Source of the DNA: an uncultured Caproiciproducens sp. | GTDB taxonomy: Bacteria; Bacillota; Clostridia; Oscillospirales; Acutalibacteraceae | DNA: 64,000 nucleotides | Direction of reading: 5' to 3' | Assembly (NCBI RefSeq): GCF_963664915.1 | Contig: NZ_OY761810.1 | Location: forward strand, 1 to 64,000 | In this document: positions 1 through 64,000 of the stretch, one piece after another | How the letters are laid out: the number at the start of each line of letters is the position of its first letter | How positions within the stretch are numbered: the first letter of the stretch is position 1 | Translations under genes and position numbers: made by a program | Notes under the pieces: model-generated | Told to the model about the DNA's origin: nothing | Seen by the model: the letters and a program-made list of their open reading frames with translations, nothing else | The model's database searches: none

Positions 1-1326
1 GTGAAAGTCTTGTCTGTTTTGGAACAGCTAGATGATAGTCCGGAAAGCATCATATTGGAAAGCGTTCTGGAGGGCATGGCCGAATACTATTCAAAGAACC
101 TCGCTCGTGAAGTTCGCAAGGGCCTAAATGAAAATGCTCTTGTTGCCAAGCATAACGGCGGCATTCCTCCGCTGGGATACAATGTCACCGCTGACCATGG
201 GTATGAAATCAATCCGGCGGAATCTCAGGCCGTAAAGATTATTTTTGATATGTATTGCAACGGGTATGGCTATAACCTTATCTGTAAAGAGTTGAATGAA
301 CAAGGGTTTAAATCAAAATCGGACCGGCCATTTGGGAAAGGCAGCATTGCAGATATCCTGCGCAATGAAAAATATATCGGAAGATATGTCTGGAATAAAC
401 GTCTTTCTAAAAAAGCTGGAAACCGGCAATATAAACCGGATGACCAAATCACCCGGATCGACGATGCTCTTCCCGCAATTATTTCAAAAGAAACCTGGGC
501 AAAGGCTCAAAATATTTTAAACAGCCGGAAGCAAAAGCCCCGTCATAATCAAAGTTATTATTATCTCTTAACCGGTAAGCTTGAATGCGCCGACTGCGGT
601 TCCGCATTTGTTGGCAGCGGTTACGAATATGGGCGCGGAAAGAAGAAGAATTATCAATACTCCTGCAATGGACGTCTTCGCCATAAATGCGAATGTGTGA
701 ATAAACCGATCCGCTGTGAAATGCTGGAAAAATATGTGCTTGCACAATTGAACACTGTATTCTCTGACAGCGTAATTCAAGAATTGACAGATAAAATGTC
801 CGATATTCTTAATAAGAGAGCATCTTCTTCAGTAGAAACAGAAAAGGCGCTTTCCACCAAACTATCTTCGGTCAAAAACAGAGTTGCTAAAACATGGGGC
901 TTGTTTTACGATGACCTTCTCCCAAAAGAAGATGCTGCGGAGCAGGTCAGCGTATTGACCGAGCAACAGAAAGGATTAGAAATACAGCTTGCCAACATTG
1001 CTCTCAGTTCCAATTTGCCAAGAGTGAAAAAGTCTGATATTGCATCCTATCTTCGCAAGTGTAAGAAGAAGCTAACGAGCAACGATCCAAACGTTTTGAA
1101 GAGTTTAATTGATGCCTTCGTTGACAAGGTTATCATCTCAAAAGATGATGTGACAGCACAAATCCGCATCAGCCCTAGGGCCAATGCGGACAGTGATAAG
1201 GTTGGTGGAGATGACGAGAGTCGAACTCGTGTCCGAAAATCACTTACCAGAGCTTTCTACGAGTGTAGCCTGTGGTTTAACATTCCCTCTGCGCAGCGCC
1301 CAAAGGCAGGCTCTGCGGTTCAGTAG
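1..1326 (+). CDS. Large serine recombinase (element integrase), N-terminus outside the window
   Basis: Site-specific recombinase of the large serine family, which cuts and rejoins DNA to integrate or excise a mobile element. The catalytic resolvase domain with its nucleophilic serine lies upstream of the window. What is visible starts at the long helix after that domain, followed by the recombinase domain (about residues 50-165), a zinc ribbon (Cys196, Cys199, Cys222, Cys230/232) and a coiled-coil segment (about 265-350). The last 40 or so codons are antisense to the 3' end of tmRNA, so the natural C-terminus is probably set by the attachment-site junction. The GTG at position 1 is only the window edge. 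Family assignment is firm; the site it acts on is inferred from position. Confidence 0.9.
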   Translation: MKVLSVLEQLDDSPESIILESVLEGMAEYYSKNLAREVRKGLNENALVAKHNGGIPPLGYNVTADHGYEINPAESQAVKIIFDMYCNGYGYNLICKELNEQGFKSKSDRPFGKGSIADILRNEKYIGRYVWNKRLSKKAGNRQYKPDDQITRIDDALPAIISKETWAKAQNILNSRKQKPRHNQSYYYLLTGKLECADCGSAFVGSGYEYGRGKKKNYQYSCNGRLRHKCECVNKPIRCEMLEKYVLAQLNTVFSDSVIQELTDKMSDILNKRASSSVETEKALSTKLSSVKNRVAKTWGLFYDDLLPKEDAAEQVSVLTEQQKGLEIQLANIALSSNLPRVKKSDIASYLRKCKKKLTSNDPNVLKSLIDAFVDKVIISKDDVTAQIRISPRANADSDKVGGDDESRTRVRKSLTRAFYECSLWFNIPSAQRPKAGSAVQ

Positions 1327-1578
1327 TCTTTAGGTCATGACCAAAGTAAAGACGTTCTTCGGTTCACGTTCACCGCTAATCGACGCCTTTATCCGAGCCG
1401 CGGTGCTCCCGGTAAAGACGGCAGTCTAATTAGGCTGCAAACGCCATCCCATAATTGTTATTATAGTTAACGTTGTTATTATTTTTGTCATTTAAAATTT
1501 AGTTTGCAGAAATATAGCGTTCCACGTCGCTACTCGCTTACTAAGGCTCACAATCCCCGTCGAAACCTTTACATCCCC
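1203..1578 (-). ncRNA. ssrA: Transfer-messenger RNA (tmRNA)
   Basis: tmRNA rescues stalled ribosomes and tags the unfinished peptide for proteolysis. On the minus strand the 5' end reads GGGGATGTAAAGGTTTCGAC and the 3' end carries the T-arm GGTTCGACTCTCG-type sequence, CATCTCC and a genome-encoded ACCA. The seven-base acceptor stem GGGGATG/CATCTCC pairs with one G-U. The tag reading frame ends near 1430 and reads about NDKNNNNVNYNNNYGMAFAA before a stop, with the usual hydrophobic AFAA-type degradation end. Its partner smpB lies just upstream in the same orientation. The 3' 124 bases overlap the opposing recombinase gene, so this end is the likely integration site. The exact resume codon was not resolved. 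Confidence 0.95.
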
Positions 1579-1671
1579 ATATTTAAATAAGATATAAAAA
1601 TAACAGATAACTGTATTTGTCTATTTCTATTATACATGCATTCAACCGAAAAAAATACAAGAAATTTTTTC

Positions 1672-2136
1672 TTATCGATTTTTTTCCTTCATGGCCCGGT
1701 CAATATCACGCTTCGCAGATTTTGCAGCCATATCGGCACGCTTGTCGTAAAGTTTTTTACCCTTGCACAGACCAACCTGCACCTTAACCATAGAACCTTT
1801 AAGATAAACCGAAATTGGGATCAAAGAATAGCCGTCCTGTTTCACCAATCCAAACAATCGCGTAATCTCGCGCTTATGCATTAAAAGCCGACGGACACGC
1901 ATAGGATCCTGATTGAAAATATTCCCGTGATCGTATGGGCTGATATGCATCCCGTTGATCAGCAACTCGCCTTTTACAATGGAACACCATGAATCCTTGA
2001 GGTTTACCTGTGCCTTACGCAGAGATTTCACCTCAGTGCCGCAAAGCTCAATGCCGGCCTCCATGCTTTCCTCTACGAAATAGTCGTGAAAGGCTTTTTT
2101 ATTTTGCGCTAACGTTTTTAAACTATCTTTTGCCAT
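1672..2136 (-). CDS. smpB: SsrA-binding protein SmpB
   Basis: SmpB binds the tRNA-like end of tmRNA and delivers it to the A-site of stalled ribosomes. At 154 residues it matches the family length. It shows the conserved start with NKKAFHDY, the core GTEVKSLR motif near residue 35, and a basic C-terminal tail ([17 protein letters not shown]) that enters the mRNA channel. The ATG follows GGGAGG at good spacing. It sits directly upstream of ssrA on the same strand, the classic pairing. Confidence 0.97.
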
Positions 2137-2213
2137 CTAAAAAAGCCTCCCGTCCCATCATATCGGTATATGAGCATATCATAGACATTTGAAAATGTCA
2201 AGCATTATGTCAA

Positions 2214-2816
2214 CTAAATTTCACTGCGCCCTTCAATTGCACGGGTCAGTGTTACCTCATCCGCGTACTCTAAATCCCCTCCAACGGGAATCCCGTAAGC
2301 AAGACGCGTTACTTTAACGCCAAGCGGCTTGAGCAGACGCGATATATACATAGCAGTCGCCTCGCCCTCCACCGTTGGGTTGGTAGCCATAATAACCTCT
2401 TTTAAGGTATCATTGTTTACCCGCGCCAAAAGTTCTTTAATACAGAGCTGATCCGGGCCGACTCCGCTGAGCGGAGAAATCGCACCATGCAGTACATGGT
2501 AGGTGGCGTTGAACTCGTTGGTGCGCTCCAGCGCAATGACATCCCGGGGATCCTCCACAACACAGATAATGGATTTGTCCCGCGCATCATTGCGGCAGAC
2601 GGGACAAAGCTCCTGGTCGGTTAGATTGCAGCATATTTTACAATAATGTATCTTTTCATGAGCGTCCACAATTGCATCGGCAAAATTCTGCGCACCCTCT
2701 TTGGAAAGGCCGAGCACATAATATGCAAGCCTCTGCGCACTCTTATGCCCAATGCCGGGCAAACGCTCAAACTGCTCAATCAGGCGCGATAAAGGCGCCA
2801 CATTATAGGATGGCAT
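2214..2816 (-). CDS. recR: Recombination mediator RecR
   Basis: RecR works with RecO (and RecF) to load RecA at single-strand gaps. The 200-residue protein has the N-terminal helix-hairpin-helix (LPGIGHKSAQRLAYY), a four-cysteine zinc finger (CKICCNLTDQELCPVC, about residues 57-72) and a Toprim domain beginning at CVVEDPRDV. It lies 2 bases downstream of ebfC in the conserved dnaX-ebfC-recR order, so it is probably co-transcribed with replication genes. Confidence 0.97.
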   Translation of the reverse strand: MPSYNVAPLSRLIEQFERLPGIGHKSAQRLAYYVLGLSKEGAQNFADAIVDAHEKIHYCKICCNLTDQELCPVCRNDARDKSIICVVEDPRDVIALERTNEFNATYHVLHGAISPLSGVGPDQLCIKELLARVNNDTLKEVIMATNPTVEGEATAMYISRLLKPLGVKVTRLAYGIPVGGDLEYADEVTLTRAIEGRSEI

Positions 2817-2818
2817 AA

Positions 2819-3172
2819 TTAAAACATTCCCGGCATGTTGATGCCGCCGGAAATTTTCTCCATGCGCTCGCTCTTGTCGGCCGCGGCAGCGCGAAGCGCT
2901 TCATTGACTGCGGCAAGAACAAGATCTGAAAGCATCTCAACGTCCTCCGGATCAACGACTTCCGGTTTAATATCAATGGATTTTACTTCCATTTTTCCGG
3001 TTACAGTTGCTTTTACGGCATCGCCGCCGGCTGTTGCGGAATATTCTTTTCCATCAAGCTCGTTTGTTGCTTGATCCATATCTTCCTGAATTTTTTGAGC
3101 CTGACGTGCAAGCTGCTGCAAATTGGCAGCCCCGCCGCCCCCGCCGTATCCCTGTGGTAATCTTGCTTTCAT
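2819..3172 (-). CDS. ebfC: YbaB/EbfC nucleoid-associated protein
   Basis: A small DNA-binding protein of the YbaB/EbfC family, forming dimers that coat nucleoid DNA. It has a Gly-rich N-terminus, a QAQKIQEDMD-type helix, a beta meander (KATVTGKMEVKSIDI) and a C-terminal helix ending in GINMPGMF, all typical. I chose ATG 3172 because GGGAGG stands 8 bases upstream; an in-frame TTG two codons earlier is less likely. It lies between dnaX and recR, the order kept across most bacteria. Confidence 0.95.
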   Translation of the reverse strand: MKARLPQGYGGGGGAANLQQLARQAQKIQEDMDQATNELDGKEYSATAGGDAVKATVTGKMEVKSIDIKPEVVDPEDVEMLSDLVLAAVNEALRAAAADKSERMEKISGGINMPGMF

Positions 3173-3195
3173 ATACAATTCCTCCCGTAAATTCT

Positions 3196-4833
3196 TTATT
3201 TTTTTATTACTTGAATTCCCTCATTTTCAGCCAGCCCGGCTAATTCAGCAAGCGGATCACTTGCTTTTTCGTCGCTCTTACTTTTATAAGGGCCTAAATT
3301 ATAAGTTTTACCGGTAACCTGCTGAATTGCCCGGCGCATATTTTCACGCTGAGCGGGTTCGCGCAGCAGCCGGAATGCAATTTCATTCGGCGCGTCAATC
3401 AGTACATACGCTCCGCTTATATAAGCGGTAGAACCGCTGAATGCAGATGCGATGGCATGGGAGTAATTCTTCAAAATCTGAAGAATCTCGGGCCATTCGG
3501 AAAGATGTTTCGCGTCTTCCTGAAGACCGGTCATATCCTTTTTAGGCACAACCGCCTCCGGATCACTTAATGTTCCCTCCAAGGTGCTCCGCTGTTCTTC
3601 AAACTGTCCTTCACCGGAAAATTTCTCCGGTATTCTTTGCTCAGATTTTTTGACTGTTTCTCTTTTTGGCAAAGCAGCCTTAGGCTGCTGAATGACTGCT
3701 CCGCACTCAAGCGCTTCAATACGGCGTAGCAGCGCATCGGTTGTAGAATCCAGCTCCGGTGAACATAAACGAATCATCGCCATCTCAAATTCAATCCGTC
3801 GGTCTCCGCCGCGGTACATTCTTTCCAGCGCGGACTGCATGGTATTGAGTCCGTGCAGAATTGCGGGCAACGGCGTGGACAGCGCCTGCTTTGTAAGGCT
3901 GTCATATTCCGCGTCGGGTACAACAATCATGTTGTGCGCATCTTTTGTGGTCTTTATCAGCATCAAATTTCGAAAATGAGAAGAAAGCTCTTCACAAAGC
4001 CTTGCCATATCCTTGGCAGAATTATGCAGTTTATCTATTAATTCCAGTGCGGCACCGGAATTGTGTTCCTTTATAGCATCAGTCAGCTCAAAAAGATGTT
4101 CCCTGCCGACAAGACCGGCCGTTTCGTTTACAACTTCAACCGTAATGCTTTTGCTGCGGCCAAGGCACTGATCCAATAACGACAGCGCATCGCGCAAGGC
4201 ACCGTCGGCAAGGCGGGCAATCAAAAGCGCGGCCTGAGGGTCAAGCTCCGCGTTCTCCCGCTGTGTTACAAAAGTAAGCCGATCAGCAATCTCTTTTGGA
4301 GGGATACGGCGAAAATCAAAACGCTGACAGCGTGACAAAATGGTAGCCGGCAGCTTGTGAACTTCTGTTGTAGCAAGAATGAAAATAACATGGGCTGGCG
4401 GCTCTTCAAGCGTCTTCAATAAGGCATTAAACGCTCCCGTTGAGAGCATGTGCACTTCATCAATAATATAAACCCTATATTTTGCCGCCGCGGGGGTAAA
4501 ATTAGCCTCTTCCCGCAAAGAACGAATATTGTCCACACCATTGTTGCTCGCGGCGTCAATCTCCACAATATCCATAACGGAACCGCTATCCGCTCCGCGG
4601 CAGATTTCACATTCACCGCAGGGGTCTCCATCTATCGGATGCAGACAGTTCACCGCTTTTGCCAGAATTTTTGCGCATGTGGTTTTACCCGTTCCCCTTG
4701 AACCGGTAAATAAATACGCATGGGCGATTCTTCCTGCCATCAGCTCATTTTTCAGCGTAACGGTAACCTGAGGCTGGCCGACAACATCGGCAAACACCTT
4801 TGGCCTCCACTTTCTGTACAAAACCTGATACAT
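3196..4833 (-). CDS. dnaX: DNA polymerase III subunit gamma/tau
   Basis: Clamp-loader ATPase that assembles the replicative polymerase. The protein starts at MYQVLYRKWRP, 545 residues, with Walker A GSRGTGKTTCAK, a zinc module (four Cys around HPIDGDPCGECEICRG), Walker B YIIDEVHML and the sensor SRCQRFDFRRI. The open frame extends 20 codons further up, but AAGGGTGG lies 8 bases before this ATG. The C-terminal third is lower complexity, as expected for tau. No obvious A-rich slippery site was checked for a gamma form. SRP RNA lies just upstream. Confidence 0.96.
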   Translation of the reverse strand: MYQVLYRKWRPKVFADVVGQPQVTVTLKNELMAGRIAHAYLFTGSRGTGKTTCAKILAKAVNCLHPIDGDPCGECEICRGADSGSVMDIVEIDAASNNGVDNIRSLREEANFTPAAAKYRVYIIDEVHMLSTGAFNALLKTLEEPPAHVIFILATTEVHKLPATILSRCQRFDFRRIPPKEIADRLTFVTQRENAELDPQAALLIARLADGALRDALSLLDQCLGRSKSITVEVVNETAGLVGREHLFELTDAIKEHNSGAALELIDKLHNSAKDMARLCEELSSHFRNLMLIKTTKDAHNMIVVPDAEYDSLTKQALSTPLPAILHGLNTMQSALERMYRGGDRRIEFEMAMIRLCSPELDSTTDALLRRIEALECGAVIQQPKAALPKRETVKKSEQRIPEKFSGEGQFEEQRSTLEGTLSDPEAVVPKKDMTGLQEDAKHLSEWPEILQILKNYSHAIASAFSGSTAYISGAYVLIDAPNEIAFRLLREPAQRENMRRAIQQVTGKTYNLGPYKSKSDEKASDPLAELAGLAENEGIQVIKK

Positions 4834-4899
4834 GTGAACACCACCCTTAGACAAATTGAAAGCAAGACAGACCGTTATCAAACGGTTTATCATGCATTA

Positions 4900-5019
4900 G
4901 GATATGCAGACGAACAGACCGCCTGTATCGCACAGGGCAATCCACTTAATGCTGCTCGGTTCCCCGCCTGACATGGTTCATGGCGCCCCGCCGTACAGAG
5001 CCCGCCCGCCTGCATATCC
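4900..5019 (-). ncRNA. ffs: Signal recognition particle RNA, small bacterial type
   Basis: Minus-strand sequence contains the conserved SRP domain IV: GUCAGG...GGGGAACCGAGCAGCA with a GGAA tetraloop and the asymmetric loop bases, which bind Ffh. The ends pair perfectly (GGATATGCAG at 5' with CTGCATATCC at 3'), and pairing continues a few bases beyond (ATGCATTA/TATTGCAT), so the mature ends could be slightly outside. Position directly upstream of dnaX is the usual one in Bacillota. It targets membrane and secreted proteins to the translocon with Ffh and FtsY. Confidence 0.9.
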
Positions 5020-5137
5020 TATTGCATGCATTTCTGCCTTGCTTCTCTTACCAACTACAATATTATAAACTATCCTGTTAAAAAAGACAACCTCTAATTT
5101 CAGAATTCATATCAACAGTATTCGAATAAAATCCATA

Positions 5138-5166
5138 TTGACAAACGGAAAAAAAGTGATATTATA
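5138..5166 (+). promoter_or_regulatory. Sigma-A type promoter of the SdpR-like gene
   Basis: TTGACA at 5138-5143, a 17-base spacer and an ATTATA -10-like box at 5161-5166. Transcription would start close to the adjoining palindrome, which fits repression by the ArsR-type protein encoded immediately downstream. Confidence 0.6.
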
Positions 5167-5167
5167 C

Positions 5168-5187
5168 ATTTAGATGAATTTCTAAAT
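5168..5187. promoter_or_regulatory. Palindromic operator, probable autorepressor site
   Basis: Perfect 7-base inverted repeat ATTTAGA-6-TCTAAAT lying between the -10 region and the start codon of the ArsR/SdpR-type regulator. Its size, symmetry and placement suit a winged-helix dimer blocking initiation. Binding is inferred, not shown. Confidence 0.6.
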
Positions 5188-5203
5188 GAGAGGGACTGAT
5201 GCC

Positions 5204-5488
5204 GTGTCGTTTCCAGAGACATTCAAAGCGCTTTCCGACCCAACACGCCGGGAAATTCTGAGCATTTTAAAAGACGGCGCACTTCCCGCGGGAGAAATCT
5301 GTGAGCATTTTCATATGACGGGAGCAACCGTTTCCCATCATCTGTCAATTTTAAAAAACGCAGATTTAGTGACGGACAGACGTTCGGGAAAATTCATTTA
5401 TTATGAACTGAATCTGTCGGTTTTCGAAGAGGTACTGAATTGGTTTCACAGTTTTGTAAACAAGGAGAATAACAACGATGAAAAATAA
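5204..5488 (+). CDS. ArsR/SmtB-family autorepressor, SdpR-like
   Basis: Winged-helix repressor of about 94 residues. It has the SdpR-type opening FPETFKALSDPTRREIL, the recognition-helix stretch MTGATVSHHLSILK, and the wing DRRSGKFIYYELN. No Cys metal site is seen, consistent with SdpR-type members that respond to a membrane partner rather than metal. GTG at 5204 is preferred because GAGAGGGA precedes it at good spacing; an in-frame ATG lies at 5186 inside the operator. It overlaps the following SdpI-like gene, so the two are co-translated. Confidence 0.8.
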   Translation: MSFPETFKALSDPTRREILSILKDGALPAGEICEHFHMTGATVSHHLSILKNADLVTDRRSGKFIYYELNLSVFEEVLNWFHSFVNKENNNDEK

Positions 5489-6113
5489 ATTCGGAAAATA
5501 CATATATTGGATGATTGCGGTGTTCCCAATCATCCTTTCGGCCGCTTTCTATTCCAGGCTGCCGGAGGTAATGCCTACGCACTGGGATATATCGGGTAAT
5601 CCGAACGGCTATTCCCCCCGCTTTTTTGCCGCATTCGGAATTCCCGCAATTCTTTTGGTTTGTACGGTGTTAGTTAATTTCAGTATTTCAGCCGACCCTA
5701 ACAAGCAGAATATCGACCGGTCTCCGCAAATGAAATTCATCAGCAAATGGCTGATTGTGATCATTGCCAACGTGGCACAAGGTGCTGTAATTGCAAAGGC
5801 AATTCATCAAAACTTTAATATCAGCATTCTGATTACCGTCCTTGTCGGTATTGTTATTGTCGTCTTCGGCAACTATCTACCAAAGTGCAAACCGAACTAT
5901 ACCATCGGAATTAAGCTGCCATGGACATTGGCAAGCGAAGATAACTGGAGAAAAACACACCGTTTCGCCGGTTTTGTGTGGATTATCGGGGGAATTCTGA
6001 TTGCCGTCTCAGCGTTTGTGGCAACCAAATGGCTGATGATCGGTACAATTATCCTGCTAACCGTCATACCTACCGTATATTCCTACTGTATTTATCAAAA
6101 AGACAAAAGCTGA
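5478..6113 (+). CDS. SdpI-family (DUF1648) membrane immunity protein
   Basis: Membrane protein of 211 residues with about six hydrophobic segments. The N-terminal PEVMPTHWDISGNPNGY motif is diagnostic of the DUF1648/SdpI family, and a second block NYLPKCKPNYTIGIKLPWTL is the SdpI-type signature. In Bacillus, SdpI gives immunity to the SdpC toxin and sequesters SdpR at the membrane to lift its own repression. The same pair order is seen here, overlapping by 11 bases, but no SdpC-type toxin gene lies in the window, so the signal is unknown. Confidence 0.85.
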   Translation: MKNKFGKYIYWMIAVFPIILSAAFYSRLPEVMPTHWDISGNPNGYSPRFFAAFGIPAILLVCTVLVNFSISADPNKQNIDRSPQMKFISKWLIVIIANVAQGAVIAKAIHQNFNISILITVLVGIVIVVFGNYLPKCKPNYTIGIKLPWTLASEDNWRKTHRFAGFVWIIGGILIAVSAFVATKWLMIGTIILLTVIPTVYSYCIYQKDKS

Positions 6114-6143
6114 TACACATTTTGACCGACATCGTTATGTTTA

Positions 6144-6188
6144 CAGCAGGAAGCACACACCTGACTATAAGGTGCGTGCTTCCTGCTG
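6144..6188 (+). terminator. Stem-loop after sdpI-like gene
   Basis: Long inverted repeat, CAGCAGGAAGCAC paired with GCGTGCTTCCTGCTG across a short loop, located between convergent genes (sdpI-like and the DUF4179 gene). The U-tract is weak (TTGT), so it may act on both strands or mainly as a 3' stabiliser. Confidence 0.55.
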
Positions 6189-6225
6189 TTGTATTAATTG
6201 TATCGTGCATTTGCGTGTCTGCTTT

Positions 6226-7347
6226 TCAGGAAATCGGGATAGTAAGGTCGCCCAATGTGACGGAAGTAACGTTGTTGAAGTCAATCGGCGTATCAAACCG
6301 CCAAACATTGTCGGAATCTTTTCCTTCTGACCCTCCTCCCGATGGATAGTTTATAACTGTATCCGTACCGTCTTTAAGACGTATTGTTAAAACATCAGGC
6401 ACTCGTAAACTGTCCCCTTTTGTTTTTACCTCCTCCCCTGAAAAATTGACAGTTGCCGAAAAGGAAGAGAGACTGATGGATTTTACCGTGCATTGATAGG
6501 TAATTTTGGTGGCTTCGGTGCGAACTTTAGCGGACGCTCCGGGATTGACGGACTCTTTGAAGTGCGTCACCTTATTCACCGTCAGTTCTTTTGAACTGAT
6601 GCTGCTTTTCAGCGTGATCGGGTCAAATCTCCACGTTCCTTCGATCACGTTATTGAAAAATTCAACAGCTTTTCCTTCTCGTACGGTAGAAAGATTGCCG
6701 AGCGTTAATTGCAGTTTTCTGTTTCGCATATCGAACCCACTGCAACCCATGTGCACTACAAAGGACTTTTTGTTGTCGTTGGGGTTTTCATCTTTCAGTA
6801 CGCTTAATTTTTGTTCACGGCTGAAACTGTTATGCACGTCGTTTAAATCCAAAACCGTATAAGTATGTTCAAAGTCATAATCGTCGCGGTTTAGTTTTGT
6901 TCCTTCAGGAGCGATTATGTCCAGGAGGATATAGGCGTTACTTTGGTCGCAGACTGCTGCTTTTACGGTAATAGTCGTGCCGTTGTTCGTTACACTTTGG
7001 TTCAGCGCCGTTCCCGATTTATCCAGCACTTTTACCTGACTTTCAGTCAGGCTGACAGTCGGGTTTTCTCCGTTGATTCCGTTATGGTTGTTGCTTTCAA
7101 AAAAGCTCCTAAATAAATCTCCGGTGCTGAACGCGTAAGCGGCCACGGTCACGACGCCGCAAGCTGCTATGGCCGCCGCAATCAGAAAAATCCTCCCACC
7201 TTTTTTCATACCCGTCGTTTTTCTTTTCAATCCGGCCCTTTTCATCACGTTCCGAAACGTATCATCAGTTTCTTTTTTCGTTGACGGGGATCGTTCAACC
7301 TCTATCTCTTCAAAGCACCTTAGAAAATTCGTATTATACTGTTTCAC
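6226..7347 (-). CDS. DUF4179-type membrane protein, probable anti-sigma factor
   Basis: About 373 residues: a cytoplasmic N-terminus of about 50 residues, one transmembrane segment (IFLIAAAIAACGVVTVAAYAF) and a large extracytoplasmic beta-rich domain. This layout and its place directly downstream of an ECF sigma gene, overlapping by 14 bases, match DUF4179-type anti-sigma regulators. GTG 7347 is chosen since AAGGAG stands 8 bases upstream. No zinc HxxxCxxC anti-sigma motif is visible. Role inferred: holds the sigma factor until an envelope signal arrives. Confidence 0.65.
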   Translation of the reverse strand: MKQYNTNFLRCFEEIEVERSPSTKKETDDTFRNVMKRAGLKRKTTGMKKGGRIFLIAAAIAACGVVTVAAYAFSTGDLFRSFFESNNHNGINGENPTVSLTESQVKVLDKSGTALNQSVTNNGTTITVKAAVCDQSNAYILLDIIAPEGTKLNRDDYDFEHTYTVLDLNDVHNSFSREQKLSVLKDENPNDNKKSFVVHMGCSGFDMRNRKLQLTLGNLSTVREGKAVEFFNNVIEGTWRFDPITLKSSISSKELTVNKVTHFKESVNPGASAKVRTEATKITYQCTVKSISLSSFSATVNFSGEEVKTKGDSLRVPDVLTIRLKDGTDTVINYPSGGGSEGKDSDNVWRFDTPIDFNNVTSVTLGDLTIPIS

Positions 7348-7897
7348 AGAGATCACTCCTTTCTTTAAGCTGTTTGCGTAACTTTTGCTTGCCGCAGTAA
7401 AGCCTGTTTTTTACATGGATTTCGTCTAAATCCATTCTTACAGCGATATCTTTGATTCTTTCAAACAAGAAATATTTACGGATAAAAATTTCTCGATCCG
7501 GTTCGTCCAATGCGGCAATCAGCTCCTGCAGTACGATGGCGTTATTCCTGTTTTCAAATTCAAGCAGCATGTCATTTTCCTCAGCAATATTAATTTCGTC
7601 AATATCAATAACATTGCGTTTAGCTAGCTGACGGTATCGGTTTATCGCGGTATTCCGCGCTGCACAGGCAAGGTAGCCTTTTAAATTCACAATCTGATGG
7701 TTATTGCTGCCAAATGCTTTCCATACTGACAGAAATGTATCATTGATACACTCTTCAACATCCTGCTCGTTGCCGTGAAGGATTCTTCCTGTGATCGCGG
7801 CAACAAAGCTGCGGTATTTCTTGATAATCTCGTATAACCCGTCTGCCGGTTTATTTTCCATAAGCAAGATAATTTTTTTGTCCTCCAAAATTTTCAC
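7334..7897 (-). CDS. ECF-family RNA polymerase sigma factor
   Basis: A 187-residue sigma-70 family protein with region 2 (EQDVEECINDTFLSVWKAF, then GYLACAARNTAINRYR) and region 4 (LDEPDREIFIRKYFLFERIKDIA, then a helix-turn-helix). It recruits polymerase to stress or envelope-response promoters. The start is uncertain: GTG 7897 has its Shine-Dalgarno almost touching the codon, and a downstream site GGAGG at 7883 could serve a start nearer MENKPADG. It is followed by its overlapping DUF4179 partner. Confidence 0.85.
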   Translation of the reverse strand: MKILEDKKIILLMENKPADGLYEIIKKYRSFVAAITGRILHGNEQDVEECINDTFLSVWKAFGSNNHQIVNLKGYLACAARNTAINRYRQLAKRNVIDIDEINIAEENDMLLEFENRNNAIVLQELIAALDEPDREIFIRKYFLFERIKDIAVRMDLDEIHVKNRLYCGKQKLRKQLKERSDLCETV

Positions 7898-7961
7898 TCC
7901 CTCACTGCTTGTTTAAAAAGCCCTTCACCCTATAAGACAACGGAAATGGAAAAAAGGCTCA

Positions 7962-8013
7962 GTTGCAATAAATAAAGGCCGGGGCAAATGCCCCAGCCTT
8001 TATTTATTGCAAC
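7962..8013 (-). terminator. Strong stem-loop downstream of pduL
   Basis: Near-perfect hairpin: GTTGCAATAAATAAAGGC and GGGGC pair with their complements around an AAAT loop. On the minus strand it follows the pduL stop and is trailed by a T-rich run (CCTTTTTTCC). It could also stop plus-strand transcription. Confidence 0.8.
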
Positions 8014-8020
8014 TTACGGG

Positions 8021-8596
8021 TTAAAGAATCACTTCGCCGTCAACCGTGCCGGGAAGTCCCGCCGCATTGGCTTCATCTGTATCAATATGAACGGCAAGTC
8101 CCGCTGTTTTGCTGACTCTGGCAATCACGTCACCGAAAATCAGCGAACGATCATTATAATCCAATTTAATCTGAATATTCTGGCCGTCTTTCACAGCAAA
8201 TTCAACCGCCTGATCCGGCGTAAAGTGAGCATGACGTTTCGCAACAATCACACCCTGTTTTATTGTAATTTCGCCCTTTGGCCCAATGACTTTGCAGCCA
8301 GGTGTTCCGGCAAGGTCGGCGGACATACGGATAGGAGCGTCAATTCCGAGCGTGCGGGCGTCGGTTTTTGCGACTTCAACCTGTGTTTCAGGACGAACGG
8401 GTCCAAGAACGGACATTTTCAGGGAGCCCTTAGGGCCGACGACTTCTACTTTTTCAGCGCAGGCAAATTGGCCTACCTGTGATAATGCTTTTTTAGGGGT
8501 CAGCTGAACATCCTTGCCAAACAGAGTTCCCAAATCTTCCTGTGTCAGATGGATGTGGCGGGCTGACGTTTCTACGATCATTTTCAAAATGAACAT
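8021..8596 (-). CDS. pduL: Phosphate propanoyltransferase, PduL type
   Basis: Phosphotransacylase of the PduL family, interconverting acyl-CoA and acyl phosphate (propanoyl or acetyl). It has the two mirrored PduL repeats with metal-binding motifs SARHIHLT near the N-terminus and AKRHAHFTPDQA near residue 120, plus GPVRPETQVEV. No microcompartment genes are nearby and there is no clear encapsulation extension, so a housekeeping phosphotransacetylase role is likely. The start is uncertain: AGGAG best fits TTG 8587, nine bases downstream of the ATG at 8596. Confidence 0.9.
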   Translation of the reverse strand: MFILKMIVETSARHIHLTQEDLGTLFGKDVQLTPKKALSQVGQFACAEKVEVVGPKGSLKMSVLGPVRPETQVEVAKTDARTLGIDAPIRMSADLAGTPGCKVIGPKGEITIKQGVIVAKRHAHFTPDQAVEFAVKDGQNIQIKLDYNDRSLIFGDVIARVSKTAGLAVHIDTDEANAAGLPGTVDGEVIL

Positions 8597-8750
8597 CTCC
8601 TGTAATTAAAATTAAAATTTCCAAATAGTCACTTCAACATTGTAACGCAAAAAAACCAGATTTTCAACACAAAAAAGCATAATGCGATGTTGGATTGATG
8701 ATATTCATGTTATAATAAGAGTTAATAAAAAAGGAAAGGTGGCTGTAAAA

Positions 8751-9314
8751 TTGCTGGATAACTGGGAAGAATTGAAATCCGCTTGTATGGAATGCCATAA
8801 ATGTGACCTTTGCACCGGGCGAACCAATGTTGTGTTTGGAGTTGGAAATGAAAAAGCCAGCGTGCTGTTTATTGGGGAGGGTCCCGGCGAAAATGAAGAT
8901 TTACAGGGAGAACCGTTCGTCGGCAGAAGCGGACAGCTGCTTGATAAAATGCTGGCGGCCGTTGACCTTGACCGGCATACCAATATATATATTGCGAATA
9001 TCGTCAAATGCAGACCGCCGCAAAACCGTGATCCGCTGCCCGAAGAACAGGACATGTGCATTGACTGGTTACGCAATCAGGTGGCGCTGATCCATCCGAA
9101 AATCATTGTTTGTCTTGGCCGTATCGCCGCCATGAAAATCATCAAGCCGGATATGAAAATCACAAAGGAGCACGGGATTTTCTTTGAGAGAAGCGGCGTT
9201 CTCATGATGGCTACACTCCACCCCGCCGCGCTTTTGCGCAATCCCAACAACAAGCCTGCCGCATTTGATGATTTCATCAAACTGCGTGACAAAATAGCGG
9301 AACTCGGAATATAA
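8751..9314 (+). CDS. Uracil-DNA glycosylase, family 4 (iron-sulfur)
   Basis: Removes uracil from DNA. The protein has the family 4 motifs GEGPGENEDLQGEPFVGRSG, NIVKCRPPQNRDP and the C-terminal TLHPAALLRNP, with four cysteines for a 4Fe-4S cluster (Cys-x2-Cys at CHKC/CDLC near the N-terminus, Cys in VKCRPP, Cys in IVCLGR). I chose TTG 8751 because AAAGGTGG lies 8 bases upstream and this gives the usual N-terminus; the open frame extends 23 codons further. It stands alone between divergent pduL and the convergent glycan operon. Confidence 0.92.
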   Translation: MLDNWEELKSACMECHKCDLCTGRTNVVFGVGNEKASVLFIGEGPGENEDLQGEPFVGRSGQLLDKMLAAVDLDRHTNIYIANIVKCRPPQNRDPLPEEQDMCIDWLRNQVALIHPKIIVCLGRIAAMKIIKPDMKITKEHGIFFERSGVLMMATLHPAALLRNPNNKPAAFDDFIKLRDKIAELGI

Positions 9315-9343
9315 GAGAGGGCAGCCGACTGGCTGCCCTCTCT
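9314..9343 (+). terminator. Intrinsic terminator between convergent genes
   Basis: AGAGAGGGCAGCC-4-GGCTGCCCTCTCT followed by TTTAC. The 13-base stem is perfect and starts within the glycosylase stop codon. It lies between convergent genes and probably works in both directions. Confidence 0.85.
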
Positions 9344-9370
9344 TTACATACCTTTGCATTTACATTTTGT

Positions 9371-10609
9371 TTAATGTGGCATAGAAAATACATCAAGGAA
9401 TTTTTTGGAAAGTACGTCGTACTCATTATTTTGCAGGATGTATTCCTTGCCGCGCCTGCCCATAGCGGCCAGTTCCTCTTTGGGAAGGGAGGCAAGCTTT
9501 TGGGCAGCCTCGGCAATCGCCGTACTGTCCTCCGGTGGAATGGAAATTCCGCAGTTCGCGTCCTTTACCATGTCATTTCCCGCTTCAATGGCAAAAATAA
9601 CCGGTTTCGCGGCCATCATATAATCCATCAGCTTGTTCGGGCTCACGCCGAAACGGAACAGCGGCTGCCGCTGGAGTCCGACATAAAGGGCATCCATCTG
9701 GCTTAGCAGTTCCGGCATCTGATCGCGTGTGACCGGCTCCAGCATTTCTACCGTGCCGCGCAGATTCATATCGATTACTTTTTGCGCAAGGCGCTCGCGT
9801 TCCGGCCCCGGGCCGACCATAATCAATTTAATTTTCTTCTCACGGAGTTTCTCCCCCGCTTCGACAAAGCTGTCCAGCGCATTGGCAATTCCGTGCGCTC
9901 CGGTATACCCGATCAGAAAATATCCTTCGTCGTGAAACTGCTGCAATAATCCATAATAGACCGGCGGATTCGCCATGGGCTTTTCCCAGTCTGTCTTAAC
10001 AATCCCGTTCGGAACACAGATATATTTCTCGGGTTTCAAACCGTGTTCAACCATATGCTCCTTCGCATTCGGCAAAAGCGAAACAACATAATCACTGTTT
10101 TCGTAACAATAATTTTCCGCTGCCTGCATCATCATGATATAAGGATGGTGCGGACTCATGCCGCCGAGTTCAATCGGGCTGAGCGGCCAAAGGTCGTGTA
10201 CCTCGTAAATCAGCATGGCTCCGCACTTTTTGGCAAGATGGTGCGCAGGATAAATATCCAGCGGATAGGTGGAAGAAGCAATCACTACATCGGGTTTTCC
10301 CTGCGCGGCGATTACCTCGCCATATTGATAAAGTCCTTTCAGAAAGGACAGCATATTCATAATTCTTCCCATACCGTTCCCGTCGTACCTGGGACCGTCA
10401 ATCCACAGATAGCGCACGCCGTCGAGCATCTGCTCCATGGTTTTTTTGCCCTGCATATCCGGGTTGATAGTACGAAGATGGGAGTAGGAACTGGCGGCAA
10501 TGGTCACATTATTCCCCGCCTCTGCCCAGCGCTTCGCCATAAAATACGGTCTGAACTCCATGCCGTGCCGGTCGGAACCGGCGTAATGATTGATATAGAT
10601 GATATTCAT
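9371..10609 (-). CDS. Glycosyltransferase family 4 (GT-B fold), WbuB-like
   Basis: Retaining GT4-type enzyme of 412 residues that transfers a sugar from a nucleotide donor during surface polysaccharide assembly. It has the N-terminal acceptor domain with YEVHDLWPLSPIELGG, the hinge at GYTGAHG, and the donor-site motif KLMDYMMAAKPVIFA with the nearby DANCGISIPPEDS, all as in WbuB/WbpH relatives. It is the last gene of the minus-strand operon that makes the di-N-acetyl mannuronate precursor, so that sugar is the likely donor substrate (inference). Confidence 0.85.
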   Translation of the reverse strand: MNIIYINHYAGSDRHGMEFRPYFMAKRWAEAGNNVTIAASSYSHLRTINPDMQGKKTMEQMLDGVRYLWIDGPRYDGNGMGRIMNMLSFLKGLYQYGEVIAAQGKPDVVIASSTYPLDIYPAHHLAKKCGAMLIYEVHDLWPLSPIELGGMSPHHPYIMMMQAAENYCYENSDYVVSLLPNAKEHMVEHGLKPEKYICVPNGIVKTDWEKPMANPPVYYGLLQQFHDEGYFLIGYTGAHGIANALDSFVEAGEKLREKKIKLIMVGPGPERERLAQKVIDMNLRGTVEMLEPVTRDQMPELLSQMDALYVGLQRQPLFRFGVSPNKLMDYMMAAKPVIFAIEAGNDMVKDANCGISIPPEDSTAIAEAAQKLASLPKEELAAMGRRGKEYILQNNEYDVLSKKFLDVFSMPH

Positions 10610-10646
10610 AAATTACCCCTTACATTTTACAGGAAATGCATGCGGT

Positions 10647-11741
10647 TTATGGCCGTTTCATGCCCATTTCCTGTGACAAGACGGCGGCGATTTTCTGTGA
10701 AGCGTTTCCGTCGCCGAAAGGCATCTGCTCATGTGCGGCGGCATCCACGACTGTGTGCATCGCTTTTTCGAAAATATCTTCCGTAGTGAGCGAAGACAGC
10801 ACATTCCAGTTTCCTTTGAGTGTTTCCACCCACTCGGTTTCTCCGCGCAGTGTAATGCACGGCACCTTCATAAACCACGCCTCTTTCTGCAGTCCGCCCG
10901 AGTCTGTCATTACCTGACAGGCATTGGAGGTCAGAAGCAGCATTTCAAGATAACCGACCGGATCAATCAATTTGATATTCCGGAAGCCGCATTTCGATAT
11001 TGCTTCTTCCGCAAGCGGCCTTGTCCGCGGATGAATCGGCAGTACGACAAGCTGCGGAAGCTGTTCGAAAGCTTTAAAGATGGCGATTATGGCATCCAGT
11101 CCGCCGTCGGTCGTTTCGGCACGGTGAAGGGTGGCAAGCCGATAGTTCTTCGGCTTGATTCCAAGCTGGTCAAAAACAGCGGTTTTTGAAGGATTATTCT
11201 GAGCAAGACGAAGAAAATGCATCACTGAATCAAGCATAACATCTCCGCAGACGCTGACACCCGCTGTGACTCCCTCTTTTTTCAGGTTGTCCTCCGCAGT
11301 CTGCGTCGGACAGAAAAGCCACTTGGAAATATGGTCGGTCAAAACGCGGTTTTGCTCCTCCGGCATGCGCATATTGTAGGAACGCAGTCCGGCTTCGACA
11401 TGGGCAACCGGTATGTGCAGCTTGGATGCAGCCAAAGCGCCCGCAAGTGTAGAATTGGTATCGCCGTAAACGAGCATGATGTCCGGCTTTTCCGCAAGGA
11501 CAACATCTTCGATTTTCATCAGCATCTCACCGGTTTGGTGAGCGTGGGAACCGGAGCCGACACCCAGATTATAGGCCGGCTTCGGAATGGAAAGCTCCTC
11601 AAAAAACACATCGGACATGTTGCGGTCATAGTGCTGGCCTGTGTGGACAAGCACTTCGACGCAGACCGGCTTTAACGCCGCCGATACAACCGACGCCTTA
11701 ACGAACTGCGGCCTTGCGCCGACTACGGTAACAATTTTCAT
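10647..11741 (-). CDS. UDP-N-acetylglucosamine 2-epimerase family, WbpI-type
   Basis: Epimerase of the WecB/WbpI family, 364 residues, inverting C2 of a UDP-amino sugar. Motifs: MKIVTVVGARPQFVKAS at the start, HTGQHYD, HVEAGLRS and the C-terminal DSGG...LRGETEW block. ATG 11741 is preferred over an upstream frame because GGGGGA lies 8 bases before it. WecB and WbpI cannot be told apart by eye. Placed downstream of WbpA/B/E/D homologues it most likely converts UDP-diacetamido-glucuronate to the manno form. Confidence 0.88.
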   Translation of the reverse strand: MKIVTVVGARPQFVKASVVSAALKPVCVEVLVHTGQHYDRNMSDVFFEELSIPKPAYNLGVGSGSHAHQTGEMLMKIEDVVLAEKPDIMLVYGDTNSTLAGALAASKLHIPVAHVEAGLRSYNMRMPEEQNRVLTDHISKWLFCPTQTAEDNLKKEGVTAGVSVCGDVMLDSVMHFLRLAQNNPSKTAVFDQLGIKPKNYRLATLHRAETTDGGLDAIIAIFKAFEQLPQLVVLPIHPRTRPLAEEAISKCGFRNIKLIDPVGYLEMLLLTSNACQVMTDSGGLQKEAWFMKVPCITLRGETEWVETLKGNWNVLSSLTTEDIFEKAMHTVVDAAAHEQMPFGDGNASQKIAAVLSQEMGMKRP

Positions 11742-11757
11742 ATTCTGTTCCCCCGGA

Positions 11758-12858
11758 TCAATGGAAACGAACGTCGGAATCGTCCATGTCGAGCGTGGAG
11801 AAGCTGAGACCGTCAAACGGAACCGCCTTGCCCGTCTTCTGGGACTTGTAGGCCGCCAGAATAATTTTCATGGCTTTAACCGCCTCTTCTCCGCTCACAA
11901 GCGGATCGGTGTGCGTGTTGATCGCATGAATATAATCGGCGTAAAGCAGATTATGGCCGCTGCCGTAAACATCCTTCGGATCCGTGCCGGCAAGGGCCGC
12001 AATACGGGAATCCTGTTCCGCAGGGGCTGCAAAGTTCCAGGCCTCTACACGGTTGACGGCAATGCCGCCGATGACTGCCGTGCCGGTTCCGCCCAGAATG
12101 GTAAGCGTCTCCTCCAGATTTTTGGGGTACACGCATGTGGTGCCTTCCACAATGCCGATGGCACCGTTCTTAAAGCGGATTAAAATCGCGCCGAAATCCT
12201 CGGCATGAATATCACGCAGATAATTTCCTGTCATCGCCATAACGGTCTCCGGCTCACCGCCCAGATTCCACTGGAGAAGGTCAATATCGTGGATGCACTG
12301 GTTCATCAGCGTGCCGCCGTCCTGTTCCCATGTCCCGCGCCAGGGGGCCTGCTCGTAATACGGCATGGTACGGTTCCAGAAGACGCACGCGGTTCCGCTG
12401 ACCAGTTTGCCGAAACGACCATCCGCCACAGCCTTGTGGAGCTCCTGAACGGGAGCGTTAAACCGGTTCTGGTGGCAGACACCCAAAGTGACACCTTGTT
12501 TCTTTGCTTCATTAATCATTTGCTCCGCGTCGTCAGTGCTCAGAGCCATTGGCTTTTCGATCAGCACATTTTTTCCGCGGCGAATGCAGTAAAGGGCGAT
12601 TTCCGCATGATAGCCACTCTCCGTCGCAATGGCACAGCAGTCGATTTCCTGCTCTTCAAGCGCTTTTTTATAATCGGCATAGACAGCCGGTTTGATACCG
12701 GTCGCTTCAAAATAATCATTCGCCTTTTTTTCGGCATTTTCCAACACCGGGTCGCAGACAACGGCCAAATCCATGATTTCAGGATTTGCAGCAGCGGCGG
12801 CAATATGATTTTTTGAGATTCGGCCGCAGCCGATCAGCGCAAAATGAAGTTTTTTCAT
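11758..12858 (-). CDS. Gfo/Idh/MocA oxidoreductase, WbpB-type
   Basis: NAD-dependent oxidoreductase of 366 residues with a Rossmann start (ALIGCGRISKNH), the EKPMA motif near residue 100 and a substrate-domain segment WRGTWEQDGGTLMNQCIHDIDLL. In the Pseudomonas Wbp pathway WbpB oxidises C3 of UDP-GlcNAc-uronate for the following transamination. Its position between the 6-dehydrogenase and the 2-epimerase supports that role here. The 118-base gap upstream contains two hairpins, so expression may be tuned separately from the preceding gene. Confidence 0.88.
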   Translation of the reverse strand: MKKLHFALIGCGRISKNHIAAAAANPEIMDLAVVCDPVLENAEKKANDYFEATGIKPAVYADYKKALEEQEIDCCAIATESGYHAEIALYCIRRGKNVLIEKPMALSTDDAEQMINEAKKQGVTLGVCHQNRFNAPVQELHKAVADGRFGKLVSGTACVFWNRTMPYYEQAPWRGTWEQDGGTLMNQCIHDIDLLQWNLGGEPETVMAMTGNYLRDIHAEDFGAILIRFKNGAIGIVEGTTCVYPKNLEETLTILGGTGTAVIGGIAVNRVEAWNFAAPAEQDSRIAALAGTDPKDVYGSGHNLLYADYIHAINTHTDPLVSGEEAVKAMKIILAAYKSQKTGKAVPFDGLSFSTLDMDDSDVRFH

Positions 12859-12908
12859 GATCAGTCTCCTTTTATTAAGTGTTTTTCCCTAACATTCTCT
12901 TTCTATAT

Positions 12909-12972
12909 GTACGGCAAACAATTTACCGTACAGCCTACGCAAAATTCCCCCGTCACTTTCAGAAACGGGGGA
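12909..12972 (-). terminator. Pair of hairpins inside the glycan operon
   Basis: Two adjacent inverted repeats: TACGG..CCGTA (12909-12929) and TTCCCCCGT/ACGGGGGAA (12945-12972). On the minus strand the second is followed only by TTTTG, so it looks like a leaky terminator or processing/stabilising element between the 6-dehydrogenase and the WbpB-type gene. Confidence 0.45.
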
Positions 12973-12976
12973 AACA

Positions 12977-14296
12977 TTATAGAAGTTCAATATTGGAACG
13001 GTCACTGATGCCTTTCATGGCATTTCTGGTATCAAAAACTTCTTTGGAAAGCTTTTGGATTCTGTCATAATCAAAACAGGCGTGCGCCGTGCAGATAATA
13101 GCGATATCGGCATTTTTCAGCAGCTCGTCCGACAGTTCCTTTGCGCCGGTATGCGTAACGCCCTTATGTTTGTACTCCGGAATATACGGATCAAAATAGG
13201 TCGTATCAGCGCCTTCTTTGATTAAATGTTCAATGACATTCAATGCCGGGCTCTCGCGGTAATCATCGATATCCGCTTTGTACGCGACGCCGAGAACAAG
13301 CACTTTCGCACCGTTCATGGCAGTTTTGTTGCGGTTGAGAACCTTCATGGCGCGTTCGATCACATATTCAGGCATAGCGGTATTGATCTCGCCGGAAGTC
13401 TCGATTAAGCGGGTATGATAATCAAACTCGCGCGCTTTCCATGCAAGATAAAACGGGTCGAGCGGAATACAGTGACCGCCGAGACCCGGTCCCGGATAAA
13501 ACGCTTGGAAACCGTACGGCTTTGTTTTTGCCGCGTCGATGACATCCCAGACATTGATGCCCATGCGGTTGCAAATGATTGCCATTTCATTGGCTAAGCC
13601 GATGTTGATATTGCGGTAGGTGTTTTCTAGCAGTTTTTCCATTTCGGCAACAGCAGGCGACGAAACCTCATACACACCGCCCTCAAGCACATTGCGGTAC
13701 AGTGCGGCGGCAACCTGCGTGCCGTCTTTGCCGATTCCGCCGACAACCTTCGGCGTGTTTTTGGTTTTGTATTCCTTGTTGCCCGGGTCCACACGCTCAG
13801 GCGAAAACGCAAGGTAAAAATCTTCACCGCACTTCAGCCCGCCCGCCTCAAGAATCGGCTTTAAAAGTTCTTCGGTCGTTCCCGGATAGGTTGTGGATTC
13901 AAGGATAATCACCATGCCGCCGTGCATGTATTTCGCAACGGATTCCGTGGAACCTTTTACATAGCTGATATCCGGCTGCTGGTATTTGTCCAGTGGCGTG
14001 GGAACGGCAATCGCAACCGCGTCAACACCTTTGATAAAGGAAAAGTCGCTGGTGGCGGAAAGAGTTCCGCTTTCGACTACCTTTTTCAGCGTATCGCCCA
14101 CAATATCACCGATATAATTTTGACCCGCATTGACGGAATCAACCTTTTGTGACTGAACGTCAAAACCGATTGTCCGGTAACCTGCTTTTGCAAATTCAAC
14201 GGCAAGAGGAAGTCCGACATACCCAAGGCCGACAATGCCGACAACAGCGGATTTGTCCTGAATTTTATTTAATAACTCAGTTTTCACATTTGACAT
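12977..14296 (-). CDS. UDP-N-acetyl-glucosamine 6-dehydrogenase, WbpA-type
   Basis: Nucleotide-sugar dehydrogenase of 439 residues oxidising C6 of UDP-GlcNAc to the uronate. It has the N-terminal NAD-binding motif VGLGYVGLPLAVEFAKAGY, the ESTTYPGTTEE segment and the catalytic-cysteine motif GPGLGGHCIPLDPFYLAWKA. The second Rossmann domain begins at VLVLGVAYKADIDDYRESPA. This is the first chemical step of the UDP-diacetamido-mannuronate pathway. It is 17 bases downstream of the aminotransferase gene, in the same transcript. Confidence 0.92.
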   Translation of the reverse strand: MSNVKTELLNKIQDKSAVVGIVGLGYVGLPLAVEFAKAGYRTIGFDVQSQKVDSVNAGQNYIGDIVGDTLKKVVESGTLSATSDFSFIKGVDAVAIAVPTPLDKYQQPDISYVKGSTESVAKYMHGGMVIILESTTYPGTTEELLKPILEAGGLKCGEDFYLAFSPERVDPGNKEYKTKNTPKVVGGIGKDGTQVAAALYRNVLEGGVYEVSSPAVAEMEKLLENTYRNINIGLANEMAIICNRMGINVWDVIDAAKTKPYGFQAFYPGPGLGGHCIPLDPFYLAWKAREFDYHTRLIETSGEINTAMPEYVIERAMKVLNRNKTAMNGAKVLVLGVAYKADIDDYRESPALNVIEHLIKEGADTTYFDPYIPEYKHKGVTHTGAKELSDELLKNADIAIICTAHACFDYDRIQKLSKEVFDTRNAMKGISDRSNIELL

Positions 14297-14313
14297 TTAA
14301 ATTCTCCTCATAA

Positions 14314-15441
14314 TCATATATTTTGCATCGTCGTGCAAATATAATTGATAACATCTTCTGTGATATAGCCATGCATCGGCAGGCTGAAAACAGTTTTGCT
14401 GAGCTTTTCACTCACCGGCAAATCGCCCTCCCGGTAACCGAGCGGCTGATAAACCTTCTGCAGATGCAGAGGCACGGGATAATAAATCATGGTCGGAACG
14501 CCCGCCGCCTTTAATACATCCATGATTTTCGTGCGCTGCTCTTCGCTCTCCGCTTTCAGTGTAAAATATCCATAGCTGGAGAAAAATCCATTTTTCAAGG
14601 CCGGCATCTGAAATTCACCCTTCAAAAGCGCGGCATAACGTGCTGCCGCCCAGTTGCGGTGTTCCGTCTCCTTGTCGAACTCATGAAGCTTTGGCAGCAA
14701 AATAGCCGCCTGCAATGTATCGAGCCTTGCGTTTAGCCCGATGCGGACATTCTCATATTTAAAAGACCCTTTCCCATGCACACGAATGGAAACAAGCAGT
14801 TTATACAGTTCCTCGTCATCCGTAAAGACCGCGCCGCCGTCGCCGTAGCAGCCAAGAGCCTTTGCCGGGAAAAAGCTGGTTGCGGAAACATCACCGAAGC
14901 TGCACGCCTTTTTGTCGTTGATCCGGCCGCCGAATCCCTGCGCCGCATCTTCCATTAAAAAGAGGCCGTACTTTTTACAAATCGGTTCAATCTCCGTAAA
15001 ATCAGCCGGCTGACCGAACAAATCAACCGCGATGACCGCCTTTGGCTTTAGTTTACCCTCGTGAATGACTTTTTCAATCTGCTTTGCAAGAGATTTTGGA
15101 TCCATATTAAAAGTAACTTCTTCAACATCACAGAAAACGGGGGTCGCGCCTAAAAAGCTTGCTATCTCCGCTGTGGCGAAGAAGGTAAACGCAGGCACAA
15201 ACACGGCGTCACCTTCACCGATTCCTTTTGCCATCAGGGGCATTAACAGCGCGTCGGTGCCGTTGCTGGTGCTGACGCAGTATTTGCGCCCTGTGTAGCT
15301 GCAAAGCTCTTTTTCAAGCTCTTCTGTCTGTGGGCCGGAAATAAAATGGCAGTCGCTGATTACATCGGCAATGCCTTTGTCAATCTCGTCCTTTAAATGG
15401 CGGTATTGCGCGCCAAGGTCATTAAAAGCAATCTTTTCCAT
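14314..15441 (-). CDS. PLP-dependent sugar aminotransferase, WbpE-type (DegT/DnrJ/EryC1/StrS)
   Basis: Aminotransferase of 375 residues placing an amino group on C3 of the oxidised UDP-sugar. Motifs: NGTDALLMPLMA (substrate/phosphate loop), DAAQGFGG with the PLP-binding aspartate, and SFFPAKALGCYGDGG with the Schiff-base lysine. In the Wbp pathway WbpE acts after WbpB and recycles with its NADH chemistry. It abuts the acetyltransferase gene upstream (no gap), supporting tight coupling. Confidence 0.9.
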   Translation of the reverse strand: MEKIAFNDLGAQYRHLKDEIDKGIADVISDCHFISGPQTEELEKELCSYTGRKYCVSTSNGTDALLMPLMAKGIGEGDAVFVPAFTFFATAEIASFLGATPVFCDVEEVTFNMDPKSLAKQIEKVIHEGKLKPKAVIAVDLFGQPADFTEIEPICKKYGLFLMEDAAQGFGGRINDKKACSFGDVSATSFFPAKALGCYGDGGAVFTDDEELYKLLVSIRVHGKGSFKYENVRIGLNARLDTLQAAILLPKLHEFDKETEHRNWAAARYAALLKGEFQMPALKNGFFSSYGYFTLKAESEEQRTKIMDVLKAAGVPTMIYYPVPLHLQKVYQPLGYREGDLPVSEKLSKTVFSLPMHGYITEDVINYICTTMQNI

Positions 15442-16053
15442 TTATTTTGTTTCCTCCTGAAGGCCGTTTTCGGCTTGCATATATGTTTTCCCACATTTTG
15501 GGCAGACTAAATTTTCAGCCAGCTTTTCTCCGCATTCACACGCCCAGCCGTGCTGACGCGCGGGATTTCCCATCATCACAGCATGATCCGGAACATCCTT
15601 TGTAACGACGCTGCCGGCCGCAATAAATGCGTTCTTACCGATTCGGTGACCGCAGACAATGGTGGCGTTCGCACCAATGCTCGCCCCCTCCCCAATGGGC
15701 GTATGGGCATAAAAAGCCGCGCCGCGCTGGGGATATTTGCACCGCGGACGCTGCACATTGGTAAACACCATGGAGGGCCCGCAAAAAACATAATCGCTCA
15801 GTTCCACACCCTCATAGATGGATACGTTATTTTGAATTTTACAAAAGCTGCCGATTTTTACCCCCGGAGCAACAAACACATTTTGCCCGATAGAACAATT
15901 CTCACCTATTTTGGTGCCGCTCCCGATGTGGCAGAAATGCCATACTTTCGTACCGTTGCCAATTTCTGCGCCATCATCCACGCACGCGCTCGGATGCACA
16001 AAAAAATCTTCCGTGTTGTTCACATTAACACCATTCTTTACCATATTAATCAA
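15442..16053 (-). CDS. Hexapeptide-repeat N-acetyltransferase, WbpD-type, with C-terminal zinc-ribbon tail
   Basis: Left-handed beta-helix acetyltransferase of about 203 residues with many hexapeptide repeats (IGENCSIGQNVFVAPGVKIG) and the conserved His-bearing insertion. WbpD-type enzymes acetylate the 3-amino group of the UDP-sugar. The last 35 residues carry CECGEKLAENLVCPKCGK, a four-cysteine ribbon that appears to be an extra compared with minimal WbpD. Start TTG 16053 is supported by AGGAT at about 7 bases; ATG three codons in is the alternative. First gene of the operon. Confidence 0.87.
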   Translation of the reverse strand: MINMVKNGVNVNNTEDFFVHPSACVDDGAEIGNGTKVWHFCHIGSGTKIGENCSIGQNVFVAPGVKIGSFCKIQNNVSIYEGVELSDYVFCGPSMVFTNVQRPRCKYPQRGAAFYAHTPIGEGASIGANATIVCGHRIGKNAFIAAGSVVTKDVPDHAVMMGNPARQHGWACECGEKLAENLVCPKCGKTYMQAENGLQEETK

Positions 16054-16128
16054 AAATATTATCCTGCTATAACTTGTACATTATATATCCAATGCGGCTT
16101 TTAGTCAATATTTTGCAAAGTAATATAG

Positions 16129-16157
16129 TTGACAATAGATATCAATCGTATTATCAT
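16129..16157 (+). promoter_or_regulatory. Promoter of the second DegT-type aminotransferase
   Basis: TTGACA (16129-16134), 17-base spacer, TATCAT (16152-16157). The leader to the start codon is about 120 bases, T-rich and then contains a compact hairpin (CCCGCC-GAA-GGTGGG, about 16231-16250) just before the ribosome binding site. Function of the leader is unknown. Confidence 0.5.
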
Positions 16158-16283
16158 TTACTTTGATTTATTGTTTAAACTGATACTGCAATATTTCCCG
16201 TTAAGTTGTAGAATTGAGTTTGTGTTTCTTCCCCCGCCGAAGGTGGGAAAGGGAAAATCAGCTGAAAAAAGAGGATGAAAATC

Positions 16284-17462
16284 ATGAGTCAATTCGTGAA
16301 AAGAGAAAAATTCATTCCATACAATCTGCCCAATATAACCGACCTTGAGATCAACGAGGTTGTCGATACGCTGAAATCCGGCTGGGTTGCCAAAGGGCCG
16401 CGCACAAATGAATTTGAAAAAGAATTTGCCGAATACCTTGGCGCAAAACATGCGATTGCCATGAATTCCTGCACGGCCGCACTTCATGTTGCATTGCTTA
16501 CAAAGGGGATCGGCCCGGGCGACGAGGTAATTACTACCCCGATGACATTCGCCTCCACCGCGAGCACCATTATCCACACGGGGGCCACCCCCGTCTTTGC
16601 AGATGTGGATTTCAATACCGCCTGCATTGACCCGGACGAAATCGAGAAGAAGATTACGCCGAAAACAAAAGCCATTGTTCCTGTTCATTACAGCGGTCAG
16701 GTTTGCGATCTTGACAGGATTTATGATATCGCCGACAAACACGGCCTGTTTGTATCAGAAGACGCGGCACACGCCCTTTGGAGCCGCTATAAGGGAAGGC
16801 TGATCGGAAACAAGCTTCCGGGTACGGCATCCTACAGTTTTTATGCCACAAAAAATCTGTGTACGGGCGACGGCGGTATGCTGGTCACCGACGACGATGA
16901 AATCGATAAGAAAGCAAGAATCTTTGCAGGCCAGGGTATGAGCAAAAATGCTTGGAACCGCTACGCAAAGGGCGGCACGTGGAAGTACGACATCTGCGAA
17001 CCCGGCTTCAAATACAACATGTTCGACATTCAGGCGGCTCTCGGCTTAAAACAGCTGGCACGTTTGGAGGAAATGCAGACGGCACGTCTGAAAATCGCTG
17101 CGAAATATCAGGAGGAGTTCGGCAAAATCGACGCGATGGACCCGCCGTTTGTCCCCGATTATACAACACACTGCTGGCATCTTTATGTTGTGCGCATCAT
17201 TCCGGAGCTGCTGACCATTGACCGCGACCAATTTATTGTGGAGCTGAACGAACGCAATGTCGGCACAAGCGTACACTTCATCCCTGTGACCTACATGAGT
17301 GCTTACATGGACCGCTACGGTTTTAAAGAGGGTGACTTTCCTAACGCTGAAAAGCATTTTGAGCGCCTGATCTCCCTGCCGCTCTACCCCACCATGGCGA
17401 ATGAGGAAGTTCAGTATGTGATCGATGCCGTTAAGGATATTGTTGAGAAATATCACAAATAG
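16284..17462 (+). CDS. DegT/DnrJ/EryC1/StrS aminotransferase (ArnB/PseC-like)
   Basis: PLP-dependent sugar aminotransferase of 392 residues. It has MNSCTAALHVAL, EDAAHALWSRYKG with the PLP aspartate, and SFYATKNLCTGDGG with the Schiff-base lysine. The TPMTFASTASTI segment resembles ArnB/PseC and QdtB-like members that aminate 4-keto or 3-keto nucleotide sugars. ATG 16284 has AGAGG at better spacing than the ATG at 16275. It is a single gene divergent from the Wbp-type operon and has no neighbouring dehydratase, so its substrate is not determined. Confidence 0.85.
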   Translation: MSQFVKREKFIPYNLPNITDLEINEVVDTLKSGWVAKGPRTNEFEKEFAEYLGAKHAIAMNSCTAALHVALLTKGIGPGDEVITTPMTFASTASTIIHTGATPVFADVDFNTACIDPDEIEKKITPKTKAIVPVHYSGQVCDLDRIYDIADKHGLFVSEDAAHALWSRYKGRLIGNKLPGTASYSFYATKNLCTGDGGMLVTDDDEIDKKARIFAGQGMSKNAWNRYAKGGTWKYDICEPGFKYNMFDIQAALGLKQLARLEEMQTARLKIAAKYQEEFGKIDAMDPPFVPDYTTHCWHLYVVRIIPELLTIDRDQFIVELNERNVGTSVHFIPVTYMSAYMDRYGFKEGDFPNAEKHFERLISLPLYPTMANEEVQYVIDAVKDIVEKYHK

Positions 17463-17511
17463 TTCATCCGGCATTTTCTGACACAATGAAATAGTCTGAT
17501 AAAGGAAATTG

Positions 17512-17545
17512 AAGCCGCGTGAAATGAAAATCACGCGGCTTTTTG
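17512..17545 (+). terminator. Intrinsic terminator after the aminotransferase
   Basis: AAGCCGCGTGA-8-TCACGCGGCTT followed by TTTTG. An 11-base perfect stem between convergent genes, so it may serve coaX on the other strand too. Confidence 0.9.
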
Positions 17546-17553
17546 TATCATCC

Positions 17554-18318
17554 CTATTTATTGTCCTCATAAACAATTCTTAGACCCTCGAGCAGAAGCG
17601 TGTCGCAGAAACGGATGCTGCGTTTGCAGAGCGGGACAATTTCACGCGAAAGGCCGCCGGTTGCTACGATATCGCATTTTTCACCGAGCTCCGCTTCCAT
17701 TCGTTCAATCATACCGTCTATCATGCAGGCGGTTCCGAGGAGAATTCCCGAACGCATACATTCAATCGTATTTTCTCCGATGACATGCTTCGGCGGCTCC
17801 AGACTGATGCTTGGCAGCTGTGCCGTGCGATGGGTCAGGGCATCCATGGAAACACCGACACCGGGAATAATCGCGCCCCCGAGCAAAACTTTATCCCTGT
17901 TCAGTACGATGATCGTTGAAGCTGTTCCCATGTCGAGAATAATGCACGGGCCATCGTACATTTTTGCCGCGGCTACACAGCCCACGATTAAATCCGCACC
18001 GATGGTTTCCTGTCTTTCCATTCGAATTTTGATGTCTGTCTTCGTATGCGGCCCCACACAAATAGCGTTTACTTTTGTCAGGTGCTTTATCGCGCGCACT
18101 ATATAAGTAGTGACTGACGGTACAACCGAACTGATAACCGCACCGTCAATTTCCCGAAGGGAAACTCCATAAATATCCAGAATATCGCGCAGTTCTATGG
18201 CATACTGATCCTCCATGCGAGAACAGTCGGTTGCCATACGTGAAACAAAAAGGAGTTTTTTGTCGTCGTAAACACCGATTGTAATATTTGTATTGCCGAT
18301 ATCCAATGCAAGAATCAT
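17554..18318 (-). CDS. coaX: Type III pantothenate kinase
   Basis: Phosphorylates pantothenate in the first step of coenzyme A synthesis. The 254-residue protein shows the actin-fold phosphate motif DIGNTNITIGVY at the N-terminus, the GADLIVG segment and DMGTASTI with its conserved aspartate, as in CoaX. AGGAGGGG precedes the ATG. It is monocistronic here, with a glycan gene on one side and feoB on the other. Confidence 0.95.
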   Translation of the reverse strand: MILALDIGNTNITIGVYDDKKLLFVSRMATDCSRMEDQYAIELRDILDIYGVSLREIDGAVISSVVPSVTTYIVRAIKHLTKVNAICVGPHTKTDIKIRMERQETIGADLIVGCVAAAKMYDGPCIILDMGTASTIIVLNRDKVLLGGAIIPGVGVSMDALTHRTAQLPSISLEPPKHVIGENTIECMRSGILLGTACMIDGMIERMEAELGEKCDIVATGGLSREIVPLCKRSIRFCDTLLLEGLRIVYEDNK

Positions 18319-18528
18319 ACTGAAACCCCTCCTTTTTTTATTCTCAAATTATACCAATTAATTTATCAATATGCAATCCTATTTGATAAATATTTAACAA
18401 TTGTTGAAAAAAGTAATTTTTCATTTATAATTTGACTTGTTTCGATTTTTCTTGTGTTAATTTTTATTTCACTGTGGCCTTTAATTGAAAAAACCGCAAA
18501 CCAAACTATCGATATATACCAAAATACA
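18319..18528. other. Intergenic, AT-rich, no gene seen
   Basis: About 210 bases upstream of coaX, presumably holding its promoter. No open frame, RNA gene or repeat was recognised here. Confidence 0.5.
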
Positions 18529-18563
18529 AAATAGGTCTCGGCAATTCTTGCCGAGACCTATTT
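18529..18563 (-). terminator. Terminator of the spmA-spmB-feoB operon
   Basis: AAATAGGTCTCGGCAA-4-TTGCCGAGACCTATTT, a 16-base perfect stem beginning at the feoB stop codon. On the minus strand it ends in TTTTGTATTTTGG. Confidence 0.85.
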
Positions 18564-20411
18564 ACGGATAAGATTTTGAATAAAAAAAGCGCACTGGTAG
18601 AACATTGCGGAAAAATACCATGCGGTAACCAACTGGTAAATCGCTGTGACAGCCGTCCATTTGAGGCTGCCCATTTCACGGCGGACGGCAGACAGCGCCG
18701 CAATGCACGGGGTATACAAAAGAACAAAAATTAAATAGGAGCATGCACTCAGCGGTGTGAAATTCGCACGCAGGGCATCTGTCAGACTGCCCGAATACAG
18801 TACGCTCATCGTGCTGATGACGGATTCCTTTGCCACAAGCCCGGTCAGGAGAGCTACCGTGGGTTTCCAAGTGCCAAAGCCGCAAAGCGTAAACACGGGG
18901 GCAATCGTCCTGCCGACCGCGGCGATCATGCTGTTCGAGCTGACGTTCGTCATACGCAGATCAACGGTAAATGACTGAAGAAGCCAAACCAACACCGTCG
19001 CAATAAATACGGAGGTCCCGGCTTTTTGCAAAAAATCGCCGATTCGGCGCCTGACGTGAAGCCAGACGGTTTTCACTGTGGGCAGCCGGTAATCCGGCAG
19101 TTCCATGACAAATGGCGCGGGTTCCCCTTTCAGAATACTGTTTTTAAACAAAAGAGCGGACAAAAGCCCGACCACTATGCCAAATGAATATATTAAAAAC
19201 ATGGCAAGCGGGCGGCTGCCGACAAAGAACGCCGCAATAAACAGCGAATAAACCGGTGTTTTTGCACTGCATGACATGAACGGCGTAATCAGGATGGTCA
19301 AACGTTTATCCTTTTCGCTTTCGAGAATCCGGGTACCCATCACCGCAGGCACCGTACAGCCGAATCCCATCAAAAGCGGAACAAACGCCCGCCCCGACAA
19401 TCCGATGCGCCGCATCGGCGCGTCCATGATAAAAGCAGCGCGGGCCATATAGCCGCTGTCCTCCAATAACGAGAGCAGCAAAAAAAGGAGCAGAATTTGC
19501 GGAAGAAATTTCAACACCGCCCCTACCCCCGCTATGATTCCGTCAACAATCAGACTGCGTGCCCATGAAGACGCGCCCAGAGCCGCGAGCGAGGCATCAA
19601 CGCGCGGTGAAAAACAGGCGGTAATAAAAAAATCGACACCACGCACTAAAAAAGATCCTATGGACCCAAACGTGATATTAAAAATAAATAAAATCAATAA
19701 AAAAAATACAGGAATGGCCAGAAAGCGGTTGGTTGCAATGGAATCAATTTTTTCGGAAGCGCTTTTTACCGACGCACTGTGCTTTTTCACCGCTCTTTGC
19801 GTAATTACCCCTATGTAACGGTACCGCGCGTCGGCAAGCGCTGTTTCCGGGTCCGCACAGCCGTTGCCGGGCCTCGGAATATGATGGTAGGAAACCGGCT
19901 TTTTTGCCACACTGTCCGCAGCTTTCAGCAGTTCGGGCAGACCCTCCTCCTTTGACGCCGAAATGGGTACGACTGCGATGCCGATCAATTTGGAAAGCAG
20001 TCCGCAGTCAATCGCATCCCCGCGTGTTTTTACCACATCCATCATATTTAATGCAATAACGAGCGGAATATTCAGCTCCATCAGCTGTGTCGTAAGATAC
20101 AGATTCCGCTCAATATTTGAAGCATCGACAATGTCAATAATTAAATCCGGCTTCTCATATTTAAGAAACTTCCCGGCAAGCGCCTCCTCCGGTGAATAGG
20201 GCACAAGCGAATAAATTCCCGGCAGATCAATAATGTCCATCGTATCGTTCCGGTAATTGGCCGTGCCGATTTTTTTCTCCACAGTCACACCGGGCCAGTT
20301 CCCCACATAGGCAGTAGAGCCGGTCAGAGCGTTGAACAGGGTCGTTTTTCCGCAGTTAGGATTCCCCGCAAGCGCAATGATATAGTGGTTTGATTTCTCA
20401 TGATTGTTCAT
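18558..20411 (-). CDS. feoB: Ferrous iron transporter FeoB
   Basis: Ferrous iron permease of 617 residues. The N-terminal G domain has G1 GNPNCGKTTLFNALTG, G3 DLPGIYSL and G4 NMMD; then a short GDI-like helical domain; then the membrane core with the Gate-type repeats, including GFGCTVPAVMGTR and SCSAKTPVYSLF with the conserved cysteines. It lacks the small C-terminal extension of longer FeoBs. No feoA accompanies it. It follows spmB by 9 bases, so it is transcribed with sporulation genes, an unusual pairing. Confidence 0.95.
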   Translation of the reverse strand: MNNHEKSNHYIIALAGNPNCGKTTLFNALTGSTAYVGNWPGVTVEKKIGTANYRNDTMDIIDLPGIYSLVPYSPEEALAGKFLKYEKPDLIIDIVDASNIERNLYLTTQLMELNIPLVIALNMMDVVKTRGDAIDCGLLSKLIGIAVVPISASKEEGLPELLKAADSVAKKPVSYHHIPRPGNGCADPETALADARYRYIGVITQRAVKKHSASVKSASEKIDSIATNRFLAIPVFFLLILFIFNITFGSIGSFLVRGVDFFITACFSPRVDASLAALGASSWARSLIVDGIIAGVGAVLKFLPQILLLFLLLSLLEDSGYMARAAFIMDAPMRRIGLSGRAFVPLLMGFGCTVPAVMGTRILESEKDKRLTILITPFMSCSAKTPVYSLFIAAFFVGSRPLAMFLIYSFGIVVGLLSALLFKNSILKGEPAPFVMELPDYRLPTVKTVWLHVRRRIGDFLQKAGTSVFIATVLVWLLQSFTVDLRMTNVSSNSMIAAVGRTIAPVFTLCGFGTWKPTVALLTGLVAKESVISTMSVLYSGSLTDALRANFTPLSACSYLIFVLLYTPCIAALSAVRREMGSLKWTAVTAIYQLVTAWYFSAMFYQCAFFIQNLIRK

Positions 20412-20420
20412 ACAGTATCC

Positions 20421-20942
20421 TTAATGAAAAAATAATCTGACTGTCAGCGCCGATACAATAAACGCGGTCAAATCGGCTGTAATTGCGGCTGGAATCGTAT
20501 GGCGTGTCTTCTTAATACCTACCGAGCCAAAATAGACAGCAATCGCATAAAAGGTCGTTTCGGTGGAACCGGACATGACTGCCGCAACGCGCCCGGCAAA
20601 GCTTTCCGTGCCGCTGTTCTGGAAAATCTGTACCAAAACAGCCGTTGCACCGCTGCCGGACACCGGTTTAATCAGTGCAAGCGGCATGACCTGCGTTGGC
20701 AGACCCATCAGCCGGGCAACAGGCGACAAAAACGATGACAGAATGTCCAAAGCACCGGAAGCATTCAGCATGGCAACCGCCATCATCAGCCCCACAAGGG
20801 ACGGAAGGATGGAGATTGCAGAAGAGAAACCTTCCTTTGCTCCGGTAACAAACGTATCAAACACAGGCACACCGCGCATCAGACCGAATACCACAATCAA
20901 AAATACCACGGCGGGAATGGCATACACTCCCAGTTTATCCAC
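20421..20942 (-). CDS. spmB: Spore maturation protein B
   Basis: Membrane protein (about 173 residues) of the nucleoside-recognition/Gate family needed with SpmA for proper core dehydration of spores. Visible features: hydrophobic helices and the SGSGATAVLVQIFQNSGTESFAG block and the MSGSTETTFYAIAVYFG motif. GTG 20942 is chosen because GGAGGG stands 8 bases upstream and this gives an 8-base overlap with spmA; the open frame runs 15 codons further. Presence implies a spore former. Confidence 0.92.
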   Translation of the reverse strand: MDKLGVYAIPAVVFLIVVFGLMRGVPVFDTFVTGAKEGFSSAISILPSLVGLMMAVAMLNASGALDILSSFLSPVARLMGLPTQVMPLALIKPVSGSGATAVLVQIFQNSGTESFAGRVAAVMSGSTETTFYAIAVYFGSVGIKKTRHTIPAAITADLTAFIVSALTVRLFFH

Positions 20943-21522
20943 TTTTCCGTCCCTCCAGAAGCTTTGCGGCTGCAACCCCGGCGGCAAGCGCGCAAACCGA
21001 GGTCAGCCACACCGCCGGCAGAATGTCAAACGGAGCGGGAGAACCATACTTCGCCCGCAAGGTACCCATAAAGGTTGGAATTAACTGTATCGATGCAGAA
21101 TTAATAACAACAAACATCACCATGGAATTGTCAGCGGTTTGTGTCGGATTCATCTTTGCCATTTCTTTCATTGCCGCAATCCCCATAGGCGTGGCGGCAT
21201 TGCCAAGGCCAAGCAGATTCGCGGTGACATTCATACAGATTGCTTTCGCGGCAGGTCCCCCTTTCTTACAGGAAGGGAAAAGTCTGCACATCAGCGGATC
21301 AAAGAGCTTGGACAGAATTAGTGTAATCCCGCCCGCATCGGCAATTTTCATCAGCCCGGTCCATGCGCACATCATGCCCATCATAGTGATTACCAGTTCT
21401 ACCGCTCCGGCTGCGCCGCTCATTACCCCCGCCGACAGCTGCGGCATCCGCCCCGTAACAGCGGCACAAATTACACTCAGCAAAATGAGTCCCGCCCAAA
21501 TATAGTTCAGCAGCACGCTCAC
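20935..21522 (-). CDS. spmA: Spore maturation protein A
   Basis: Membrane protein of 195 residues of the same Gate family as SpmB. It contains NVTANLLGLGNAATPMGIAAM and SASIQLIPTFMGTLRAKYGS, the hallmark motifs of SpmA. It begins with GTG after a GGGGGTGA-like site, and overlaps spmB. First gene of the spmA-spmB-feoB unit. Confidence 0.93.
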   Translation of the reverse strand: MSVLLNYIWAGLILLSVICAAVTGRMPQLSAGVMSGAAGAVELVITMMGMMCAWTGLMKIADAGGITLILSKLFDPLMCRLFPSCKKGGPAAKAICMNVTANLLGLGNAATPMGIAAMKEMAKMNPTQTADNSMVMFVVINSASIQLIPTFMGTLRAKYGSPAPFDILPAVWLTSVCALAAGVAAAKLLEGRKSG

Positions 21523-21607
21523 CCCCTTCTGAATTGTTCCATATTATATGTATTCAAATATTTTTATGCTTATCACATAATTTATTTGTTTTTATTCATG
21601 CAATTAA

Positions 21608-21636
21608 TTGACATTTTTGGAAAAATATACTATAAT
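21608..21636 (+). promoter_or_regulatory. Consensus promoter of the AbrB-like gene
   Basis: TTGACA (21608-21613), 17-base spacer and TATAAT (21631-21636), a perfect vegetative sigma consensus. It lies about 55 bases upstream of the start codon. Confidence 0.85.
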
Positions 21637-21692
21637 TTTGTCGTTATATTGAATAGTGTAAACTAGATTTAGGATGAAAGGTGATGAATAAT

Positions 21693-21947
21693 ATGAAGTC
21701 TACGGGTATTGTACGTAAGGTTGACGAATTAGGGCGTATTGTGTTGCCGAAAGAGCTCAGAATAACGCTTAACATAAACGAAAAGGATCCTCTGGAAATT
21801 TTCGTTGATGAGGATGGCAAAATCATTCTTAAAAAATATGAGCCTGCTTGTATTTTTTGTAATAGCATGAATGATATTGTTTCGTTTAAAGGCCATAATA
21901 TCTGCCGTGATTGCATGAAAAAGATCGTGAACAGACTGGAAGAATAA
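21693..21947 (+). CDS. AbrB/SpoVT-family transition-state regulator with C-terminal Cys pairs
   Basis: DNA-binding swapped-hairpin protein of about 84 residues: STGIVRKVDELGRIVLPKELR is the canonical AbrB N-terminal domain. Such regulators hold post-exponential genes silent in growing Clostridia and Bacilli. The C-terminal part differs from Bacillus AbrB: it carries CIFC and, 18 residues later, CRDC, which looks like a four-cysteine zinc knuckle. ATG 21693 has AAAGGTG at 9 bases; GTG 21681 and ATG 21684 are alternatives. Confidence 0.9.
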   Translation: MKSTGIVRKVDELGRIVLPKELRITLNINEKDPLEIFVDEDGKIILKKYEPACIFCNSMNDIVSFKGHNICRDCMKKIVNRLEE

Positions 21948-21991
21948 ATACATATAAAAAGCTCCGTTTAAACGGAGCTTTTTATATGTAT
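21948..21991. terminator. Perfect 44-base palindromic bidirectional terminator
   Basis: ATACATATAAAAAGCTCCGTTT is followed immediately by its exact complement, giving a 22-base stem whose U-rich arms suit both directions. It separates convergent abrB-like and nitroreductase genes. Confidence 0.9.
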
Positions 21992-22519
21992 TTATCTTAC
22001 AAAATTGATATCGTCTGAACGGCGTTCCTTCGGAGCCGGAGAATTCTCATTCGGATAACCGACGACGACACAGCCGTACGGTAAGTAATTTGCAGGCAGC
22101 TTCAAGCGTTTCATGATTTCCTCGTCACGCAGTCCGGGAAGCGCCGAGCAGATGTAGCAGGTGCCGATCCCATACTCATGAGCGGAAACCATGATATTCA
22201 TGATGGCGCAGGCGCAGTCCTCGCGGCCGCACAGCGACGCCTGAGGGGCAGAAAGGATGATAACCGTAGGCGCATCATAAAATGGCACATGCGTCGGCGT
22301 AAATTTTGCCCCGTTTTTAAGTGCTGCGGAAACCATATCGTTAATCAGCTGTTTATTCTGTACTACGGTAAAATGTCTTGCCTGCGATCCATGCGAGGAT
22401 GGCGCATATTTCGCTGCATGGAGAATTTCAGCCAATTCTTCCTCTGATATCTGTTCCAGACGATATGCCCGAATGGTGCGCCGATTGAGAAGCGCTTCCA
22501 TTGTGTGGTTTAAGCTCAC
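21992..22519 (-). CDS. Nitroreductase-family flavoprotein
   Basis: FMN-dependent NAD(P)H oxidoreductase of 175 residues. The N-terminal LLNRRTIRAYRLEQISEEEL and AKYAPSSHGSQARHF motifs bind FMN; GIGTCYICSAL is the matching C-terminal segment. Several cysteines (CGREDCACAIMN, CYIC) are present but a metal site is not certain. GTG start after GGAGGAG. Physiological substrate cannot be told from sequence. Confidence 0.88.
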   Translation of the reverse strand: MSLNHTMEALLNRRTIRAYRLEQISEEELAEILHAAKYAPSSHGSQARHFTVVQNKQLINDMVSAALKNGAKFTPTHVPFYDAPTVIILSAPQASLCGREDCACAIMNIMVSAHEYGIGTCYICSALPGLRDEEIMKRLKLPANYLPYGCVVVGYPNENSPAPKERRSDDINFVR

Positions 22520-22660
22520 ATTAAACTCCTCCTTAATTCGTGTGCCATATGGCGTTCATTTTGATAGAAATTGTTTCAATTATATCTCACCTTTCTTTAT
22601 TTATCAATGTATTTGTGTTAAATACAATTTAAAAATATCTGAATTAATTGAAAAAAGGGA

Positions 22661-22688
22661 TTGACAAATTTCTGGTTTTTGGTATAAT
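22661..22688 (+). promoter_or_regulatory. tRNA operon promoter
   Basis: TTGACA (22661-22666), 16-base spacer, TATAAT (22683-22688), ending 25 bases before tRNA-Gln. Confidence 0.8.
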
Positions 22689-22713
22689 AATTCTTGCTGT
22701 TTGAAATATATGA

Positions 22714-22787
22714 TGCGGAATTGTGTAAAGGTAGCACGACAGACTCTGACTCTGTTTGTGAGGGTTCGAATCCTTCTTCCGCAGCCA
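22714..22787 (+). tRNA. tRNA-Gln, anticodon CUG
   Basis: Cloverleaf with acceptor TGCGGAA/TTCCGCA, D-arm GTGTAAAGGTAGCAC, anticodon stem ACAGA/TCTGT with loop CTCTGAC (anticodon CUG, reads CAG), T-arm GGGTTCGAATCC, discriminator G and encoded CCA. Confidence 0.95.
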
Positions 22788-22788
22788 T

Positions 22789-22814
22789 GGCCCCAATATT
22801 GGGGCCGCATTTTT
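22789..22814 (+). terminator. Terminator-like hairpin between two tRNAs
   Basis: GGCCCCAATATTGGGGCC, a self-complementary 18-mer, followed by GCATTTTT and then directly by tRNA-Pro. It looks like an intrinsic terminator, yet no separate promoter for tRNA-Pro is evident, so partial read-through or RNA processing is likely. Confidence 0.6.
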
Positions 22815-22891
<77 letters not shown>

Positions 22892-22932
22892 AATTGATGA
22901 TAGAGGGTAAAGGCGTACATGCTTTTGCCCTT

Positions 22933-22988
22933 GTTATCAAATAATTATATATTCAGATTTGATACTAAGTACATAATTATTTGATAAC
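22933..22988. repeat. Perfect 16-base inverted repeat, 24-base spacer
   Basis: GTTATCAAATAATTAT (22933-22948) and its exact complement (22973-22988). It follows tRNA-Pro by 41 bases. It could be a low-GC terminator, a small mobile-element footprint or a regulator site; nothing in the sequence decides. Confidence 0.7.
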
Positions 22989-23089
22989 ACAAGATTGAAG
23001 TCTTATGCTACCAAATAATTTACCGTTACACAAAGAATTGCAGGCAAGCAATTACATTGGTGTAATAAAATTATTACCCAACCCTTTCA

Positions 23090-23592
23090 CGGGCCTGTCC
23101 CCAATACAGTGACGTTGGCCGGACAGAAGTATCATTATCTCTTGTTTGGATTATCGCTTATCAATCTGCCTATTTTAAAAAAAGATTGATTTCAGCAAGC
23201 AGTCTGTTGCATCATGCATCTGCGCTGGCTTTGTGGTATTTAATGTGTCCACCTCAAACAAGAAACGTCTTTTCGTTCCACTATGATTTCTTCAATCGGT
23301 GCTACGATTGATTGAAATATTTGTCAAGGGGCGCTAACCTCGCGCAGTGATGAACACTTTAAGAGGTACACAATGCTTGTCATTGTGGATGAGTTTGTAT
23401 TAAGTTATAGAAAAACAAAAGTCTGCACCCTCACAGCAACATAAGGGTACAGACCTTGACATGTATCCGAAATACGTGCTAAAATAGCAACGCATAAACG
23501 GCATTCACAAGTCATAATGGGTCTAGTTCACCCTTATGGCGCAAGGCGATTAACTGTTTGCTAGACGGTTTTTCGCCTGTGGATGCTTTTTT
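23090..23592 (+). ncRNA. Candidate large structured non-coding RNA after the tRNAs
   Basis: About 500 bases without a credible reading frame but with a dense series of plus-strand hairpins: 23095-23126 (CTGTCC+CCAA/TTGG+GGACAG), 23160-23190 (ATCAATCT/AGATTGAT), 23292-23311 (TCAATCG/CGATTGA), 23369-23387 (CACAATG/CATTGTG), 23421-23454 (GTCTGcACCCT/AGGGTaCAGAC), 23513-23538 (CATAA,GGGT/ACCC,TTATG) and 23545-23577 (GGCGA/TCGCC). GTCTAG in the loop of the sixth could pair with CTAGAC at 23561 as a pseudoknot. It ends with TTTTTT at 23587. I do not recognise the family; the tRNA-adjacent location recalls large ornate bacterial RNAs. Confidence 0.4.
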
Positions 23593-23765
23593 GTTATTCA
23601 CGAAAAGAAGTATATAACAAAATTTGGTAAATTGCAAGAGCTTTTTATTTCCCGCATGTTACCATCCAAAACTCAAGCGACTTTTTTACGGGAGGCTTCC
23701 CCTTCGTTGTCATGCGAATACCGGAAGCACTTCTACTTTTTTATGTTTCTTTCGTCTTTAAGTGC

Positions 23766-23830
23766 CGATAATCATAATCGTCTTGTGAGAATCATGTTTA
23801 CGTTTGTGACTTGATTTATGCCTACATAGA
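23766..23830 (-). pseudogene. Possible 5' end remnant of an IS110-type element
   Basis: About 50 bases (TTTCTATGT-GGCATAAATCAAGTC-type, minus strand) are shared at roughly 90% identity with 52709-52760, where the same sequence joins a transposase C-terminal fragment. Two frames together recall an IS110 N-terminus (YVGI... then HKHD-like), so a frameshifted start is possible. Assignment is weak; the repeat itself is visible. Confidence 0.35.
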
Positions 23831-23859
23831 AAAGGGAGAGGATTAATTCCTCTCCCTTT
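23831..23859. terminator. Perfect 12-base stem hairpin downstream of the ars operon
   Basis: AAAGGGAGAGGA-5-TCCTCTCCCTTT. It is the first strong hairpin after the HesB-like gene on the minus strand, 155 bases past its stop. A related, shorter hairpin (GGAGA...TCTCC) is at 23911-23931. Confidence 0.5.
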
Positions 23860-24013
23860 CAGAGTGTCAAGAAAGCCTGTTTGAAAACAGTGAAAAAGCC
23901 CACATAAGAAAGGAGAAAAGCAAATCCTCTCCTTCCTGTGGAAGGCCGGAACCAATACCGGTTCTATTCTTTTATGATTCAGCCGGTTCAATCCGAGACT
24001 CAACTGTATGAAA

Positions 24014-24286
24014 TTAACAACAACATGACTGAGCATCATCCTGAATGATTAATTCATCTTTTTCTGCTGCCAATGTCACTCCCTCTACTCTTGCCTTAGT
24101 CTCATTATCCATCAGCACGGAAACTCCATCGATGGAAACAGGTTCATCCCCTGTTTTCTTTTTTCCCAGCCCAAACACTAAGGATGTGCCGCAGCATGAT
24201 TTTTGTTGTGACACCTGCAAATAATCGCAGTCATTTGAGATGAGTGCCTTTGTAATCAGTGACTTAGCTTCTTCTGTAATTTTCAT
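24014..24286 (-). CDS. HesB/IscA-like small Cys-rich protein of the ars operon
   Basis: A 90-residue protein with the HesB/IscA-like fold pattern (beta-rich core GTSLVFGLGKKKTGDEPVSIDG) but with cysteines arranged differently from IscA: an internal pair Cys31-Cys32 and a C-terminal run of three (Cys88-90). Such clustered cysteines suggest binding of As(III) or a metal rather than Fe-S scaffolding (inference). ATG 24286 follows AAGGAG at 9 bases. It is the last gene of arsR-arsD-arsA. Confidence 0.65.
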   Translation of the reverse strand: MKITEEAKSLITKALISNDCDYLQVSQQKSCCGTSLVFGLGKKKTGDEPVSIDGVSVLMDNETKARVEGVTLAAEKDELIIQDDAQSCCC

Positions 24287-24352
24287 TTTATATATTCTCC
24301 TTTTAGACCGCCAAACCAATTGTGTGATTGATATTATGAATTAATATATTGT

Positions 24353-26095
24353 TTATACTAAAAGCTCATGCAGCTTATTGCCTGTAATTTCATCTGCACT
24401 CCAGGCTATGACTGCAAACTTACCGTTTGCATGTGCGTCCACCTTGTTAATCCACTCAATTTCATTGCTTGCTTTTGCAGAAAGCATTTTGTTCGTTGTT
24501 CCGGTGTGATACAGTGACGAATTGATTACCCACCATTTCGCCGCAATGCCCGCGCGCTTTAAATCTTCTTCCAGACGCATTGCTTCATAGACAGGAGTCG
24601 CTTCTGCGAGCGTAACAATGATAACCTCGGTTTCATCAGCATTGTGCAGCCGTGGCAGCAATTTCCTTGCGGATTCCGGAATATCGCCCTGTGAGCGTTT
24701 AATTTCCTGATTGTAGCTTTGTGTGGATTCAAGGAGCAAAAGCGTATGGCCGGTAGGTGCGGTATCAATGACAACGACCTGGTCTTCCGCCTTATCAACG
24801 ATCTCGGCAAAGGCTCTGAACACAGCGATTTCCTGCGTGCAGGGAGAACGCAGATCCTCCTCCACATAGGCGATATCGTCACCGGACATGGTCTCACGCG
24901 CTTTGGCGAGAACTTCCTCCTTGTACTTTTCCAATTCCGCATGTTCATCTATGCGGCTCATCGTGATGCCGCTGCTCTCATCAATGACAAATTTGAGGTG
25001 AGCCGCCGGGTCGGTGGTGGTAAGATGCACCTTTCTGCCTTTTGACGACAATCCCATCGCAATCGCTGCCGCAATGGTGGTTTTTCCTACGCCGCCCTTT
25101 CCCATCGTGAAAATAACCTTCTTATTTGATTTATACAGATCATCAATCACGTCTTTCAACTGGGGCACTGTTTTGGCGTGTACCTTTTCGTCACGGACAA
25201 TGTATTGATCCTTGGTGAGCAAAGCTCTTACATTGTCAAGCCCGGTGATGTTATAAGCTCTGAGAGGGACGGTGTAAGTGGTCAGTATTTTCAGCCCCTC
25301 AGGCATATCTGCGAGTGCCTTTTGCTGCTTGTGATACAGGCTTTCGGAAATACTGTCATCATAAGAGTCAAGCACACCATTCAGGATGAGTGCCTGATTG
25401 TCTACACCAATGTCCGCGAGTTCTTTTGATGCTCTCTCCGCCTCTTTAAGAGGCGTTTCCTCCGGGCGTGAAACAAGAATAAGGGTGGTCAGTTTGCCGT
25501 CGGCTAAGGTGTCAACAGCCTTTTTATAAATTTCCCTTTTGCTTTCCAAACCGGCAAGCTGACCTAAGCAGGAGGCGCCATGGGTGCTTTCGCTGATAAA
25601 ATTGCTCCATGCGGAGGGCAGCTGCAGCATCCGGAGCGTATGGCCGGTAGGTGCGGTGTCAAATATAATATAGTCGTATTCTTCCTGTATTTCTTCATCG
25701 GTAATAAAATGTGAGAATTCATTGAATGCGGCAATTTCTACGGTGCAGGATCCTGAAAGCTGTTCCTCCATGTTGTTCAGTACGGCGTCAGGCAGTTTTC
25801 CGCGGTAGGGACCGATGACACTGTCCCGATATTCCGCCGCTGCCTGTGTCGGGTCAAGGTTGGCTACCACAAGATTTGGGACCTCCTTAATAGGGATGCC
25901 CTTATTGTTGAGGTCAATACCGAAAACATCCTGCAGGTTCGATGCAGGGTCGGTGCTGACCAGAAGCACCTTTTTCCCATTATCGGCAAGGGTCACTGCG
26001 GTGGCGCAGGCGGTTGAGGTTTTTCCTACGCCGCCCTTTCCTGTATAAAATAGATATTTTGTAAGCGTTATACTTTGCGGGTTAAAATTTCTCAT
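24353..26095 (-). CDS. arsA: Arsenite-transporting ATPase ArsA (tandem)
   Basis: Soluble ATPase that energises arsenite efflux. The 580-residue protein is an internal duplication with two deviant Walker A motifs, GKGGVGKTSTA near residue 19 and GKGGVGKTTIA near 335, and two DTAPTGHTLRxL switch motifs. The metalloid-site cysteines equivalent to E. coli 113, 172 and 422 are visible (GSCTVE, ASCLGQ, SPCTQE). ATG 26095 has AAAGG upstream; the frame extends nine codons. Its usual membrane partner ArsB/Acr3 is absent from the window, so the partner may be one of the permeases at 36.5-38.5 kb. Confidence 0.96.
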   Translation of the reverse strand: MRNFNPQSITLTKYLFYTGKGGVGKTSTACATAVTLADNGKKVLLVSTDPASNLQDVFGIDLNNKGIPIKEVPNLVVANLDPTQAAAEYRDSVIGPYRGKLPDAVLNNMEEQLSGSCTVEIAAFNEFSHFITDEEIQEEYDYIIFDTAPTGHTLRMLQLPSAWSNFISESTHGASCLGQLAGLESKREIYKKAVDTLADGKLTTLILVSRPEETPLKEAERASKELADIGVDNQALILNGVLDSYDDSISESLYHKQQKALADMPEGLKILTTYTVPLRAYNITGLDNVRALLTKDQYIVRDEKVHAKTVPQLKDVIDDLYKSNKKVIFTMGKGGVGKTTIAAAIAMGLSSKGRKVHLTTTDPAAHLKFVIDESSGITMSRIDEHAELEKYKEEVLAKARETMSGDDIAYVEEDLRSPCTQEIAVFRAFAEIVDKAEDQVVVIDTAPTGHTLLLLESTQSYNQEIKRSQGDIPESARKLLPRLHNADETEVIIVTLAEATPVYEAMRLEEDLKRAGIAAKWWVINSSLYHTGTTNKMLSAKASNEIEWINKVDAHANGKFAVIAWSADEITGNKLHELLV

Positions 26096-26154
26096 GATAT
26101 ATAAAACCTTTCTATCGTTCATAAAAATATGATTTATCTTTTGTTACTGAATGA

Positions 26155-26547
26155 TCAGCAGCATTTCCCGCCGCCGCACCCACAATCCTTTGATTTCTGG
26201 GTTGTAATTCTGGGTGCATTCGATTGATCTGCCAGAATGCTCATTGGAACATTCAGAAGCTTTGCAAACTCTTCGTTGGTCGGATATCTGCCGGTCATAA
26301 TAATTTCTCCGTCCAGAACAGTAATGGGCAGGTTTTCAACTCCTTTTTCGCTGATCATTTGATTTACGGCTTTATTATTGATAAATTTCATTGGTGAATT
26401 TGTGAGATTATAACGTTCTACAACAATACCGTTTTTTTTCAATGAATTAAGGACAGTTGAAACCCGAAGCAATTCCGGATCAATTCCAACACCACATAAA
26501 CCAGTGGAACAACACATGGCAGGCTCAAAGATTTGCATAGTTTTCAT
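26155..26547 (-). CDS. arsD: Arsenic metallochaperone ArsD
   Basis: Metallochaperone of 130 residues that hands As(III) to ArsA. It has the conserved MQIFEPAMCCSTGLCG start with the Cys12-Cys13-Cys18 triad and the thioredoxin-fold segment LPITVLDGEI. The tail CGCGGGKCC supplies four more cysteines as in vicinal-pair ArsDs. It lies between arsR and arsA. Confidence 0.95.
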   Translation of the reverse strand: MKTMQIFEPAMCCSTGLCGVGIDPELLRVSTVLNSLKKNGIVVERYNLTNSPMKFINNKAVNQMISEKGVENLPITVLDGEIIMTGRYPTNEEFAKLLNVPMSILADQSNAPRITTQKSKDCGCGGGKCC

Positions 26548-26581
26548 AATAATAAAACGCTCCTTATATTAATTTGTATTT

Positions 26582-26665
26582 TTAGATGGGTTGGGTATAA
26601 ATTAACTCACATATTTTGTATGCTTCATCAGAAGAAATGGCATCTGCAAGGATGCATAGATCCAC
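26582..26665 (-). other. Possible small frame between arsR and arsD
   Basis: A GTG-initiated 27-codon frame (VDLCILADAISSDEAYKICE...) with AAAGGAGG about 14 bases upstream, right after the arsR stop. The 138-base gap between two co-transcribed genes is unusual, and the frame has two cysteines. It may be a small protein, a gene remnant or chance. Confidence 0.2.
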
Positions 26666-26685
26666 ACATCTATAATCTGCCTCCT

Positions 26686-27018
26686 TTACGTATTACATAG
26701 GTTTTCATTCTTACATTTTAGATATTCCTCTTTGTCGGTCTTATAAGACGGGAGTTCAATTAATTTTTGCTGAAGGTACTTCCAAAGCTCTTCGTGATTC
26801 TGTTTGAATTGATCACTTATTCGGTAGTGTGTCCATTGTGCTTCTTTAAAACCGACAACAATGCCGCAATTTTTCAGAGTCGTTAGGTGCCGGGAAGCAT
26901 TAGATTGAGTCATTTTCAGTGCAGATTCAATCTCACATACGCACATTTCGTTTTCCAACAGCAATGACAAAATTCTCAGTCTGCTTTCCTCTGACAATGC
27001 TTTGAATAAATCCACCAT
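26686..27018 (-). CDS. arsR: ArsR-family repressor of the arsDA operon
   Basis: Winged-helix metalloregulator of about 110 residues. MCVCEIE near residue 30 is the classical ELCVC-type As(III) site at the DNA-recognition helix, followed by MTQSNASRHLTTLKNCG. Two further cysteines lie in the C-terminal tail (YLKCKNENLCNT). ATG 27018 has GAGGTG upstream; GTG 27027 is the alternative. A TCATATATGA palindrome lies just upstream. As(III) binding would release DNA and induce arsD, arsA and the HesB-like gene. Confidence 0.9.
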   Translation of the reverse strand: MVDLFKALSEESRLRILSLLLENEMCVCEIESALKMTQSNASRHLTTLKNCGIVVGFKEAQWTHYRISDQFKQNHEELWKYLQQKLIELPSYKTDKEEYLKCKNENLCNT

Positions 27019-27045
27019 ATTCCTCACCTCAACATCTTTATATGC

Positions 27046-27055
27046 TCATATATGA
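27046..27055. promoter_or_regulatory. Candidate ArsR operator of arsRDA
   Basis: Perfect palindrome TCATATATGA, flanked by a further ATATG/ATAT repeat, 28 bases upstream of the arsR start. It resembles known ArsR half-sites (TTCAT-type). Binding is inferred. Confidence 0.5.
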
Positions 27056-27094
27056 ATATACTATGCGTGAATAAAACTATTTGCTACAATAAAT

Positions 27095-28735
27095 TTATTT
27101 TATATGAATTTTATTGAATTGATTATGGCCGCCCGAAAGATTGTACACTTTCTCAAAACCTTTGTTGAGCAGTATGTTTTGTGCCGCATTGCCGGTAACC
27201 CCTTTATTACAATAAGTCACCGTGACGATTTCCTTATCCAGATTCTCTGCGGCAGCACGCAGCTCAGCGTGAGGGATATTCTGTGCGGTAGAAATATGAT
27301 TTTTTTCGAACTGCACTTGCGTTCGCGCGTCGATCAGCATATATGGTTCACCAGACTGCATCAGACTGTTCAATTTCTCAGCTGTGATCAACGGCCTGCC
27401 ACGCTGAATCGCATTGTCAAGAATCATTCCGGTATACATCACCGGGTCTTTTGTGGTGGAAAACGGTGGAGCATAGGCCAAATCAAGATGAAACAAGTCT
27501 TCGGCCCTGGCTTTATAGGTAATTGCTGTTACAAACACATCAATTCGTTTATCTACGCCTTCGAAACCAACTATTTGGACACCCAGCAGTCTGCCATCTG
27601 ATTGGTCCGCAATGCCTTTGATTACCATCTCTTTGCCGCCCATATACTCAGGCTTGTTCGGCTTGATGTTGTGACATACAACAACGTCGTATCCCTGCTC
27701 TTTGGCTTCCCGTTCAGAAAGTCCGGTCTGAGCAACTGTCAGGCCGAAAATCTGAAATATTCCGGTACCGAGGATGCCCCGGAATGTAAGAGTTCCCCCT
27801 GTAATTACGTCACCTGTGATTCGGCCGGTCTTATTGGCGGTAGAGCCCAACGGACGATACACCGGTTTTCCGGTAACTGCGTGGAATTGTTCGATACAAT
27901 CGCCGCAAGCATAGATATCCGGCAGACTGGTCTGCATCTTCGTGTTCACGCGAATTGCGCCGGTCATACCAAGCTCTATTCCAGCAGTCTTTGCAAGCCC
28001 CACATTGGGGCGCACGCCTGCTGAAACAAGAATCAGTTCCGCATCGACTGTTCTGCCGTCCGATAAGACAACCGCGCTGCCTGTAATTTCCGCAGCGGAA
28101 ACTTCTGTCAGCACGGCCACGCCGTTCTTTTCAAGATGTTCTTTTACGTAAACCGCCATGTCGCTGTCAAGCCCCGGCGTTACCTGCGGCAGTTTTTCAA
28201 TTAGTGTTACGTCAATTCCAAGTCGTTTTAAATTTTCACATACCTCAAGTCCAATGAAGCCGGTGCCGATAATGGCGGCGGCTTTTGGATGAATCCGGTC
28301 TATAAAAGTTTTAATCCGATTCATATCGTTGATATTACGCAAGGTAAAAACATTCGCGCCATCCACGCCCTTGATGGGTGGGACAACCGCTTGAGCACCG
28401 GTGGCAATTACGAGTTTGTCATACCTGTCTGTAAAGACTGCTCCGGTCGAAAGATTCTTAACCGTTAGAACCTTTTGATTCGGAGAAATGGAAAGCACTT
28501 CATGCCGGGTGAAAATATCCACATCATACTTACTCTTAAAGAATGCTGGGTTACGCGGGGTCAGTTCCTCTGCGTTTCCAACCTCGCCGCCAATATAATA
28601 AGGCATACCACAACCGGAATACGAAATAAAACTGTCTTTATCATAGATAATGATTTGGGCATTTTCACTATTCCTTCTTGCTTTTGCTGCGGCAGATGTT
28701 CCGGCGGCTACCGCGCCTATGATTATTAATCGCAT
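27095..28735 (-). CDS. CoA-disulfide/polysulfide reductase with fused rhodanese domain
   Basis: FAD- and NAD(P)H-dependent single-cysteine reductase (about residues 1-450) fused to a rhodanese domain (about 455-546), the Npsr/CoADR-RHD architecture. Seen: FAD motif IIIGAVAAGTSAAAKARR, redox cysteine in SYSGCGMPYY (Cys42), NAD motif AIIGTGFIGLEVCENL, and rhodanese active-site loop YCNKGVTGNAA. Family members reduce CoA-disulfide or polysulfide-type substrates. It is co-transcribed with the upstream arsR (10-base overlap), so its substrate here may be a persulfide or thiol adduct tied to metalloid stress. Confidence 0.9.
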   Translation of the reverse strand: MRLIIIGAVAAGTSAAAKARRNSENAQIIIYDKDSFISYSGCGMPYYIGGEVGNAEELTPRNPAFFKSKYDVDIFTRHEVLSISPNQKVLTVKNLSTGAVFTDRYDKLVIATGAQAVVPPIKGVDGANVFTLRNINDMNRIKTFIDRIHPKAAAIIGTGFIGLEVCENLKRLGIDVTLIEKLPQVTPGLDSDMAVYVKEHLEKNGVAVLTEVSAAEITGSAVVLSDGRTVDAELILVSAGVRPNVGLAKTAGIELGMTGAIRVNTKMQTSLPDIYACGDCIEQFHAVTGKPVYRPLGSTANKTGRITGDVITGGTLTFRGILGTGIFQIFGLTVAQTGLSEREAKEQGYDVVVCHNIKPNKPEYMGGKEMVIKGIADQSDGRLLGVQIVGFEGVDKRIDVFVTAITYKARAEDLFHLDLAYAPPFSTTKDPVMYTGMILDNAIQRGRPLITAEKLNSLMQSGEPYMLIDARTQVQFEKNHISTAQNIPHAELRAAAENLDKEIVTVTYCNKGVTGNAAQNILLNKGFEKVYNLSGGHNQFNKIHIK

Positions 28736-29049
28736 TTTGCACCCTCCTCCGAGTTTTTACAAATACAGGCTTGCTGCTCCGTTGTTATATGAATCAAAAA
28801 CTCTTGTACCTGAGCGGCTTGTTCTGCATTAATGCTATATCTTATCCAATAGCTGTCTTTTCTACTATTTACAAGACCACAATCTGTTAATATCTTCATA
28901 TGATATGATAGAGTTGGCTGAGTACAATGAAATGACTCAAGAATATCGCATGCACACATTTCCCCACAGGATAGCATTTCAACAATTTTCAGTCTTGTTT
29001 CATCGGCTAATGCCTTAAAAACAGGGACGTAACTTGCATGTGTTTTCAT
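28726..29049 (-). CDS. ArsR-family repressor upstream of the CoADR-rhodanese gene
   Basis: Winged-helix protein of 107 residues with EMCACDIL (As(III)-type Cys pair at the recognition helix) and CTQPTLSYHMKIL. Two additional cysteines sit in the tail (ACICKN). It overlaps the reductase gene by 10 bases. A consensus promoter overlapped by an inverted repeat lies directly upstream, so it is likely autoregulated. Confidence 0.9.
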   Translation of the reverse strand: MKTHASYVPVFKALADETRLKIVEMLSCGEMCACDILESFHCTQPTLSYHMKILTDCGLVNSRKDSYWIRYSINAEQAAQVQEFLIHITTEQQACICKNSEEGAKCD

Positions 29050-29106
29050 TCTGTATTTCCTTTCATAAAAGATACCTCCTTAACATTGAAGATTATCTAT
29101 GTGTTT

Positions 29107-29135
29107 ATTATATCCTTTACATAGAGGATTGTCAA
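29107..29135 (-). promoter_or_regulatory. Promoter with overlapping operator for the second arsR
   Basis: Minus strand TTGACA (29130-29135), 17-base spacer, TATAAT (29107-29112). A CTATGT...ACATAG inverted repeat spans the -10 region (about 29098-29125), well placed for repression by the adjacent ArsR. Confidence 0.75.
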
Positions 29136-29198
29136 TATGATTTTAAATAATTAATTTCAAGAAAGCCACAAGGTTGTGGTCTCGATTAAGACTTCATG

Positions 29199-29441
29199 CT
29201 ATTCAGCTACCTTCTGAAGGATTTTAACAATTTCTTTGGGCTTTGGAACCTTTCCAAAAGAAACTACCTTTTCATTGATAACAAGGCCGGGCGTTGACAA
29301 GATGCCATACTTTGCAATCTCTGCGAAATCAGTAATCTTTTCAATCTGTGCTTCTATGCCTAGTTCGGCAAGAGCCACTTTTGTATTTTCCGTCAGAGCC
29401 ACACAATTTTTGCAACCCGGGCCTAAAACTTTGATATTCAT
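29199..29441 (-). CDS. Small thioredoxin-like protein (TM0996/MTH895 type)
   Basis: An 80-residue thioredoxin-fold redox protein with the active site CKNC in GPGCKNCVALTENT and the cis-Pro segment STPGLVINEKVVSFGKVP. This is the minimal cytosolic form often encoded beside ArsP-type permeases and CcdA. It could pass electrons to, or receive them from, the CcdA protein encoded 13 bases upstream. Confidence 0.9.
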   Translation of the reverse strand: MNIKVLGPGCKNCVALTENTKVALAELGIEAQIEKITDFAEIAKYGILSTPGLVINEKVVSFGKVPKPKEIVKILQKVAE

Positions 29442-29454
29442 AATTTATTTCCTC

Positions 29455-30147
29455 CTAAAATCCTAAATAAAACATGTAAAATGCAATCAGCAGGATAACT
29501 GCGCCCATCACATATTTTAGTATCTTACTAAATGTGCCATATTTTCCGCTGGAAGTCACTTTTTTCACAAACCCGATAGAGGTCCCTGCTACCAATACCA
29601 AAAAGCTATGACCAAGCGAGTAAAGCAATAGAAGCAAAACACCCCATGCTACATTTCCACTTCGGGCTACGATGCCAAGCAAAACAACTAATACGGGTGT
29701 TGCACAGGGGGAAGAAAATACCCCCCCTAATATTCCTGCAACGAAAGCTCCTATGTATCCCTTTTTTGTGCTCTTACTTGTGAGATAAGTAGACGGAATA
29801 AAAATATAGATCTCCCATGTTTGCAATGCCATCAGCAACATCAAAACACCTAAAGCGATATACCACCATTTACTTGACGTACCCATTAGCTTACCAAGCA
29901 AGGAAGCGGCTGTGCCGAGTGCTGTGAACGTCGCCGCCATGCCAAGGGCAAAGGCAAGGGACAATCTGAATGCTTTCTTCGGATCGTTATTGCCGGTACC
30001 GCCAACATAACCTATTACAAGCGGAACACTCGACAGCGCACAGGGGGTAACAGAAGTTAATACGCCCGCCAGCAACGCTATCAGCGGCGCGAGCCAAAAG
30101 CTTTGCGAAATAAGTGTTGACAAGGTTTCCAACCATTGGTTGATCAC
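29455..30147 (-). CDS. CcdA/DsbD-type transmembrane thiol-electron carrier
   Basis: Membrane protein of 230 residues with about six helices. Redox motifs are SVTPCALSSVP in the first helix and SSPCATPVL in the fourth, the pair of cysteines that shuttle electrons across the membrane in CcdA. It is flanked by two thioredoxin-like genes (one cytosolic, one membrane-anchored) and overlaps the latter by 4 bases, making a complete relay from inside to outside. Confidence 0.92.
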   Translation of the reverse strand: MINQWLETLSTLISQSFWLAPLIALLAGVLTSVTPCALSSVPLVIGYVGGTGNNDPKKAFRLSLAFALGMAATFTALGTAASLLGKLMGTSSKWWYIALGVLMLLMALQTWEIYIFIPSTYLTSKSTKKGYIGAFVAGILGGVFSSPCATPVLVVLLGIVARSGNVAWGVLLLLLYSLGHSFLVLVAGTSIGFVKKVTSSGKYGTFSKILKYVMGAVILLIAFYMFYLGF

Positions 30148-30767
30148 TCCTTCATCCCCATTTCCTTTAACATAGCCAAAAGCTGTTCTTTTGTTATAAC
30201 GCCTTCATGTGTCGTGAAAATATGTTTGTTTGTATCTTTTGAAGAATACAAATTCAATTGCATTGCTTTTGCATCCTTTGGAGTATACGGATTGCCTTTT
30301 GCATCAAAAAATACTTGAGTCGGAATTACAGTGATCGGATAGCCCTGTGCAAGATTCTGATATTTCCATACATCAACAAATTTAACAATTGCCTTGCCTC
30401 GAAGTTCCTGATTTAATTCTTCCAGAACCGACGCCATCTCTTGGCATGCCTGACAAGAGTCGGAGCCAAAATCAATAACAATTGGAATACCATAAGATTT
30501 TAGTTTCTCAAGATCAAGCTTTTCCGTCACCAGCAAGGTAAAATCAGGATTGGACTCCGCTTTTTTTTCAGATGATTCCGCTTTTGATATAGCATCGAAA
30601 CTGTTTTTGCTTGCTACAGCTTCCCCCGGATGGCTGGAACTGGAACTAAAGAGATCAGCCGGTATCTCGGCTTTCTTTGTGTTTTTGAAAATACCTATAC
30701 CGGCTACAACACACACAAGCAAGACCAGTACCCCTATTTTAAGTGCAGTACTTTTTTTTGATTTCAC
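30144..30767 (-). CDS. Membrane-anchored thioredoxin-like protein
   Basis: About 207 residues: short basic N-terminus, one membrane anchor (IGVLVLLVCVVAGIGIF), a Ser/Glu-rich linker, and an extracytoplasmic thioredoxin domain with CQAC in DFGSDSCQACQEM and a cis-Pro segment VIPTQVFFDAKG. GTG 30767 is preferred (AGGGATGAT upstream); a longer frame from 30803 would overlap the ferredoxin gene. It overlaps ccdA and probably takes electrons from it. Confidence 0.85.
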   Translation of the reverse strand: MKSKKSTALKIGVLVLLVCVVAGIGIFKNTKKAEIPADLFSSSSSHPGEAVASKNSFDAISKAESSEKKAESNPDFTLLVTEKLDLEKLKSYGIPIVIDFGSDSCQACQEMASVLEELNQELRGKAIVKFVDVWKYQNLAQGYPITVIPTQVFFDAKGNPYTPKDAKAMQLNLYSSKDTNKHIFTTHEGVITKEQLLAMLKEMGMKE

Positions 30768-30781
30768 ATCATCCCTATCAT

Positions 30782-31030
30782 TCACCCGCAGTTCCCTCCG
30801 CATGAGCAGCCTGACGATTTACTTTTACCGTTATCACCAAAATATGTAATCGCTTCAGCAGGACAAAGATTCCCACAGCCATGACACCCTTGAATGCAGC
30901 CCATTGGATAAATTACCACTGGTTTAGGCGCTTGTTTTTTGTCATATACGCCATGCATACATTTTGAAGTACACGAACCGCACTCAATACAATTATCATA
31001 ATTAATAACAGGATACCAATTCTTAGCCAT
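30782..31030 (-). CDS. 4Fe-4S ferredoxin with Cys-rich tail
   Basis: Ferredoxin-like protein of 82 residues with CIECGSCTSKCMHGVY and CIQGCHGCGNLCPAEAI, two cluster-binding sets with the first interrupted relative to bacterial 2x4Fe-4S ferredoxins. The last residues (GCSCGGNCG) form an extra Cys-Gly tail. Probably an electron carrier for the DGC/lipoyl operon; it precedes the thioredoxin-CcdA genes. Confidence 0.85.
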   Translation of the reverse strand: MAKNWYPVINYDNCIECGSCTSKCMHGVYDKKQAPKPVVIYPMGCIQGCHGCGNLCPAEAITYFGDNGKSKSSGCSCGGNCG

Positions 31031-31143
31031 AATAAATCTTCCTTTACAATAAATTATTTTTTAATAAAACCAAATAAAATACCATTAACAAGCCAGCTTT
31101 ATAAAAAGTGAAGCTGGCCTACCAATGATGTGGGAGTGTAAAT

Positions 31144-31542
31144 CTATATGACCTCGTTTATTAGTGATTCAACCTTATTTGACAGGGCATCAAATCCAGT
31201 TTCATCTGAATAATTTTTATTTTTTTGAATACCGATGTCTTCAGTAACAATGACTTCTTTATCCGGCTCAATATCAACTGATTTTAAAGCTTTACTGGCA
31301 CATGCAACTTTGCATCCGTTAACCGCGATATAAAATTCGGATTTTTTGGCGTTACTAACAATACCCTCAATACCAAGGGGTAATCCAAGAGCGCATACAA
31401 AATTAATATTATCGTGTTTCTGAGCCAGTTGTGTTACACATTTTGTCGTAAGCATACCAATGTTACATGCTCCCGAGCAGGGAAGAAGACCAATTATTTT
31501 TTGGGGACTTGCTTCGCACGGTACATTTGTTTCGTTACTCAT
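31144..31542 (-). CDS. DGC-type (putative zinc-binding) Cys protein, NGC variant
   Basis: A 132-residue protein of the DGC-domain type. The N-terminal LPCSGACNIG (Cys22, Cys26) and the VNGCKVACASKAL block (Cys77, Cys81) are the usual four-cysteine set, though the Asp of the Asp-Gly-Cys motif is Asn. Biochemical role of the family is not established; a zinc or thiophile site is assumed. It is one of four such proteins in this operon and stands 71 bases downstream of lplA. Confidence 0.7.
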   Translation of the reverse strand: MSNETNVPCEASPQKIIGLLPCSGACNIGMLTTKCVTQLAQKHDNINFVCALGLPLGIEGIVSNAKKSEFYIAVNGCKVACASKALKSVDIEPDKEVIVTEDIGIQKNKNYSDETGFDALSNKVESLINEVI

Positions 31543-31613
31543 CTATAACATCCTCCTTTAAATTATTCTTATTTACTTTCTCCCTCTAAAAACGAAATTA
31601 TTCATGTATGGTG

Positions 31614-32594
31614 TCAAAACAAAACGCTGATGAAGTCATCTATACTGATCCCTGAAAAATAGCGGGAGATTTCATACTCTGAAAGACGTTGTCTCACTGC
31701 GCTGACTTGATGTTTTACACCATTGAGGGCATTTTCAATATCAGTAATATCATATTCACCGAAAAAGTCCCCGTATAGACTGACGCCACGTATTTGGCCG
31801 TTGCTTACAGTGAAAAATGCCTCAACGCTTCCTGCCGCAAACTTTTTGCGGTTTGAAAAATTATACTCTGGGGAGCTTCCATAATTCCATTCCCATGTCG
31901 CATATTTCTCTTTTTCAAGCTTTTCAATGTTGGCTGTATCCAGTGTGGTTAAATCGTAAAATTCAAACTCACTGTGAGAACTCCTTATTTGAGATGTAAT
32001 CAATTGTTTGAATTCCGGCAGTGTCAGCGGATTTTTTAGATGCTCCGAAATATTCGTAACCCGGCTCGCAACAGACTGAATACCCTTTCCCTCAAATTTC
32101 GATGCATCAACTTTTAAAGCAGAAGAAATGTTGGAAATACTGGAGTTAAAAAGTAAGGTTCCATGATGCAGGAGTCGGCCCTTGTATCGATACTGCGAGT
32201 TACCCGAGAACTTTTTGCCGTCAATAGTGAGGTCGTTTCGCCCGGAAAGTTTTGCATCTACTGAAAGTTTTTGAAGTACTTCTATAATCGGTGCTGTGTG
32301 CTTCTTGAAATCGAAGCTGCTGCCTTCCCTGTCGTTTACAATAAATGTGTAATTAAGGTTTCCAAGGTCGTGGAATACCGCGCCGCCACCGGTAAGTCTT
32401 CTGACTACCGGAATGTGATGTTCCTTTATGTAGTCAACATTGATTTCCGAGATCGTGTTTTGGTTTTTCCCAACAATGACACTGGGTGCATTCTGCCATA
32501 AAATAAAGAACTCCTGTTTGAAATTCTTCAGCAAATACTCTTCAAGCGCCAGATTACAGTACGGATTATTGCTTTCATTATTGATATAGAACAT
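31614..32594 (-). CDS. lplA: Lipoate-protein ligase
   Basis: Attaches free lipoate, via lipoyl-AMP, to lipoyl domains. The 326-residue protein has the catalytic domain motifs RRLTGGGAVFHDLGNLNYTF and the substrate lysine region DLTIDGKKFSGNSQYR, plus the C-terminal accessory domain (WEWNYGSSPEYNF, which is the LplA-type C-domain). ATG 32594 follows AGAGG; the frame extends 18 codons upstream into the preceding gene. Its only lipoyl acceptor visible in the window is the DGC-GcvH fusion at 33.5 kb, strongly suggesting a dedicated ligase. Confidence 0.93.
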   Translation of the reverse strand: MFYINNESNNPYCNLALEEYLLKNFKQEFFILWQNAPSVIVGKNQNTISEINVDYIKEHHIPVVRRLTGGGAVFHDLGNLNYTFIVNDREGSSFDFKKHTAPIIEVLQKLSVDAKLSGRNDLTIDGKKFSGNSQYRYKGRLLHHGTLLFNSSISNISSALKVDASKFEGKGIQSVASRVTNISEHLKNPLTLPEFKQLITSQIRSSHSEFEFYDLTTLDTANIEKLEKEKYATWEWNYGSSPEYNFSNRKKFAAGSVEAFFTVSNGQIRGVSLYGDFFGEYDITDIENALNGVKHQVSAVRQRLSEYEISRYFSGISIDDFISVLF

Positions 32595-32620
32595 TGAAAA
32601 ACCTCTGTGTATTCGTATTT

Positions 32621-33094
32621 TTAAGAGCACCCACAACTGCAACCGCAACCACAGTCTGATTTTTTGCCGTTGGACTTACCCTCTGTGTCTGTTTTCAAGA
32701 TTTCATCAATTTTTGTTTTTATCTCAATTGCCACTTTATCAACCATTTCTCTATGGTCATCATTCAATGCCCTGGTTGACAATGCGCCAGACTCCGCTGC
32801 TTCTTTCCCGATAATATCCGACACGTCGATTGCACAAGAAACCTTGCCGCTGTATTTTTCCGTGGCTCGCTTAGCGCAGCATTTTGAGCAGCCGTCAACC
32901 GCAATGGTCGGGTATTCTTCTGCAAAGCCTCTTTCTTCCTCCCCACCTGCAAGATAAAGGGGGAGGCAGATCGTCACAGCTCCGTCCGCTCTTTCTTCAA
33001 GCATTTTTCTTGTGGCAAGTCTTGATATGGTTCCCCCAAGGCAATCCTCTCCACTGCACGATACAATTCCGATTTTTAATTCATTGTCAGCCAT
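32621..33094 (-). CDS. DGC-domain Cys protein with CGCGCSCGC tail
   Basis: A 157-residue DGC-type protein: Cys13 and Cys18 in VSCSGEDCLGG, then AVDGCSKCCAKRA (Cys69, Cys72, Cys73). The C-terminus adds a helical stretch and ends in DCGCGCSCGCS, five closely spaced cysteines like a metallothionein-type tail. It lies 4 bases after the next DGC gene, so these are co-translated. A metal or metalloid ligand role is inferred from cysteine spacing. Confidence 0.75.
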   Translation of the reverse strand: MADNELKIGIVSCSGEDCLGGTISRLATRKMLEERADGAVTICLPLYLAGGEEERGFAEEYPTIAVDGCSKCCAKRATEKYSGKVSCAIDVSDIIGKEAAESGALSTRALNDDHREMVDKVAIEIKTKIDEILKTDTEGKSNGKKSDCGCGCSCGCS

Positions 33095-33097
33095 TTC

Positions 33098-33499
33098 TTA
33101 GCCCTCCTTACTAAAAGCATTCACTTTTTCCGCAATTTCATCAGCGATTTCATCAACAATGCTCCAGCCTTCTTCGGTAAGCTCCGTAGCGGTACCGGGC
33201 TTTGCACCTTTGTGCTTTCTAAATGTATCGAGAACTCTCCGCTTTTCTATAATATCTCCGCCTGCAAGTTCAACGCTTTTGGCAGAGCACATGGCTGGGC
33301 AGCCGTCAAGAGTAATGCATTTTTTACCTTTAATCAATTCATTTGCTTCATCATCTCCGGTTACGATATAAGCAAGACACACAGTATCTGCTTTATCCGG
33401 GCAAAGCTCCTTCACAACTTTCAATGCGCTCTCTCTGCCAACTAGCCCGTAAACCTTACCCATACCGCTGCATGGAATGACATTAATCTTTTCGGACAT
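33098..33499 (-). CDS. DGC-domain Cys protein
   Basis: A 133-residue DGC-type protein with IPCSGMG (Cys10), a lone CLAY cysteine, and TLDGCPAMCSAKS (Cys67, Cys71). Relative to its siblings the second N-terminal cysteine is missing (GMGKVYG). ATG 33499 is chosen; a TTG at 33511 in frame is possible. The start overlaps the end of the DGC-GcvH fusion gene by 17 bases. Confidence 0.72.
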   Translation of the reverse strand: MSEKINVIPCSGMGKVYGLVGRESALKVVKELCPDKADTVCLAYIVTGDDEANELIKGKKCITLDGCPAMCSAKSVELAGGDIIEKRRVLDTFRKHKGAKPGTATELTEEGWSIVDEIADEIAEKVNAFSKEG

Positions 33500-34346
33500 G
33501 AAACTCATCAACCTTTCGCTTTAATATTTTAAAATACCCATCAAATTCAAGAAGCAGTTCCTTGTCACTTTCAAAATCACTGAGCTCTATATCAGCAATC
33601 CAGCCTTTTTCATAAGGATTTTTATTAATGAATTCAGGAGCAGAGTCAAGCTTGTCGTTTACCGCAATGATTTTTCCTGATACCGGAGACACCACTTCGA
33701 AAACGGCTTTTCCGGATTCGACGGTTCCTAGTTCACCAAATTGCTCGACTTCGCTTCCAACCGACGGAGGAGTGAAAAACATGATATCGGATAGGCTTTG
33801 CTGAACAAAATCCGTCACGCCCACTCTTGCTATATTGCCGGAGATATATGCCCAGCAGTCATTTTCATTAAAATAGAAACCCTCCTTGGGCACTCTGAAA
33901 ATGAATTTGTCTTTTTTATATGTCTCATAATCGAAGTGCTCAGGAAATGCAAATTTATGATCAACATCTTCTGTTAGTTTTGGCTCTTTTAATAAATCTT
34001 CGGCCACCGCATGGGCAAGCTGTAATTCTTTGTCTCCAAGTCTTAACAATGCATTAATCTCAATATCTCTGCTTTTTGCTTCTTCCGTGACATTGATCTT
34101 ATTCGCCACTTTGAGGTTCTTTTCAGCGGCAAGTTTGCTTGCACAGCGTGTAGCACAGCCATCAATGACGAGGAGGGGCTTTTCCTGCGCAATTTTACTG
34201 TATCTTGCATCTGCAACACGGTATAAAACAGGGCAGATAATTTCACTTTCGGAATTTTCTGTAAGTATTACCGCGATTTCTTTTGAAATGCATCCGGCGC
34301 ATTTATCTAATCCGTTGCATGGGAGTACCGCATAGGATTTACTCAT
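33483..34346 (-). CDS. DGC domain fused to a GcvH-like lipoyl carrier
   Basis: A 287-residue fusion. Residues 1-120 are a DGC domain with LPCNGLDKCAGC (Cys10, Cys16, Cys19), IDGCATRCASK (Cys64, Cys68). Residues about 145-270 are a glycine-cleavage-H-like lipoyl domain: VTDFVQQSLSDIMFF, GTVESGKAVFEV with the modifiable Lys213, and SPVSGKIIAVND. No glycine cleavage P or T gene is present. With lplA and lpd in the same operon the lipoyl arm must serve another reaction, perhaps receiving or reducing a thiophile delivered by the DGC part. ATG 34346 follows GGAAGCGG; the frame extends 38 codons. Confidence 0.85.
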   Translation of the reverse strand: MSKSYAVLPCNGLDKCAGCISKEIAVILTENSESEIICPVLYRVADARYSKIAQEKPLLVIDGCATRCASKLAAEKNLKVANKINVTEEAKSRDIEINALLRLGDKELQLAHAVAEDLLKEPKLTEDVDHKFAFPEHFDYETYKKDKFIFRVPKEGFYFNENDCWAYISGNIARVGVTDFVQQSLSDIMFFTPPSVGSEVEQFGELGTVESGKAVFEVVSPVSGKIIAVNDKLDSAPEFINKNPYEKGWIADIELSDFESDKELLLEFDGYFKILKRKVDEFHVRKD

Positions 34347-34632
34347 TTCCGCCCGCTTCCTTTCGAATCGCTTTGATGTGAGCTGTGGTTTCAGTTTTAT
34401 TAGGGAAATCAATCGCATCAAGTCCGCAGGCCTTACCGCAGGCACGACAGAACACAACACAATTGTTTGGATTTTTTACAATAAGCTTTCTTTCTGCGTT
34501 CTCATTTACCTCATATACATTGTGAGGACAAAATTTTACGCATTCCATACAGTTATTGCACTTATCATAATCAATTCGGGGGCTCCAATCGATTTTCTCT
34601 CTCTCGACTCCCATAAATGTAGATTCACTCAT
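34339..34632 (-). CDS. Dicluster 4Fe-4S ferredoxin
   Basis: A 97-residue protein with CNNCMECVKFCPHNVY and CVVFCRACGKACGLDAI, two cluster motifs. The N-terminus (WSPRIDYDKC) is typical of the small ferredoxins adjoining Hdr-type proteins. It overlaps the fusion gene by 8 bases and the HdrA-like gene by 1, indicating tight translational coupling in a redox module. Confidence 0.88.
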   Translation of the reverse strand: MSESTFMGVEREKIDWSPRIDYDKCNNCMECVKFCPHNVYEVNENAERKLIVKNPNNCVVFCRACGKACGLDAIDFPNKTETTAHIKAIRKEAGGNE

Positions 34633-35015
34633 TATTCTTCATCTCCTTCAAATCCCAATTCAGTAAGCGCCGCTTTAACTACTTCAAAGGCTTTATCGTT
34701 GGTCATGTCCCGAATGTCGAGCATAACGCTATCCTTTTCTACATCAAGTCCGGCATCTTTAAAAGCTTGCTTAAACATTTTTTTCTGCATGTTTGGCGCA
34801 CAAGCTCCGATGATAACCTTTCTATGAGCCTTTAAGAAATCGGCAAGGAAACGATCGCCATCCTCTTCACAAAGCTGCGGATGAATGATGCCGTATTCTA
34901 CTGGCAGTTCCACTCTTACCTGGTTGATAAAGTCCCAAATATCCATAGCCTTAAATCCGGGGCACTTTCCTGTGCATACGCACATAATAAAACCATAACG
35001 TTCTTTTTCTTCCAT
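34632..35015 (-). CDS. HdrA N-terminal-domain-like protein
   Basis: A 127-residue protein resembling the stand-alone N-terminal module of heterodisulfide reductase subunit A: MCVCTGKCPG (Cys12, Cys14, Cys18), QLCEEDG (Cys49) in the position of MCSDPG, and VIIGACAPNMQKKMF (Cys72) matching VVAACSPRMHEPTF. In HdrA this module binds a 4Fe-4S cluster. There is no FAD domain, HdrB or HdrC here. Likely an electron-transfer component with the ferredoxin encoded next to it. Similarity judged by motif only. Confidence 0.65.
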   Translation of the reverse strand: MEEKERYGFIMCVCTGKCPGFKAMDIWDFINQVRVELPVEYGIIHPQLCEEDGDRFLADFLKAHRKVIIGACAPNMQKKMFKQAFKDAGLDVEKDSVMLDIRDMTNDKAFEVVKAALTELGFEGDEE

Positions 35016-35035
35016 AGTAGACTCTCCTTAAAATT

Positions 35036-36430
35036 TTATAGTTTATGAATGGCTCTGCCCAACAGATCTCCGCAGGCTTCCCAAATTGCTTCACCGAGAG
35101 AAGGGTGGGGATGGATCATATCGGCAAGGTCATTCGCTTTTGCCTTTAACGTAATTGCGAGTGTAAGCTCTGAAATCATTTCGGATGCATTCGCACCCAA
35201 TATTTGTCCGCCGATGATGGTATTATTCTGATCGGCGACCACCTTGACAAAGCCTTCACGCTCGCCCAAGGTTAAGGCACGGCCATTGTTTCTAAAGTTA
35301 AATCTGCCTACCTTCACCGCCATGCCTGTTTGTTTTGCCTCTTCCTCCGTCATACCAACCGATGCTATTTCAGGGTTCGTGTAAATGCATGCAGGAACGG
35401 CGCTATAATTGACTTTGCTGCTGATTCCCAAAGCATTTTCAGCAGCGACTTTTCCCTCCATGAAGGCGAGATGGGCAAGCAGCTTGCCTCCCACAAGGTC
35501 TCCGGCAGCATAGATCCCTTTGATATTCGTTTCCATGTTCGCATCTACAATAACCGCACCTTTTTCAATGTGCAGGGACAAGTTTTGGAACGCGTCCGAA
35601 TTCAGTTTTCTGCCTACCGCAACCAAAACCTTCTCACAGGATTGAATAGACACTTTTTCGCCTACAGTGTAGGTCACGGCAAGGCCATCCTCTGTCTGTT
35701 GTATTTCGACTACCGATGCGGACAGTTTGAAGGAAACGCCCTGACGCTTCATGATTTTCAGTAGTTCGGTGGCAATTTCACTATCTTCATTGGGTAGTAT
35801 CCTGTCCTGCAACTCAATAATTGTCACTTTCACTCCAGAAGAATGAAGCATTGCGGCAAATTCAAGTCCGATAACCCCTGCACCGATAATAACGATGCTT
35901 TCGGGAAGTACATCCAAACTCAATGCTTCGTTGCTTGTGATAACACCATTTAAATCAATTCCTTTAATATTTGGTAGCAGCGGAACTGCACCTGTGGTTA
36001 AAATCATTTTTTCACAATTTATTTGTATTTCTTCTTCATCTGTTTGAACAAGAAACTTTTTATCGGATAGCACCGTGCCCTTTCCTTTTAGTACAGTCAC
36101 TCCCCTTGCACCAAGCAGCTGTTCCAGCCCGGAGTTGAGGCTTTTGACCACACGATCTTTCCGGTTAACCGCAACATCCCAGTTGATACTATCCATACGG
36201 CTTTTTATACCGAATTCCTTTGACCTTTTAATGACTGTGGCTGTTTTGGCAGTTTTCAGCAGTGCCTTTGTCGGAATACACCCGATATTGAGGCATACAC
36301 CACCTAATTCCTTTTCCTCGATAAGAACCACCTCTGCGCCAAGCTGTGCGGCTCTGATCGCCGCAACATACCCGGCAGGGCCTCCGCCGAGGATGCCTAT
36401 ATCAGCAGATATTTCCTTCATACGATTCAC
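35036..36430 (-). CDS. lpd: Dihydrolipoyl dehydrogenase
   Basis: Flavoprotein of 464 residues reoxidising or reducing lipoyl dithiols with NAD(H). Seen: FAD motif GILGGGPAGYVAAIRA, disulfide GGVCLNIGCIPTK (Cys46, Cys51), NAD motif VIIGAGVIGLEFAA, GDLVGGKLLAHLAFMEG, and the catalytic His-Glu dyad in IHPHPSLGEAIWEA. GTG 36430 has AAGAAGG upstream; ATG 36421 is the alternative. No pyruvate or oxoglutarate dehydrogenase or glycine cleavage genes are near, so it is probably dedicated to the DGC-lipoyl fusion protein. Confidence 0.93.
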   Translation of the reverse strand: MNRMKEISADIGILGGGPAGYVAAIRAAQLGAEVVLIEEKELGGVCLNIGCIPTKALLKTAKTATVIKRSKEFGIKSRMDSINWDVAVNRKDRVVKSLNSGLEQLLGARGVTVLKGKGTVLSDKKFLVQTDEEEIQINCEKMILTTGAVPLLPNIKGIDLNGVITSNEALSLDVLPESIVIIGAGVIGLEFAAMLHSSGVKVTIIELQDRILPNEDSEIATELLKIMKRQGVSFKLSASVVEIQQTEDGLAVTYTVGEKVSIQSCEKVLVAVGRKLNSDAFQNLSLHIEKGAVIVDANMETNIKGIYAAGDLVGGKLLAHLAFMEGKVAAENALGISSKVNYSAVPACIYTNPEIASVGMTEEEAKQTGMAVKVGRFNFRNNGRALTLGEREGFVKVVADQNNTIIGGQILGANASEMISELTLAITLKAKANDLADMIHPHPSLGEAIWEACGDLLGRAIHKL

Positions 36431-36488
36431 ATAAACACCTTCTTTTCAGCTGCTTTTTGATAGTAAAGCCGCAAAGATTGTAACTGTT

Positions 36489-37028
36489 TCACTTAGCGGC
36501 ATTTTCAGCATTGGCATAGATTTCTTTCACTTCATCTTTTGACACTAGCTTTGATAAAATATAGGCCATTATAATGATTCCCGGGATATCTACAGCCAGC
36601 CTTGTAAAAGCAAACTTCGCGCCAAGTGATGCCGTTTCAAACAGAAACATGGGGATTTTCGTGGTTGACCACGCACCGATAAAAATAAGTATATTGCTGA
36701 ACTTTACCCCCTTTTTCATGAAGACTGCCGCCACCGGAAACGCTCCGTAAAGCGGGCCTGCCGCTGCTGATCCCAATATAATCGCAAGAACAATGCCTTT
36801 TAACCCTGATTCTTCTCCCATATATTTGATCATGGTTTCCCGCGGGATCCATACATCTAAGAGGCCAAGCAGGATAAAGACGGGCGGGATCACGAGAAGC
36901 ATTTCTTTAAAAGAATACGCCGAAATACCCAAAGCCTTGAACCCGATTTGGCTATTAATAATTGTAAGAATGCCGATTGCTGCTGCTGTAATGATAAACG
37001 CTCTGTATCTTTTTAAAATTGCTTTCAT
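36489..37028 (-). CDS. Permease, C-terminal half of a split ArsP-like pair
   Basis: Membrane protein of 179 residues with four to five helices, containing GSAAAGPLYGAFPVAAVFMKKG followed by IFIGAWSTTKIPMFLFE. The GPxxGAFPVAA motif is characteristic of the predicted permease family that includes ArsP. With the preceding gene (4-base overlap) it makes the equivalent of one full-length permease. Confidence 0.75.
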   Translation of the reverse strand: MKAILKRYRAFIITAAAIGILTIINSQIGFKALGISAYSFKEMLLVIPPVFILLGLLDVWIPRETMIKYMGEESGLKGIVLAIILGSAAAGPLYGAFPVAAVFMKKGVKFSNILIFIGAWSTTKIPMFLFETASLGAKFAFTRLAVDIPGIIIMAYILSKLVSKDEVKEIYANAENAAK

Positions 37029-37510
37029 ATGCCACCCACCACCAGTCCAATAATCGCTGCCACCAAAAAGGAAAAGATAAATGCAAGTACATTTCTTAAA
37101 ACGGTCAGTTTTTTACCGAAATATTTCATCTCGACCGGCATCGTTACGACACCAACCATCATCAGTGCGGAAACGAATGCACCGATCTGCATATAACCGG
37201 CCCCGCTTTGCAAAAGCATGGCAGCAGTAGGGAATGCAACAAACCCCGGTATCAGTGTAATTGCACCAATGACAGCGGCAAGGACAACCCCAAGCCAGCC
37301 GGAACCGGCGCCAATAATTTTGGAAATCACTTCGGTATTTAACACCGCAAGCAATACCCCGACAAACAATATGACAACTAAAAACTCGGGCAGGATATTT
37401 TCAAATGCTTTCCAAGCCTTTTTGAGTGACCTCTTTGTTTTCTTTTTATCTTTGAGAAAAGAAAGTGCCAAAAGCAATATGGTCACACCATACAAGATAT
37501 ACGTATCCAA
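37025..37510 (-). CDS. Permease, N-terminal half of a split ArsP-like pair
   Basis: Membrane protein of 161 residues with four helices: GAITLIPGFVAFPTAAMLLQSGAG and VGVVTMPVEMKYFGKK. It starts with a short hydrophobic helix and a basic loop (LKDKKKTKRSLKKAW). It lacks the Cys-rich TPFCSCSS motif of the neighbouring full-length permease. It overlaps the next gene by 4 bases, so a heterodimer is likely. Confidence 0.75.
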   Translation of the reverse strand: MDTYILYGVTILLLALSFLKDKKKTKRSLKKAWKAFENILPEFLVVILFVGVLLAVLNTEVISKIIGAGSGWLGVVLAAVIGAITLIPGFVAFPTAAMLLQSGAGYMQIGAFVSALMMVGVVTMPVEMKYFGKKLTVLRNVLAFIFSFLVAAIIGLVVGGI

Positions 37511-37521
37511 CTTTGTACCTC

Positions 37522-38526
37522 CTACATCAAAAAATAACCAAACGCGTTAAAGGCATATCCGATGATAATAATGCCGACAGTGACAATGCTTATAAAAATG
37601 GCCAGAAGCTTTGGTTTTACCACTTTTTTCAGCATGATGATTGAGGGAAGAGAGAGGGCCGTTACTGCCATCATAAAGGACAGAACAGTGCCTAACCCCA
37701 CACCTTTTGAAACGAGGGCTTCGGCAATCGGCAGCGTTCCAAAAATATCAGCGTACATTGGTATACCGACAACTGTTGCAAGAAGCACCGAGAATGGTTT
37801 ATCCTGCCCAAGAACAGCCGTTATAATGTCCTGCGGAATCCAGTTGTGGATTGCCGCCCCGATTCCTACTCCAACCAGCACGTACAGCCAAACTTTTTTA
37901 ACAATGCCAAGTACTTGATCTTTCGAAAATTCTATCCGGTCACGCCGGGTAAGTTCTGTTTGCTCAATGTCCATTACCTTATTGCTGAAAACAAACGATT
38001 CCACATATTTTTCAAGTTTAGATTTCTCTATGATGGTGCCGGATACAACCGCAAGCACAACACCCACAATCACATAAGCAATTGCAATCTTCCAATTAAA
38101 AATACTTGCAATCAGAAGAAGGGAAGCCAAATCCACAAGAGGGGACGAAATCAGGAATGAAAAAGTCACGCCAAGTGGCAGCCCTGCGTTGGTAAATCCG
38201 ATAAACAACGGAATGGAAGAACAAGAACAAAACGGCGTCACCGTTCCTAGCAGTGCTCCCAAAATATTTGCCCAGATTCCATGGAAATGACCCAGTATCT
38301 TTTTCGTGCGCTCCGGCGGAAAAAAACTTTGAATGTAGGAAATGATGAAGATTAGTACTGATAAAAGAATGAAGATCTTAACGGTGTCATAAATAAAAAA
38401 GTGGATGCTGCCGCCAAGTTTTTCGTTCACATCTAGTCCGAAAACATTCTGGACCAGGAGTTTGGTTAAATCCGATAACCACTGCATTTTGAGCAATTGG
38501 TCATTGAGCCATTCAAATATAAACAT
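37522..38526 (-). CDS. ArsP-type permease
   Basis: Permease of 334 residues with eight or more helices and the hallmark VTPFCSCSSIPLFIGFTNAGLP (split here as TPFCSCSS then IPLFIGF; Cys100 and Cys102), and later GIPMYADIFGTLPIAEALVSKG. Characterised ArsP proteins export trivalent methylated and aromatic arsenicals; other members of the family move other substrates. It directly follows an ArsR gene, so a trivalent arsenical or similar thiophile is the best guess. Confidence 0.82.
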   Translation of the reverse strand: MFIFEWLNDQLLKMQWLSDLTKLLVQNVFGLDVNEKLGGSIHFFIYDTVKIFILLSVLIFIISYIQSFFPPERTKKILGHFHGIWANILGALLGTVTPFCSCSSIPLFIGFTNAGLPLGVTFSFLISSPLVDLASLLLIASIFNWKIAIAYVIVGVVLAVVSGTIIEKSKLEKYVESFVFSNKVMDIEQTELTRRDRIEFSKDQVLGIVKKVWLYVLVGVGIGAAIHNWIPQDIITAVLGQDKPFSVLLATVVGIPMYADIFGTLPIAEALVSKGVGLGTVLSFMMAVTALSLPSIIMLKKVVKPKLLAIFISIVTVGIIIIGYAFNAFGYFLM

Positions 38527-38549
38527 AAAATACTCTCCCGTTTTTTGAC

Positions 38550-38843
38550 TTAATAGTTAGTCTTTGCATATTCCGCTAACAAAATTGTTGCTTGTTCAAA
38601 ACCTTTTTGATTTAGTGAGTAGTGCATCCATTTTCCATCACGGCGACTATCAACAAATCCAGATTCGCATAATATTTTCATATGGTGCGATAATGTGGAT
38701 TGTACTATATTTAGGTCTTCCAATAGTTTACATGCGCATTTTTCTCCACTTTGCAGCATTTCAATAATCATCAATCGGTTTGGATCGCAGAGTGCTTTAA
38801 ACACAATTGCATCATTCTCATATTTATTTTCCAAAAATTCCAC
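38550..38843 (-). CDS. ArsR-family repressor heading the permease/lipoyl operon
   Basis: Winged-helix regulator of 97 residues with EKCACKLLEDL (Cys pair at the As(III)-type position) and VQSTLSHHMKILCESG (third cysteine at the end of the recognition helix), then a wing SRRDGKWMHYSLN. First gene of a run of about a dozen co-directional genes down to 29.2 kb. The upstream promoter is overlapped by an inverted repeat. Confidence 0.9.
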   Translation of the reverse strand: MEFLENKYENDAIVFKALCDPNRLMIIEMLQSGEKCACKLLEDLNIVQSTLSHHMKILCESGFVDSRRDGKWMHYSLNQKGFEQATILLAEYAKTNY

Positions 38844-38858
38844 CTCGAATCTATTTTT

Positions 38859-38891
38859 ATCGATATGTTATATTATATGCATCATATCGAT
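38859..38891. promoter_or_regulatory. ArsR operator over the permease/lipoyl promoter
   Basis: Inverted repeat ATCGATATG (38859-38867) and CATATCGAT (38883-38891), flanking the -10 box and reaching into the spacer. The ATCGATAT-type core suits an ArsR dimer; binding is inferred. Confidence 0.7.
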
Positions 38892-38900
38892 ATTTGTCAA
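38872..38900 (-). promoter_or_regulatory. Consensus promoter of the permease/lipoyl operon
   Basis: Minus strand TTGACA (38895-38900), 17-base spacer, TATAAT (38872-38877). A near-ideal vegetative promoter, so tight repression would be needed to keep the operon off. Confidence 0.85.
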
Positions 38901-38988
38901 TATGCAAAATGCTGCTTTTGGAGCTTTTAAAGTTTATAAAGTCAGTAGCACTTAAGATTTTAGATAAACCGGAAGCACTTCCGCTTTT

Positions 38989-39264
38989 TTACAGCATTTT
39001 TTCTTTCGCACAGACCTTCAGGCCATCTTCTACTCCCAACAGAAATAAACTGTCCTCCCCTGGTTTCAGACCATTTCTTTTTAGAAATTCCGCAGGGATA
39101 GAGGTGAAGCCTCTACGGATAGTTGCCTTTGTTTCGTATTCAAGTAATTCCCGACCGTTATCAATACGATAAATGTAATAATCGTCATGATTCTCCCGTA
39201 TGACTTCAACTGATTCATCGGGAGAAATCCCGAAATGCTGGATATAAAGCCTCGGGAAATAAAT
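38989..39264 (-). pseudogene. AbrB-like regulator, 5'-truncated part
   Basis: An open frame without a start codon encoding YIQHFGISPDESVEVIRE...YETKATIRRGFTSIPAEFLK...LKPGEDSLFLLG, with two AbrB-type beta-hairpin patterns. Upstream stop at 39265. Together with the frame at 39306-39476 it looks like one former regulator gene broken by an indel and truncated by the IS3 fragment. Confidence 0.55.
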
Positions 39265-39305
39265 TTATTTTAAAGATGAAATTTTAAGAGGACAACCTAA
39301 AATAT

Positions 39306-39476
39306 TCACTCTTGTCTCTTCCCTTCCATACAAAGAAATTCGGTCCCCATTGGACAGACAATAATCCCTTCGGTAGTAGCCACAAGATAAACGCAGCCTC
39401 CGATCTGGATGTGATTAGATCTCGCCCAATCACTCGGCAGATTAAACCGGCCGATGCTGAGCTCCTTTAATTCCAT
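39306..39476 (-). pseudogene. AbrB-like regulator fragment abutting an IS3 remnant
   Basis: A 56-codon frame (MELKELSIGRFNLPSDWARS...) with an AbrB-type fold pattern but no ribosome binding site, because IS3-type sequence begins just upstream (about 39483). It may be the start of the regulator continued at 38989-39264. Confidence 0.5.
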
Positions 39477-39482
39477 GTTCGA

Positions 39483-39722
39483 GTTTCTACGGATGAGCAT
39501 GAAAGGCTGCCCCTATGACAACGCCGTGGCTGAAGCAACATTTAAGGTATTTAAAACCGAATTTGTTTGTGGCAGGAATTTTAATAGTCTACAACAATTA
39601 AACCTCGAATTGTCAGATTATGTCCACTGGTTTAATACTATCAGAATTCATGGCTCGCTAAATTATTTAACCCTGGTACAGTTCAGATTACAGACCTTAT
39701 AAAATTTGTTCGATTTACTGTT
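39483..39722 (+). mobile_element. IS3-family remnant, transposase C-terminus and right end
   Basis: Encodes SMKGCPYDNAVAEATFKVFKTE and HWFNTIRIHGSLNYLTL, the end of an IS3-type OrfB integrase (last part of the DDE domain). The frame stops at 39702 and is followed by a terminal-repeat-like sequence, CGATTTACTGTTGACAAT. Everything upstream of this fragment, including OrfA and the first catalytic residues, is missing. Confidence 0.8.
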
Positions 39723-39729
39723 GACAATA

Positions 39730-39880
39730 GCAAAGCTAGACATCTATATCAATAGATGCCCTGTAAAATAATAACAATTGTTTTAGCAATACAATTCTAT
39801 TACTCTGGCATAATAAATCCTCAAATATTTATTTAGAGCAGCTATTTTTGCTACGCGCGGAGGTATCCCCTACTCATTTT
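39730..39880 (-). repeat. IS110-type transposase C-terminal remnant, copy 1 of a duplicated sequence
   Basis: Minus-strand frame 39783-39875 reads PPRVAKIAALNKYLRIYYAR then VIELYC and stop, the conserved C-terminus of IS110-type transposases. The 3' flank (39730-39782, containing AGACATCTATATCAATAGATG) is shared with the copy at 52500-52640 at about 90% identity. No start or upstream half remains. Confidence 0.65.
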
Positions 39881-39886
39881 ACATCC

Positions 39887-41053
39887 TCATTTTCTAAAAT
39901 ATTGTGTAAATTTTATACCTGTTTTTGTCATCCATAAGGATGAAACAGCCGATACAAATGGGACTGCTAGGATTACCCCAATGGAACCGGAAATGCCGCT
40001 TAATATTTCGATACCGATTTCATATTCATTCATAAATTGAAGGTAGGGCATGCTGTAGGAATACAGAATAACTAGCGTATTAATAGCACTGCCAGCATAT
40101 GCCAAAATAAGCGTCGTGGACATGGTACCCATCATGTCCTTACCAACATGAATTCCTGATTGGAACAGCTGTTTTGCTGTAGCGGTAGGATTTGTTTCGT
40201 GAATTTCGGCTATCGTTGAAGCAACGGACATGCTTACATCAATAATCGCCCCCAAAGAGGAAATCAAAATACCCGAATATAGAATCCCGCTTACATCCAG
40301 CCGGCTGTTCTGACTGATATAAGCGAGGGTTTCAATCTCTTTGACATTCAGTCCGGAAATATGGCCGAAGTACCCAAAAATCTGTGCCGTGAGACCTGCT
40401 GCCAGAATCCCCGCCGCTGTTCCAAGAATCGAGCAAAATGACTTCACCGACCAGCCGCCGATCAGTAGCATCGTCACAATCGTCACCAGGACGGACGTAA
40501 GCGAAGCCGCCAAGAAAGGCGATACCCCGACATACATCATCGGTATGTATAAAAACATGATGCATAGAAAAGTAAACACTAGAGCGGCAGAGGAAGTCAT
40601 CCCTTTCTTTCCTCCAATCGCGCACAGAATCAGGAAAAACAGCCCGATCAGTATCCATAAAACACCCCCTCTGTCATAATTATAAACACTTGCCACCAAT
40701 TCACCATTCGAGGAAAGATTAACTAGTGCAACCACTTTTAGCCCCGGTACACAGTAAGCCCCTGCATGATTGGCATGAGGACTTTGCGCTTCGCATACCT
40801 TACCTTGATAAGGACCGGAAGTGATTTTCAATTGGACAACCTGATTTCCCTGCATTTCCCCATTTTCATCCTGCCCGATATTGCTGCTGATCACTTTCAT
40901 AACCGTTGCCTTAGTAAATTGGGTGCTCCCATTGGGGCGAAGTGGTACACGGTGAATCTGAGCGTTAAACACAATCAACGCTCCGGCAAAGACAACCAGA
41001 AATAAAAACAATCCTATTGCCGCACGCTGGTAGTGTGTCATTTTCTTCCACAA
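39887..41053 (-). CDS. YibE/F-family membrane protein
   Basis: A 388-residue protein: N-terminal anchor, a short extracytoplasmic OB-like domain (about 45-125), then seven or eight helices with SLTSVLVTIVTMLLIGG, ISSLGAIIDVSMSVAS and GKDMMGTMSTTLILAYAGS, the YibE/F signature. The family has no firmly established function; transport is suspected. It lies downstream of the giant secreted phosphoesterase with a hairpin between them, so linked expression is possible. Confidence 0.85.
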   Translation of the reverse strand: MWKKMTHYQRAAIGLFLFLVVFAGALIVFNAQIHRVPLRPNGSTQFTKATVMKVISSNIGQDENGEMQGNQVVQLKITSGPYQGKVCEAQSPHANHAGAYCVPGLKVVALVNLSSNGELVASVYNYDRGGVLWILIGLFFLILCAIGGKKGMTSSAALVFTFLCIMFLYIPMMYVGVSPFLAASLTSVLVTIVTMLLIGGWSVKSFCSILGTAAGILAAGLTAQIFGYFGHISGLNVKEIETLAYISQNSRLDVSGILYSGILISSLGAIIDVSMSVASTIAEIHETNPTATAKQLFQSGIHVGKDMMGTMSTTLILAYAGSAINTLVILYSYSMPYLQFMNEYEIGIEILSGISGSIGVILAVPFVSAVSSLWMTKTGIKFTQYFRK

Positions 41054-41091
41054 AATTCAGTTCCTTCTTTCCCTCATATTTCATACAAAAA

Positions 41092-41121
41092 TGCCCGCTG
41101 TGAAGAAAATCCTCCACAGCA
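41092..41121 (-). terminator. Hairpin between the giant secreted protein and yibE/F
   Basis: Minus strand GCTGTG-12-CACAGC followed by GGGCATTTTTG. The stem is short and separated from the T-run by four bases, so termination is probably partial. Confidence 0.4.
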
Positions 41122-41146
41122 GACACCTTTATGATCTGTTGGTATT

Positions 41147-44100
41147 TTAACCGACTTTTATTGTGAAAAGTTTGTAAGATACTCCTCCGACTTTTGCGTA
41201 AACCCCAAAGGAGCCTTTTTTCCTCGCTGTGACTTTGCATAAGTAACTGCCATCTTGTGATGGGTAATTACCCTGTATCTGAGAGGTCTGGAGCGATTCA
41301 CCGTCACCAGTCTGGAACGTGTATTCCGTACCTTTCAAATTGGAGATTTTAAATGTGTAGCTGCCACCCGGCTTCAAGGCTATATCTTGTTTTGTATCGC
41401 TGGTAAACGGATGGTCCGAACTAACCTGAACCGTACCGATCTTAGTAACAGCCCCGTCAATCGTGACATAAATTCCCGCCTCATTTCCCGTTTCCAGAGG
41501 GGAAGCCAAACAGGATAGGGAATAAGTAACTATTTTTGTCACTGGGTCCCATTCTGTCACGGGTGCGTTAACGCTGACAAGGCGTCCGTTACCGCTGACA
41601 ACCGCGTCCGGTTTCTTTTCGCAGGTGAAGGTGAACAGCAATCTTGAGCCCGGCTGTACCGCGGTATTTTTCGTTAAACTCAAACCCGAAGACACGGCGG
41701 GCGGAACTGTTGTGGAAGGCGGAGCCATCACGGGAGAAGGCTCTGGTTTGCTATGATCTTTACCTCCGCCACTGCTGCCGGAAGTGGTAAACGTCATGAT
41801 CGGTGTATAAAGAACTTCACCGTTATCTTTGGAAACCTTGGCATACCAACCGTATGTAGTGCCGGTGTTCAACTCTGTCCAGCTCTGCAGAATCATACCG
41901 GTTCCCGTTTTGGGGCTTCCGATTGTCTTGGATGTCCTCACATCGACTGTGCAGCTATCTGTCTGCAGTGTCTTTGTCTGAGTGTTGAAATCAACGTCCA
42001 GTTCTGCGACATCCATGTTCACCGCTTTCGTTCCAGGTCCGTACGAAGAAAGACGCGGCGTATCAAAATAGTTATAATCCTGACGATAAGGAGAATACGA
42101 ATTGATATAAATTTTATTATTCTTCAAATCAAAATACAAAAACTTAATATATTCGGAACCGCCCTCCGGATCAGACTGGTAATCCGTGCAGATTTGATAG
42201 ACCGTGCGGTCCGGTGTTCCGTCGTTATTATCATCAAAGGAATCAGTCTGAATGGACGCTCCGTGGTAATGACCGTTCAAGACCGCAATAACACTTTTAT
42301 TTTTTGCGACGACTTCCTTCTGAACCAGCTTTCCGGTATAATCCAGCAAATTATCTGCCGCTGCCACATTGGTGTAGCGATGCAGGGCGATGATTGCCTT
42401 GCGGTCCGAATATTGGGCAAGGACCTGATTCATCCATTCGATCTCGTTGGTGTAAACATCCCAGCTCATATAAAGGATGATAAAATCCTGTCCGTTTTCC
42501 GTCAGCAAGTCGTAATGTCCCAGATTGTTTTTATAGGAACCTCCATAATATGGCTGATCTTTAAAACGGTCTTCGCCAAAATACTTCCAATAGTTTCCAT
42601 ATCCTTCGGCTCCTGCAAAAACATCGTGATTGCCGCCCAGCACGCCGTACGGCATACCGGCTTTATCAAAAATGTTCATGGAATGGTCGGCATTAACCCA
42701 CTCTCCGGTCATATCCACATCGTCCACCAGGTCGCCCGTATGCATCACATATCGGATATCCAAATTTTTGCGGTTATCCACAATCCATTGATTCATTTGA
42801 TCGTAATGGTAAGGAAAACTTTCGGAATAATACTGCGTATCCGTTTCCCATGCGAATGAAAAATCGTAGTTTTCCGGCACGCTGCTGCCATCCCATTCAG
42901 AACCTGCCGATGCGGTTTCCGTTACAGCTTTTTCATCCGAGTTGATTTCCGGCGTCGTTCCGTTGGTGAGGCACTGTACCAGGAGCACCGCTTTTCCGTT
43001 TGATGTATGGTCTTTAGCCGGAAAAGAAGTTTCGATTCCTCCGTCTTTTTCAATGCCCGCCTTTTCCCACTGATTGTTGGAAGTATTCAGTATATACAGG
43101 GAAGTGGTGTGGTTTGCATCGGTATTGCTGGCTTTCCCTTTCCAGTGGACCGCAACATCGTCCTCCTCCCCGACCGCACCGGTGTTGACTGTAAACAACT
43201 CATAAGGAATCGTCCCATAAGGCGCGCTGACTGTTACCGAACGGTCTCCTCCCAAGTTCAAGGTGGAGGGTTCTCCGTTTTCACTGCTCGCTACCGTAAT
43301 ACCGCCGTTTTTCATCGTTAGTGATTTCCCTTGCAGGAAGGCAGTATTCGACTGTGTATTGCCCACGTTAACGAAAAGAGAGGCCGAATTCGCGGTAATA
43401 TTGTTTTGGCCCGGTGCCAGAGTACTTGCATCTGTGGCGCCTGCAACAAATTTGATCTCTTTTGTCGCAATATTGTTCCCTTCATCCACCGCAATAATTT
43501 GGATGGTATGTTCGCCGGGGGTAAGGTCTGACGGAATGATGCTGGCCGGAATGCTGAGTTCATTGCCGTCGAGCGTCACCGTTTCCTGACTGATCTTGCT
43601 GCTGTCCTCAATTTCGGGCAAAAGAGTAAACGGCTGGTAGTGAGTGGATTTTTCCTCTATTCCAGCTTGAATAGTTGGGGCTGTATTGTCTACCTTCACT
43701 TTGGCACTTGCGGTTTTTCCATCCGCGGTCGCCGTAATGGTATGAAAGCCGTCGGAAAGCTGAGCCGTATCCACCGTAACACCAACGGCAGTGACATCCG
43801 AATCCGGTATTTCAAAATACATATCCATGTTAGGAACCATTCCGCTGCTGTCGCCGATAGTATGAACCGCTGCCAGGTTAGTGCTAGTGTTGGTCTTACT
43901 ATTGTCCGGCTCGATCTTGACAGGTAAATAGTTTTTACCATTTTCAAGGCGGAGCTGTACATTGGATATTGTGTAATCTTCATGGTTTTCATCAGCGACC
44001 TCAGAGTAGAGTTCGGCAAAAGGCGTCCCGCTGCCGCCCGCCCATAGCGTCAGCTTCAGTTTGTACTTTCCGTTCTCGTGGGTCAAATACTTATTGTCGA

Positions 44101-46423
44101 TTCTCACCACACGGGAAGAAGGCAGTTCACACCAGGGAGAAAAGAATGTGATAACGTCGTGTTCGTCATTTTTATAAGGCGCCGTCAAAGCGTTCTTAAA
44201 GTAGTTGTTCAGGCCGCCGCACTGAACGGAAAAATACGCTCCGTTTTCCAGCATTGGCGCAGTGGAAACCTGTTTGCCGTCCACCAGAATCTTTGTGTCA
44301 GCGTTTTTGGAACCGTCGTTCGCTGTGATTGTGGTTTCTCCTGAAAGGACACTTCCGTCACCGACGTTCAGACGCACGCCGCTAACATCATTCAAACTGT
44401 TGATCTTTACTTCTTTCGTTTCCGTCTGGCAAATTCCGTAAAGGGTGTAGGCCTGAACATTGAACTTGACGGAATCATGCCCGAACAAAATATCCGAGGG
44501 AATCTGGGCGGCAAATTTCCCTAGCCGCGCCTGCTTCTTTTCGTCGATGTGCTGCCATTCCCCTGTTCCGTCCAGCTGATAGTTGATGGTCGTGCCGATC
44601 AGAAATGGGCGCATGGGTTCTCCCTGATCCCTCACGATGGCGGCGTAGCGCTCGGTGGATGCTGCGTCTAAAATGTAGTCCACATCATACATGACGTAAA
44701 GCTGGTTGCCTTCATTGATGGTTTCAGGCACGGTCCAGCCATCCGAAAGCTGAAGCGTCGGATCTTTCCCGTCGTCTTCCGGATAATCCGGGTATCCCGC
44801 AAACGGAATCAGATTCGACGGAACCTGCCAGGACTCCACACTCCCGGGCGTTATGTCGCCGATTGCGGCAGGAATCGCTATATTTTCTTCCGATTTGGGA
44901 TAAGAATACTGAAGGGAGGTATCATCATCGCAGTATTGATTGGTATTTTCGTTAAACCCCGCCACGATAAACGCGTCATCCTCCGTGGTTCCAATGCGAA
45001 TCCATCGTGGTGCAGTAGGAGGCAAGCTTGCGCTGTTAATCTTAACGATGTCCTCATTTTCCACAAGACTGGTTCCATAGTGTTGGTTAAAATCGTCTAT
45101 GGGCGTACCGGTGTTGTCCAACCACAGCACCATGGTTTTACCGGACTTTACAAACGCCTTGGGACTGGTGATCGTAAACGTTGTCCCATACTGTGCCGCC
45201 GTCTGGTATGGATAATTATAGTCATCAAATATTTTGTAAAAGGGCAGGTAAATATCATTGTCGGTTCGGTTATAAATCTCAATATAGGTATACTTCGATT
45301 CGGCCTTGGAACTGATCTCCGTAACAATTAATGGTGCTGCTTTGTCGTCCGCCACATTGTCCGGTTCTTCTATCGTAACGGTCTTATGATCGCTTTCAGA
45401 GAAATCATCCTTCCCATAGCTCGCTTTAACATACCATTCGGCCTCGCTGCCCCAAAGTTTGCTTCGGTCGACGGTGACATGAAACCCACCGTTGGAATCC
45501 GGCTCCATGGGAACTTTTATGTACTTTGACGTATATTCGGAATAATCATAGTTGACCTCGCTGTTTTTTTGACGGTAAAACAGATTCGCCTGTAAGGCTC
45601 CGGCTGTGGTCCCATCGGGAATTGAAATGTCGGCCTGCACCTCTAACCCGTCATTCTTTATGCTGTCCTGCGCCGACACGCTGTTTATAGTCGGCATTGT
45701 ATCCGTATCCGGTATATTGACCTTTTCTACCGGAACCTGAGAAGGTTCCACGCTGCCGGGAGTCGCTTTGGATATCGAACCCTTTTCCGACATACGCCCG
45801 CCCGAATACGCATATTGGACTCCCAGCTTATCCGGGTTGTATGTTGGAAGATCGGCGCCGCAAACATTGCACCAGGCCTCTGAGATGACGGAATCGTCAT
45901 CCTTGCCAATTAGGAACCCGCGCCTTATGTTGTTAGTGATACCGCTGCTGCTGACGCGTACAATATCCTTATTCTCCACAAGATTTACGCCATAATATTT
46001 ATTAAAATCGGCTACTGAATTTCCCATCCCAGTAGAAGCAGCTCTGTTGCTATGCCATAAGATGAGTGTTTTGCCGGATTCGATTTCAACATTCTGACCG
46101 CCCGTTGTATATAACAACATCCTAGCTCCGGGATTCCTATAATCATATTGATAGTCTTTAAAATTGATCGTAGCATCCGAATTGTTGAAAACCTCGACAT
46201 AGGTAAACCTAGAATTTGCCGGACCATCCGCGACAATCTCCGTTATAATCAACGGGGAATCGGTCGATACATTTCCGCTGTCTTGATACGTTCGCGCATA
46301 CCCGCTATCCTGATTAGGATCTTCACTTTGTTGCCCTGTCTGTTGCGCATACGCAGAAAGCGATGACATCACCAAAGAAGCAGCCAGTACAAACGCTAAT
46401 ATTGATTTACTAATTCGCATCAT
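41147..46423 (-). CDS. Giant secreted protein: two lamin-tail domains, Ig-like modules and a metallophosphoesterase
   Basis: A 1758-residue exported protein. Signal peptide at 1-26 (ILAFVLAASLVMSSLSAYA). Two lamin-tail-like domains at about 55-228 and 360-532, each with PLIxTEI...YVEVFN/YIEIYN. Then Ig/bacterial big-domain segments, and a calcineurin-like phosphoesterase at about 1184-1440 with HTGDLVDDVD, GGNHD, and NGHYHG metal ligands. The C-terminal 200 residues are further beta-sandwich repeats. No sortase signal, dockerin or SLH domain was seen. Probably an extracellular nucleotide or phospholipid phosphoesterase (inference). Starts after GAGGGAAAAG. Confidence 0.88.
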   Translation of the reverse strand: MMRISKSILAFVLAASLVMSSLSAYAQQTGQQSEDPNQDSGYARTYQDSGNVSTDSPLIITEIVADGPANSRFTYVEVFNNSDATINFKDYQYDYRNPGARMLLYTTGGQNVEIESGKTLILWHSNRAASTGMGNSVADFNKYYGVNLVENKDIVRVSSSGITNNIRRGFLIGKDDDSVISEAWCNVCGADLPTYNPDKLGVQYAYSGGRMSEKGSISKATPGSVEPSQVPVEKVNIPDTDTMPTINSVSAQDSIKNDGLEVQADISIPDGTTAGALQANLFYRQKNSEVNYDYSEYTSKYIKVPMEPDSNGGFHVTVDRSKLWGSEAEWYVKASYGKDDFSESDHKTVTIEEPDNVADDKAAPLIVTEISSKAESKYTYIEIYNRTDNDIYLPFYKIFDDYNYPYQTAAQYGTTFTITSPKAFVKSGKTMVLWLDNTGTPIDDFNQHYGTSLVENEDIVKINSASLPPTAPRWIRIGTTEDDAFIVAGFNENTNQYCDDDTSLQYSYPKSEENIAIPAAIGDITPGSVESWQVPSNLIPFAGYPDYPEDDGKDPTLQLSDGWTVPETINEGNQLYVMYDVDYILDAASTERYAAIVRDQGEPMRPFLIGTTINYQLDGTGEWQHIDEKKQARLGKFAAQIPSDILFGHDSVKFNVQAYTLYGICQTETKEVKINSLNDVSGVRLNVGDGSVLSGETTITANDGSKNADTKILVDGKQVSTAPMLENGAYFSVQCGGLNNYFKNALTAPYKNDEHDVITFFSPWCELPSSRVVRIDNKYLTHENGKYKLKLTLWAGGSGTPFAELYSEVADENHEDYTISNVQLRLENGKNYLPVKIEPDNSKTNTSTNLAAVHTIGDSSGMVPNMDMYFEIPDSDVTAVGVTVDTAQLSDGFHTITATADGKTASAKVKVDNTAPTIQAGIEEKSTHYQPFTLLPEIEDSSKISQETVTLDGNELSIPASIIPSDLTPGEHTIQIIAVDEGNNIATKEIKFVAGATDASTLAPGQNNITANSASLFVNVGNTQSNTAFLQGKSLTMKNGGITVASSENGEPSTLNLGGDRSVTVSAPYGTIPYELFTVNTGAVGEEDDVAVHWKGKASNTDANHTTSLYILNTSNNQWEKAGIEKDGGIETSFPAKDHTSNGKAVLLVQCLTNGTTPEINSDEKAVTETASAGSEWDGSSVPENYDFSFAWETDTQYYSESFPYHYDQMNQWIVDNRKNLDIRYVMHTGDLVDDVDMTGEWVNADHSMNIFDKAGMPYGVLGGNHDVFAGAEGYGNYWKYFGEDRFKDQPYYGGSYKNNLGHYDLLTENGQDFIILYMSWDVYTNEIEWMNQVLAQYSDRKAIIALHRYTNVAAADNLLDYTGKLVQKEVVAKNKSVIAVLNGHYHGASIQTDSFDDNNDGTPDRTVYQICTDYQSDPEGGSEYIKFLYFDLKNNKIYINSYSPYRQDYNYFDTPRLSSYGPGTKAVNMDVAELDVDFNTQTKTLQTDSCTVDVRTSKTIGSPKTGTGMILQSWTELNTGTTYGWYAKVSKDNGEVLYTPIMTFTTSGSSGGGKDHSKPEPSPVMAPPSTTVPPAVSSGLSLTKNTAVQPGSRLLFTFTCEKKPDAVVSGNGRLVSVNAPVTEWDPVTKIVTYSLSCLASPLETGNEAGIYVTIDGAVTKIGTVQVSSDHPFTSDTKQDIALKPGGSYTFKISNLKGTEYTFQTGDGESLQTSQIQGNYPSQDGSYLCKVTARKKGSFGVYAKVGGVSYKLFTIKVG

Positions 46424-46694
46424 TCTTTTCCCTCTTTTTCTCTTGTCTCTTTTCTAATCTTTACTATTGTAACTTTATTGCTTCTCATTTAGGTTAGAAA
46501 AGCATTAGGTTCTTGTAAACCAACATTAAAATAATATTAAAAAGCATGCTATTCCATAACTACTTAAACTTCATCGTTCAGTCTAAGTCCTTGTCCACCA
46601 TCTGCAGTAAATTTTTCTCACAATGGCTGGCAGATTAGGTTACGGATGCGAAATCCAATGTACAGCGTGCCAGACCATGATTTCCCTATATTAT
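46424..46694. other. Intergenic region upstream of the giant secreted protein
   Basis: About 270 bases, presumably with the promoter for the giant protein. No gene or clear promoter consensus was identified. Confidence 0.4.
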
Positions 46695-46736
46695 AAAAAA
46701 GCACAAACATTACCCGTTTCAGGTGAATGTCTGTGC
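46695..46736 (-). terminator. Terminator downstream of the broken gene at 46.8 kb
   Basis: Minus strand GCACAGACATT-14-AATGTTTGTGC followed by TTTTTT (positions 46695-46700). A strong intrinsic terminator with one G-U pair. Confidence 0.85.
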
Positions 46737-46811
46737 TTATATTGTGCTAATGGGGGCAACTCAAAACGAAGGTAAGACACACATTTTGATCATAACTTCA
46801 TTAAGCTATTA

Positions 46812-47182
46812 CTAAGAGTTGCTGCTTGTGATGGAACTTATACCATTTCGAAATGTCAGATAACCCTTCTCTTTTGCGTACTGTGAAGCAATATCCATAA
46901 GTTTCCCAGTTTATGTCCCAACTTAAAAGCACCGTTATCGTCAAAACTGCTACATTCCAACTCGATTGTACGGTAGCCGATAAGTTCCCGGCAAAGTATC
47001 CAGCCTTTAGGGCTAGCCTCATCCTCCCCTAGATACCATCCAATTGTTTTAATGGATTCATTAATGTTACTCAGTTGTCCAAATGCTCCATCATAATCCC
47101 ACCATTCCGGTTTTATGGTACACATTAATCTTGCAACTGTCGGGATGCGCTCCTGAGATAATTCAAAAACGTTCATACGCAC
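46812..47182 (-). pseudogene. Frameshifted small protein, acetyltransferase-like
   Basis: The first 95 codons (MNVFELSQERIPTVARLMCTIKPEWWDYDGAFGQL...) run to about 46905, where the frame must shift by one base to continue as KLMDIASQYAKEKGYLTF...ISSITSSNS and stop at 46812. The joined product would be about 123 residues. The GHKLGKLMDIASQYAKEKG stretch recalls the CoA-binding helix of GNAT enzymes, but the family is not certain. Either a real indel or a sequencing error in the GGGAAAC region. Confidence 0.6.
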
Positions 47183-47339
47183 CTATACCTATCCGTATAT
47201 AATTAATTATATTTTACTACCATTGTCTGTCATAAACATAACTAGAAGTTCATTTTTGCTTCTGAGTTGCCCAGTGTGCTCATTTTGATACGTTCACTTA
47301 TTCGTAAAATGGAAATTTGTCTTTTCAAAATTATTTAGA

Positions 47340-47933
47340 TTAAAATCCTAACTCCTGATCCACAAAGATAATTTCACACTTCATACCCAGCGGTACTCGT
47401 TCAATCACCGAGATAATGCGACAAATTCGGTCAGGACTATTGCAATCATAACATTTATCTCCCTTGACTGCACATGGCGTTTTAGCTCCCACTCGTCTAG
47501 CATTCAATGGAGCAGCTACATTTTTACATCGTGAATAAGCCTCGCTAATAGTGGAAGTGATTTTATTTTTTCCTATAATATAGTAACAGGATTGAGGACC
47601 AAAGGCAGTCATTGCAACACGATTTCCTGTTCCATCAATATTTAAAATCTCTCCTGTCTCCGTTATTGCATTCGCACTCGTTATATAAGTATCTGCACAA
47701 TTTGCAAGTTTTCGCACTGCCAAACCTGGAGTTTTATTGTGCCATATAACGACATTATTTTGTTGTAGAACCTCAAACAAGCCCATTTCTTTTAAAGTCT
47801 CACTTCCACCAAATCCAATAGTTTGATTTTGTAAAGTATCAGCGAGATAACAGCAAGCGGCTTCTTTTGTTGAAAAAAACTGTGTTGTAAATCCATGCCG
47901 CTCGAAGTTTTGCCTTATCTGCGAATATTCCAT
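47340..47933 (-). CDS. LUD-domain (LutC-like) protein
   Basis: A 197-residue LUD-domain protein. Motifs: TIGFGGSETLKEMGLFEVL, VIWHNKTPGLAVRKLANCADTYITSANAITETGEILNIDGTGNRVA and GKNKI, all typical of the stand-alone LUD family related to LutB/LutC lactate-utilisation proteins. Late cysteines (CAVKGDKCYDCNSPDRIC) follow the pattern of these stand-alone forms and may bind metal. ATG 47933 follows GGAG. No lutA/lutB partner; function of solitary members is not settled. Confidence 0.85.
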   Translation of the reverse strand: MEYSQIRQNFERHGFTTQFFSTKEAACCYLADTLQNQTIGFGGSETLKEMGLFEVLQQNNVVIWHNKTPGLAVRKLANCADTYITSANAITETGEILNIDGTGNRVAMTAFGPQSCYYIIGKNKITSTISEAYSRCKNVAAPLNARRVGAKTPCAVKGDKCYDCNSPDRICRIISVIERVPLGMKCEIIFVDQELGF

Positions 47934-48186
47934 AAATTCATCTCCAACCTCACTATTATTACTCTTATGCAAATTCCTGTTTAATTGCGCACTATATAAA
48001 CAATCTGAATTCGTTGCGGTTTCTCATTATTCCACTAATGTGCAGATTAAACGGAAGGGGAAACCGCTTTACTTTTATGGAACGCTCATGCCTTTTTACA
48101 GGGTCTGAGCATTTTTTGCGCCTAACTTCGGATAATTCTCTATTCATAATGCGAAGCTATTTAAGTTACCCTTTATGTCAATAATT
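47934..48186. other. Intergenic, contains one copy of a diverged repeat
   Basis: No gene seen. Positions about 47993-48045 resemble 53645-53700 (shared ATAAACAATCT..TTCTCATTATTCC pattern, roughly 70%), which may be remnants of the same lost coding end. Confidence 0.35.
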
Positions 48187-48651
48187 TCAAGTGGATACAC
48201 ACTTTTCCAATAATACAATTTCGACTGTACCAACATGATACTTTTTGGTAATATGGAATCCGCACTTTTTGTAAAAATAGTGGTTTCGTTCTTTATCAGC
48301 TGGAGTTTCCAGTGACCAATAATGAGCACCTTTAAACTGCTGATCAAGGAATCTCATCGCTGCTTGTCCAATTCCATTATTTTCATATGCAGGTATAACA
48401 CAGAGACCTCCGAGAAAATACGAACCATCGTGGTTATCTCGTACGATAATATTTCCTACAATAGTATCGTCAACCATTATTTTATATACAATACAATTTT
48501 CCACAGAAAGCTTCATGCTTTCATATGTACGCCCGTACCCAGGGCATTCTCCATACTTGATATAATCATCATAAAATGCCTGATTTTGAATTTCTATTAA
48601 ATCTTGAATGTCATCGTCCCTAGCAAGGGGAAATGAAACATTATATTCCAT
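48187..48651 (-). CDS. GNAT-family N-acetyltransferase
   Basis: Acetyltransferase of 154 residues with the GNAT core: beta4 LGGLCVIPAYENNGIGQAAMRFLDQQ (acetyl-CoA loop of the Q/RxxGxG/A type) and a C-terminal YFYKKCGFHITKKY. The acceptor is not predictable. It is monocistronic between the LUD gene and a serine hydrolase. Confidence 0.85.
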   Translation of the reverse strand: MEYNVSFPLARDDDIQDLIEIQNQAFYDDYIKYGECPGYGRTYESMKLSVENCIVYKIMVDDTIVGNIIVRDNHDGSYFLGGLCVIPAYENNGIGQAAMRFLDQQFKGAHYWSLETPADKERNHYFYKKCGFHITKKYHVGTVEIVLLEKCVST

Positions 48652-48752
48652 AGCTCATCCTTCTGTATAGTATAAATAATCAAATTTAGCTTTCATCATA
48701 TAGTTTAAACATAATGAGCAACTCAAAAGGAAGAGGAGATGCATAATTGTGC

Positions 48753-49760
48753 TCATACCGAGAACAAATCCTCATTTGCATTTTTCATCATACGCCATAC
48801 GTTATTTCCAAAGTTGCTTACTATAGTAATCAATGATTCTTCTTTTGTTTGATAAGTTATAAAACTGACACCGGGATCACAACCCTGAAAATATGGTGTA
48901 TAGTAATTTCTCTCACCCTTTTTTAGCCAAATGCCATAGCCATAATACCCGTCTTCTTCGCAGCCACTTTGCCGGCTCAACATTTTGTTTGTCATTTCAG
49001 CTGACAACAATTCATGCTGAAGTAGGGCATCCCAAAATTTTTCGACATCTCCGACTGTAGTATATGCTCCACCCGCACCTGTTCCTTTCACATCCACGCT
49101 GTAAATGTTTGTATAATACTCGTTGTGCTTACGATCATAAATATAGGCATTGGCACATCTTGCAGGTAGCCTGTCCAATTCATAATATCCCGTTTTTTGC
49201 ATGCCGCTTACTGAAAAGACATTGTCTTTCAAGAACAAATCAAAGGGCATATTTGCAATTTTTTCAATGATTAAACCTAGAACCACATATCCGGTATTGT
49301 TGTATTGAAATCGTTCCCCTTTTTGATACATCATAGGTTTGTTCAAAAACAAGGGTAACAAATCTGATGACGTGCGGATTTTGTAGTTGGGATAATCTCT
49401 CCAAAGTTCATCATAGTCATCCATGATGCTTTCGTCAAAATAATCTGGAATTCCTGATGTGTGTGTCAATAGCTGCTCAATGGTTATATCCGAATCAATT
49501 TCATGCAAGTCAAAATCCAGCAAATGACCGATTGTATCTTTAAAATGCAGTTTCCCTCTTTCGATCATTTTCAAAATTGCAACCGCAACAAAGACCTTGC
49601 CTGCCGAGGCTGTTGCAAACCTCGTTTCTAATGTGTTTAGAACTTTATTAGGTAAATCGGCATACCCATAAGCATTTTGAAATATGTTTCGGCCATCTTG
49701 TTTTATAGAAATACAACCTTGAAAATCTTTTTCAACTATTTTATCTAAATTCATTTTCAT
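48753..49760 (-). CDS. Serine hydrolase of the beta-lactamase class C / penicillin-binding type
   Basis: A 335-residue protein with SAGK as the SxxK nucleophile motif (in FATASAGKVFVAVAIL), YNNTG as the YxN motif (about residue 154) and a late GxG-like segment. No signal peptide is evident, so it is probably cytoplasmic, as with many class C-like esterases and peptidases. Substrate unknown. Confidence 0.82.
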   Translation of the reverse strand: MKMNLDKIVEKDFQGCISIKQDGRNIFQNAYGYADLPNKVLNTLETRFATASAGKVFVAVAILKMIERGKLHFKDTIGHLLDFDLHEIDSDITIEQLLTHTSGIPDYFDESIMDDYDELWRDYPNYKIRTSSDLLPLFLNKPMMYQKGERFQYNNTGYVVLGLIIEKIANMPFDLFLKDNVFSVSGMQKTGYYELDRLPARCANAYIYDRKHNEYYTNIYSVDVKGTGAGGAYTTVGDVEKFWDALLQHELLSAEMTNKMLSRQSGCEEDGYYGYGIWLKKGERNYYTPYFQGCDPGVSFITYQTKEESLITIVSNFGNNVWRMMKNANEDLFSV

Positions 49761-49843
49761 TCCTTCTTGTTATATAAATTATATGAAGTTAAATTGCTAG
49801 ATGTAATTATATCGTTGAACTTCTATTCTTAAACTCCGACCAA

Positions 49844-51211
49844 TCAATGCAAAAACAGCTTTAGCAACTTTAAATTAAGATCAGTATAGGGAGGGTAGCG
49901 GAAAGGAAGATCAATCCAATTGTATTTCTTTACGATGCTTTTATAGTGACTAAATGTGTCAAAGCTGGCTTTTCCGTGGTAACTTCCCATTCCGCTGTTA
50001 CCGACGCCACCGAAACCCATGTGTGAGGTGGCAAGATGGATGATGGTGTCATTCACGCAGCCGCCTCCAAAGGACAAAGAGGTAAGAATCCGTTTTTCCA
50101 CATTGTGATCTGTGGTGAACAAATAAAGCGCAAGGGGCTTTTCTCTGCTGCCGACAAAGGAAATTACCTCTTTAATGTCTTCAAAGGTAATGATGGGCAA
50201 AATCGGACCAAATATTTCCTCTTGCATAATCGGGGATTCCCCAGTAATCCCGTCAAGTATAGTCGGCGCAATCTGTTCCCGGTCATTCGTTTCCCCTCCG
50301 GTAAGAATGTTTTCATCCGCCATTAATCCTTTGAGGCGATTAAAATGTTTTTCACTGATAATTTTAGGGAAATTGCTGTTGTCGAGCGGAACAGCGCCAT
50401 AAAAGTTGGTAATTTCCTGTTTTAGATATTCTACGACCTTATTCTTCACACTACTATGAACTAAAAGATAGTCTGGTGCCACACAGGTCTGGCCTGCATT
50501 AAGGAATTTTCCGAATGCCAAACGTCTTGCCGCAACTTTTAAATCTGCGGTTTTGTCGATGATACAAGGACTCTTTCCACCCAGTTCAAGACTGACAGGT
50601 GTCAAATTTTTGGCAGCACTTTCCATTACAAGTTTGCCAACCGCGACGCTCCCTGTGAAAAATATGTAGTCAAAACGTTGGTTTAGCAGACTTTGGTTTT
50701 CCTGACGACCGCCTTGCACAACAGTGACGTATTCCGAAGGGAAGCAGTCTGCAATGATATCCGATATAATCTGTGATGTTTGTGGAGCATAAGCCGAAGG
50801 CTTTAATATCGCACAGTTTCCTGCGGCGATCGCGCCGATCAGCGGCTCCAAGCTCAGCTGAAACGGATAATTCCACGGAGCCATAATCAGGACCACACCA
50901 TGGGGCTCCGACATTTTAAAACTTCGGGAATGGAATTGTGCCAAGGGCGTATGAACCGCTTTCTTTTTTGCCCATCCGGAGATGTGTTTAATAACGAACC
51001 GCAATTCATCCAGAACCATTCCTAATTCTGTCATATAAGTTTCAAATTCTGATTTGTTTAAATCTGATTTCATGGCGGCGTAAAGCGCTTGCTGCTTTTT
51101 AAGAATAGCTGCCTTCAGCTCCTTTAGAGCATTGACACGGAAAGCGACGGATTTGGTTGCATCTGATGCAAAGAAGGCCTGCTGTGTCTGTACAATTTCT
51201 TCAATGTTCAT
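49844..51211 (-). CDS. Aldehyde dehydrogenase family protein
   Basis: NAD(P)-dependent aldehyde dehydrogenase of 455 residues of the short class-3-like type. Seen: MAPWNYPFQLSLEPLIGAIAAGN, FTGSVAVGKLV, catalytic Glu in LELGGKSPCI and catalytic Cys in NAGQTCVAPDYLLV, plus EEIFGPILPI. C-terminal hydrophobic residues might aid membrane contact. It lies 16 bases downstream of the damaged iron alcohol dehydrogenase, suggesting a former aldehyde/alcohol pair. Confidence 0.93.
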   Translation of the reverse strand: MNIEEIVQTQQAFFASDATKSVAFRVNALKELKAAILKKQQALYAAMKSDLNKSEFETYMTELGMVLDELRFVIKHISGWAKKKAVHTPLAQFHSRSFKMSEPHGVVLIMAPWNYPFQLSLEPLIGAIAAGNCAILKPSAYAPQTSQIISDIIADCFPSEYVTVVQGGRQENQSLLNQRFDYIFFTGSVAVGKLVMESAAKNLTPVSLELGGKSPCIIDKTADLKVAARRLAFGKFLNAGQTCVAPDYLLVHSSVKNKVVEYLKQEITNFYGAVPLDNSNFPKIISEKHFNRLKGLMADENILTGGETNDREQIAPTILDGITGESPIMQEEIFGPILPIITFEDIKEVISFVGSREKPLALYLFTTDHNVEKRILTSLSFGGGCVNDTIIHLATSHMGFGGVGNSGMGSYHGKASFDTFSHYKSIVKKYNWIDLPFRYPPYTDLNLKLLKLFLH

Positions 51212-51227
51212 TTTATGTCATCCTCCC

Positions 51228-52284
51228 TTAAAACGCTTTTTCCAGTATATTAGGAACATCCTTCTGATTTACTTGTTTCGGGTTGACAATCATCGCGCCG
51301 TCTTTCATCGCGGTCTGCGCCACTCTTTCAAAGTCTTCCCTTTTTGTTTCTGTTTCACTTAGGCGTACGGGAAGACCACAACTTTCATGAAATTCAGAAT
51401 TTATTTGGCGAATGCATGAAATCGTCTTGCGACCTCTTTTCGCTTTTGGGGTGCTGGCATAAACTTCAGCGCCCGCAATATATAAGAGCAGTTCTCCATA
51501 CAAATCTTCCAAGATGTCGAAATTATACTCCATACAATACGGCATCAGAATCGTCATCGCTTCCCCGTGAGGGACATGACATACACCGCCCAAAGCGTGT
51601 CCGATTGCATGAACCATGCCGACCATTGAGTTGGAAAAAGCAGAGCCTCCCATAAACGCCGCATTCGCCATGGCTAGTCGAGCCTTGGGGATTTTACCAT
51701 CTTTTACCGCTATTCGCAGGTTCTCGCGTATCATCTCTAATGCACCCACCGCAAATGCGTCGCTGAGCGGATTCTTTTGAAGGCATGTATAAGCTTCCAT
51801 CGCGTGGCAAAGCACATCTATTCCTGTGGAAGCCGTAATCCGTGGAGGAAGTGTAAGCGTCATGCGTGGATCGAGAACGGCAACATCGGGCAGCAGATGA
51901 TATGAGATAAACTCCATTTTGATATTTTTAAGCGGATCCAGAATGACTGCAACCATAGTAGCCTCTGAACCGGTTCCTGCTGTAGTAGGTATGGCGATAA
52001 AGGGGACACGTTCGCCGCAGTCTATGATTTCGCAGCCCATCACATCCATGATATTGTCAACATTTTGCGAGATAAGCATTCTAACACCTTTTGCGGTATC
52101 CAGCACGGACCCCGCCGCCCACCGCAATCAGGCTGTCACAGTTCAGACTGCGATACAGCCCTGCAATTCTCTTCAATCTAAACCCATAACTGTTATTATG
52201 GAGTAGGGTAAGCTCAAAGAATAATGAGGTAGCCATATTTCGGTTTGCTCGTATTTCAATATCCAAACCCATGGGCTCTCCCAA
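51228..52284 (-). pseudogene. Iron-containing alcohol dehydrogenase, frameshifted and truncated
   Basis: The frame 51228-52127 encodes the body of a group III Fe-ADH: GSVLDTAKGVRM, IPTTAGTGSEAT, the metal-binding CHAMEAYTC, MVGMVHAIGHALGG and HVPHGEAM. The preceding piece, CDSLIAVGGG, is in another frame (up to 52284): an extra G in the run GGGG near 52110 separates AVGGG from SVLD. The N-terminal 80 or so residues are also unrecognisable. A homopolymer error in the sequence is possible, but the degraded N-terminus argues for a true pseudogene. Confidence 0.8.
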
Positions 52285-52489
52285 CCGCGTATTATAACAA
52301 TGATAGCTTGTCTACTATTAGTTATGCCTGATGAATGGATGATATGAGGTGGGGATAGGAATAAACTGTCGTTTCTGGTCAAATCCGCAGTTCAGATGCG
52401 CATATGTACTCAGTTTAATAAACATAATCCTGCTAATAAAAGTCAAGAAATTTTTTTGAAAATAAATAGTATAGTTAATGACTTAAAAC

Positions 52490-52765
52490 AAGTATAGCGA
52501 AGCTAGACATCTATATCAATAGATGTCCTGTAAAATGATAACAATTGTTTTAGCGGTACAAATCTTTTACTCTGGCATAATAAATCCTCAGAAATTTATT
52601 TAGAGCTGCTATTTTTGCTACACGCGGAGGTTTCCCCTCGGCTTCTTTCTTCAACAAAAAATCATACACGGACAACGTGATATCATTCATGCTTTCGCGC
52701 ATAAGCCTTAATGTTTACGTCTGCGACTTGATTTATGCCGACATAGAAAGGGGAGAGGATTGCAT
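52490..52765 (-). mobile_element. Internally deleted IS110-type element, copy 2
   Basis: Minus-strand frame 52550-52690 reads MNDITLSVYDFLLKKEAEGK then PPRVAKIAALNKFLRIYYAR and KDLYR before its stop, an IS110-type transposase C-terminus. Just upstream (52709-52760) is sequence shared with 23.8 kb that looks like the 5' end of the same element, so the middle has been lost. The 3' flank matches 39730-39782. Confidence 0.65.
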
Positions 52766-52779
52766 AAAAAAATCAAAGG

Positions 52780-53439
52780 TCACTTCTTTATAGCCACAAT
52801 CATTCCGTCTCCAATTGGTAGCAGGGTACTATCTAGCTCCGGTGAATCAGCGACAAGACGGTTGAATCTGCATATTGGCTCTACTTGATCATTCCATTTA
52901 TCATCAAGGTCCATGACTGGAAACAGCGCGTCGTCTGCGACAAAAACACCGCCCGGTTTCAAAATTCGGATACAATCCTTCAGCAGGCTGGGGTAAAGTC
53001 GTTTATCTACGTCCTGAAAAATAAAGTCAAAAGAGCCGTTCGAAAAGCCGGGGACAATCTGGCACGCATCACCAAACATGATTTGTATGGTGCTGTCTAC
53101 ACCCGAGCGCACAAAATTGCTCTTTGCCTGTTCGGAAGCAGTTCGATCAAATTCGATTGTCGTGATCGTTCCGTTATATTCCCGCGCAATAAGCGCCATG
53201 GACGTTGTCGAAAATCCGATGCTGGTTCCAATCTCAAGGATCTTTTTTGGCTTTTTCATCTGCAATACTAATTGCAAAAAACGTGCAGCGTCATCATCTA
53301 CAACCGGCACAAAATCTTTCCAACCTGTTTTATTAACAAATTCCTTTCTTCTCATAGAACCCTTTACATCATACAGGCCTTCAATGTAAGCTTGGTATTT
53401 TTCTAATATGTCAGTTGCTAAAGCTTTTTTCTTTTCCAT
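52780..53439 (-). CDS. SAM-dependent O-methyltransferase
   Basis: Class I methyltransferase of 219 residues of the caffeoyl-CoA/catechol O-methyltransferase type. Seen: SAM motif ILEIGTSIGFSTTSMALI, TTIEFDRTASEQAKSNF, the metal-binding DFIFQDVDKRLY and ADDALFPVMDLDD. Probably methylates a small hydroxylated compound. It has its own promoter and a terminator inside the leader, so expression seems controlled by attenuation. Confidence 0.88.
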   Translation of the reverse strand: MEKKKALATDILEKYQAYIEGLYDVKGSMRRKEFVNKTGWKDFVPVVDDDAARFLQLVLQMKKPKKILEIGTSIGFSTTSMALIAREYNGTITTIEFDRTASEQAKSNFVRSGVDSTIQIMFGDACQIVPGFSNGSFDFIFQDVDKRLYPSLLKDCIRILKPGGVFVADDALFPVMDLDDKWNDQVEPICRFNRLVADSPELDSTLLPIGDGMIVAIKK

Positions 53440-53486
53440 AGTTTATATCTCTCCTTCAAATTCATTCATGCCTGATGGAGAGACGC

Positions 53487-53527
53487 AAAAAACGCACTCT
53501 CCAACCAAGTAGGTTAGACAGTGCGTT
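53487..53527 (-). terminator. Leader terminator (attenuator) upstream of the methyltransferase
   Basis: Minus strand AACGCACTGTCTAACC-5-GGTTGGAGAGTGCGTT followed by TTTT: a 16-base stem with one mismatch. It lies between the methyltransferase promoter and its start codon. An upstream GCGTT (53529-53540 region) could pair with the AACGC of the left arm, giving an antiterminator. Confidence 0.8.
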
Positions 53528-53566
53528 GGCTTACGTGAACGCTTACGAGATTATTAATTTAGCATA

Positions 53567-53595
53567 ATTATATATTGTTTTATGTTTTAAATCAA
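53567..53595 (-). promoter_or_regulatory. Methyltransferase promoter
   Basis: Minus strand TTGATT (53590-53595), 17-base spacer, TATAAT (53567-53572). The predicted leader is about 120 bases and includes the attenuator. No leader peptide with a start codon was found. Confidence 0.7.
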
Positions 53596-53726
53596 TTATC
53601 CAAATACACAAATAAGTGATAATCAACTTCCTGTTTTTTTAATATGTTGTATAAATAATCTCAATTTGATTCGGTTCCTCATTATTCCTCTTACTTGCAC
53701 CGATTTTGTAATAGCAAATTGTGTTA

Positions 53727-53905
53727 AGTGATGGCCGCATCAAGCTGTTCCAATGCTGTTACAATTTCACTAACCGTTTGTCTGTCAAATTCCGTACGAT
53801 CTGCTTCCTCGTGGATTTTCTTCAAGTTTCTCTGCAATGTCTTCCAAAAATACAACTTGCTTTCCAGGCATACGTCATCACCGCGATCTAGAGTCTTACC
53901 TTGAT
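53727..53905 (-). pseudogene. Unrecognised gene remnant
   Basis: An open frame without a start codon, reading YQGKTLDRGDDVCLESKLYF then WKTLQRNLKKIHEEADRTEF and EIVTALEQLDAAIT before its stop. It is helix-rich and protein-like but I do not recognise the family. An in-frame stop bounds its 5' side, so it is probably a truncated gene. Confidence 0.4.
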
Positions 53906-54016
53906 ACGATCCGGGTTGTTATGATTACAAATTGTAAACATTATAAATCACTTTCGGATACTGAATTAACAAAATTTAGGCGAAACATCTTTGCTTACTG
54001 ATATTGATATATAAAA

Positions 54017-54733
54017 TCAGCACTGCTGCTTAAACTTTCGGATCATTGCCATAAGGGCATCCTTATCTTCCTGCAGTTTTAGTATAGTGCTACCTACAAA
54101 CGCCGCATCCCCACCGGATTTTTTCACCATTGCGGCATCCTGAGGGACATGGACACCAACACCGCAGTAAATTGGACTTTTCAGCCCTCGGTCACGCAGA
54201 TACTTGATGCAGTCTATCAACTTAGGGTATTGGGGATTGATCTGGGCGGGAGCCGGTACCGCTTGAAGATAAACAAAGCCGTTGGACTTGAGAGCATACT
54301 CTACTTCTTGTTCATCTAAAAAGAACTGTACATAGCAACTCACGCGCAGACCGCTCGCAATCACCTTGTTCTTAACGGTTTCGTCTTTCAAGCCTACCAG
54401 GATGATGTCGCGAAAATCATTTTCAAGGCAAAAATTGATAAATTTGTCCAGACCAATCTCCTCCACCGTGTTTTCATACACCATGAGGATAAATTTCGTA
54501 TTTGGTAATTGTTTTTTTACTTTGATCATACCATCCATGTACCGGTCATAATCATCACAAGCCTTGAGCGCCTCTGCCATACGGTCCGCTATGTATTCAC
54601 TCTCTAAAAAAGGATTATGCGATGGAAAATCAATCTCGATAATGTCGCAGCCGGCCTCAACATATGTCTTAGCCATTTCAATACTGCTTTCAATAGTAGG
54701 ATACCCGTTAGATAAATAGCAAATTAAATTCAT
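54017..54733 (-). CDS. TrpA-like (tryptophan synthase alpha family) TIM-barrel protein
   Basis: A 238-residue TIM barrel resembling the alpha subunit of tryptophan synthase: YLSNGYPTIESSIEMAKTYVEAGCDIIEIDFPSHNP matches TrpA's TAGDP...GADIIELGIPFSDP, with Glu and Asp in the catalytic places (IIEID), then ILMVYEN, VYLQAVPAPA and IYCGVGVHVPQDA. There is no trpB or other trp gene near, and it sits at the end of the nucleoside operon. A retro-aldol or lyase role on a sugar phosphate is plausible (inference). Confidence 0.75.
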   Translation of the reverse strand: MNLICYLSNGYPTIESSIEMAKTYVEAGCDIIEIDFPSHNPFLESEYIADRMAEALKACDDYDRYMDGMIKVKKQLPNTKFILMVYENTVEEIGLDKFINFCLENDFRDIILVGLKDETVKNKVIASGLRVSCYVQFFLDEQEVEYALKSNGFVYLQAVPAPAQINPQYPKLIDCIKYLRDRGLKSPIYCGVGVHVPQDAAMVKKSGGDAAFVGSTILKLQEDKDALMAMIRKFKQQC

Positions 54734-54772
54734 AAATATTCTCCGTTCTTAATTGTGATAGTCTAACCATAA

Positions 54773-55918
54773 TTAATCGGAGTAGACTTTCTTAAAGAGC
54801 TCAATAAACTGCCCGATAGTCGGGATCACCGGATTCGTCTTCGTACAGCCGTCTGCCATCGCAGCCGCGGCCATTTCGTCTAATTTAGCCAAGTAAGCAG
54901 CCTGATCCGGCACTACTTCTTTCACACAGGAAGGAATTCCAACTTTGCGGTTTAATTCCTTTACGATCTCACAGAAATTACTGCCGCCAAGGTCTTTGGC
55001 AAGTTCGTCATAAACAGCCTTCGCAGCCGGATTTGAACTGTTAAACTCTATAATATATGGTAAGATGATTGCGTCGGAAAGGCCATGAGAAACATGGAAA
55101 AAGCCACCAAGCGTATGTGCCATGGAATGAACGATGCCAAGCGATACATTTGTAAACGCAAGACCGGCCACCATGGAAGCGTTCAGCATTGTTTCACGCG
55201 CAGTCATGTCGCTACCATTGTGACATGCTTTGGGCAAAGTAGTCACAATATCAATCGCCGCGGCGTGCGCAAGAATATTTGCAAGGTAGTTTGCCCGATT
55301 GGAAACGAGCGCTTCTACTGCGTGGGTAAGCGCATCCATTCCGGTTTCCGCCGTAATGTGCGGGGGCATGGTGGCTGTTACCTCCGGGTCACAGATGGCG
55401 ATATCCGGCATCATCTCCATATTGCCAAGTCCGTGTTTCATTCCGGTTTCATCATCGGAGATAACGACGGAACGGGAAACCTCACTGGCAGTTCCACTGG
55501 TAGAGGGGATACAGACAAAACGTGCCTTGCCTCTCAGCTTTGGGAACGGTTTTGCAGTAAGTACTTCTTCCAAAGTGGTAAACTCCGGATGCTCATAATA
55601 GACCCACATCGTCTTCGCGGCATCCATTACGGAACCGCCGCCAAGCGCCACAATTAAGTCCGGTGCAAACAGCCTCATCATTTCAGCGCCTTTTTTCACA
55701 GTAGAAAAGCAGGGATCCGGTTCTACGCCGGAAAATACTTTTGTTTCAACGCCTGTCTCAGCGAAGTAGCCCTCCACTTTTTGAAGAATTCCACTGCGCT
55801 CCATGCTTTTGCCTCCGATGACAATCACAGCCTTCTTTGCTGCAATGGTTTTGATATATTCAAGGCAGCCCTTGCCAAACATGAGCTCACTGCCCGCTAA
55901 TTTCATTGGTCTCATCAT
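54773..55918 (-). CDS. Iron-containing alcohol dehydrogenase
   Basis: Group III NAD(P)-dependent alcohol dehydrogenase of 381 residues. It shows ALGGGSVMDAAKTMW (nucleotide), IPSTSGTASEVSRS, the metal ligands in ETGMDALTHAVEAL and IVHSMAHTLGGFFHVSHG. In this operon it could reduce an aldehyde produced by cleavage of the sugar moiety. It is intact, unlike the paralogue at 51-52 kb. Confidence 0.92.
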   Translation of the reverse strand: MMRPMKLAGSELMFGKGCLEYIKTIAAKKAVIVIGGKSMERSGILQKVEGYFAETGVETKVFSGVEPDPCFSTVKKGAEMMRLFAPDLIVALGGGSVMDAAKTMWVYYEHPEFTTLEEVLTAKPFPKLRGKARFVCIPSTSGTASEVSRSVVISDDETGMKHGLGNMEMMPDIAICDPEVTATMPPHITAETGMDALTHAVEALVSNRANYLANILAHAAAIDIVTTLPKACHNGSDMTARETMLNASMVAGLAFTNVSLGIVHSMAHTLGGFFHVSHGLSDAIILPYIIEFNSSNPAAKAVYDELAKDLGGSNFCEIVKELNRKVGIPSCVKEVVPDQAAYLAKLDEMAAAAMADGCTKTNPVIPTIGQFIELFKKVYSD

Positions 55919-55970
55919 AATTATAATAGTATCCTTTCACAATAAAATTTTTGTAGAATATTTTGACGTA

Positions 55971-56765
55971 TTATTTGTGCAGACCGTCCAACACCTCACA
56001 AACGAGGTCATAGGAAATCGGATTGGTGATTATCCCATCCTTCTTCAAGCTGCTGCCAATGATGGCTCCGTCTGCGATATTGAGCTGCTCATCAATATTG
56101 GCGGCGTTCACGCCGCTGCCCGCAATAACTGGGATGTTGACAACCTTCTTTACTCTTTGAATCATCTCAATCGGTGTTTCCACCCCGATGGCTGAACCGG
56201 TAACAATGATACCATCCGCACCACAACTCGCTGCCGCTTTTGCGGAGGCTTCAATGGTAACCTGAGGCAACACCATATTTGTGTGCTTCACCTGCACGTC
56301 TGCCAAAATCATGATATTTGCTGCGTCTAAGTTTTTTCTTGTCACCATGCAAAGCCTTGCACACGGCTTAATAATTCCATCGTAAAATTCCACAGTGTCC
56401 ACAAACACCGGGATGCGTACAAAATCGCAGCCGTTAATCTTTGCGATAGACAAGGAAGCCACGCAATCGTTAAATGCCGCATCCACGCCAACAGGAATTT
56501 TCACTGCCTGTTTCACAAGGGCAGTTGCGGCCGAAAGCGCCGCAATCTGAGGAGTATCCAGCAAAGCGGAAAAAGGATCATCCCCCATATTTTCCACAAT
56601 AATGGCGTCCACTCCGGATTTTTCCAATGTGACGGCATCCTGAACCGCCTGCTTTAAAATCTTATCACAGTCACCGCCGAATCCGGCCGTACCGGGTAAA
56701 GCCAAACAGTGAACCATCCCAATAACAAACTTTTTTTTGCATGCGATCATCTTCCTAATGTCCAT
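55971..56765 (-). CDS. BtpA/SgcQ-family TIM-barrel protein
   Basis: A 264-residue protein of the BtpA family: VIGMVHCLALPGTAGFGG near the N-terminus, DAIIVENMGDDPF, VDAAFNDCVASLSIAK and a phosphate-site-like GSGVNAANIDEQL and GAIIGSSLKKDG at the end. BtpA was named for photosystem I stability in cyanobacteria, while SgcQ relatives occur in sugar operons of heterotrophs. The phosphate-binding signature suggests a phosphosugar substrate; the reaction is unknown. Confidence 0.85.
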   Translation of the reverse strand: MDIRKMIACKKKFVIGMVHCLALPGTAGFGGDCDKILKQAVQDAVTLEKSGVDAIIVENMGDDPFSALLDTPQIAALSAATALVKQAVKIPVGVDAAFNDCVASLSIAKINGCDFVRIPVFVDTVEFYDGIIKPCARLCMVTRKNLDAANIMILADVQVKHTNMVLPQVTIEASAKAAASCGADGIIVTGSAIGVETPIEMIQRVKKVVNIPVIAGSGVNAANIDEQLNIADGAIIGSSLKKDGIITNPISYDLVCEVLDGLHK

Positions 56766-56810
56766 AATACATATCTTCCTTTCTAAACAAAAGCAGCAAT
56801 CATTAAATCA

Positions 56811-57566
56811 CTACTGCACTTTCTGTGTGTGATAGCGGTAAATGCCTTCCAGTACGACACGGCACAGAAGATCTTCCGCGTCTGAGCGATCTTTGCCTTT
56901 TAGCACCTCTTTGAGATTTTCGAGCACAGTTGCCATGGTAACCACGCAGGTTTTTACTCCCATCAGGCGCCCCACGGTAAGCATGCAGGAGGATTCCATA
57001 TCGACGCCGGAGATATGCAGCTTCTTCAACTCTTCAAAGGTCTTGAGCATATCGATGCCGCATTCTTTTGAAAATTTAGAGTCATGCATCCGGCTGTAAA
57101 AACCATCCATCGTACAGTTGATTCCGTTGAGGCAGCGCTTGCCGAAGTCGGTTACAGTACTGTTCATCACATTTACCAAGCCGATGTCCGCCACTGCCGG
57201 ATAACCTTCCTCAACGTATGTTTTGCTGGTACACTCACGGCGCATCGCGCCGATGGGGATAATGAAATGCCCCAGCATGTCGTCCTGAAGCGCCATAACC
57301 GTACCCATGCGAACAGCCACCTCCATACCGGATTCATACATTTCCTCCATAGCAATTGCCGCGGAGGGAGCACCAATACCGGTTGAAGTCACGGTAATTT
57401 TTACGCCCTTGTACATGCCCGTGTAGGTGTTAAACTCACGTAAAAAAGCCACATGCTGCGGATCGTCTAAGTATTTTTTGAGTACTTCGACGCGCCACGG
57501 GTCACCCGAAAAAATTACATATGGGGATACAGTGGAAACATCCGCTCCCAAATATAACGTTGGCAT
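56811..57566 (-). CDS. Nucleoside phosphorylase (uridine phosphorylase-like)
   Basis: Phosphorylase of 251 residues in the NP-I family, splitting a nucleoside with phosphate to base and sugar 1-phosphate. Seen: FSGDPWRVEVLKKYL (phosphate Arg), TSTGIGAPSAAIAMEE, RMGTVMAL and GVDMESSCMLTVG, where Glu-Ser bind ribose. ATG 57566 follows AAGGAGAAGG. It is the first enzyme step of the importer operon; base preference cannot be read with certainty. Confidence 0.9.
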   Translation of the reverse strand: MPTLYLGADVSTVSPYVIFSGDPWRVEVLKKYLDDPQHVAFLREFNTYTGMYKGVKITVTSTGIGAPSAAIAMEEMYESGMEVAVRMGTVMALQDDMLGHFIIPIGAMRRECTSKTYVEEGYPAVADIGLVNVMNSTVTDFGKRCLNGINCTMDGFYSRMHDSKFSKECGIDMLKTFEELKKLHISGVDMESSCMLTVGRLMGVKTCVVTMATVLENLKEVLKGKDRSDAEDLLCRVVLEGIYRYHTQKVQ

Positions 57567-57579
57567 ATCTTCCTTCTCC

Positions 57580-58536
57580 TTATAAGACGCAGGTCTTGAA
57601 ATTTGCAAAGCGTTCCATCAGTGCTTCCACAGACGGTGCGTTTGTGCAGCAACCCTCTTTTTCTATGATAAAAGAGGAAAGCGTACTGCCCATCCTACAG
57701 CAGTCCGCCATAGACATCCCCTTAAGGTATGCATACAAAAAACCTGCCATATATCCGTCGCCGGAACCGGTTGTATCCACCACACTGGTGCAGTCACAAA
57801 TGGGGATGCATGCGGTGTCCACTGAACCGTCGTCCATACGGCGGTAGTACTTGCTTCCTTCCCGCCCGTATGTAGTAACAATAATCTCAGCGCTGCCAAG
57901 CCGAAACAAGTCTGTTATATCGTTAAGCTGAAAGAGCTTTTCGATGGTTTCGCGCTCCGCCTCGTTGGTAAAAATAATCTTGCTGCAAAGCAGAAGTTCC
58001 TTGAGAAACGGCACAGGGAATGCGTCAAAATCGGACTTCATTCCAAATACAAGCGGCACGTTATGCGCCCTGCATTTCTGAAAGAATTCCTGATTATCCG
58101 GCCGCGACGCGACGGTAACAACACCCAACCCAACATTTTCAAAGAGTTCATCGTCCAAAGGCCGGGTGTATTTTTCGTCCATGGCGCCGGGATAAAATAT
58201 GGTAATGTGCTGCCCTTTATTGTCCTGCACAAGATAACATACCGAGGTTGTCTCATCCTCCACTACCTTGATGCCTTCGGTGGGGACGCCTCCCTCTTTC
58301 AGAAATGCTTGAAATCCGATTTTTTCGTAGTCACCGCCAACGCGCAGAACCGGCATAGCTGTAAGGCCCAGTCTGCACAGTGCATACGCGATATTTACAG
58401 AGCATCCGCCGTAATAAATCTGAGAATTTGTCTTATTGCTGATCAGTGAAGTAAAACCGACGGCCGCGGGGGTATTTATCTTTAGCATGTGATCCATGCT
58501 CACGTAGCCGCTTGTAATTACATCATATTTTTTCAT
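57580..58536 (-). CDS. PfkB-family carbohydrate/nucleoside kinase
   Basis: Ribokinase-fold kinase of 318 residues with GGCSVNIAYALCRLG (substrate di-Gly) and the anion-hole/catalytic motif DTTGSGDGYMAGF. Paralogues phosphorylate ribose, fructose phosphates or nucleosides. ATG 58536 overlaps the stop of the preceding gene (TAATG) and has GGAG upstream. It likely phosphorylates the nucleoside or its released sugar phosphate. Confidence 0.9.
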   Translation of the reverse strand: MKKYDVITSGYVSMDHMLKINTPAAVGFTSLISNKTNSQIYYGGCSVNIAYALCRLGLTAMPVLRVGGDYEKIGFQAFLKEGGVPTEGIKVVEDETTSVCYLVQDNKGQHITIFYPGAMDEKYTRPLDDELFENVGLGVVTVASRPDNQEFFQKCRAHNVPLVFGMKSDFDAFPVPFLKELLLCSKIIFTNEAERETIEKLFQLNDITDLFRLGSAEIIVTTYGREGSKYYRRMDDGSVDTACIPICDCTSVVDTTGSGDGYMAGFLYAYLKGMSMADCCRMGSTLSSFIIEKEGCCTNAPSVEALMERFANFKTCVL

Positions 58537-59102
58537 TACCATTCTCCGTTATCCAATTTCTCGAAAAAGGTTTTCATCTCTACGACAGTGCCAAGATATT
58601 TCTGAATATCGGTGAGATGCACCTCATTCACGGTGTTATCATTCGTCGCCACGCACTCTCGGATGACGATCGGATTATAATTTAGATAAAATGCATCCGT
58701 CACAGTGGCACGAATACAGCAGTTTGTCTTGGTACCCACAATAACCGTATTCTTAATCCGGTTCTCACGAAGGACAAGGTCCAAATCCGTACCGAAAAAT
58801 CCGCTGTACCGGCGTTTTTTAATTACATAGTCTTTTTCTGGATCCACTGAAAGCATGGGGTCAATGTCCTCTCCCCCTGTGCCTTCTATGCAGTTTGGGC
58901 GCATCGAAGCAGCTTTTTCATCATATTTCCCCGCGCGGTTACAATGCTGCAGGAAAATAATAAGTTTCCCCTTTTCCCTGCATTTTTGCAGAACCGCTGC
59001 AATTTTAGGCAGAATCTCACGATTTTGCGGATAATACACCAAACCATCGGGATTGGTAAAATCCTTTACCATATCTACAATAATCAACGCGGTATCACTC
59101 AT
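58536..59102 (-). CDS. Isochorismatase-like cysteine hydrolase
   Basis: A 188-residue hydrolase with the triad Asp in LIIVDMVKDF, Lys in VIKKRRYSGF and Cys in KTNCCIRATVTDA. The family includes nicotinamidase, isochorismatase, biuret and ureidoacrylate hydrolases. The DxH zinc motif of nicotinamidases was not seen, so hydrolysis of another base-derived amide is favoured. It overlaps both neighbours, so it belongs to the nucleoside operon. Confidence 0.85.
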   Translation of the reverse strand: MSDTALIIVDMVKDFTNPDGLVYYPQNREILPKIAAVLQKCREKGKLIIFLQHCNRAGKYDEKAASMRPNCIEGTGGEDIDPMLSVDPEKDYVIKKRRYSGFFGTDLDLVLRENRIKNTVIVGTKTNCCIRATVTDAFYLNYNPIVIRECVATNDNTVNEVHLTDIQKYLGTVVEMKTFFEKLDNGEW

Positions 59103-60009
59103 TTTTGAATCCTCTTGTCATGTTGTTTTTGTTCTCCACAATAGATACTACGGTAAGAACACCTATCATCATGATGTACGGAATAATATCGAACAGTCCT
59201 GCGGCCGGCCCGGCGTAGATACTGAGATTGACGGACAGCGCACGCGCTAGGCCAAACAGAATGGCGTACGCCGAAGAAAGTGTCGGGGAGCCTCTGCCGC
59301 AATAAATAGCGGCAATGGCAATAAAACCGCGGCCGGCTGTCATATCATTTGTGTAAAGGCCGAGCCGCTCGGTGGAGAGGTTTGCACCGGCAAGACCGCA
59401 GCACATCGCGCCAATCAGGATAGCGGCATATTTGTAAAAATTCGTTTTAAGGCCGATACTTTTGGCAGCTTCCTCATTCTCACCCACAACACGCACGTAC
59501 ACCCCGAATTTTGTTTGATACATCAGCAACCACATGAGAAAAATTCCAAGGAAGCTGATATAAGTAATCAGCGGATGACCGCTTAGTATCCTGCCAAGAA
59601 GAGGAATATCCTTGATAACAGGAATATTCACTTGAAGATTCGCCACATTAAGGAAGCTCAGCGTGATGTTGGAGGTTTTCATACGTACCAGGACAAACCC
59701 CGCAATGGCGGACGCCAAAAGATTGATGGCTAAACCGACGATAATCACGTTTCCCTTACAGGTAACGCTCATGAACGAAAAAACCAAACCCAACACCATA
59801 GCAGACAGTATGGCGAGCAGCACGCCCAAAAGCACATTGTGCGTTAAAAACGCAGTAAGGGTAGAAACGAACGCGCCGGTCAGCATCATACCTTCCAAAG
59901 CAATGTTCAGCACATTCGCTTTATAGGCAAAAATTCCACCAATAACACACAGAATAATCGGGGCACTGTGATAAACCGTATCGTATAAAATGCTTCCTAA
60001 CATATCCAT
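59095..60009 (-). CDS. ABC transporter permease, BmpA/NupQ type
   Basis: Membrane protein of 304 residues with about ten helices, with GGIFAYKANVLNIALEGMMLTGAF and the ATPase-contact region GENEEAAKSIGLKTNFYKY. This is the second permease of simple-sugar/nucleoside ABC importers (BMP type). It pairs with the permease encoded 3 bases upstream. Confidence 0.93.
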   Translation of the reverse strand: MDMLGSILYDTVYHSAPIILCVIGGIFAYKANVLNIALEGMMLTGAFVSTLTAFLTHNVLLGVLLAILSAMVLGLVFSFMSVTCKGNVIIVGLAINLLASAIAGFVLVRMKTSNITLSFLNVANLQVNIPVIKDIPLLGRILSGHPLITYISFLGIFLMWLLMYQTKFGVYVRVVGENEEAAKSIGLKTNFYKYAAILIGAMCCGLAGANLSTERLGLYTNDMTAGRGFIAIAAIYCGRGSPTLSSAYAILFGLARALSVNLSIYAGPAAGLFDIIPYIMMIGVLTVVSIVENKNNMTRGFKNE

Positions 60010-60012
60010 ACC

Positions 60013-61095
60013 TTATTCCTCCTTGCCCGCTGCGTGCGATTTTTTATGAAACTTCATTTTAATCTTATCTCCGATGTCCGTGTGCTCATCCACAAATTTA
60101 ACGGCGAGGAACAGAATGATGAGACCCTGTATGACCGTAACAATTTCCTTTGGAACTGTGGAATAGAGATTGATGTGATCGCTGCCTGTTTTGAGCGCCG
60201 CATAGAAAACGGCCGCAATGAACACGCCCACCGGAGAATGGCCACCCAACAGAGCGATAAGCATACCATCCCAGCCAAGGCCGGGGTTGCCGGAAAAGCT
60301 TAGAGTGTATTTAAATTGCTCACTCATCATATATCCGGCACCGGCCAGACCCGAGAGAGCGCCACTGATTGCCATAAGGATAATAATCTTCTTGTGAACC
60401 TTCATGCCGGTCGCTTCCGCGAACTCCAGATTCTTTCCGATTGCTGTCGTTTCGTAACCCAGTTTGGATTTATTCATTACAAAATACATAACAACGAACG
60501 CGGCTAGAGCAATAAAGAAGAAGATCGTTAGTTTAGAAGAGCCAAGGCGAGAAAACATGGCTTCCTCTTTAATGGTAGGCGTGCTCACGTAGCCGGAGCT
60601 ATAATCGCGAAACACACCGGTAGAGAGGAACTCAAGCACCTTGATCATCGCATAATTTAACATTAAGGTGACAACCATTTCATTTACTCTGAAATACGCC
60701 TTGAGAATGGCTGGAACCATAGCGAAAAGCATTCCACACAGAACACCAACAGCGAGACAGATCAGTTTGGCTTCCACAGGATTCATTGCAGGTAAATACG
60801 CACCCACAATTCCTGCAAAAAATCCGCCCAGCAGCATTTGTCCTTCCACACCCATGTTGAAGATATTTGCCTTAAATGTGATTGCAATGGCCAAGCCGGT
60901 GAGAATGAGGGGGGATGCGTAGTGAAGCGTATTCAATAACCCTTTTTGTGTAAAGAGCGATTTTCCAAGAAGAATTCCGTAGGTATCCAACGGGTTTTCG
61001 CCTATAGCCAGGATGACAACTCCGCCAATTACAAATGCCAGCAAGACAGGCAGGATCGAATTGACGAGGCGCATCGTGATGTTTCTCATTTTCAT
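60013..61095 (-). CDS. ABC transporter permease, BmpA/NupP type
   Basis: Membrane protein of 360 residues with about ten helices; LTGLAIAITFKANIFNMGVEGQMLLGGF and AIGKNLEFAEATGMKVHKK (cytoplasmic coupling helix) are the family motifs. A basic C-terminal tail follows. Forms the heterodimeric channel with the next gene product. Confidence 0.93.
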   Translation of the reverse strand: MKMRNITMRLVNSILPVLLAFVIGGVVILAIGENPLDTYGILLGKSLFTQKGLLNTLHYASPLILTGLAIAITFKANIFNMGVEGQMLLGGFFAGIVGAYLPAMNPVEAKLICLAVGVLCGMLFAMVPAILKAYFRVNEMVVTLMLNYAMIKVLEFLSTGVFRDYSSGYVSTPTIKEEAMFSRLGSSKLTIFFFIALAAFVVMYFVMNKSKLGYETTAIGKNLEFAEATGMKVHKKIIILMAISGALSGLAGAGYMMSEQFKYTLSFSGNPGLGWDGMLIALLGGHSPVGVFIAAVFYAALKTGSDHINLYSTVPKEIVTVIQGLIILFLAVKFVDEHTDIGDKIKMKFHKKSHAAGKEE

Positions 61096-61115
61096 ATGTA
61101 ACCCCTTTCGCCTCG

Positions 61116-62636
61116 TTAATTGTTAATACCTGCCATCAGCAGGCCGATGGCTGAGCTGCTAATTTCTTCAGGACGGACTTCACCGACAATTTCACCCTTA
61201 AACATGACGATAATGCGGCTTGAAAGACTCATGATTTCCGTCAGTTCACTGGAAATAAGCAGTACCGCGTTACCCTGATTACTGAAGTTCAAAATCTGGT
61301 TATGAATAAACTCGATGGAACCAATATCAACACCGCGAGTCGGCTGACAGGCAATCAGCAGTTTAGAACCGCTTTCAAACTCTCTGGCAACGATAATCTT
61401 TTGCGCGTTTCCGCCGGAAAGCTGGCCTACATTGCCGTTAATATCGCCTACGCGGATGTCAAAATCCTTAACAAACCGATCCCGCAGCGCATTGATTTTT
61501 TGGGGTTTTAGCAAGCCGGCTTTACACACATTCGGGTTATCATGATAACCGGCAATGCAGTTGTCCGCAATGCTCATGGTACCACAAAGCCCTTGTGCGT
61601 AACGGTCTTCCGGTATGATTCCAACTCCATCCCTGCGTAGTTGGTCAGGCCACTCGTTGGTAATCTCCTTGTTATATATTGAAACCTTGCCTTGTGTTGC
61701 TTTCATCATGCCTGTCAGCACTTTGACCAATTCTGACTGGCCATTGCCTTCTACACCGGCAACACCTAGGATTTCTCCCTTCTTAACTGAAAATGAAATA
61801 TTGTGCAGCACTTCTTTTCCATAATCATTGATGGTGCTCACATTTTCCACTTGATAGGCAGTTTCGTCTGTAACGTCACTTTCCCTCGTGTTCCGTACGG
61901 TGAGTACAACATCCCTTCCGACCATCATCTGCGCCAGTTCTTCTTTGGAAGTGTCCTTAGTAAGCAGGTTTCCTACCACCTTGCCTTGTTTGATGACCGT
62001 AACACTGTCACTCAATTCCATTACCTCACGCAGTTTGTGCGTGATGACAATGATAGTTTTCCCTTGAGTTCTCAATTCCCTTAGATTTACGAAAAGCTCG
62101 TCTACCTCTTGGGGGGTAAGAACAGCTGTAGGTTCATCCAAAATCAAAATATCCACGTTACGGTACAGCATCTTAAGGATTTCCACCCTCTGGCGGCCGC
62201 CGACTGAGATATCTTCAATTTTGTCGGTAGGGTTAAGTTCAAATTTATATTTTTGAATCAGTTTAGTAACTTCATCAATCTCACGGTTTTTATCAATAAA
62301 CGGAGATTTGGAAGATTTTTTCAATTCGGTTCCAAGTAAAATATTTTCATAAACGGTGAGGCTGGGCACCAGCTTAAAATGCTGGTGCACCATTCCCAAT
62401 CCGTAAGCGATTGCGTCCACCGGACTGTTAATCGTTACTTCTTTCTCTTGAATCAGTATTTTCCCGCTGGTAGGGCGTAGCAATCCATACAGCATATTCA
62501 TCAAAGTGGATTTTCCAGCGCCGTTTTCCCCAACGATGCACTTAATTTCCTGTTTTTCCACCGAAAGATTAATTGCGTCATTTGCGGTGAAAGTTCCAAA
62601 CTTTTTGGTTAGATCAACCATTCTAATGATGCTCAT
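61116..62636 (-). CDS. ABC transporter ATPase, tandem, NupO type
   Basis: A 506-residue protein with two nucleotide-binding domains. The first has Walker A GENGAGKSTLMNML, signature ISVGGRQRVEILK and Walker B LILDEPTAVLTP. The second has a degenerate Walker A (GVEGNGQSELVKV) and signature LSGGNAQKIIVAREF. This matches the ATPase of ribose/nucleoside importers of the BMP type. Confidence 0.95.
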   Translation of the reverse strand: MSIIRMVDLTKKFGTFTANDAINLSVEKQEIKCIVGENGAGKSTLMNMLYGLLRPTSGKILIQEKEVTINSPVDAIAYGLGMVHQHFKLVPSLTVYENILLGTELKKSSKSPFIDKNREIDEVTKLIQKYKFELNPTDKIEDISVGGRQRVEILKMLYRNVDILILDEPTAVLTPQEVDELFVNLRELRTQGKTIIVITHKLREVMELSDSVTVIKQGKVVGNLLTKDTSKEELAQMMVGRDVVLTVRNTRESDVTDETAYQVENVSTINDYGKEVLHNISFSVKKGEILGVAGVEGNGQSELVKVLTGMMKATQGKVSIYNKEITNEWPDQLRRDGVGIIPEDRYAQGLCGTMSIADNCIAGYHDNPNVCKAGLLKPQKINALRDRFVKDFDIRVGDINGNVGQLSGGNAQKIIVAREFESGSKLLIACQPTRGVDIGSIEFIHNQILNFSNQGNAVLLISSELTEIMSLSSRIIVMFKGEIVGEVRPEEISSSAIGLLMAGINN

Positions 62637-62665
62637 TACAGTTTACGCCCCCTGCAGCATTTTAA

Positions 62666-63892
62666 TTATTTGATTGTTACATTAGGACACGTGGAAGGAT
62701 TAAACTTTTCACCGGCGGCTGCGTTTACAACCTTAATATCTGTGCCGATTTTCCCCTTAATATCCTCAATCTTAGCTTGGATTTCTTTCCATTTTGCCTT
62801 AGCTGCATCTGTTGAGGCGATGGATTTACTAATCTCAGAGAGATCCGTAATACCGGTAGCGCCTGAGGTCAAAGAATAGGACTGAAGGTTATTCATAGAA
62901 GCAAGTTTCCCTTCGCTAAGCGCTTTGCAAATAGCATACACGGGAACGTCCGTGTTTTTCAGCACACTGGTAAGTACATATCCTGGCTGTTGAGCATCCT
63001 TGTTCGCATCGACTTGAATGGCAAGCTTACCAACTTCTTTTGCCTTGGAGGTTACGCCATCACCAACACTGCCAGCCACGCCGTACACAATATTAGCACC
63101 CTTGTCATAGTAAGTACCCGCTACTGTACTGCCAAGTGCGGAATCAGTGAAGCCTGCATCGTATTTTGCATAGTAGTCATATTTTACATTGAGTTCCTTC
63201 GCCATATAGTTGATTCCCTGAATGTAACCATATGAGAATACAGTGATGCCGTTGGAATTCGTACCGCCAATAAAGCCAATGGTACGGCCGCCGTTATCTG
63301 GCTTTGTGAATTTATAGCCTGTACTGAACAGCGTGGATGAATTCTCGTTTACCAGTACACTCAGTGCACCGGCAAGGAATGAGCCTTCATGTACATCAAA
63401 CATTACGGAAATAACATTTTTATACTTTACAGAGCCATCCGACTTAACGTTCGGATTGTCATTAAACACGACGAATGTGGTGTCCGGATACTGCTCTGCA
63501 ATTGGCTTGGAGCCGCCCACTCCTTTGATCAACGCATCGAAATCATACGGAAGGCTGAAGATAACATTGTAACCGTCGTCAGCAAGCGCTTCCAGTGTAG
63601 CCGGAACGCCATTCGTCGGCTCTACCACTTTGTATGCCATACCGAATTCTTCGGACACTTTCTTTGCGCCTTCTACGGCAGCATGATTGTAGCCATTATC
63701 ATTCTGTCCTGCGGAGTCGCATACGATTGCAATCTTCTTATCGCTTTTCGGGGCGGCAGCGGAGGTTACGCTTGCTGTTCCGGATGTTGCTGCGCTGCTG
63801 GCGGCATTACTGCTGCCGCAGCCTGCGAGGGCAGATAAAGTCACGACTGCTGACATTGCCAGACAAACTACTTTTTTAAAAGATCGTTTCAT
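62666..63892 (-). CDS. BMP-family nucleoside-binding lipoprotein
   Basis: Substrate-binding lipoprotein of 408 residues. The signal peptide ends in a lipobox LSALAGC followed by a Ser/Ala-rich linker. The PBP fold shows IAIVCDSAGQNDNGYNHAAVEGAKK and TIGFIGGTNSNGITVFSYGYIQGINY, as in BmpA/PnrA nucleoside-binding proteins. ATG 63892 has AGGAGAA at 6 bases; the frame extends 20 codons. It heads the importer and nucleoside-degradation operon; the promoter lies at the window edge and was not resolved. Confidence 0.93.
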   Translation of the reverse strand: MKRSFKKVVCLAMSAVVTLSALAGCGSSNAASSAATSGTASVTSAAAPKSDKKIAIVCDSAGQNDNGYNHAAVEGAKKVSEEFGMAYKVVEPTNGVPATLEALADDGYNVIFSLPYDFDALIKGVGGSKPIAEQYPDTTFVVFNDNPNVKSDGSVKYKNVISVMFDVHEGSFLAGALSVLVNENSSTLFSTGYKFTKPDNGGRTIGFIGGTNSNGITVFSYGYIQGINYMAKELNVKYDYYAKYDAGFTDSALGSTVAGTYYDKGANIVYGVAGSVGDGVTSKAKEVGKLAIQVDANKDAQQPGYVLTSVLKNTDVPVYAICKALSEGKLASMNNLQSYSLTSGATGITDLSEISKSIASTDAAKAKWKEIQAKIEDIKGKIGTDIKVVNAAAGEKFNPSTCPNVTIK

Positions 63893-64000
63893 TTCAATTC
63901 TCCTCATATTTTTTATATTTAATTCATGGACGACAAATGTAATAGGGGTCACTTAACTTGATTAATATAGAATTTAAACTTATCGCTACGATAGCAACAT

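What the first reader, a model, noticed from the sequence alone, without database searches (positions are those of the whole stretch)
29199..38843. A lipoyl-carrier redox system built around four DGC-domain proteins under ArsR control
Seen directly: one minus-strand run with an ArsR-type repressor, ArsP-type permease, split permease, dihydrolipoyl dehydrogenase, HdrA-N-like module, ferredoxin, DGC-GcvH fusion with a lipoyl-type lysine (Lys213), two DGC proteins, lipoate-protein ligase, a fourth DGC protein, ferredoxin, membrane thioredoxin, CcdA and a small thioredoxin. No glycine cleavage P/T, 2-oxoacid dehydrogenase or HdrB/C genes. Known: a lipoyl arm needs a ligase and a dihydrolipoyl dehydrogenase, both present, and vicinal dithiols bind As(III) tightly; lipoate-binding GcvH-like carriers also serve sulfur oxidation in sHdr systems. 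Inference: the arm carries or reduces a thiophilic substrate (trivalent or organic arsenical, or persulfide) handed on by DGC proteins and exported by the permeases.
Basis: partly seen in the sequence, partly recalled or inferred. Interest (0 to 1): 0.88.

Follow-up and report, generated by a model that had tools for sequence, protein, structure and literature searches.

The report
Arsenic-linked lipoyl-carrier gene system
Anaerobic bacteria and some archaea carry a conserved set of genes, usually near arsenic-resistance genes, whose central protein bears the attachment site for lipoate, the dithiol cofactor that arsenic classically poisons, so these microbes may have turned arsenic's target into a tool for handling it.

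Summary
One minus-strand run (38843-29199) encodes ArsR, ArsP, two half-ArsP permeases, Lpd, an HdrA-N-like protein, ferredoxin, a DGC-GcvH fusion, DGC2, DGC3, LplA, a fourth DGC, a second ferredoxin, thioredoxin, CcdA and ArsE. A perfect sigma-70 promoter with an inverted repeat around its -10 heads it; an ArsR/ArsD/ArsA operon follows. The genome's only GcvH domain and only lipoate ligase lie here; no E2, glycine decarboxylase P or HdrB was found. The real unit is a five-gene core (HdrAN, Fd1, DGC-GcvH, DGC2, DGC3), complete in 78 of 80 fetched loci and in one order in 75, from Clostridia to Asgard archaea. The lipoyl lysine and four DGC cysteines are invariant (81 of 81). Acr3, ArsM, ArsA or ArsD lie nearby in 43 of 80 loci, ArsR in 61. 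The GcvH domains lack the HEW glutamate of glycine cleavage. Best reading: an ArsR-controlled anaerobic system in which ferredoxin/HdrA-N (and Lpd where present) keep a lipoyl dithiol reduced to bind or reduce arsenicals and pass them to efflux. The arsenic link is strong; substrate, lipoylation and reaction are inferred.

The parts
38858..38900 (-). Operon promoter TTGACA-17-TATAAT (38900-38872); inverted repeat TATCGATATG-N15-CATATCGATA (38858-38892) flanks its -10, a probable ArsR operator
   Evidence: 12 of 12 consensus match; 10-nt arms 100% complementary; sequence read
38550..38843 (-). ArsR/SmtB-family repressor (ArsR1)
   Evidence: PF01022 8.2e-15; NF033788 90.4 bits, cutoff 55
37522..38526 (-). 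ArsP-family permease
   Evidence: PF03773 233.5 bits, cutoff 32.3; below SaoE and SO_0444 cutoffs
37025..37510 (-). Half-size ArsP_1 permease A (hpA)
   Evidence: PF03773 32.5 bits, cutoff 32.3; occurs with hpB in 9 of 80 loci
36489..37028 (-). Half-size ArsP_1 permease B (hpB)
   Evidence: PF03773 53.2 bits
35036..36430 (-). Dihydrolipoyl dehydrogenase (Lpd)
   Evidence: TIGR01350 512 bits, cutoff 408.8; in 38 of 80 loci, 33 copies within 2 kb of the core
34632..35015 (-). CORE: HdrA N-terminal-domain-like protein (HdrAN), probable [4Fe-4S] protein
   Evidence: matches only HdrA in PDB: E 2.5e-4 single sequence, 3.4e-4 profile; Cys12,14,18,49,72 invariant in 80 of 80 rows, window included
34339..34632 (-). 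CORE: ferredoxin Fd1 with eight conserved Cys
   Evidence: PF13237 3.5e-8; Cys 25,28,31,35,62,65,69 in 84 of 84 rows and Cys58 in 83
33483..34346 (-). CORE: DGC-GcvH fusion, 287 aa from ATG 34346, with lipoyl-type Lys213
33098..33511 (-). CORE: DGC2 protein
   Evidence: PF08859 44.3 bits, cutoff 27
32621..33094 (-). CORE: DGC3 protein; Cys-rich tail CGCGCSCGCS
   Evidence: PF08859 64.9 bits; Cys13,43,69,73 80 of 80 rows, tail Cys150 and Cys152 each in 31 of 80; AF2 pLDDT 86, no clear PDB fold match
31614..32648 (-). Lipoate-protein ligase LplA, the only PF21948 match in the genome
   Evidence: TIGR00545 436.5 bits, cutoff 280
31144..31542 (-). DGC4 protein
   Evidence: PF08859 78.6 bits; in 12 of 80 loci
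30782..31030 (-). Ferredoxin Fd2 with Cys-rich tail
   Evidence: PF13237 1.1e-6; in 10 of 80 loci, all 10 copies within 2 kb of the core
30144..30803 (-). Membrane-anchored thioredoxin-fold protein (anchor read from the hydrophobic N-terminal stretch)
   Evidence: PF00085 2.6e-10; sequence
29455..30147 (-). CcdA/DsbD-type membrane protein (ArsG-like)
   Evidence: PF02683 2.4e-25; ArsG NF040495 39.3 bits, below cutoff 200
29199..29441 (-). ArsE/MTH895-type small thioredoxin
   Evidence: TIGR00412 98.2 bits, cutoff 62
29085..29136 (-). Promoter TTGACA-17-TATAAT (29135-29107) with inverted repeat of 18-nt arms, head of the second operon
   Evidence: 12 of 12 match; arms 78% complementary
28726..29049 (-). 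ArsR2 repressor
   Evidence: PF01022 2.4e-16
27095..28735 (-). CoA-disulfide-reductase-like protein with rhodanese domain
   Evidence: TIGR03385 434 bits, below cutoff 578.8; PF00581 1.5e-16
26686..27027 (-). ArsR3 repressor
   Evidence: PF01022 4.3e-17
26155..26547 (-). ArsD arsenic metallochaperone
   Evidence: PF06953 157.6 bits, cutoff 27
24353..26122 (-). ArsA arsenical pump-driving ATPase
   Evidence: TIGR04291 845 bits, cutoff 650

Best explanation
The locus encodes a dedicated, ArsR-controlled, anaerobic arsenical-processing system. Its working unit is the five-gene core HdrAN, Fd1, DGC-GcvH, DGC2 and DGC3. LplA attaches lipoate to Lys213 of the fusion (inferred from the site and the ligase). 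Electrons from ferredoxin enter through Fd1 and the [4Fe-4S]-type HdrAN protein (inferred), and from NADH through Lpd where it is present (established Lpd chemistry). They keep the lipoyl arm as a dithiol. The dithiol binds a trivalent arsenical, or reduces a pentavalent one and holds the product (inferred). The four-cysteine DGC proteins, some with Cys-rich tails, relay the metalloid (inferred) to ArsD/ArsA, Acr3, ArsP or the ArsE/F/G-like exporters (their families are shown, their coupling is not). Electron flow should run from ferredoxin/NADH toward arsenic, because the As(V)/As(III) potential is far above that of ferredoxin (recalled). Shown here: gene content, linkage, conservation, the promoter with a likely operator, and the absence of the other lipoyl users that were searched for.
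Against: 30 of 80 loci show none of Acr3/ArsM/ArsA/ArsD/ArsP/ArsC, and 8 of those show no ArsR or ArsE either; two of the 8 lie on contigs under 5 kb, six do not. In the class sample only 1 of the 7 fusion genomes has an acr3 match. Acr3, ArsA, ArsD, ArsM and ArsP do not thin out clearly with distance within 8 kb of the core, so they adjoin it rather than form one fixed operon. Neighbourhood is not function, and ArsR-family regulators also sense other metals and sulfur species. Lpd (38 of 80) and LplA (19 of 80) are not universal neighbours. The GcvH-domain Cys164, which could have given a third thiol, is Cys in only 59 of 81. The DGC domain has no known biochemistry and no clear PDB fold match. 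Nothing shows that Lys213 is lipoylated.
Confidence: 0.5

Rival explanations
1. Non-redox sequestration: the dihydrolipoyl arm and the DGC/Cys-rich proteins only chelate As(III) and hand it to efflux pumps; HdrAN/Fd merely keep the thiols reduced, like a ferredoxin-thioredoxin reductase.
For: Vicinal dithiols bind As(III) tightly (established). DGC3, Fd2 and ArsD end in Cys-rich tails (in DGC3 homologues two tail Cys each in 31 of 80 rows). ArsD and ArsA sit next door. Efflux genes are common in the loci.
Against: Simple chelation does not need a strictly conserved ferredoxin/HdrA-N pair. HdrAN is the most conserved of the aligned core proteins (59-90% identity to the window in A5; mean column identity 67% against 58% for A2 and 34% for A4), with five invariant Cys, which suggests catalysis or specific electron transfer.
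Confidence: 0.2
2. Sulfur or persulfide chemistry: an sHdr-like system in which the lipoyl arm carries sulfane sulfur, with arsenic genes nearby because sulfide/thioarsenic stress co-occurs.
For: Lipoate-binding GcvH-like carriers with Hdr proteins serve sulfur oxidation (PMC6067878, passages read). Cysteine-desulfurase-family genes in 16 of 80 loci. Rhodanese-domain protein in the downstream operon.
Against: No CCG/HdrB domain in the genome. The fusion lacks the conserved C-terminal Cys described for LbpA (versus passages). NF045810 30.2 bits, below 150. Arsenic efflux and methylase genes are frequent neighbours.
Confidence: 0.12
3. Handling of other thiophilic metals or organometals (antimony, mercury, copper/zinc) with arsenic genes as generic neighbours, comparable to the SAO organometallic systems.
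For: PF03773 permeases include Cu/Zn-type and SAO-type members, and the window permease has weak matches to SaoE (114 bits, cutoff 325) and SO_0444 (110 bits, cutoff 300). DGC proteins are annotated as putative zinc-binding (recalled).
Against: Acr3 in 30, ArsM in 11, ArsA in 12 and ArsD in 10 of 80 loci point to arsenic (or antimony) specifically. Mercury or copper resistance families were not searched for in the loci.
Confidence: 0.1
4. A lipoyl-dependent metabolic enzyme (one-carbon or glycine chemistry) unrelated to arsenic that merely sits in resistance islands.
For: The carrier is a true GcvH fold, and 8 of 80 loci have no arsenic-type neighbour.
Against: No GDC-P or E2 in the genome. 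HEW histidine and glutamate lost in 81 of 81. Arsenic-type neighbours recur in several phyla.
Confidence: 0.06

Closest known systems
sHdr sulfur-oxidation system with lipoate-binding proteins (LbpA) and LplA-like ligases
   Same: A GcvH-fold lipoyl carrier with Hdr-related Fe-S electron transfer and a linked lipoate ligase, outside 2-oxoacid and glycine metabolism.
   Different: Only the HdrA N-terminal domain, no HdrB-type domain; carrier fused to a DGC domain, without the C-terminal conserved Cys; arsenic rather than sulfur-oxidation neighbours.
Glycine cleavage H-protein (GcvH)
   Different: HEW motif His/Glu lost, fused to DGC, separated from canonical GcvH by one branch (SH-aLRT 100), no P-protein in the genome.
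ArsEFG organoarsenical resistance module
   Same: ArsE-type small thioredoxin and a CcdA-type membrane protein in one operon; ArsF-family-like genes in 15 of 80 related loci.
   Different: CcdA scores 39.3 bits, far below the ArsG cutoff of 200; no ArsF-family match for the window thioredoxin; the lipoyl core is not part of ArsEFG as I recall it.
ArsDA/Acr3/ArsP arsenic efflux operons
   Same: ArsR control, ArsD, ArsA and ArsP present.
   Different: The five-gene lipoyl/Fe-S/DGC core is not a known ars component in anything that my searches listed or that I recall.
GcvH-L/LplA2/sirtuin-macrodomain operons (Streptococcus, Staphylococcus; recalled) and the GcvH-related protein NF045810 (Haft, recalled)
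   Different: Sirtuin or macrodomain genes were not among the gene clusters identified (not searched for specifically); NF045810 at 30.2 bits, below 150. The Haft and Tolstoy 2025 paper could not be read.

Membership tests
Glycine cleavage system | GcvH fold with lipoyl lysine | tested here: met
Glycine cleavage system | GcvH equivalog score (TIGR00527) | tested here: not met
   104.3 bits, cutoff 115.85
Glycine cleavage system | HEW motif whose Glu contacts the aminomethyl cargo (role recalled) | tested here: not met
   30 best-scoring class GcvH: H 30 of 30 and E 29 of 30; fusion D/E at 163 and C/V/S/F at 164 in 81 of 81
Glycine cleavage system | P-protein in the genome | tested here: not met
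   PF02347 0 matches
Glycine cleavage system | T-protein in the genome | not tested
   GCV_T not searched
sHdr sulfur oxidation | HdrB-type CCG domain | tested here: not met
   PF02754 0 matches in genome
sHdr sulfur oxidation | LbpA with two conserved Cys (near the N- and C-terminus; some archaeal LbpAs lack them) | tested here: not met
   GcvH part has only Cys164 (59 of 81) and no conserved C-terminal Cys; LbpA definition from passages of PMC6067878
sHdr sulfur oxidation | Linked lipoate ligase | tested here: met
   LplA 31614-32648; 19 of 80 loci
HdrA | N-terminal domain cysteines | tested here: met
   Cys12, 14, 49, 72 align with HdrA Cys in 7bkb/9sfi; the match itself is weak (E 2.5e-4)
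HdrA | FAD/thioredoxin-reductase and ferredoxin domains in the same chain | tested here: not met
   127 aa, HdrA match covers only residues 5-94
DGC domain proteins (PF08859) | Family score over cutoff | tested here: met
   66.3, 44.3, 64.9, 78.6 bits, cutoff 27
DGC domain proteins (PF08859) | Zinc binding | not testable with these tools
   no metal assay; function of the family unknown
ArsP permease (PF03773) | Family score over cutoff | tested here: met
   233.5, 32.5 and 53.2 bits, cutoff 32.3
ArsEFG | ArsE-type thioredoxin | tested here: met
   TIGR00412 98.2 bits, cutoff 62
ArsEFG | ArsG permease equivalog score | tested here: not met
   NF040495 39.3 bits, cutoff 200
ArsEFG | ArsF-family protein | tested here: not met
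   no NF040494 match for the window thioredoxin at E 0.01
Arsenic resistance operon | ArsA and ArsD | tested here: met
   TIGR04291 845 bits, cutoff 650; PF06953 157.6 bits, cutoff 27
SAO system | SaoE equivalog score | tested here: not met
   114.1 bits, cutoff 325

The most novel reading that the evidence does not exclude
An ancient, undescribed anaerobic enzyme system, present from Clostridia to Asgard archaea, does chemistry on arsenic held by a swinging lipoyl dithiol. Low-potential electrons from ferredoxin, through a stand-alone HdrA-N protein, reduce the lipoyl-bound arsenical (pentavalent inorganic or methyl/aryl arsenicals, or even As-C or As-S bond cleavage), and DGC proteins deliver the product to exporters. 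The classical poison target of arsenic would be its detoxification cofactor.
Probability: 0.33. Interest if true: 0.92.

Novelty: new variant of a known kind. Interest (0 to 1): 0.78.

Why it matters
Arsenite poisons cells by binding the lipoyl dithiol of 2-oxoacid dehydrogenases (established). Here an anaerobe-type genome without an E2 of such a dehydrogenase keeps its only lipoate ligase beside a carrier embedded in arsenic genes. If the reading is true, it would add a cofactor-dependent branch to arsenic detoxification, give functions to the orphan DGC and HdrA-N-like families, suggest candidates for unexplained anaerobic steps of the arsenic cycle (reduction or cleavage of organoarsenicals without oxygen), and widen non-classical lipoate biology beyond sulfur oxidation. 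Homologues in Clostridium ljungdahlii, Acetobacterium and Desulfosporosinus should make it testable.

Tried and rejected
Third-thiol idea: in the first 8 homologues a Cys replaces the HEW glutamate in 8 of 8, suggesting a tris-thiolate arsenic site.

Selenocysteine variants: no in-frame TGA at a conserved Cys of the core was seen in the tblastn alignments of 80 loci.

Plasmid carriage: 153 plasmid records match, but 0 of them (of 72,556 searched) cover 80% or more of the fusion; the 30 listed rows match only the GcvH half.

Genome-level association with acr3: not supportive by itself, 1 of 7 fusion genomes.

misread 13 of 30 canonical GcvH loci (strand) and was redone; that script picked reading frames with a motif that asks for [HDN][EDCT]W, so the residues at those two positions were partly preset (all 30 loci gave a frame). 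The 30 are the best-scoring matches, not a random draw. One search aligned two unrelated proteins and was of no use. In one search the HdrAN ORF of L014 was dropped by my overlap filter; one search shows it present.

Rows dropped or subsets used: one search kept the best 80 of 102 relatives, found by two peptide patterns. Neighbour counts rest on BLAST to one or two reference proteins per family (E <= 1e-8, half the reference covered); only representatives were checked against curated models. One search left out DGC2/DGC3 matches under 30% identity. L085 was left out of the reference list for an unknown residue but counted. Alignments for modelling or profiles used 50 (A2), 29 (A4) and 30 (A5) sequences. 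The GcvH tree used 41 of 81 fusions and 30 canonical; both trees are quick searches.

Literature: ten searches. In what they listed I saw no paper on a DGC-GcvH or lipoyl arsenic system, but three of them listed only a small part of what they found (20 of 29,079, 20 of 3,717, 15 of 62; one search listed 13 of 14). One search returned three papers, at least two of them on diguanylate cyclases or c-di-GMP by title or abstract, another meaning of DGC. The library lacks most subscription papers, so 'undescribed' is only as good as these searches.

Full report
OBSERVATION. In order of transcription: ArsR1 38550-38843; ArsP 37522-38526; two half-size ArsP_1 proteins; dihydrolipoyl dehydrogenase (TIGR01350, 512 bits, cutoff 408.8); HdrA-N-like protein; ferredoxin; DGC-GcvH; DGC2; DGC3; LplA (436.5 bits, cutoff 280); DGC4; a second ferredoxin; a membrane-anchored thioredoxin; CcdA; and an ArsE-type thioredoxin (TIGR00412, 98.2 bits, cutoff 62). 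The largest gap in the run is 113 bp (from the coordinates). A 12-of-12 sigma-70 promoter lies at 38900-38872, just upstream of ArsR1, with a perfect 10-nt inverted repeat flanking its -10 hexamer. The only other 12-of-12 promoter in the scanned stretch 24000-39500 heads the next operon at 29135-29107, again with an inverted repeat. That operon is ArsR2, a CoA-disulfide-reductase/rhodanese protein, ArsR3, ArsD and ArsA (845 bits, cutoff 650). Promoter-like sites as a whole are no more frequent than in shuffles (34 against 32.1), so only the two perfect ones are worth weight.

A LIPOATE ECONOMY WITH ONE KNOWN CUSTOMER. In the 3.13 Mb one-contig genome the fusion is the only GcvH-domain protein and the window LplA the only PF21948 lipoate ligase. 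There is no 2-oxoacid dehydrogenase E2, no glycine decarboxylase P, no HdrB-type CCG domain, and no lipoyl synthase above cutoff (one 26.6-bit match, cutoff 310.25). GCV_T was not searched. Lipoate is therefore probably scavenged and used only here (inference). Among the seven fusion-bearing genomes of a 391-genome class sample, the fusion is the only GcvH domain in three (G000, G096, G121); the other four have one or two more, so exclusivity is not general.

THE CONSERVED UNIT. A protein search found the fusion at E <= 1e-85 in 7 of 391 class genomes (8 places); two further genomes matched only the GcvH half at about 1e-26. HdrAN was found in the same 7 genomes, 8 of 8 places beside the fusion. 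None of the eight other same-family genomes in the sample has it, so its distribution is patchy. A scan of 84,980 species genomes by two short peptide patterns returned 102 relatives, of which the tool kept 80. By phylum label they are Bacillota 43, Bacteroidota 13, Actinomycetota 5, Promethearchaeota 5, Heimdallarchaeota 1, one each from Pseudomonadota, Chloroflexota, Armatimonadota, Planctomycetota and Thermodesulfobacteriota, and 8 without a label, one of which is a Jordarchaeia bin. The core HdrAN, Fd1, DGC-GcvH, DGC2, DGC3 is complete in 78 of 80; the other two (L082, L086) end at contig edges. The order is the same in 75; in L047, L051 and L052 the two DGC genes come first. The fusion tree needs 9 changes for 10 phylum labels, the least possible, against 27.6 in shuffles, though Bacillota and Bacteroidota need two changes each. 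Most loci are metagenome bins or drafts and can be misassigned, so this shows coherence rather than dates.

NEIGHBOURHOOD. In the 80 loci (1.37 Mb): ArsR 61, Lpd 38, ArsE 38, Acr3 30, ArsC-like 22, CcdA 20, LplA 19, cysteine desulfurase family 16, ArsP 15, ArsF family 15, thioredoxin 13, ArsA 12, DGC4 12, ArsM 11, ArsD 10, half-permeases 9. At least one of Acr3/ArsM/ArsA/ArsD occurs in 43 of 80; with ArsP 46, with ArsC-like genes too 50. Representatives of Acr3 (432.8 and 387.6 bits, cutoff 282.8), ArsM (333.6, cutoff 263) and ArsF family (111.7, cutoff 60) pass their cutoffs; the ArsC-like representative does not (92.9, cutoff 174.3) and is only an LMW-PTP-family protein. Background: Acr3 matches occur in 87 of 391 class genomes, 80 over the cutoff, roughly one copy per 10 Mb by my estimate from the listed genome sizes, yet 11 of 43 Bacillota loci (0.79 Mb) carry it. 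Lpd (33 copies within 2 kb), LplA (14 copies within 2 kb) and Fd2 (10 of 10 within 2 kb) fall off sharply with distance; ArsE, ArsC and ArsR fall off more gently; Acr3, ArsA, ArsD, ArsM and ArsP show no clear fall-off within 8 kb, as expected if ars operons adjoin rather than merge with the core. Against: 30 of 80 loci show none of the six ars genes, and eight of these (L026, L027, L040, L063, L071, L081, L089, L092) show no ArsR or ArsE either; only L040 and L081 of them are on contigs under 5 kb. Only 1 of 7 fusion genomes in the class sample has any acr3, and the window genome has none, so ArsA/ArsP-type export would have to serve there.

MECHANISM. The universal electron partners of the lipoyl arm are HdrAN and Fd1, not Lpd. 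Ferredoxin lies well below lipoamide (lipoamide -0.29 V from PMC6067878, passages; ferredoxin recalled), and As(V)/As(III) lies far above (recalled), so electrons should run toward the arsenical. I propose a ferredoxin-driven (Lpd-assisted where present) lipoyl dithiol that reduces or captures arsenicals, with DGC proteins as relays and ArsD/ArsA, Acr3, ArsP or ArsE/F/G-like proteins as exits. Shown: genes, linkage, conservation, absence of the competing lipoyl users searched for, promoter with operator-like repeat. Inferred: lipoylation, clusters, substrate, direction, hand-off. The arsenic connection I hold at about 0.85; the mechanism at about 0.5.

KNOWN RELATIVES. It works like the sHdr/LbpA system (lipoyl carrier, Hdr-type protein, dedicated ligase), but fails its membership tests (no CCG domain, no C-terminal LbpA cysteine; NF045810 30.2 bits, cutoff 150). 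It is not glycine cleavage (TIGR00527 104.3, cutoff 115.85; no P-protein). The thioredoxin/CcdA/ArsE trio resembles ArsEFG, for which another paper cites a study of roxarsone and nitarsone resistance (PMC9144182, passages and reference title), but fails the ArsG cutoff. The permease is PF03773 but neither SaoE nor SO_0444 by cutoff. Ten paper searches listed no description (see Tried and rejected for their limits); the most relevant unread paper is Haft and Tolstoy 2025 (not held).

VERDICT. Observation confirmed; interpretation partly supported and sharpened: a widespread, strongly linked, apparently undescribed lipoyl/HdrA-N/DGC system associated with arsenic.

Noticed in passing
window 1-1326 (+) and 1203-1578 (-): A recombinase gene (PF07508) overlaps the end of a tmRNA gene, as in a mobile element integrated at tmRNA.
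   Followed up: partly
window 39454-39702 (+): Fragment of a transposase/integrase (rve_2, rve_3; IS3-type by recall) just upstream of the operon promoter; together with the patchy distribution it hints at acquisition.
   Followed up: partly
window 22714-22891 (+): tRNA-Gln and tRNA-Pro genes follow the ars genes downstream, a possible island boundary.
   Followed up: no
window 24014-24319 (-): Small Cys-rich HesB/IscA-like protein directly after ArsA; similar genes occur in L013, L016 and L077. The window copy has no Pfam match at E 0.001.
   Followed up: partly
window 24353-26122 (-): ArsA is present although the genome has no acr3 match; its membrane partner is unclear (ArsB was not searched; ArsP or the half-permeases could serve).
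   Followed up: partly
window 36489-37510 (-): Two overlapping half-size ArsP_1 genes look like a split permease working as a heterodimer; the pair recurs in 9 of 80 loci.
   Followed up: partly
L078:12298-13449, L083:6081-6620 and similar: A cysteine-desulfurase-family gene (TIGR01977, 448.9 bits over cutoff) in 16 of 80 loci and a small Fe-S-domain protein (PF04060) in 12 of 80; both together in 9.
   Followed up: partly
L090:6249-6827 and 12389-12772: An actinobacterial locus holds two extra GcvH-like ORFs beside the fusion; the first lacks the lipoyl lysine context.
   Followed up: no
window 41147-46423 (-): A 1758-aa protein with a signal-like N-terminus and lamin-tail and metallophosphatase domains.
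   Followed up: no
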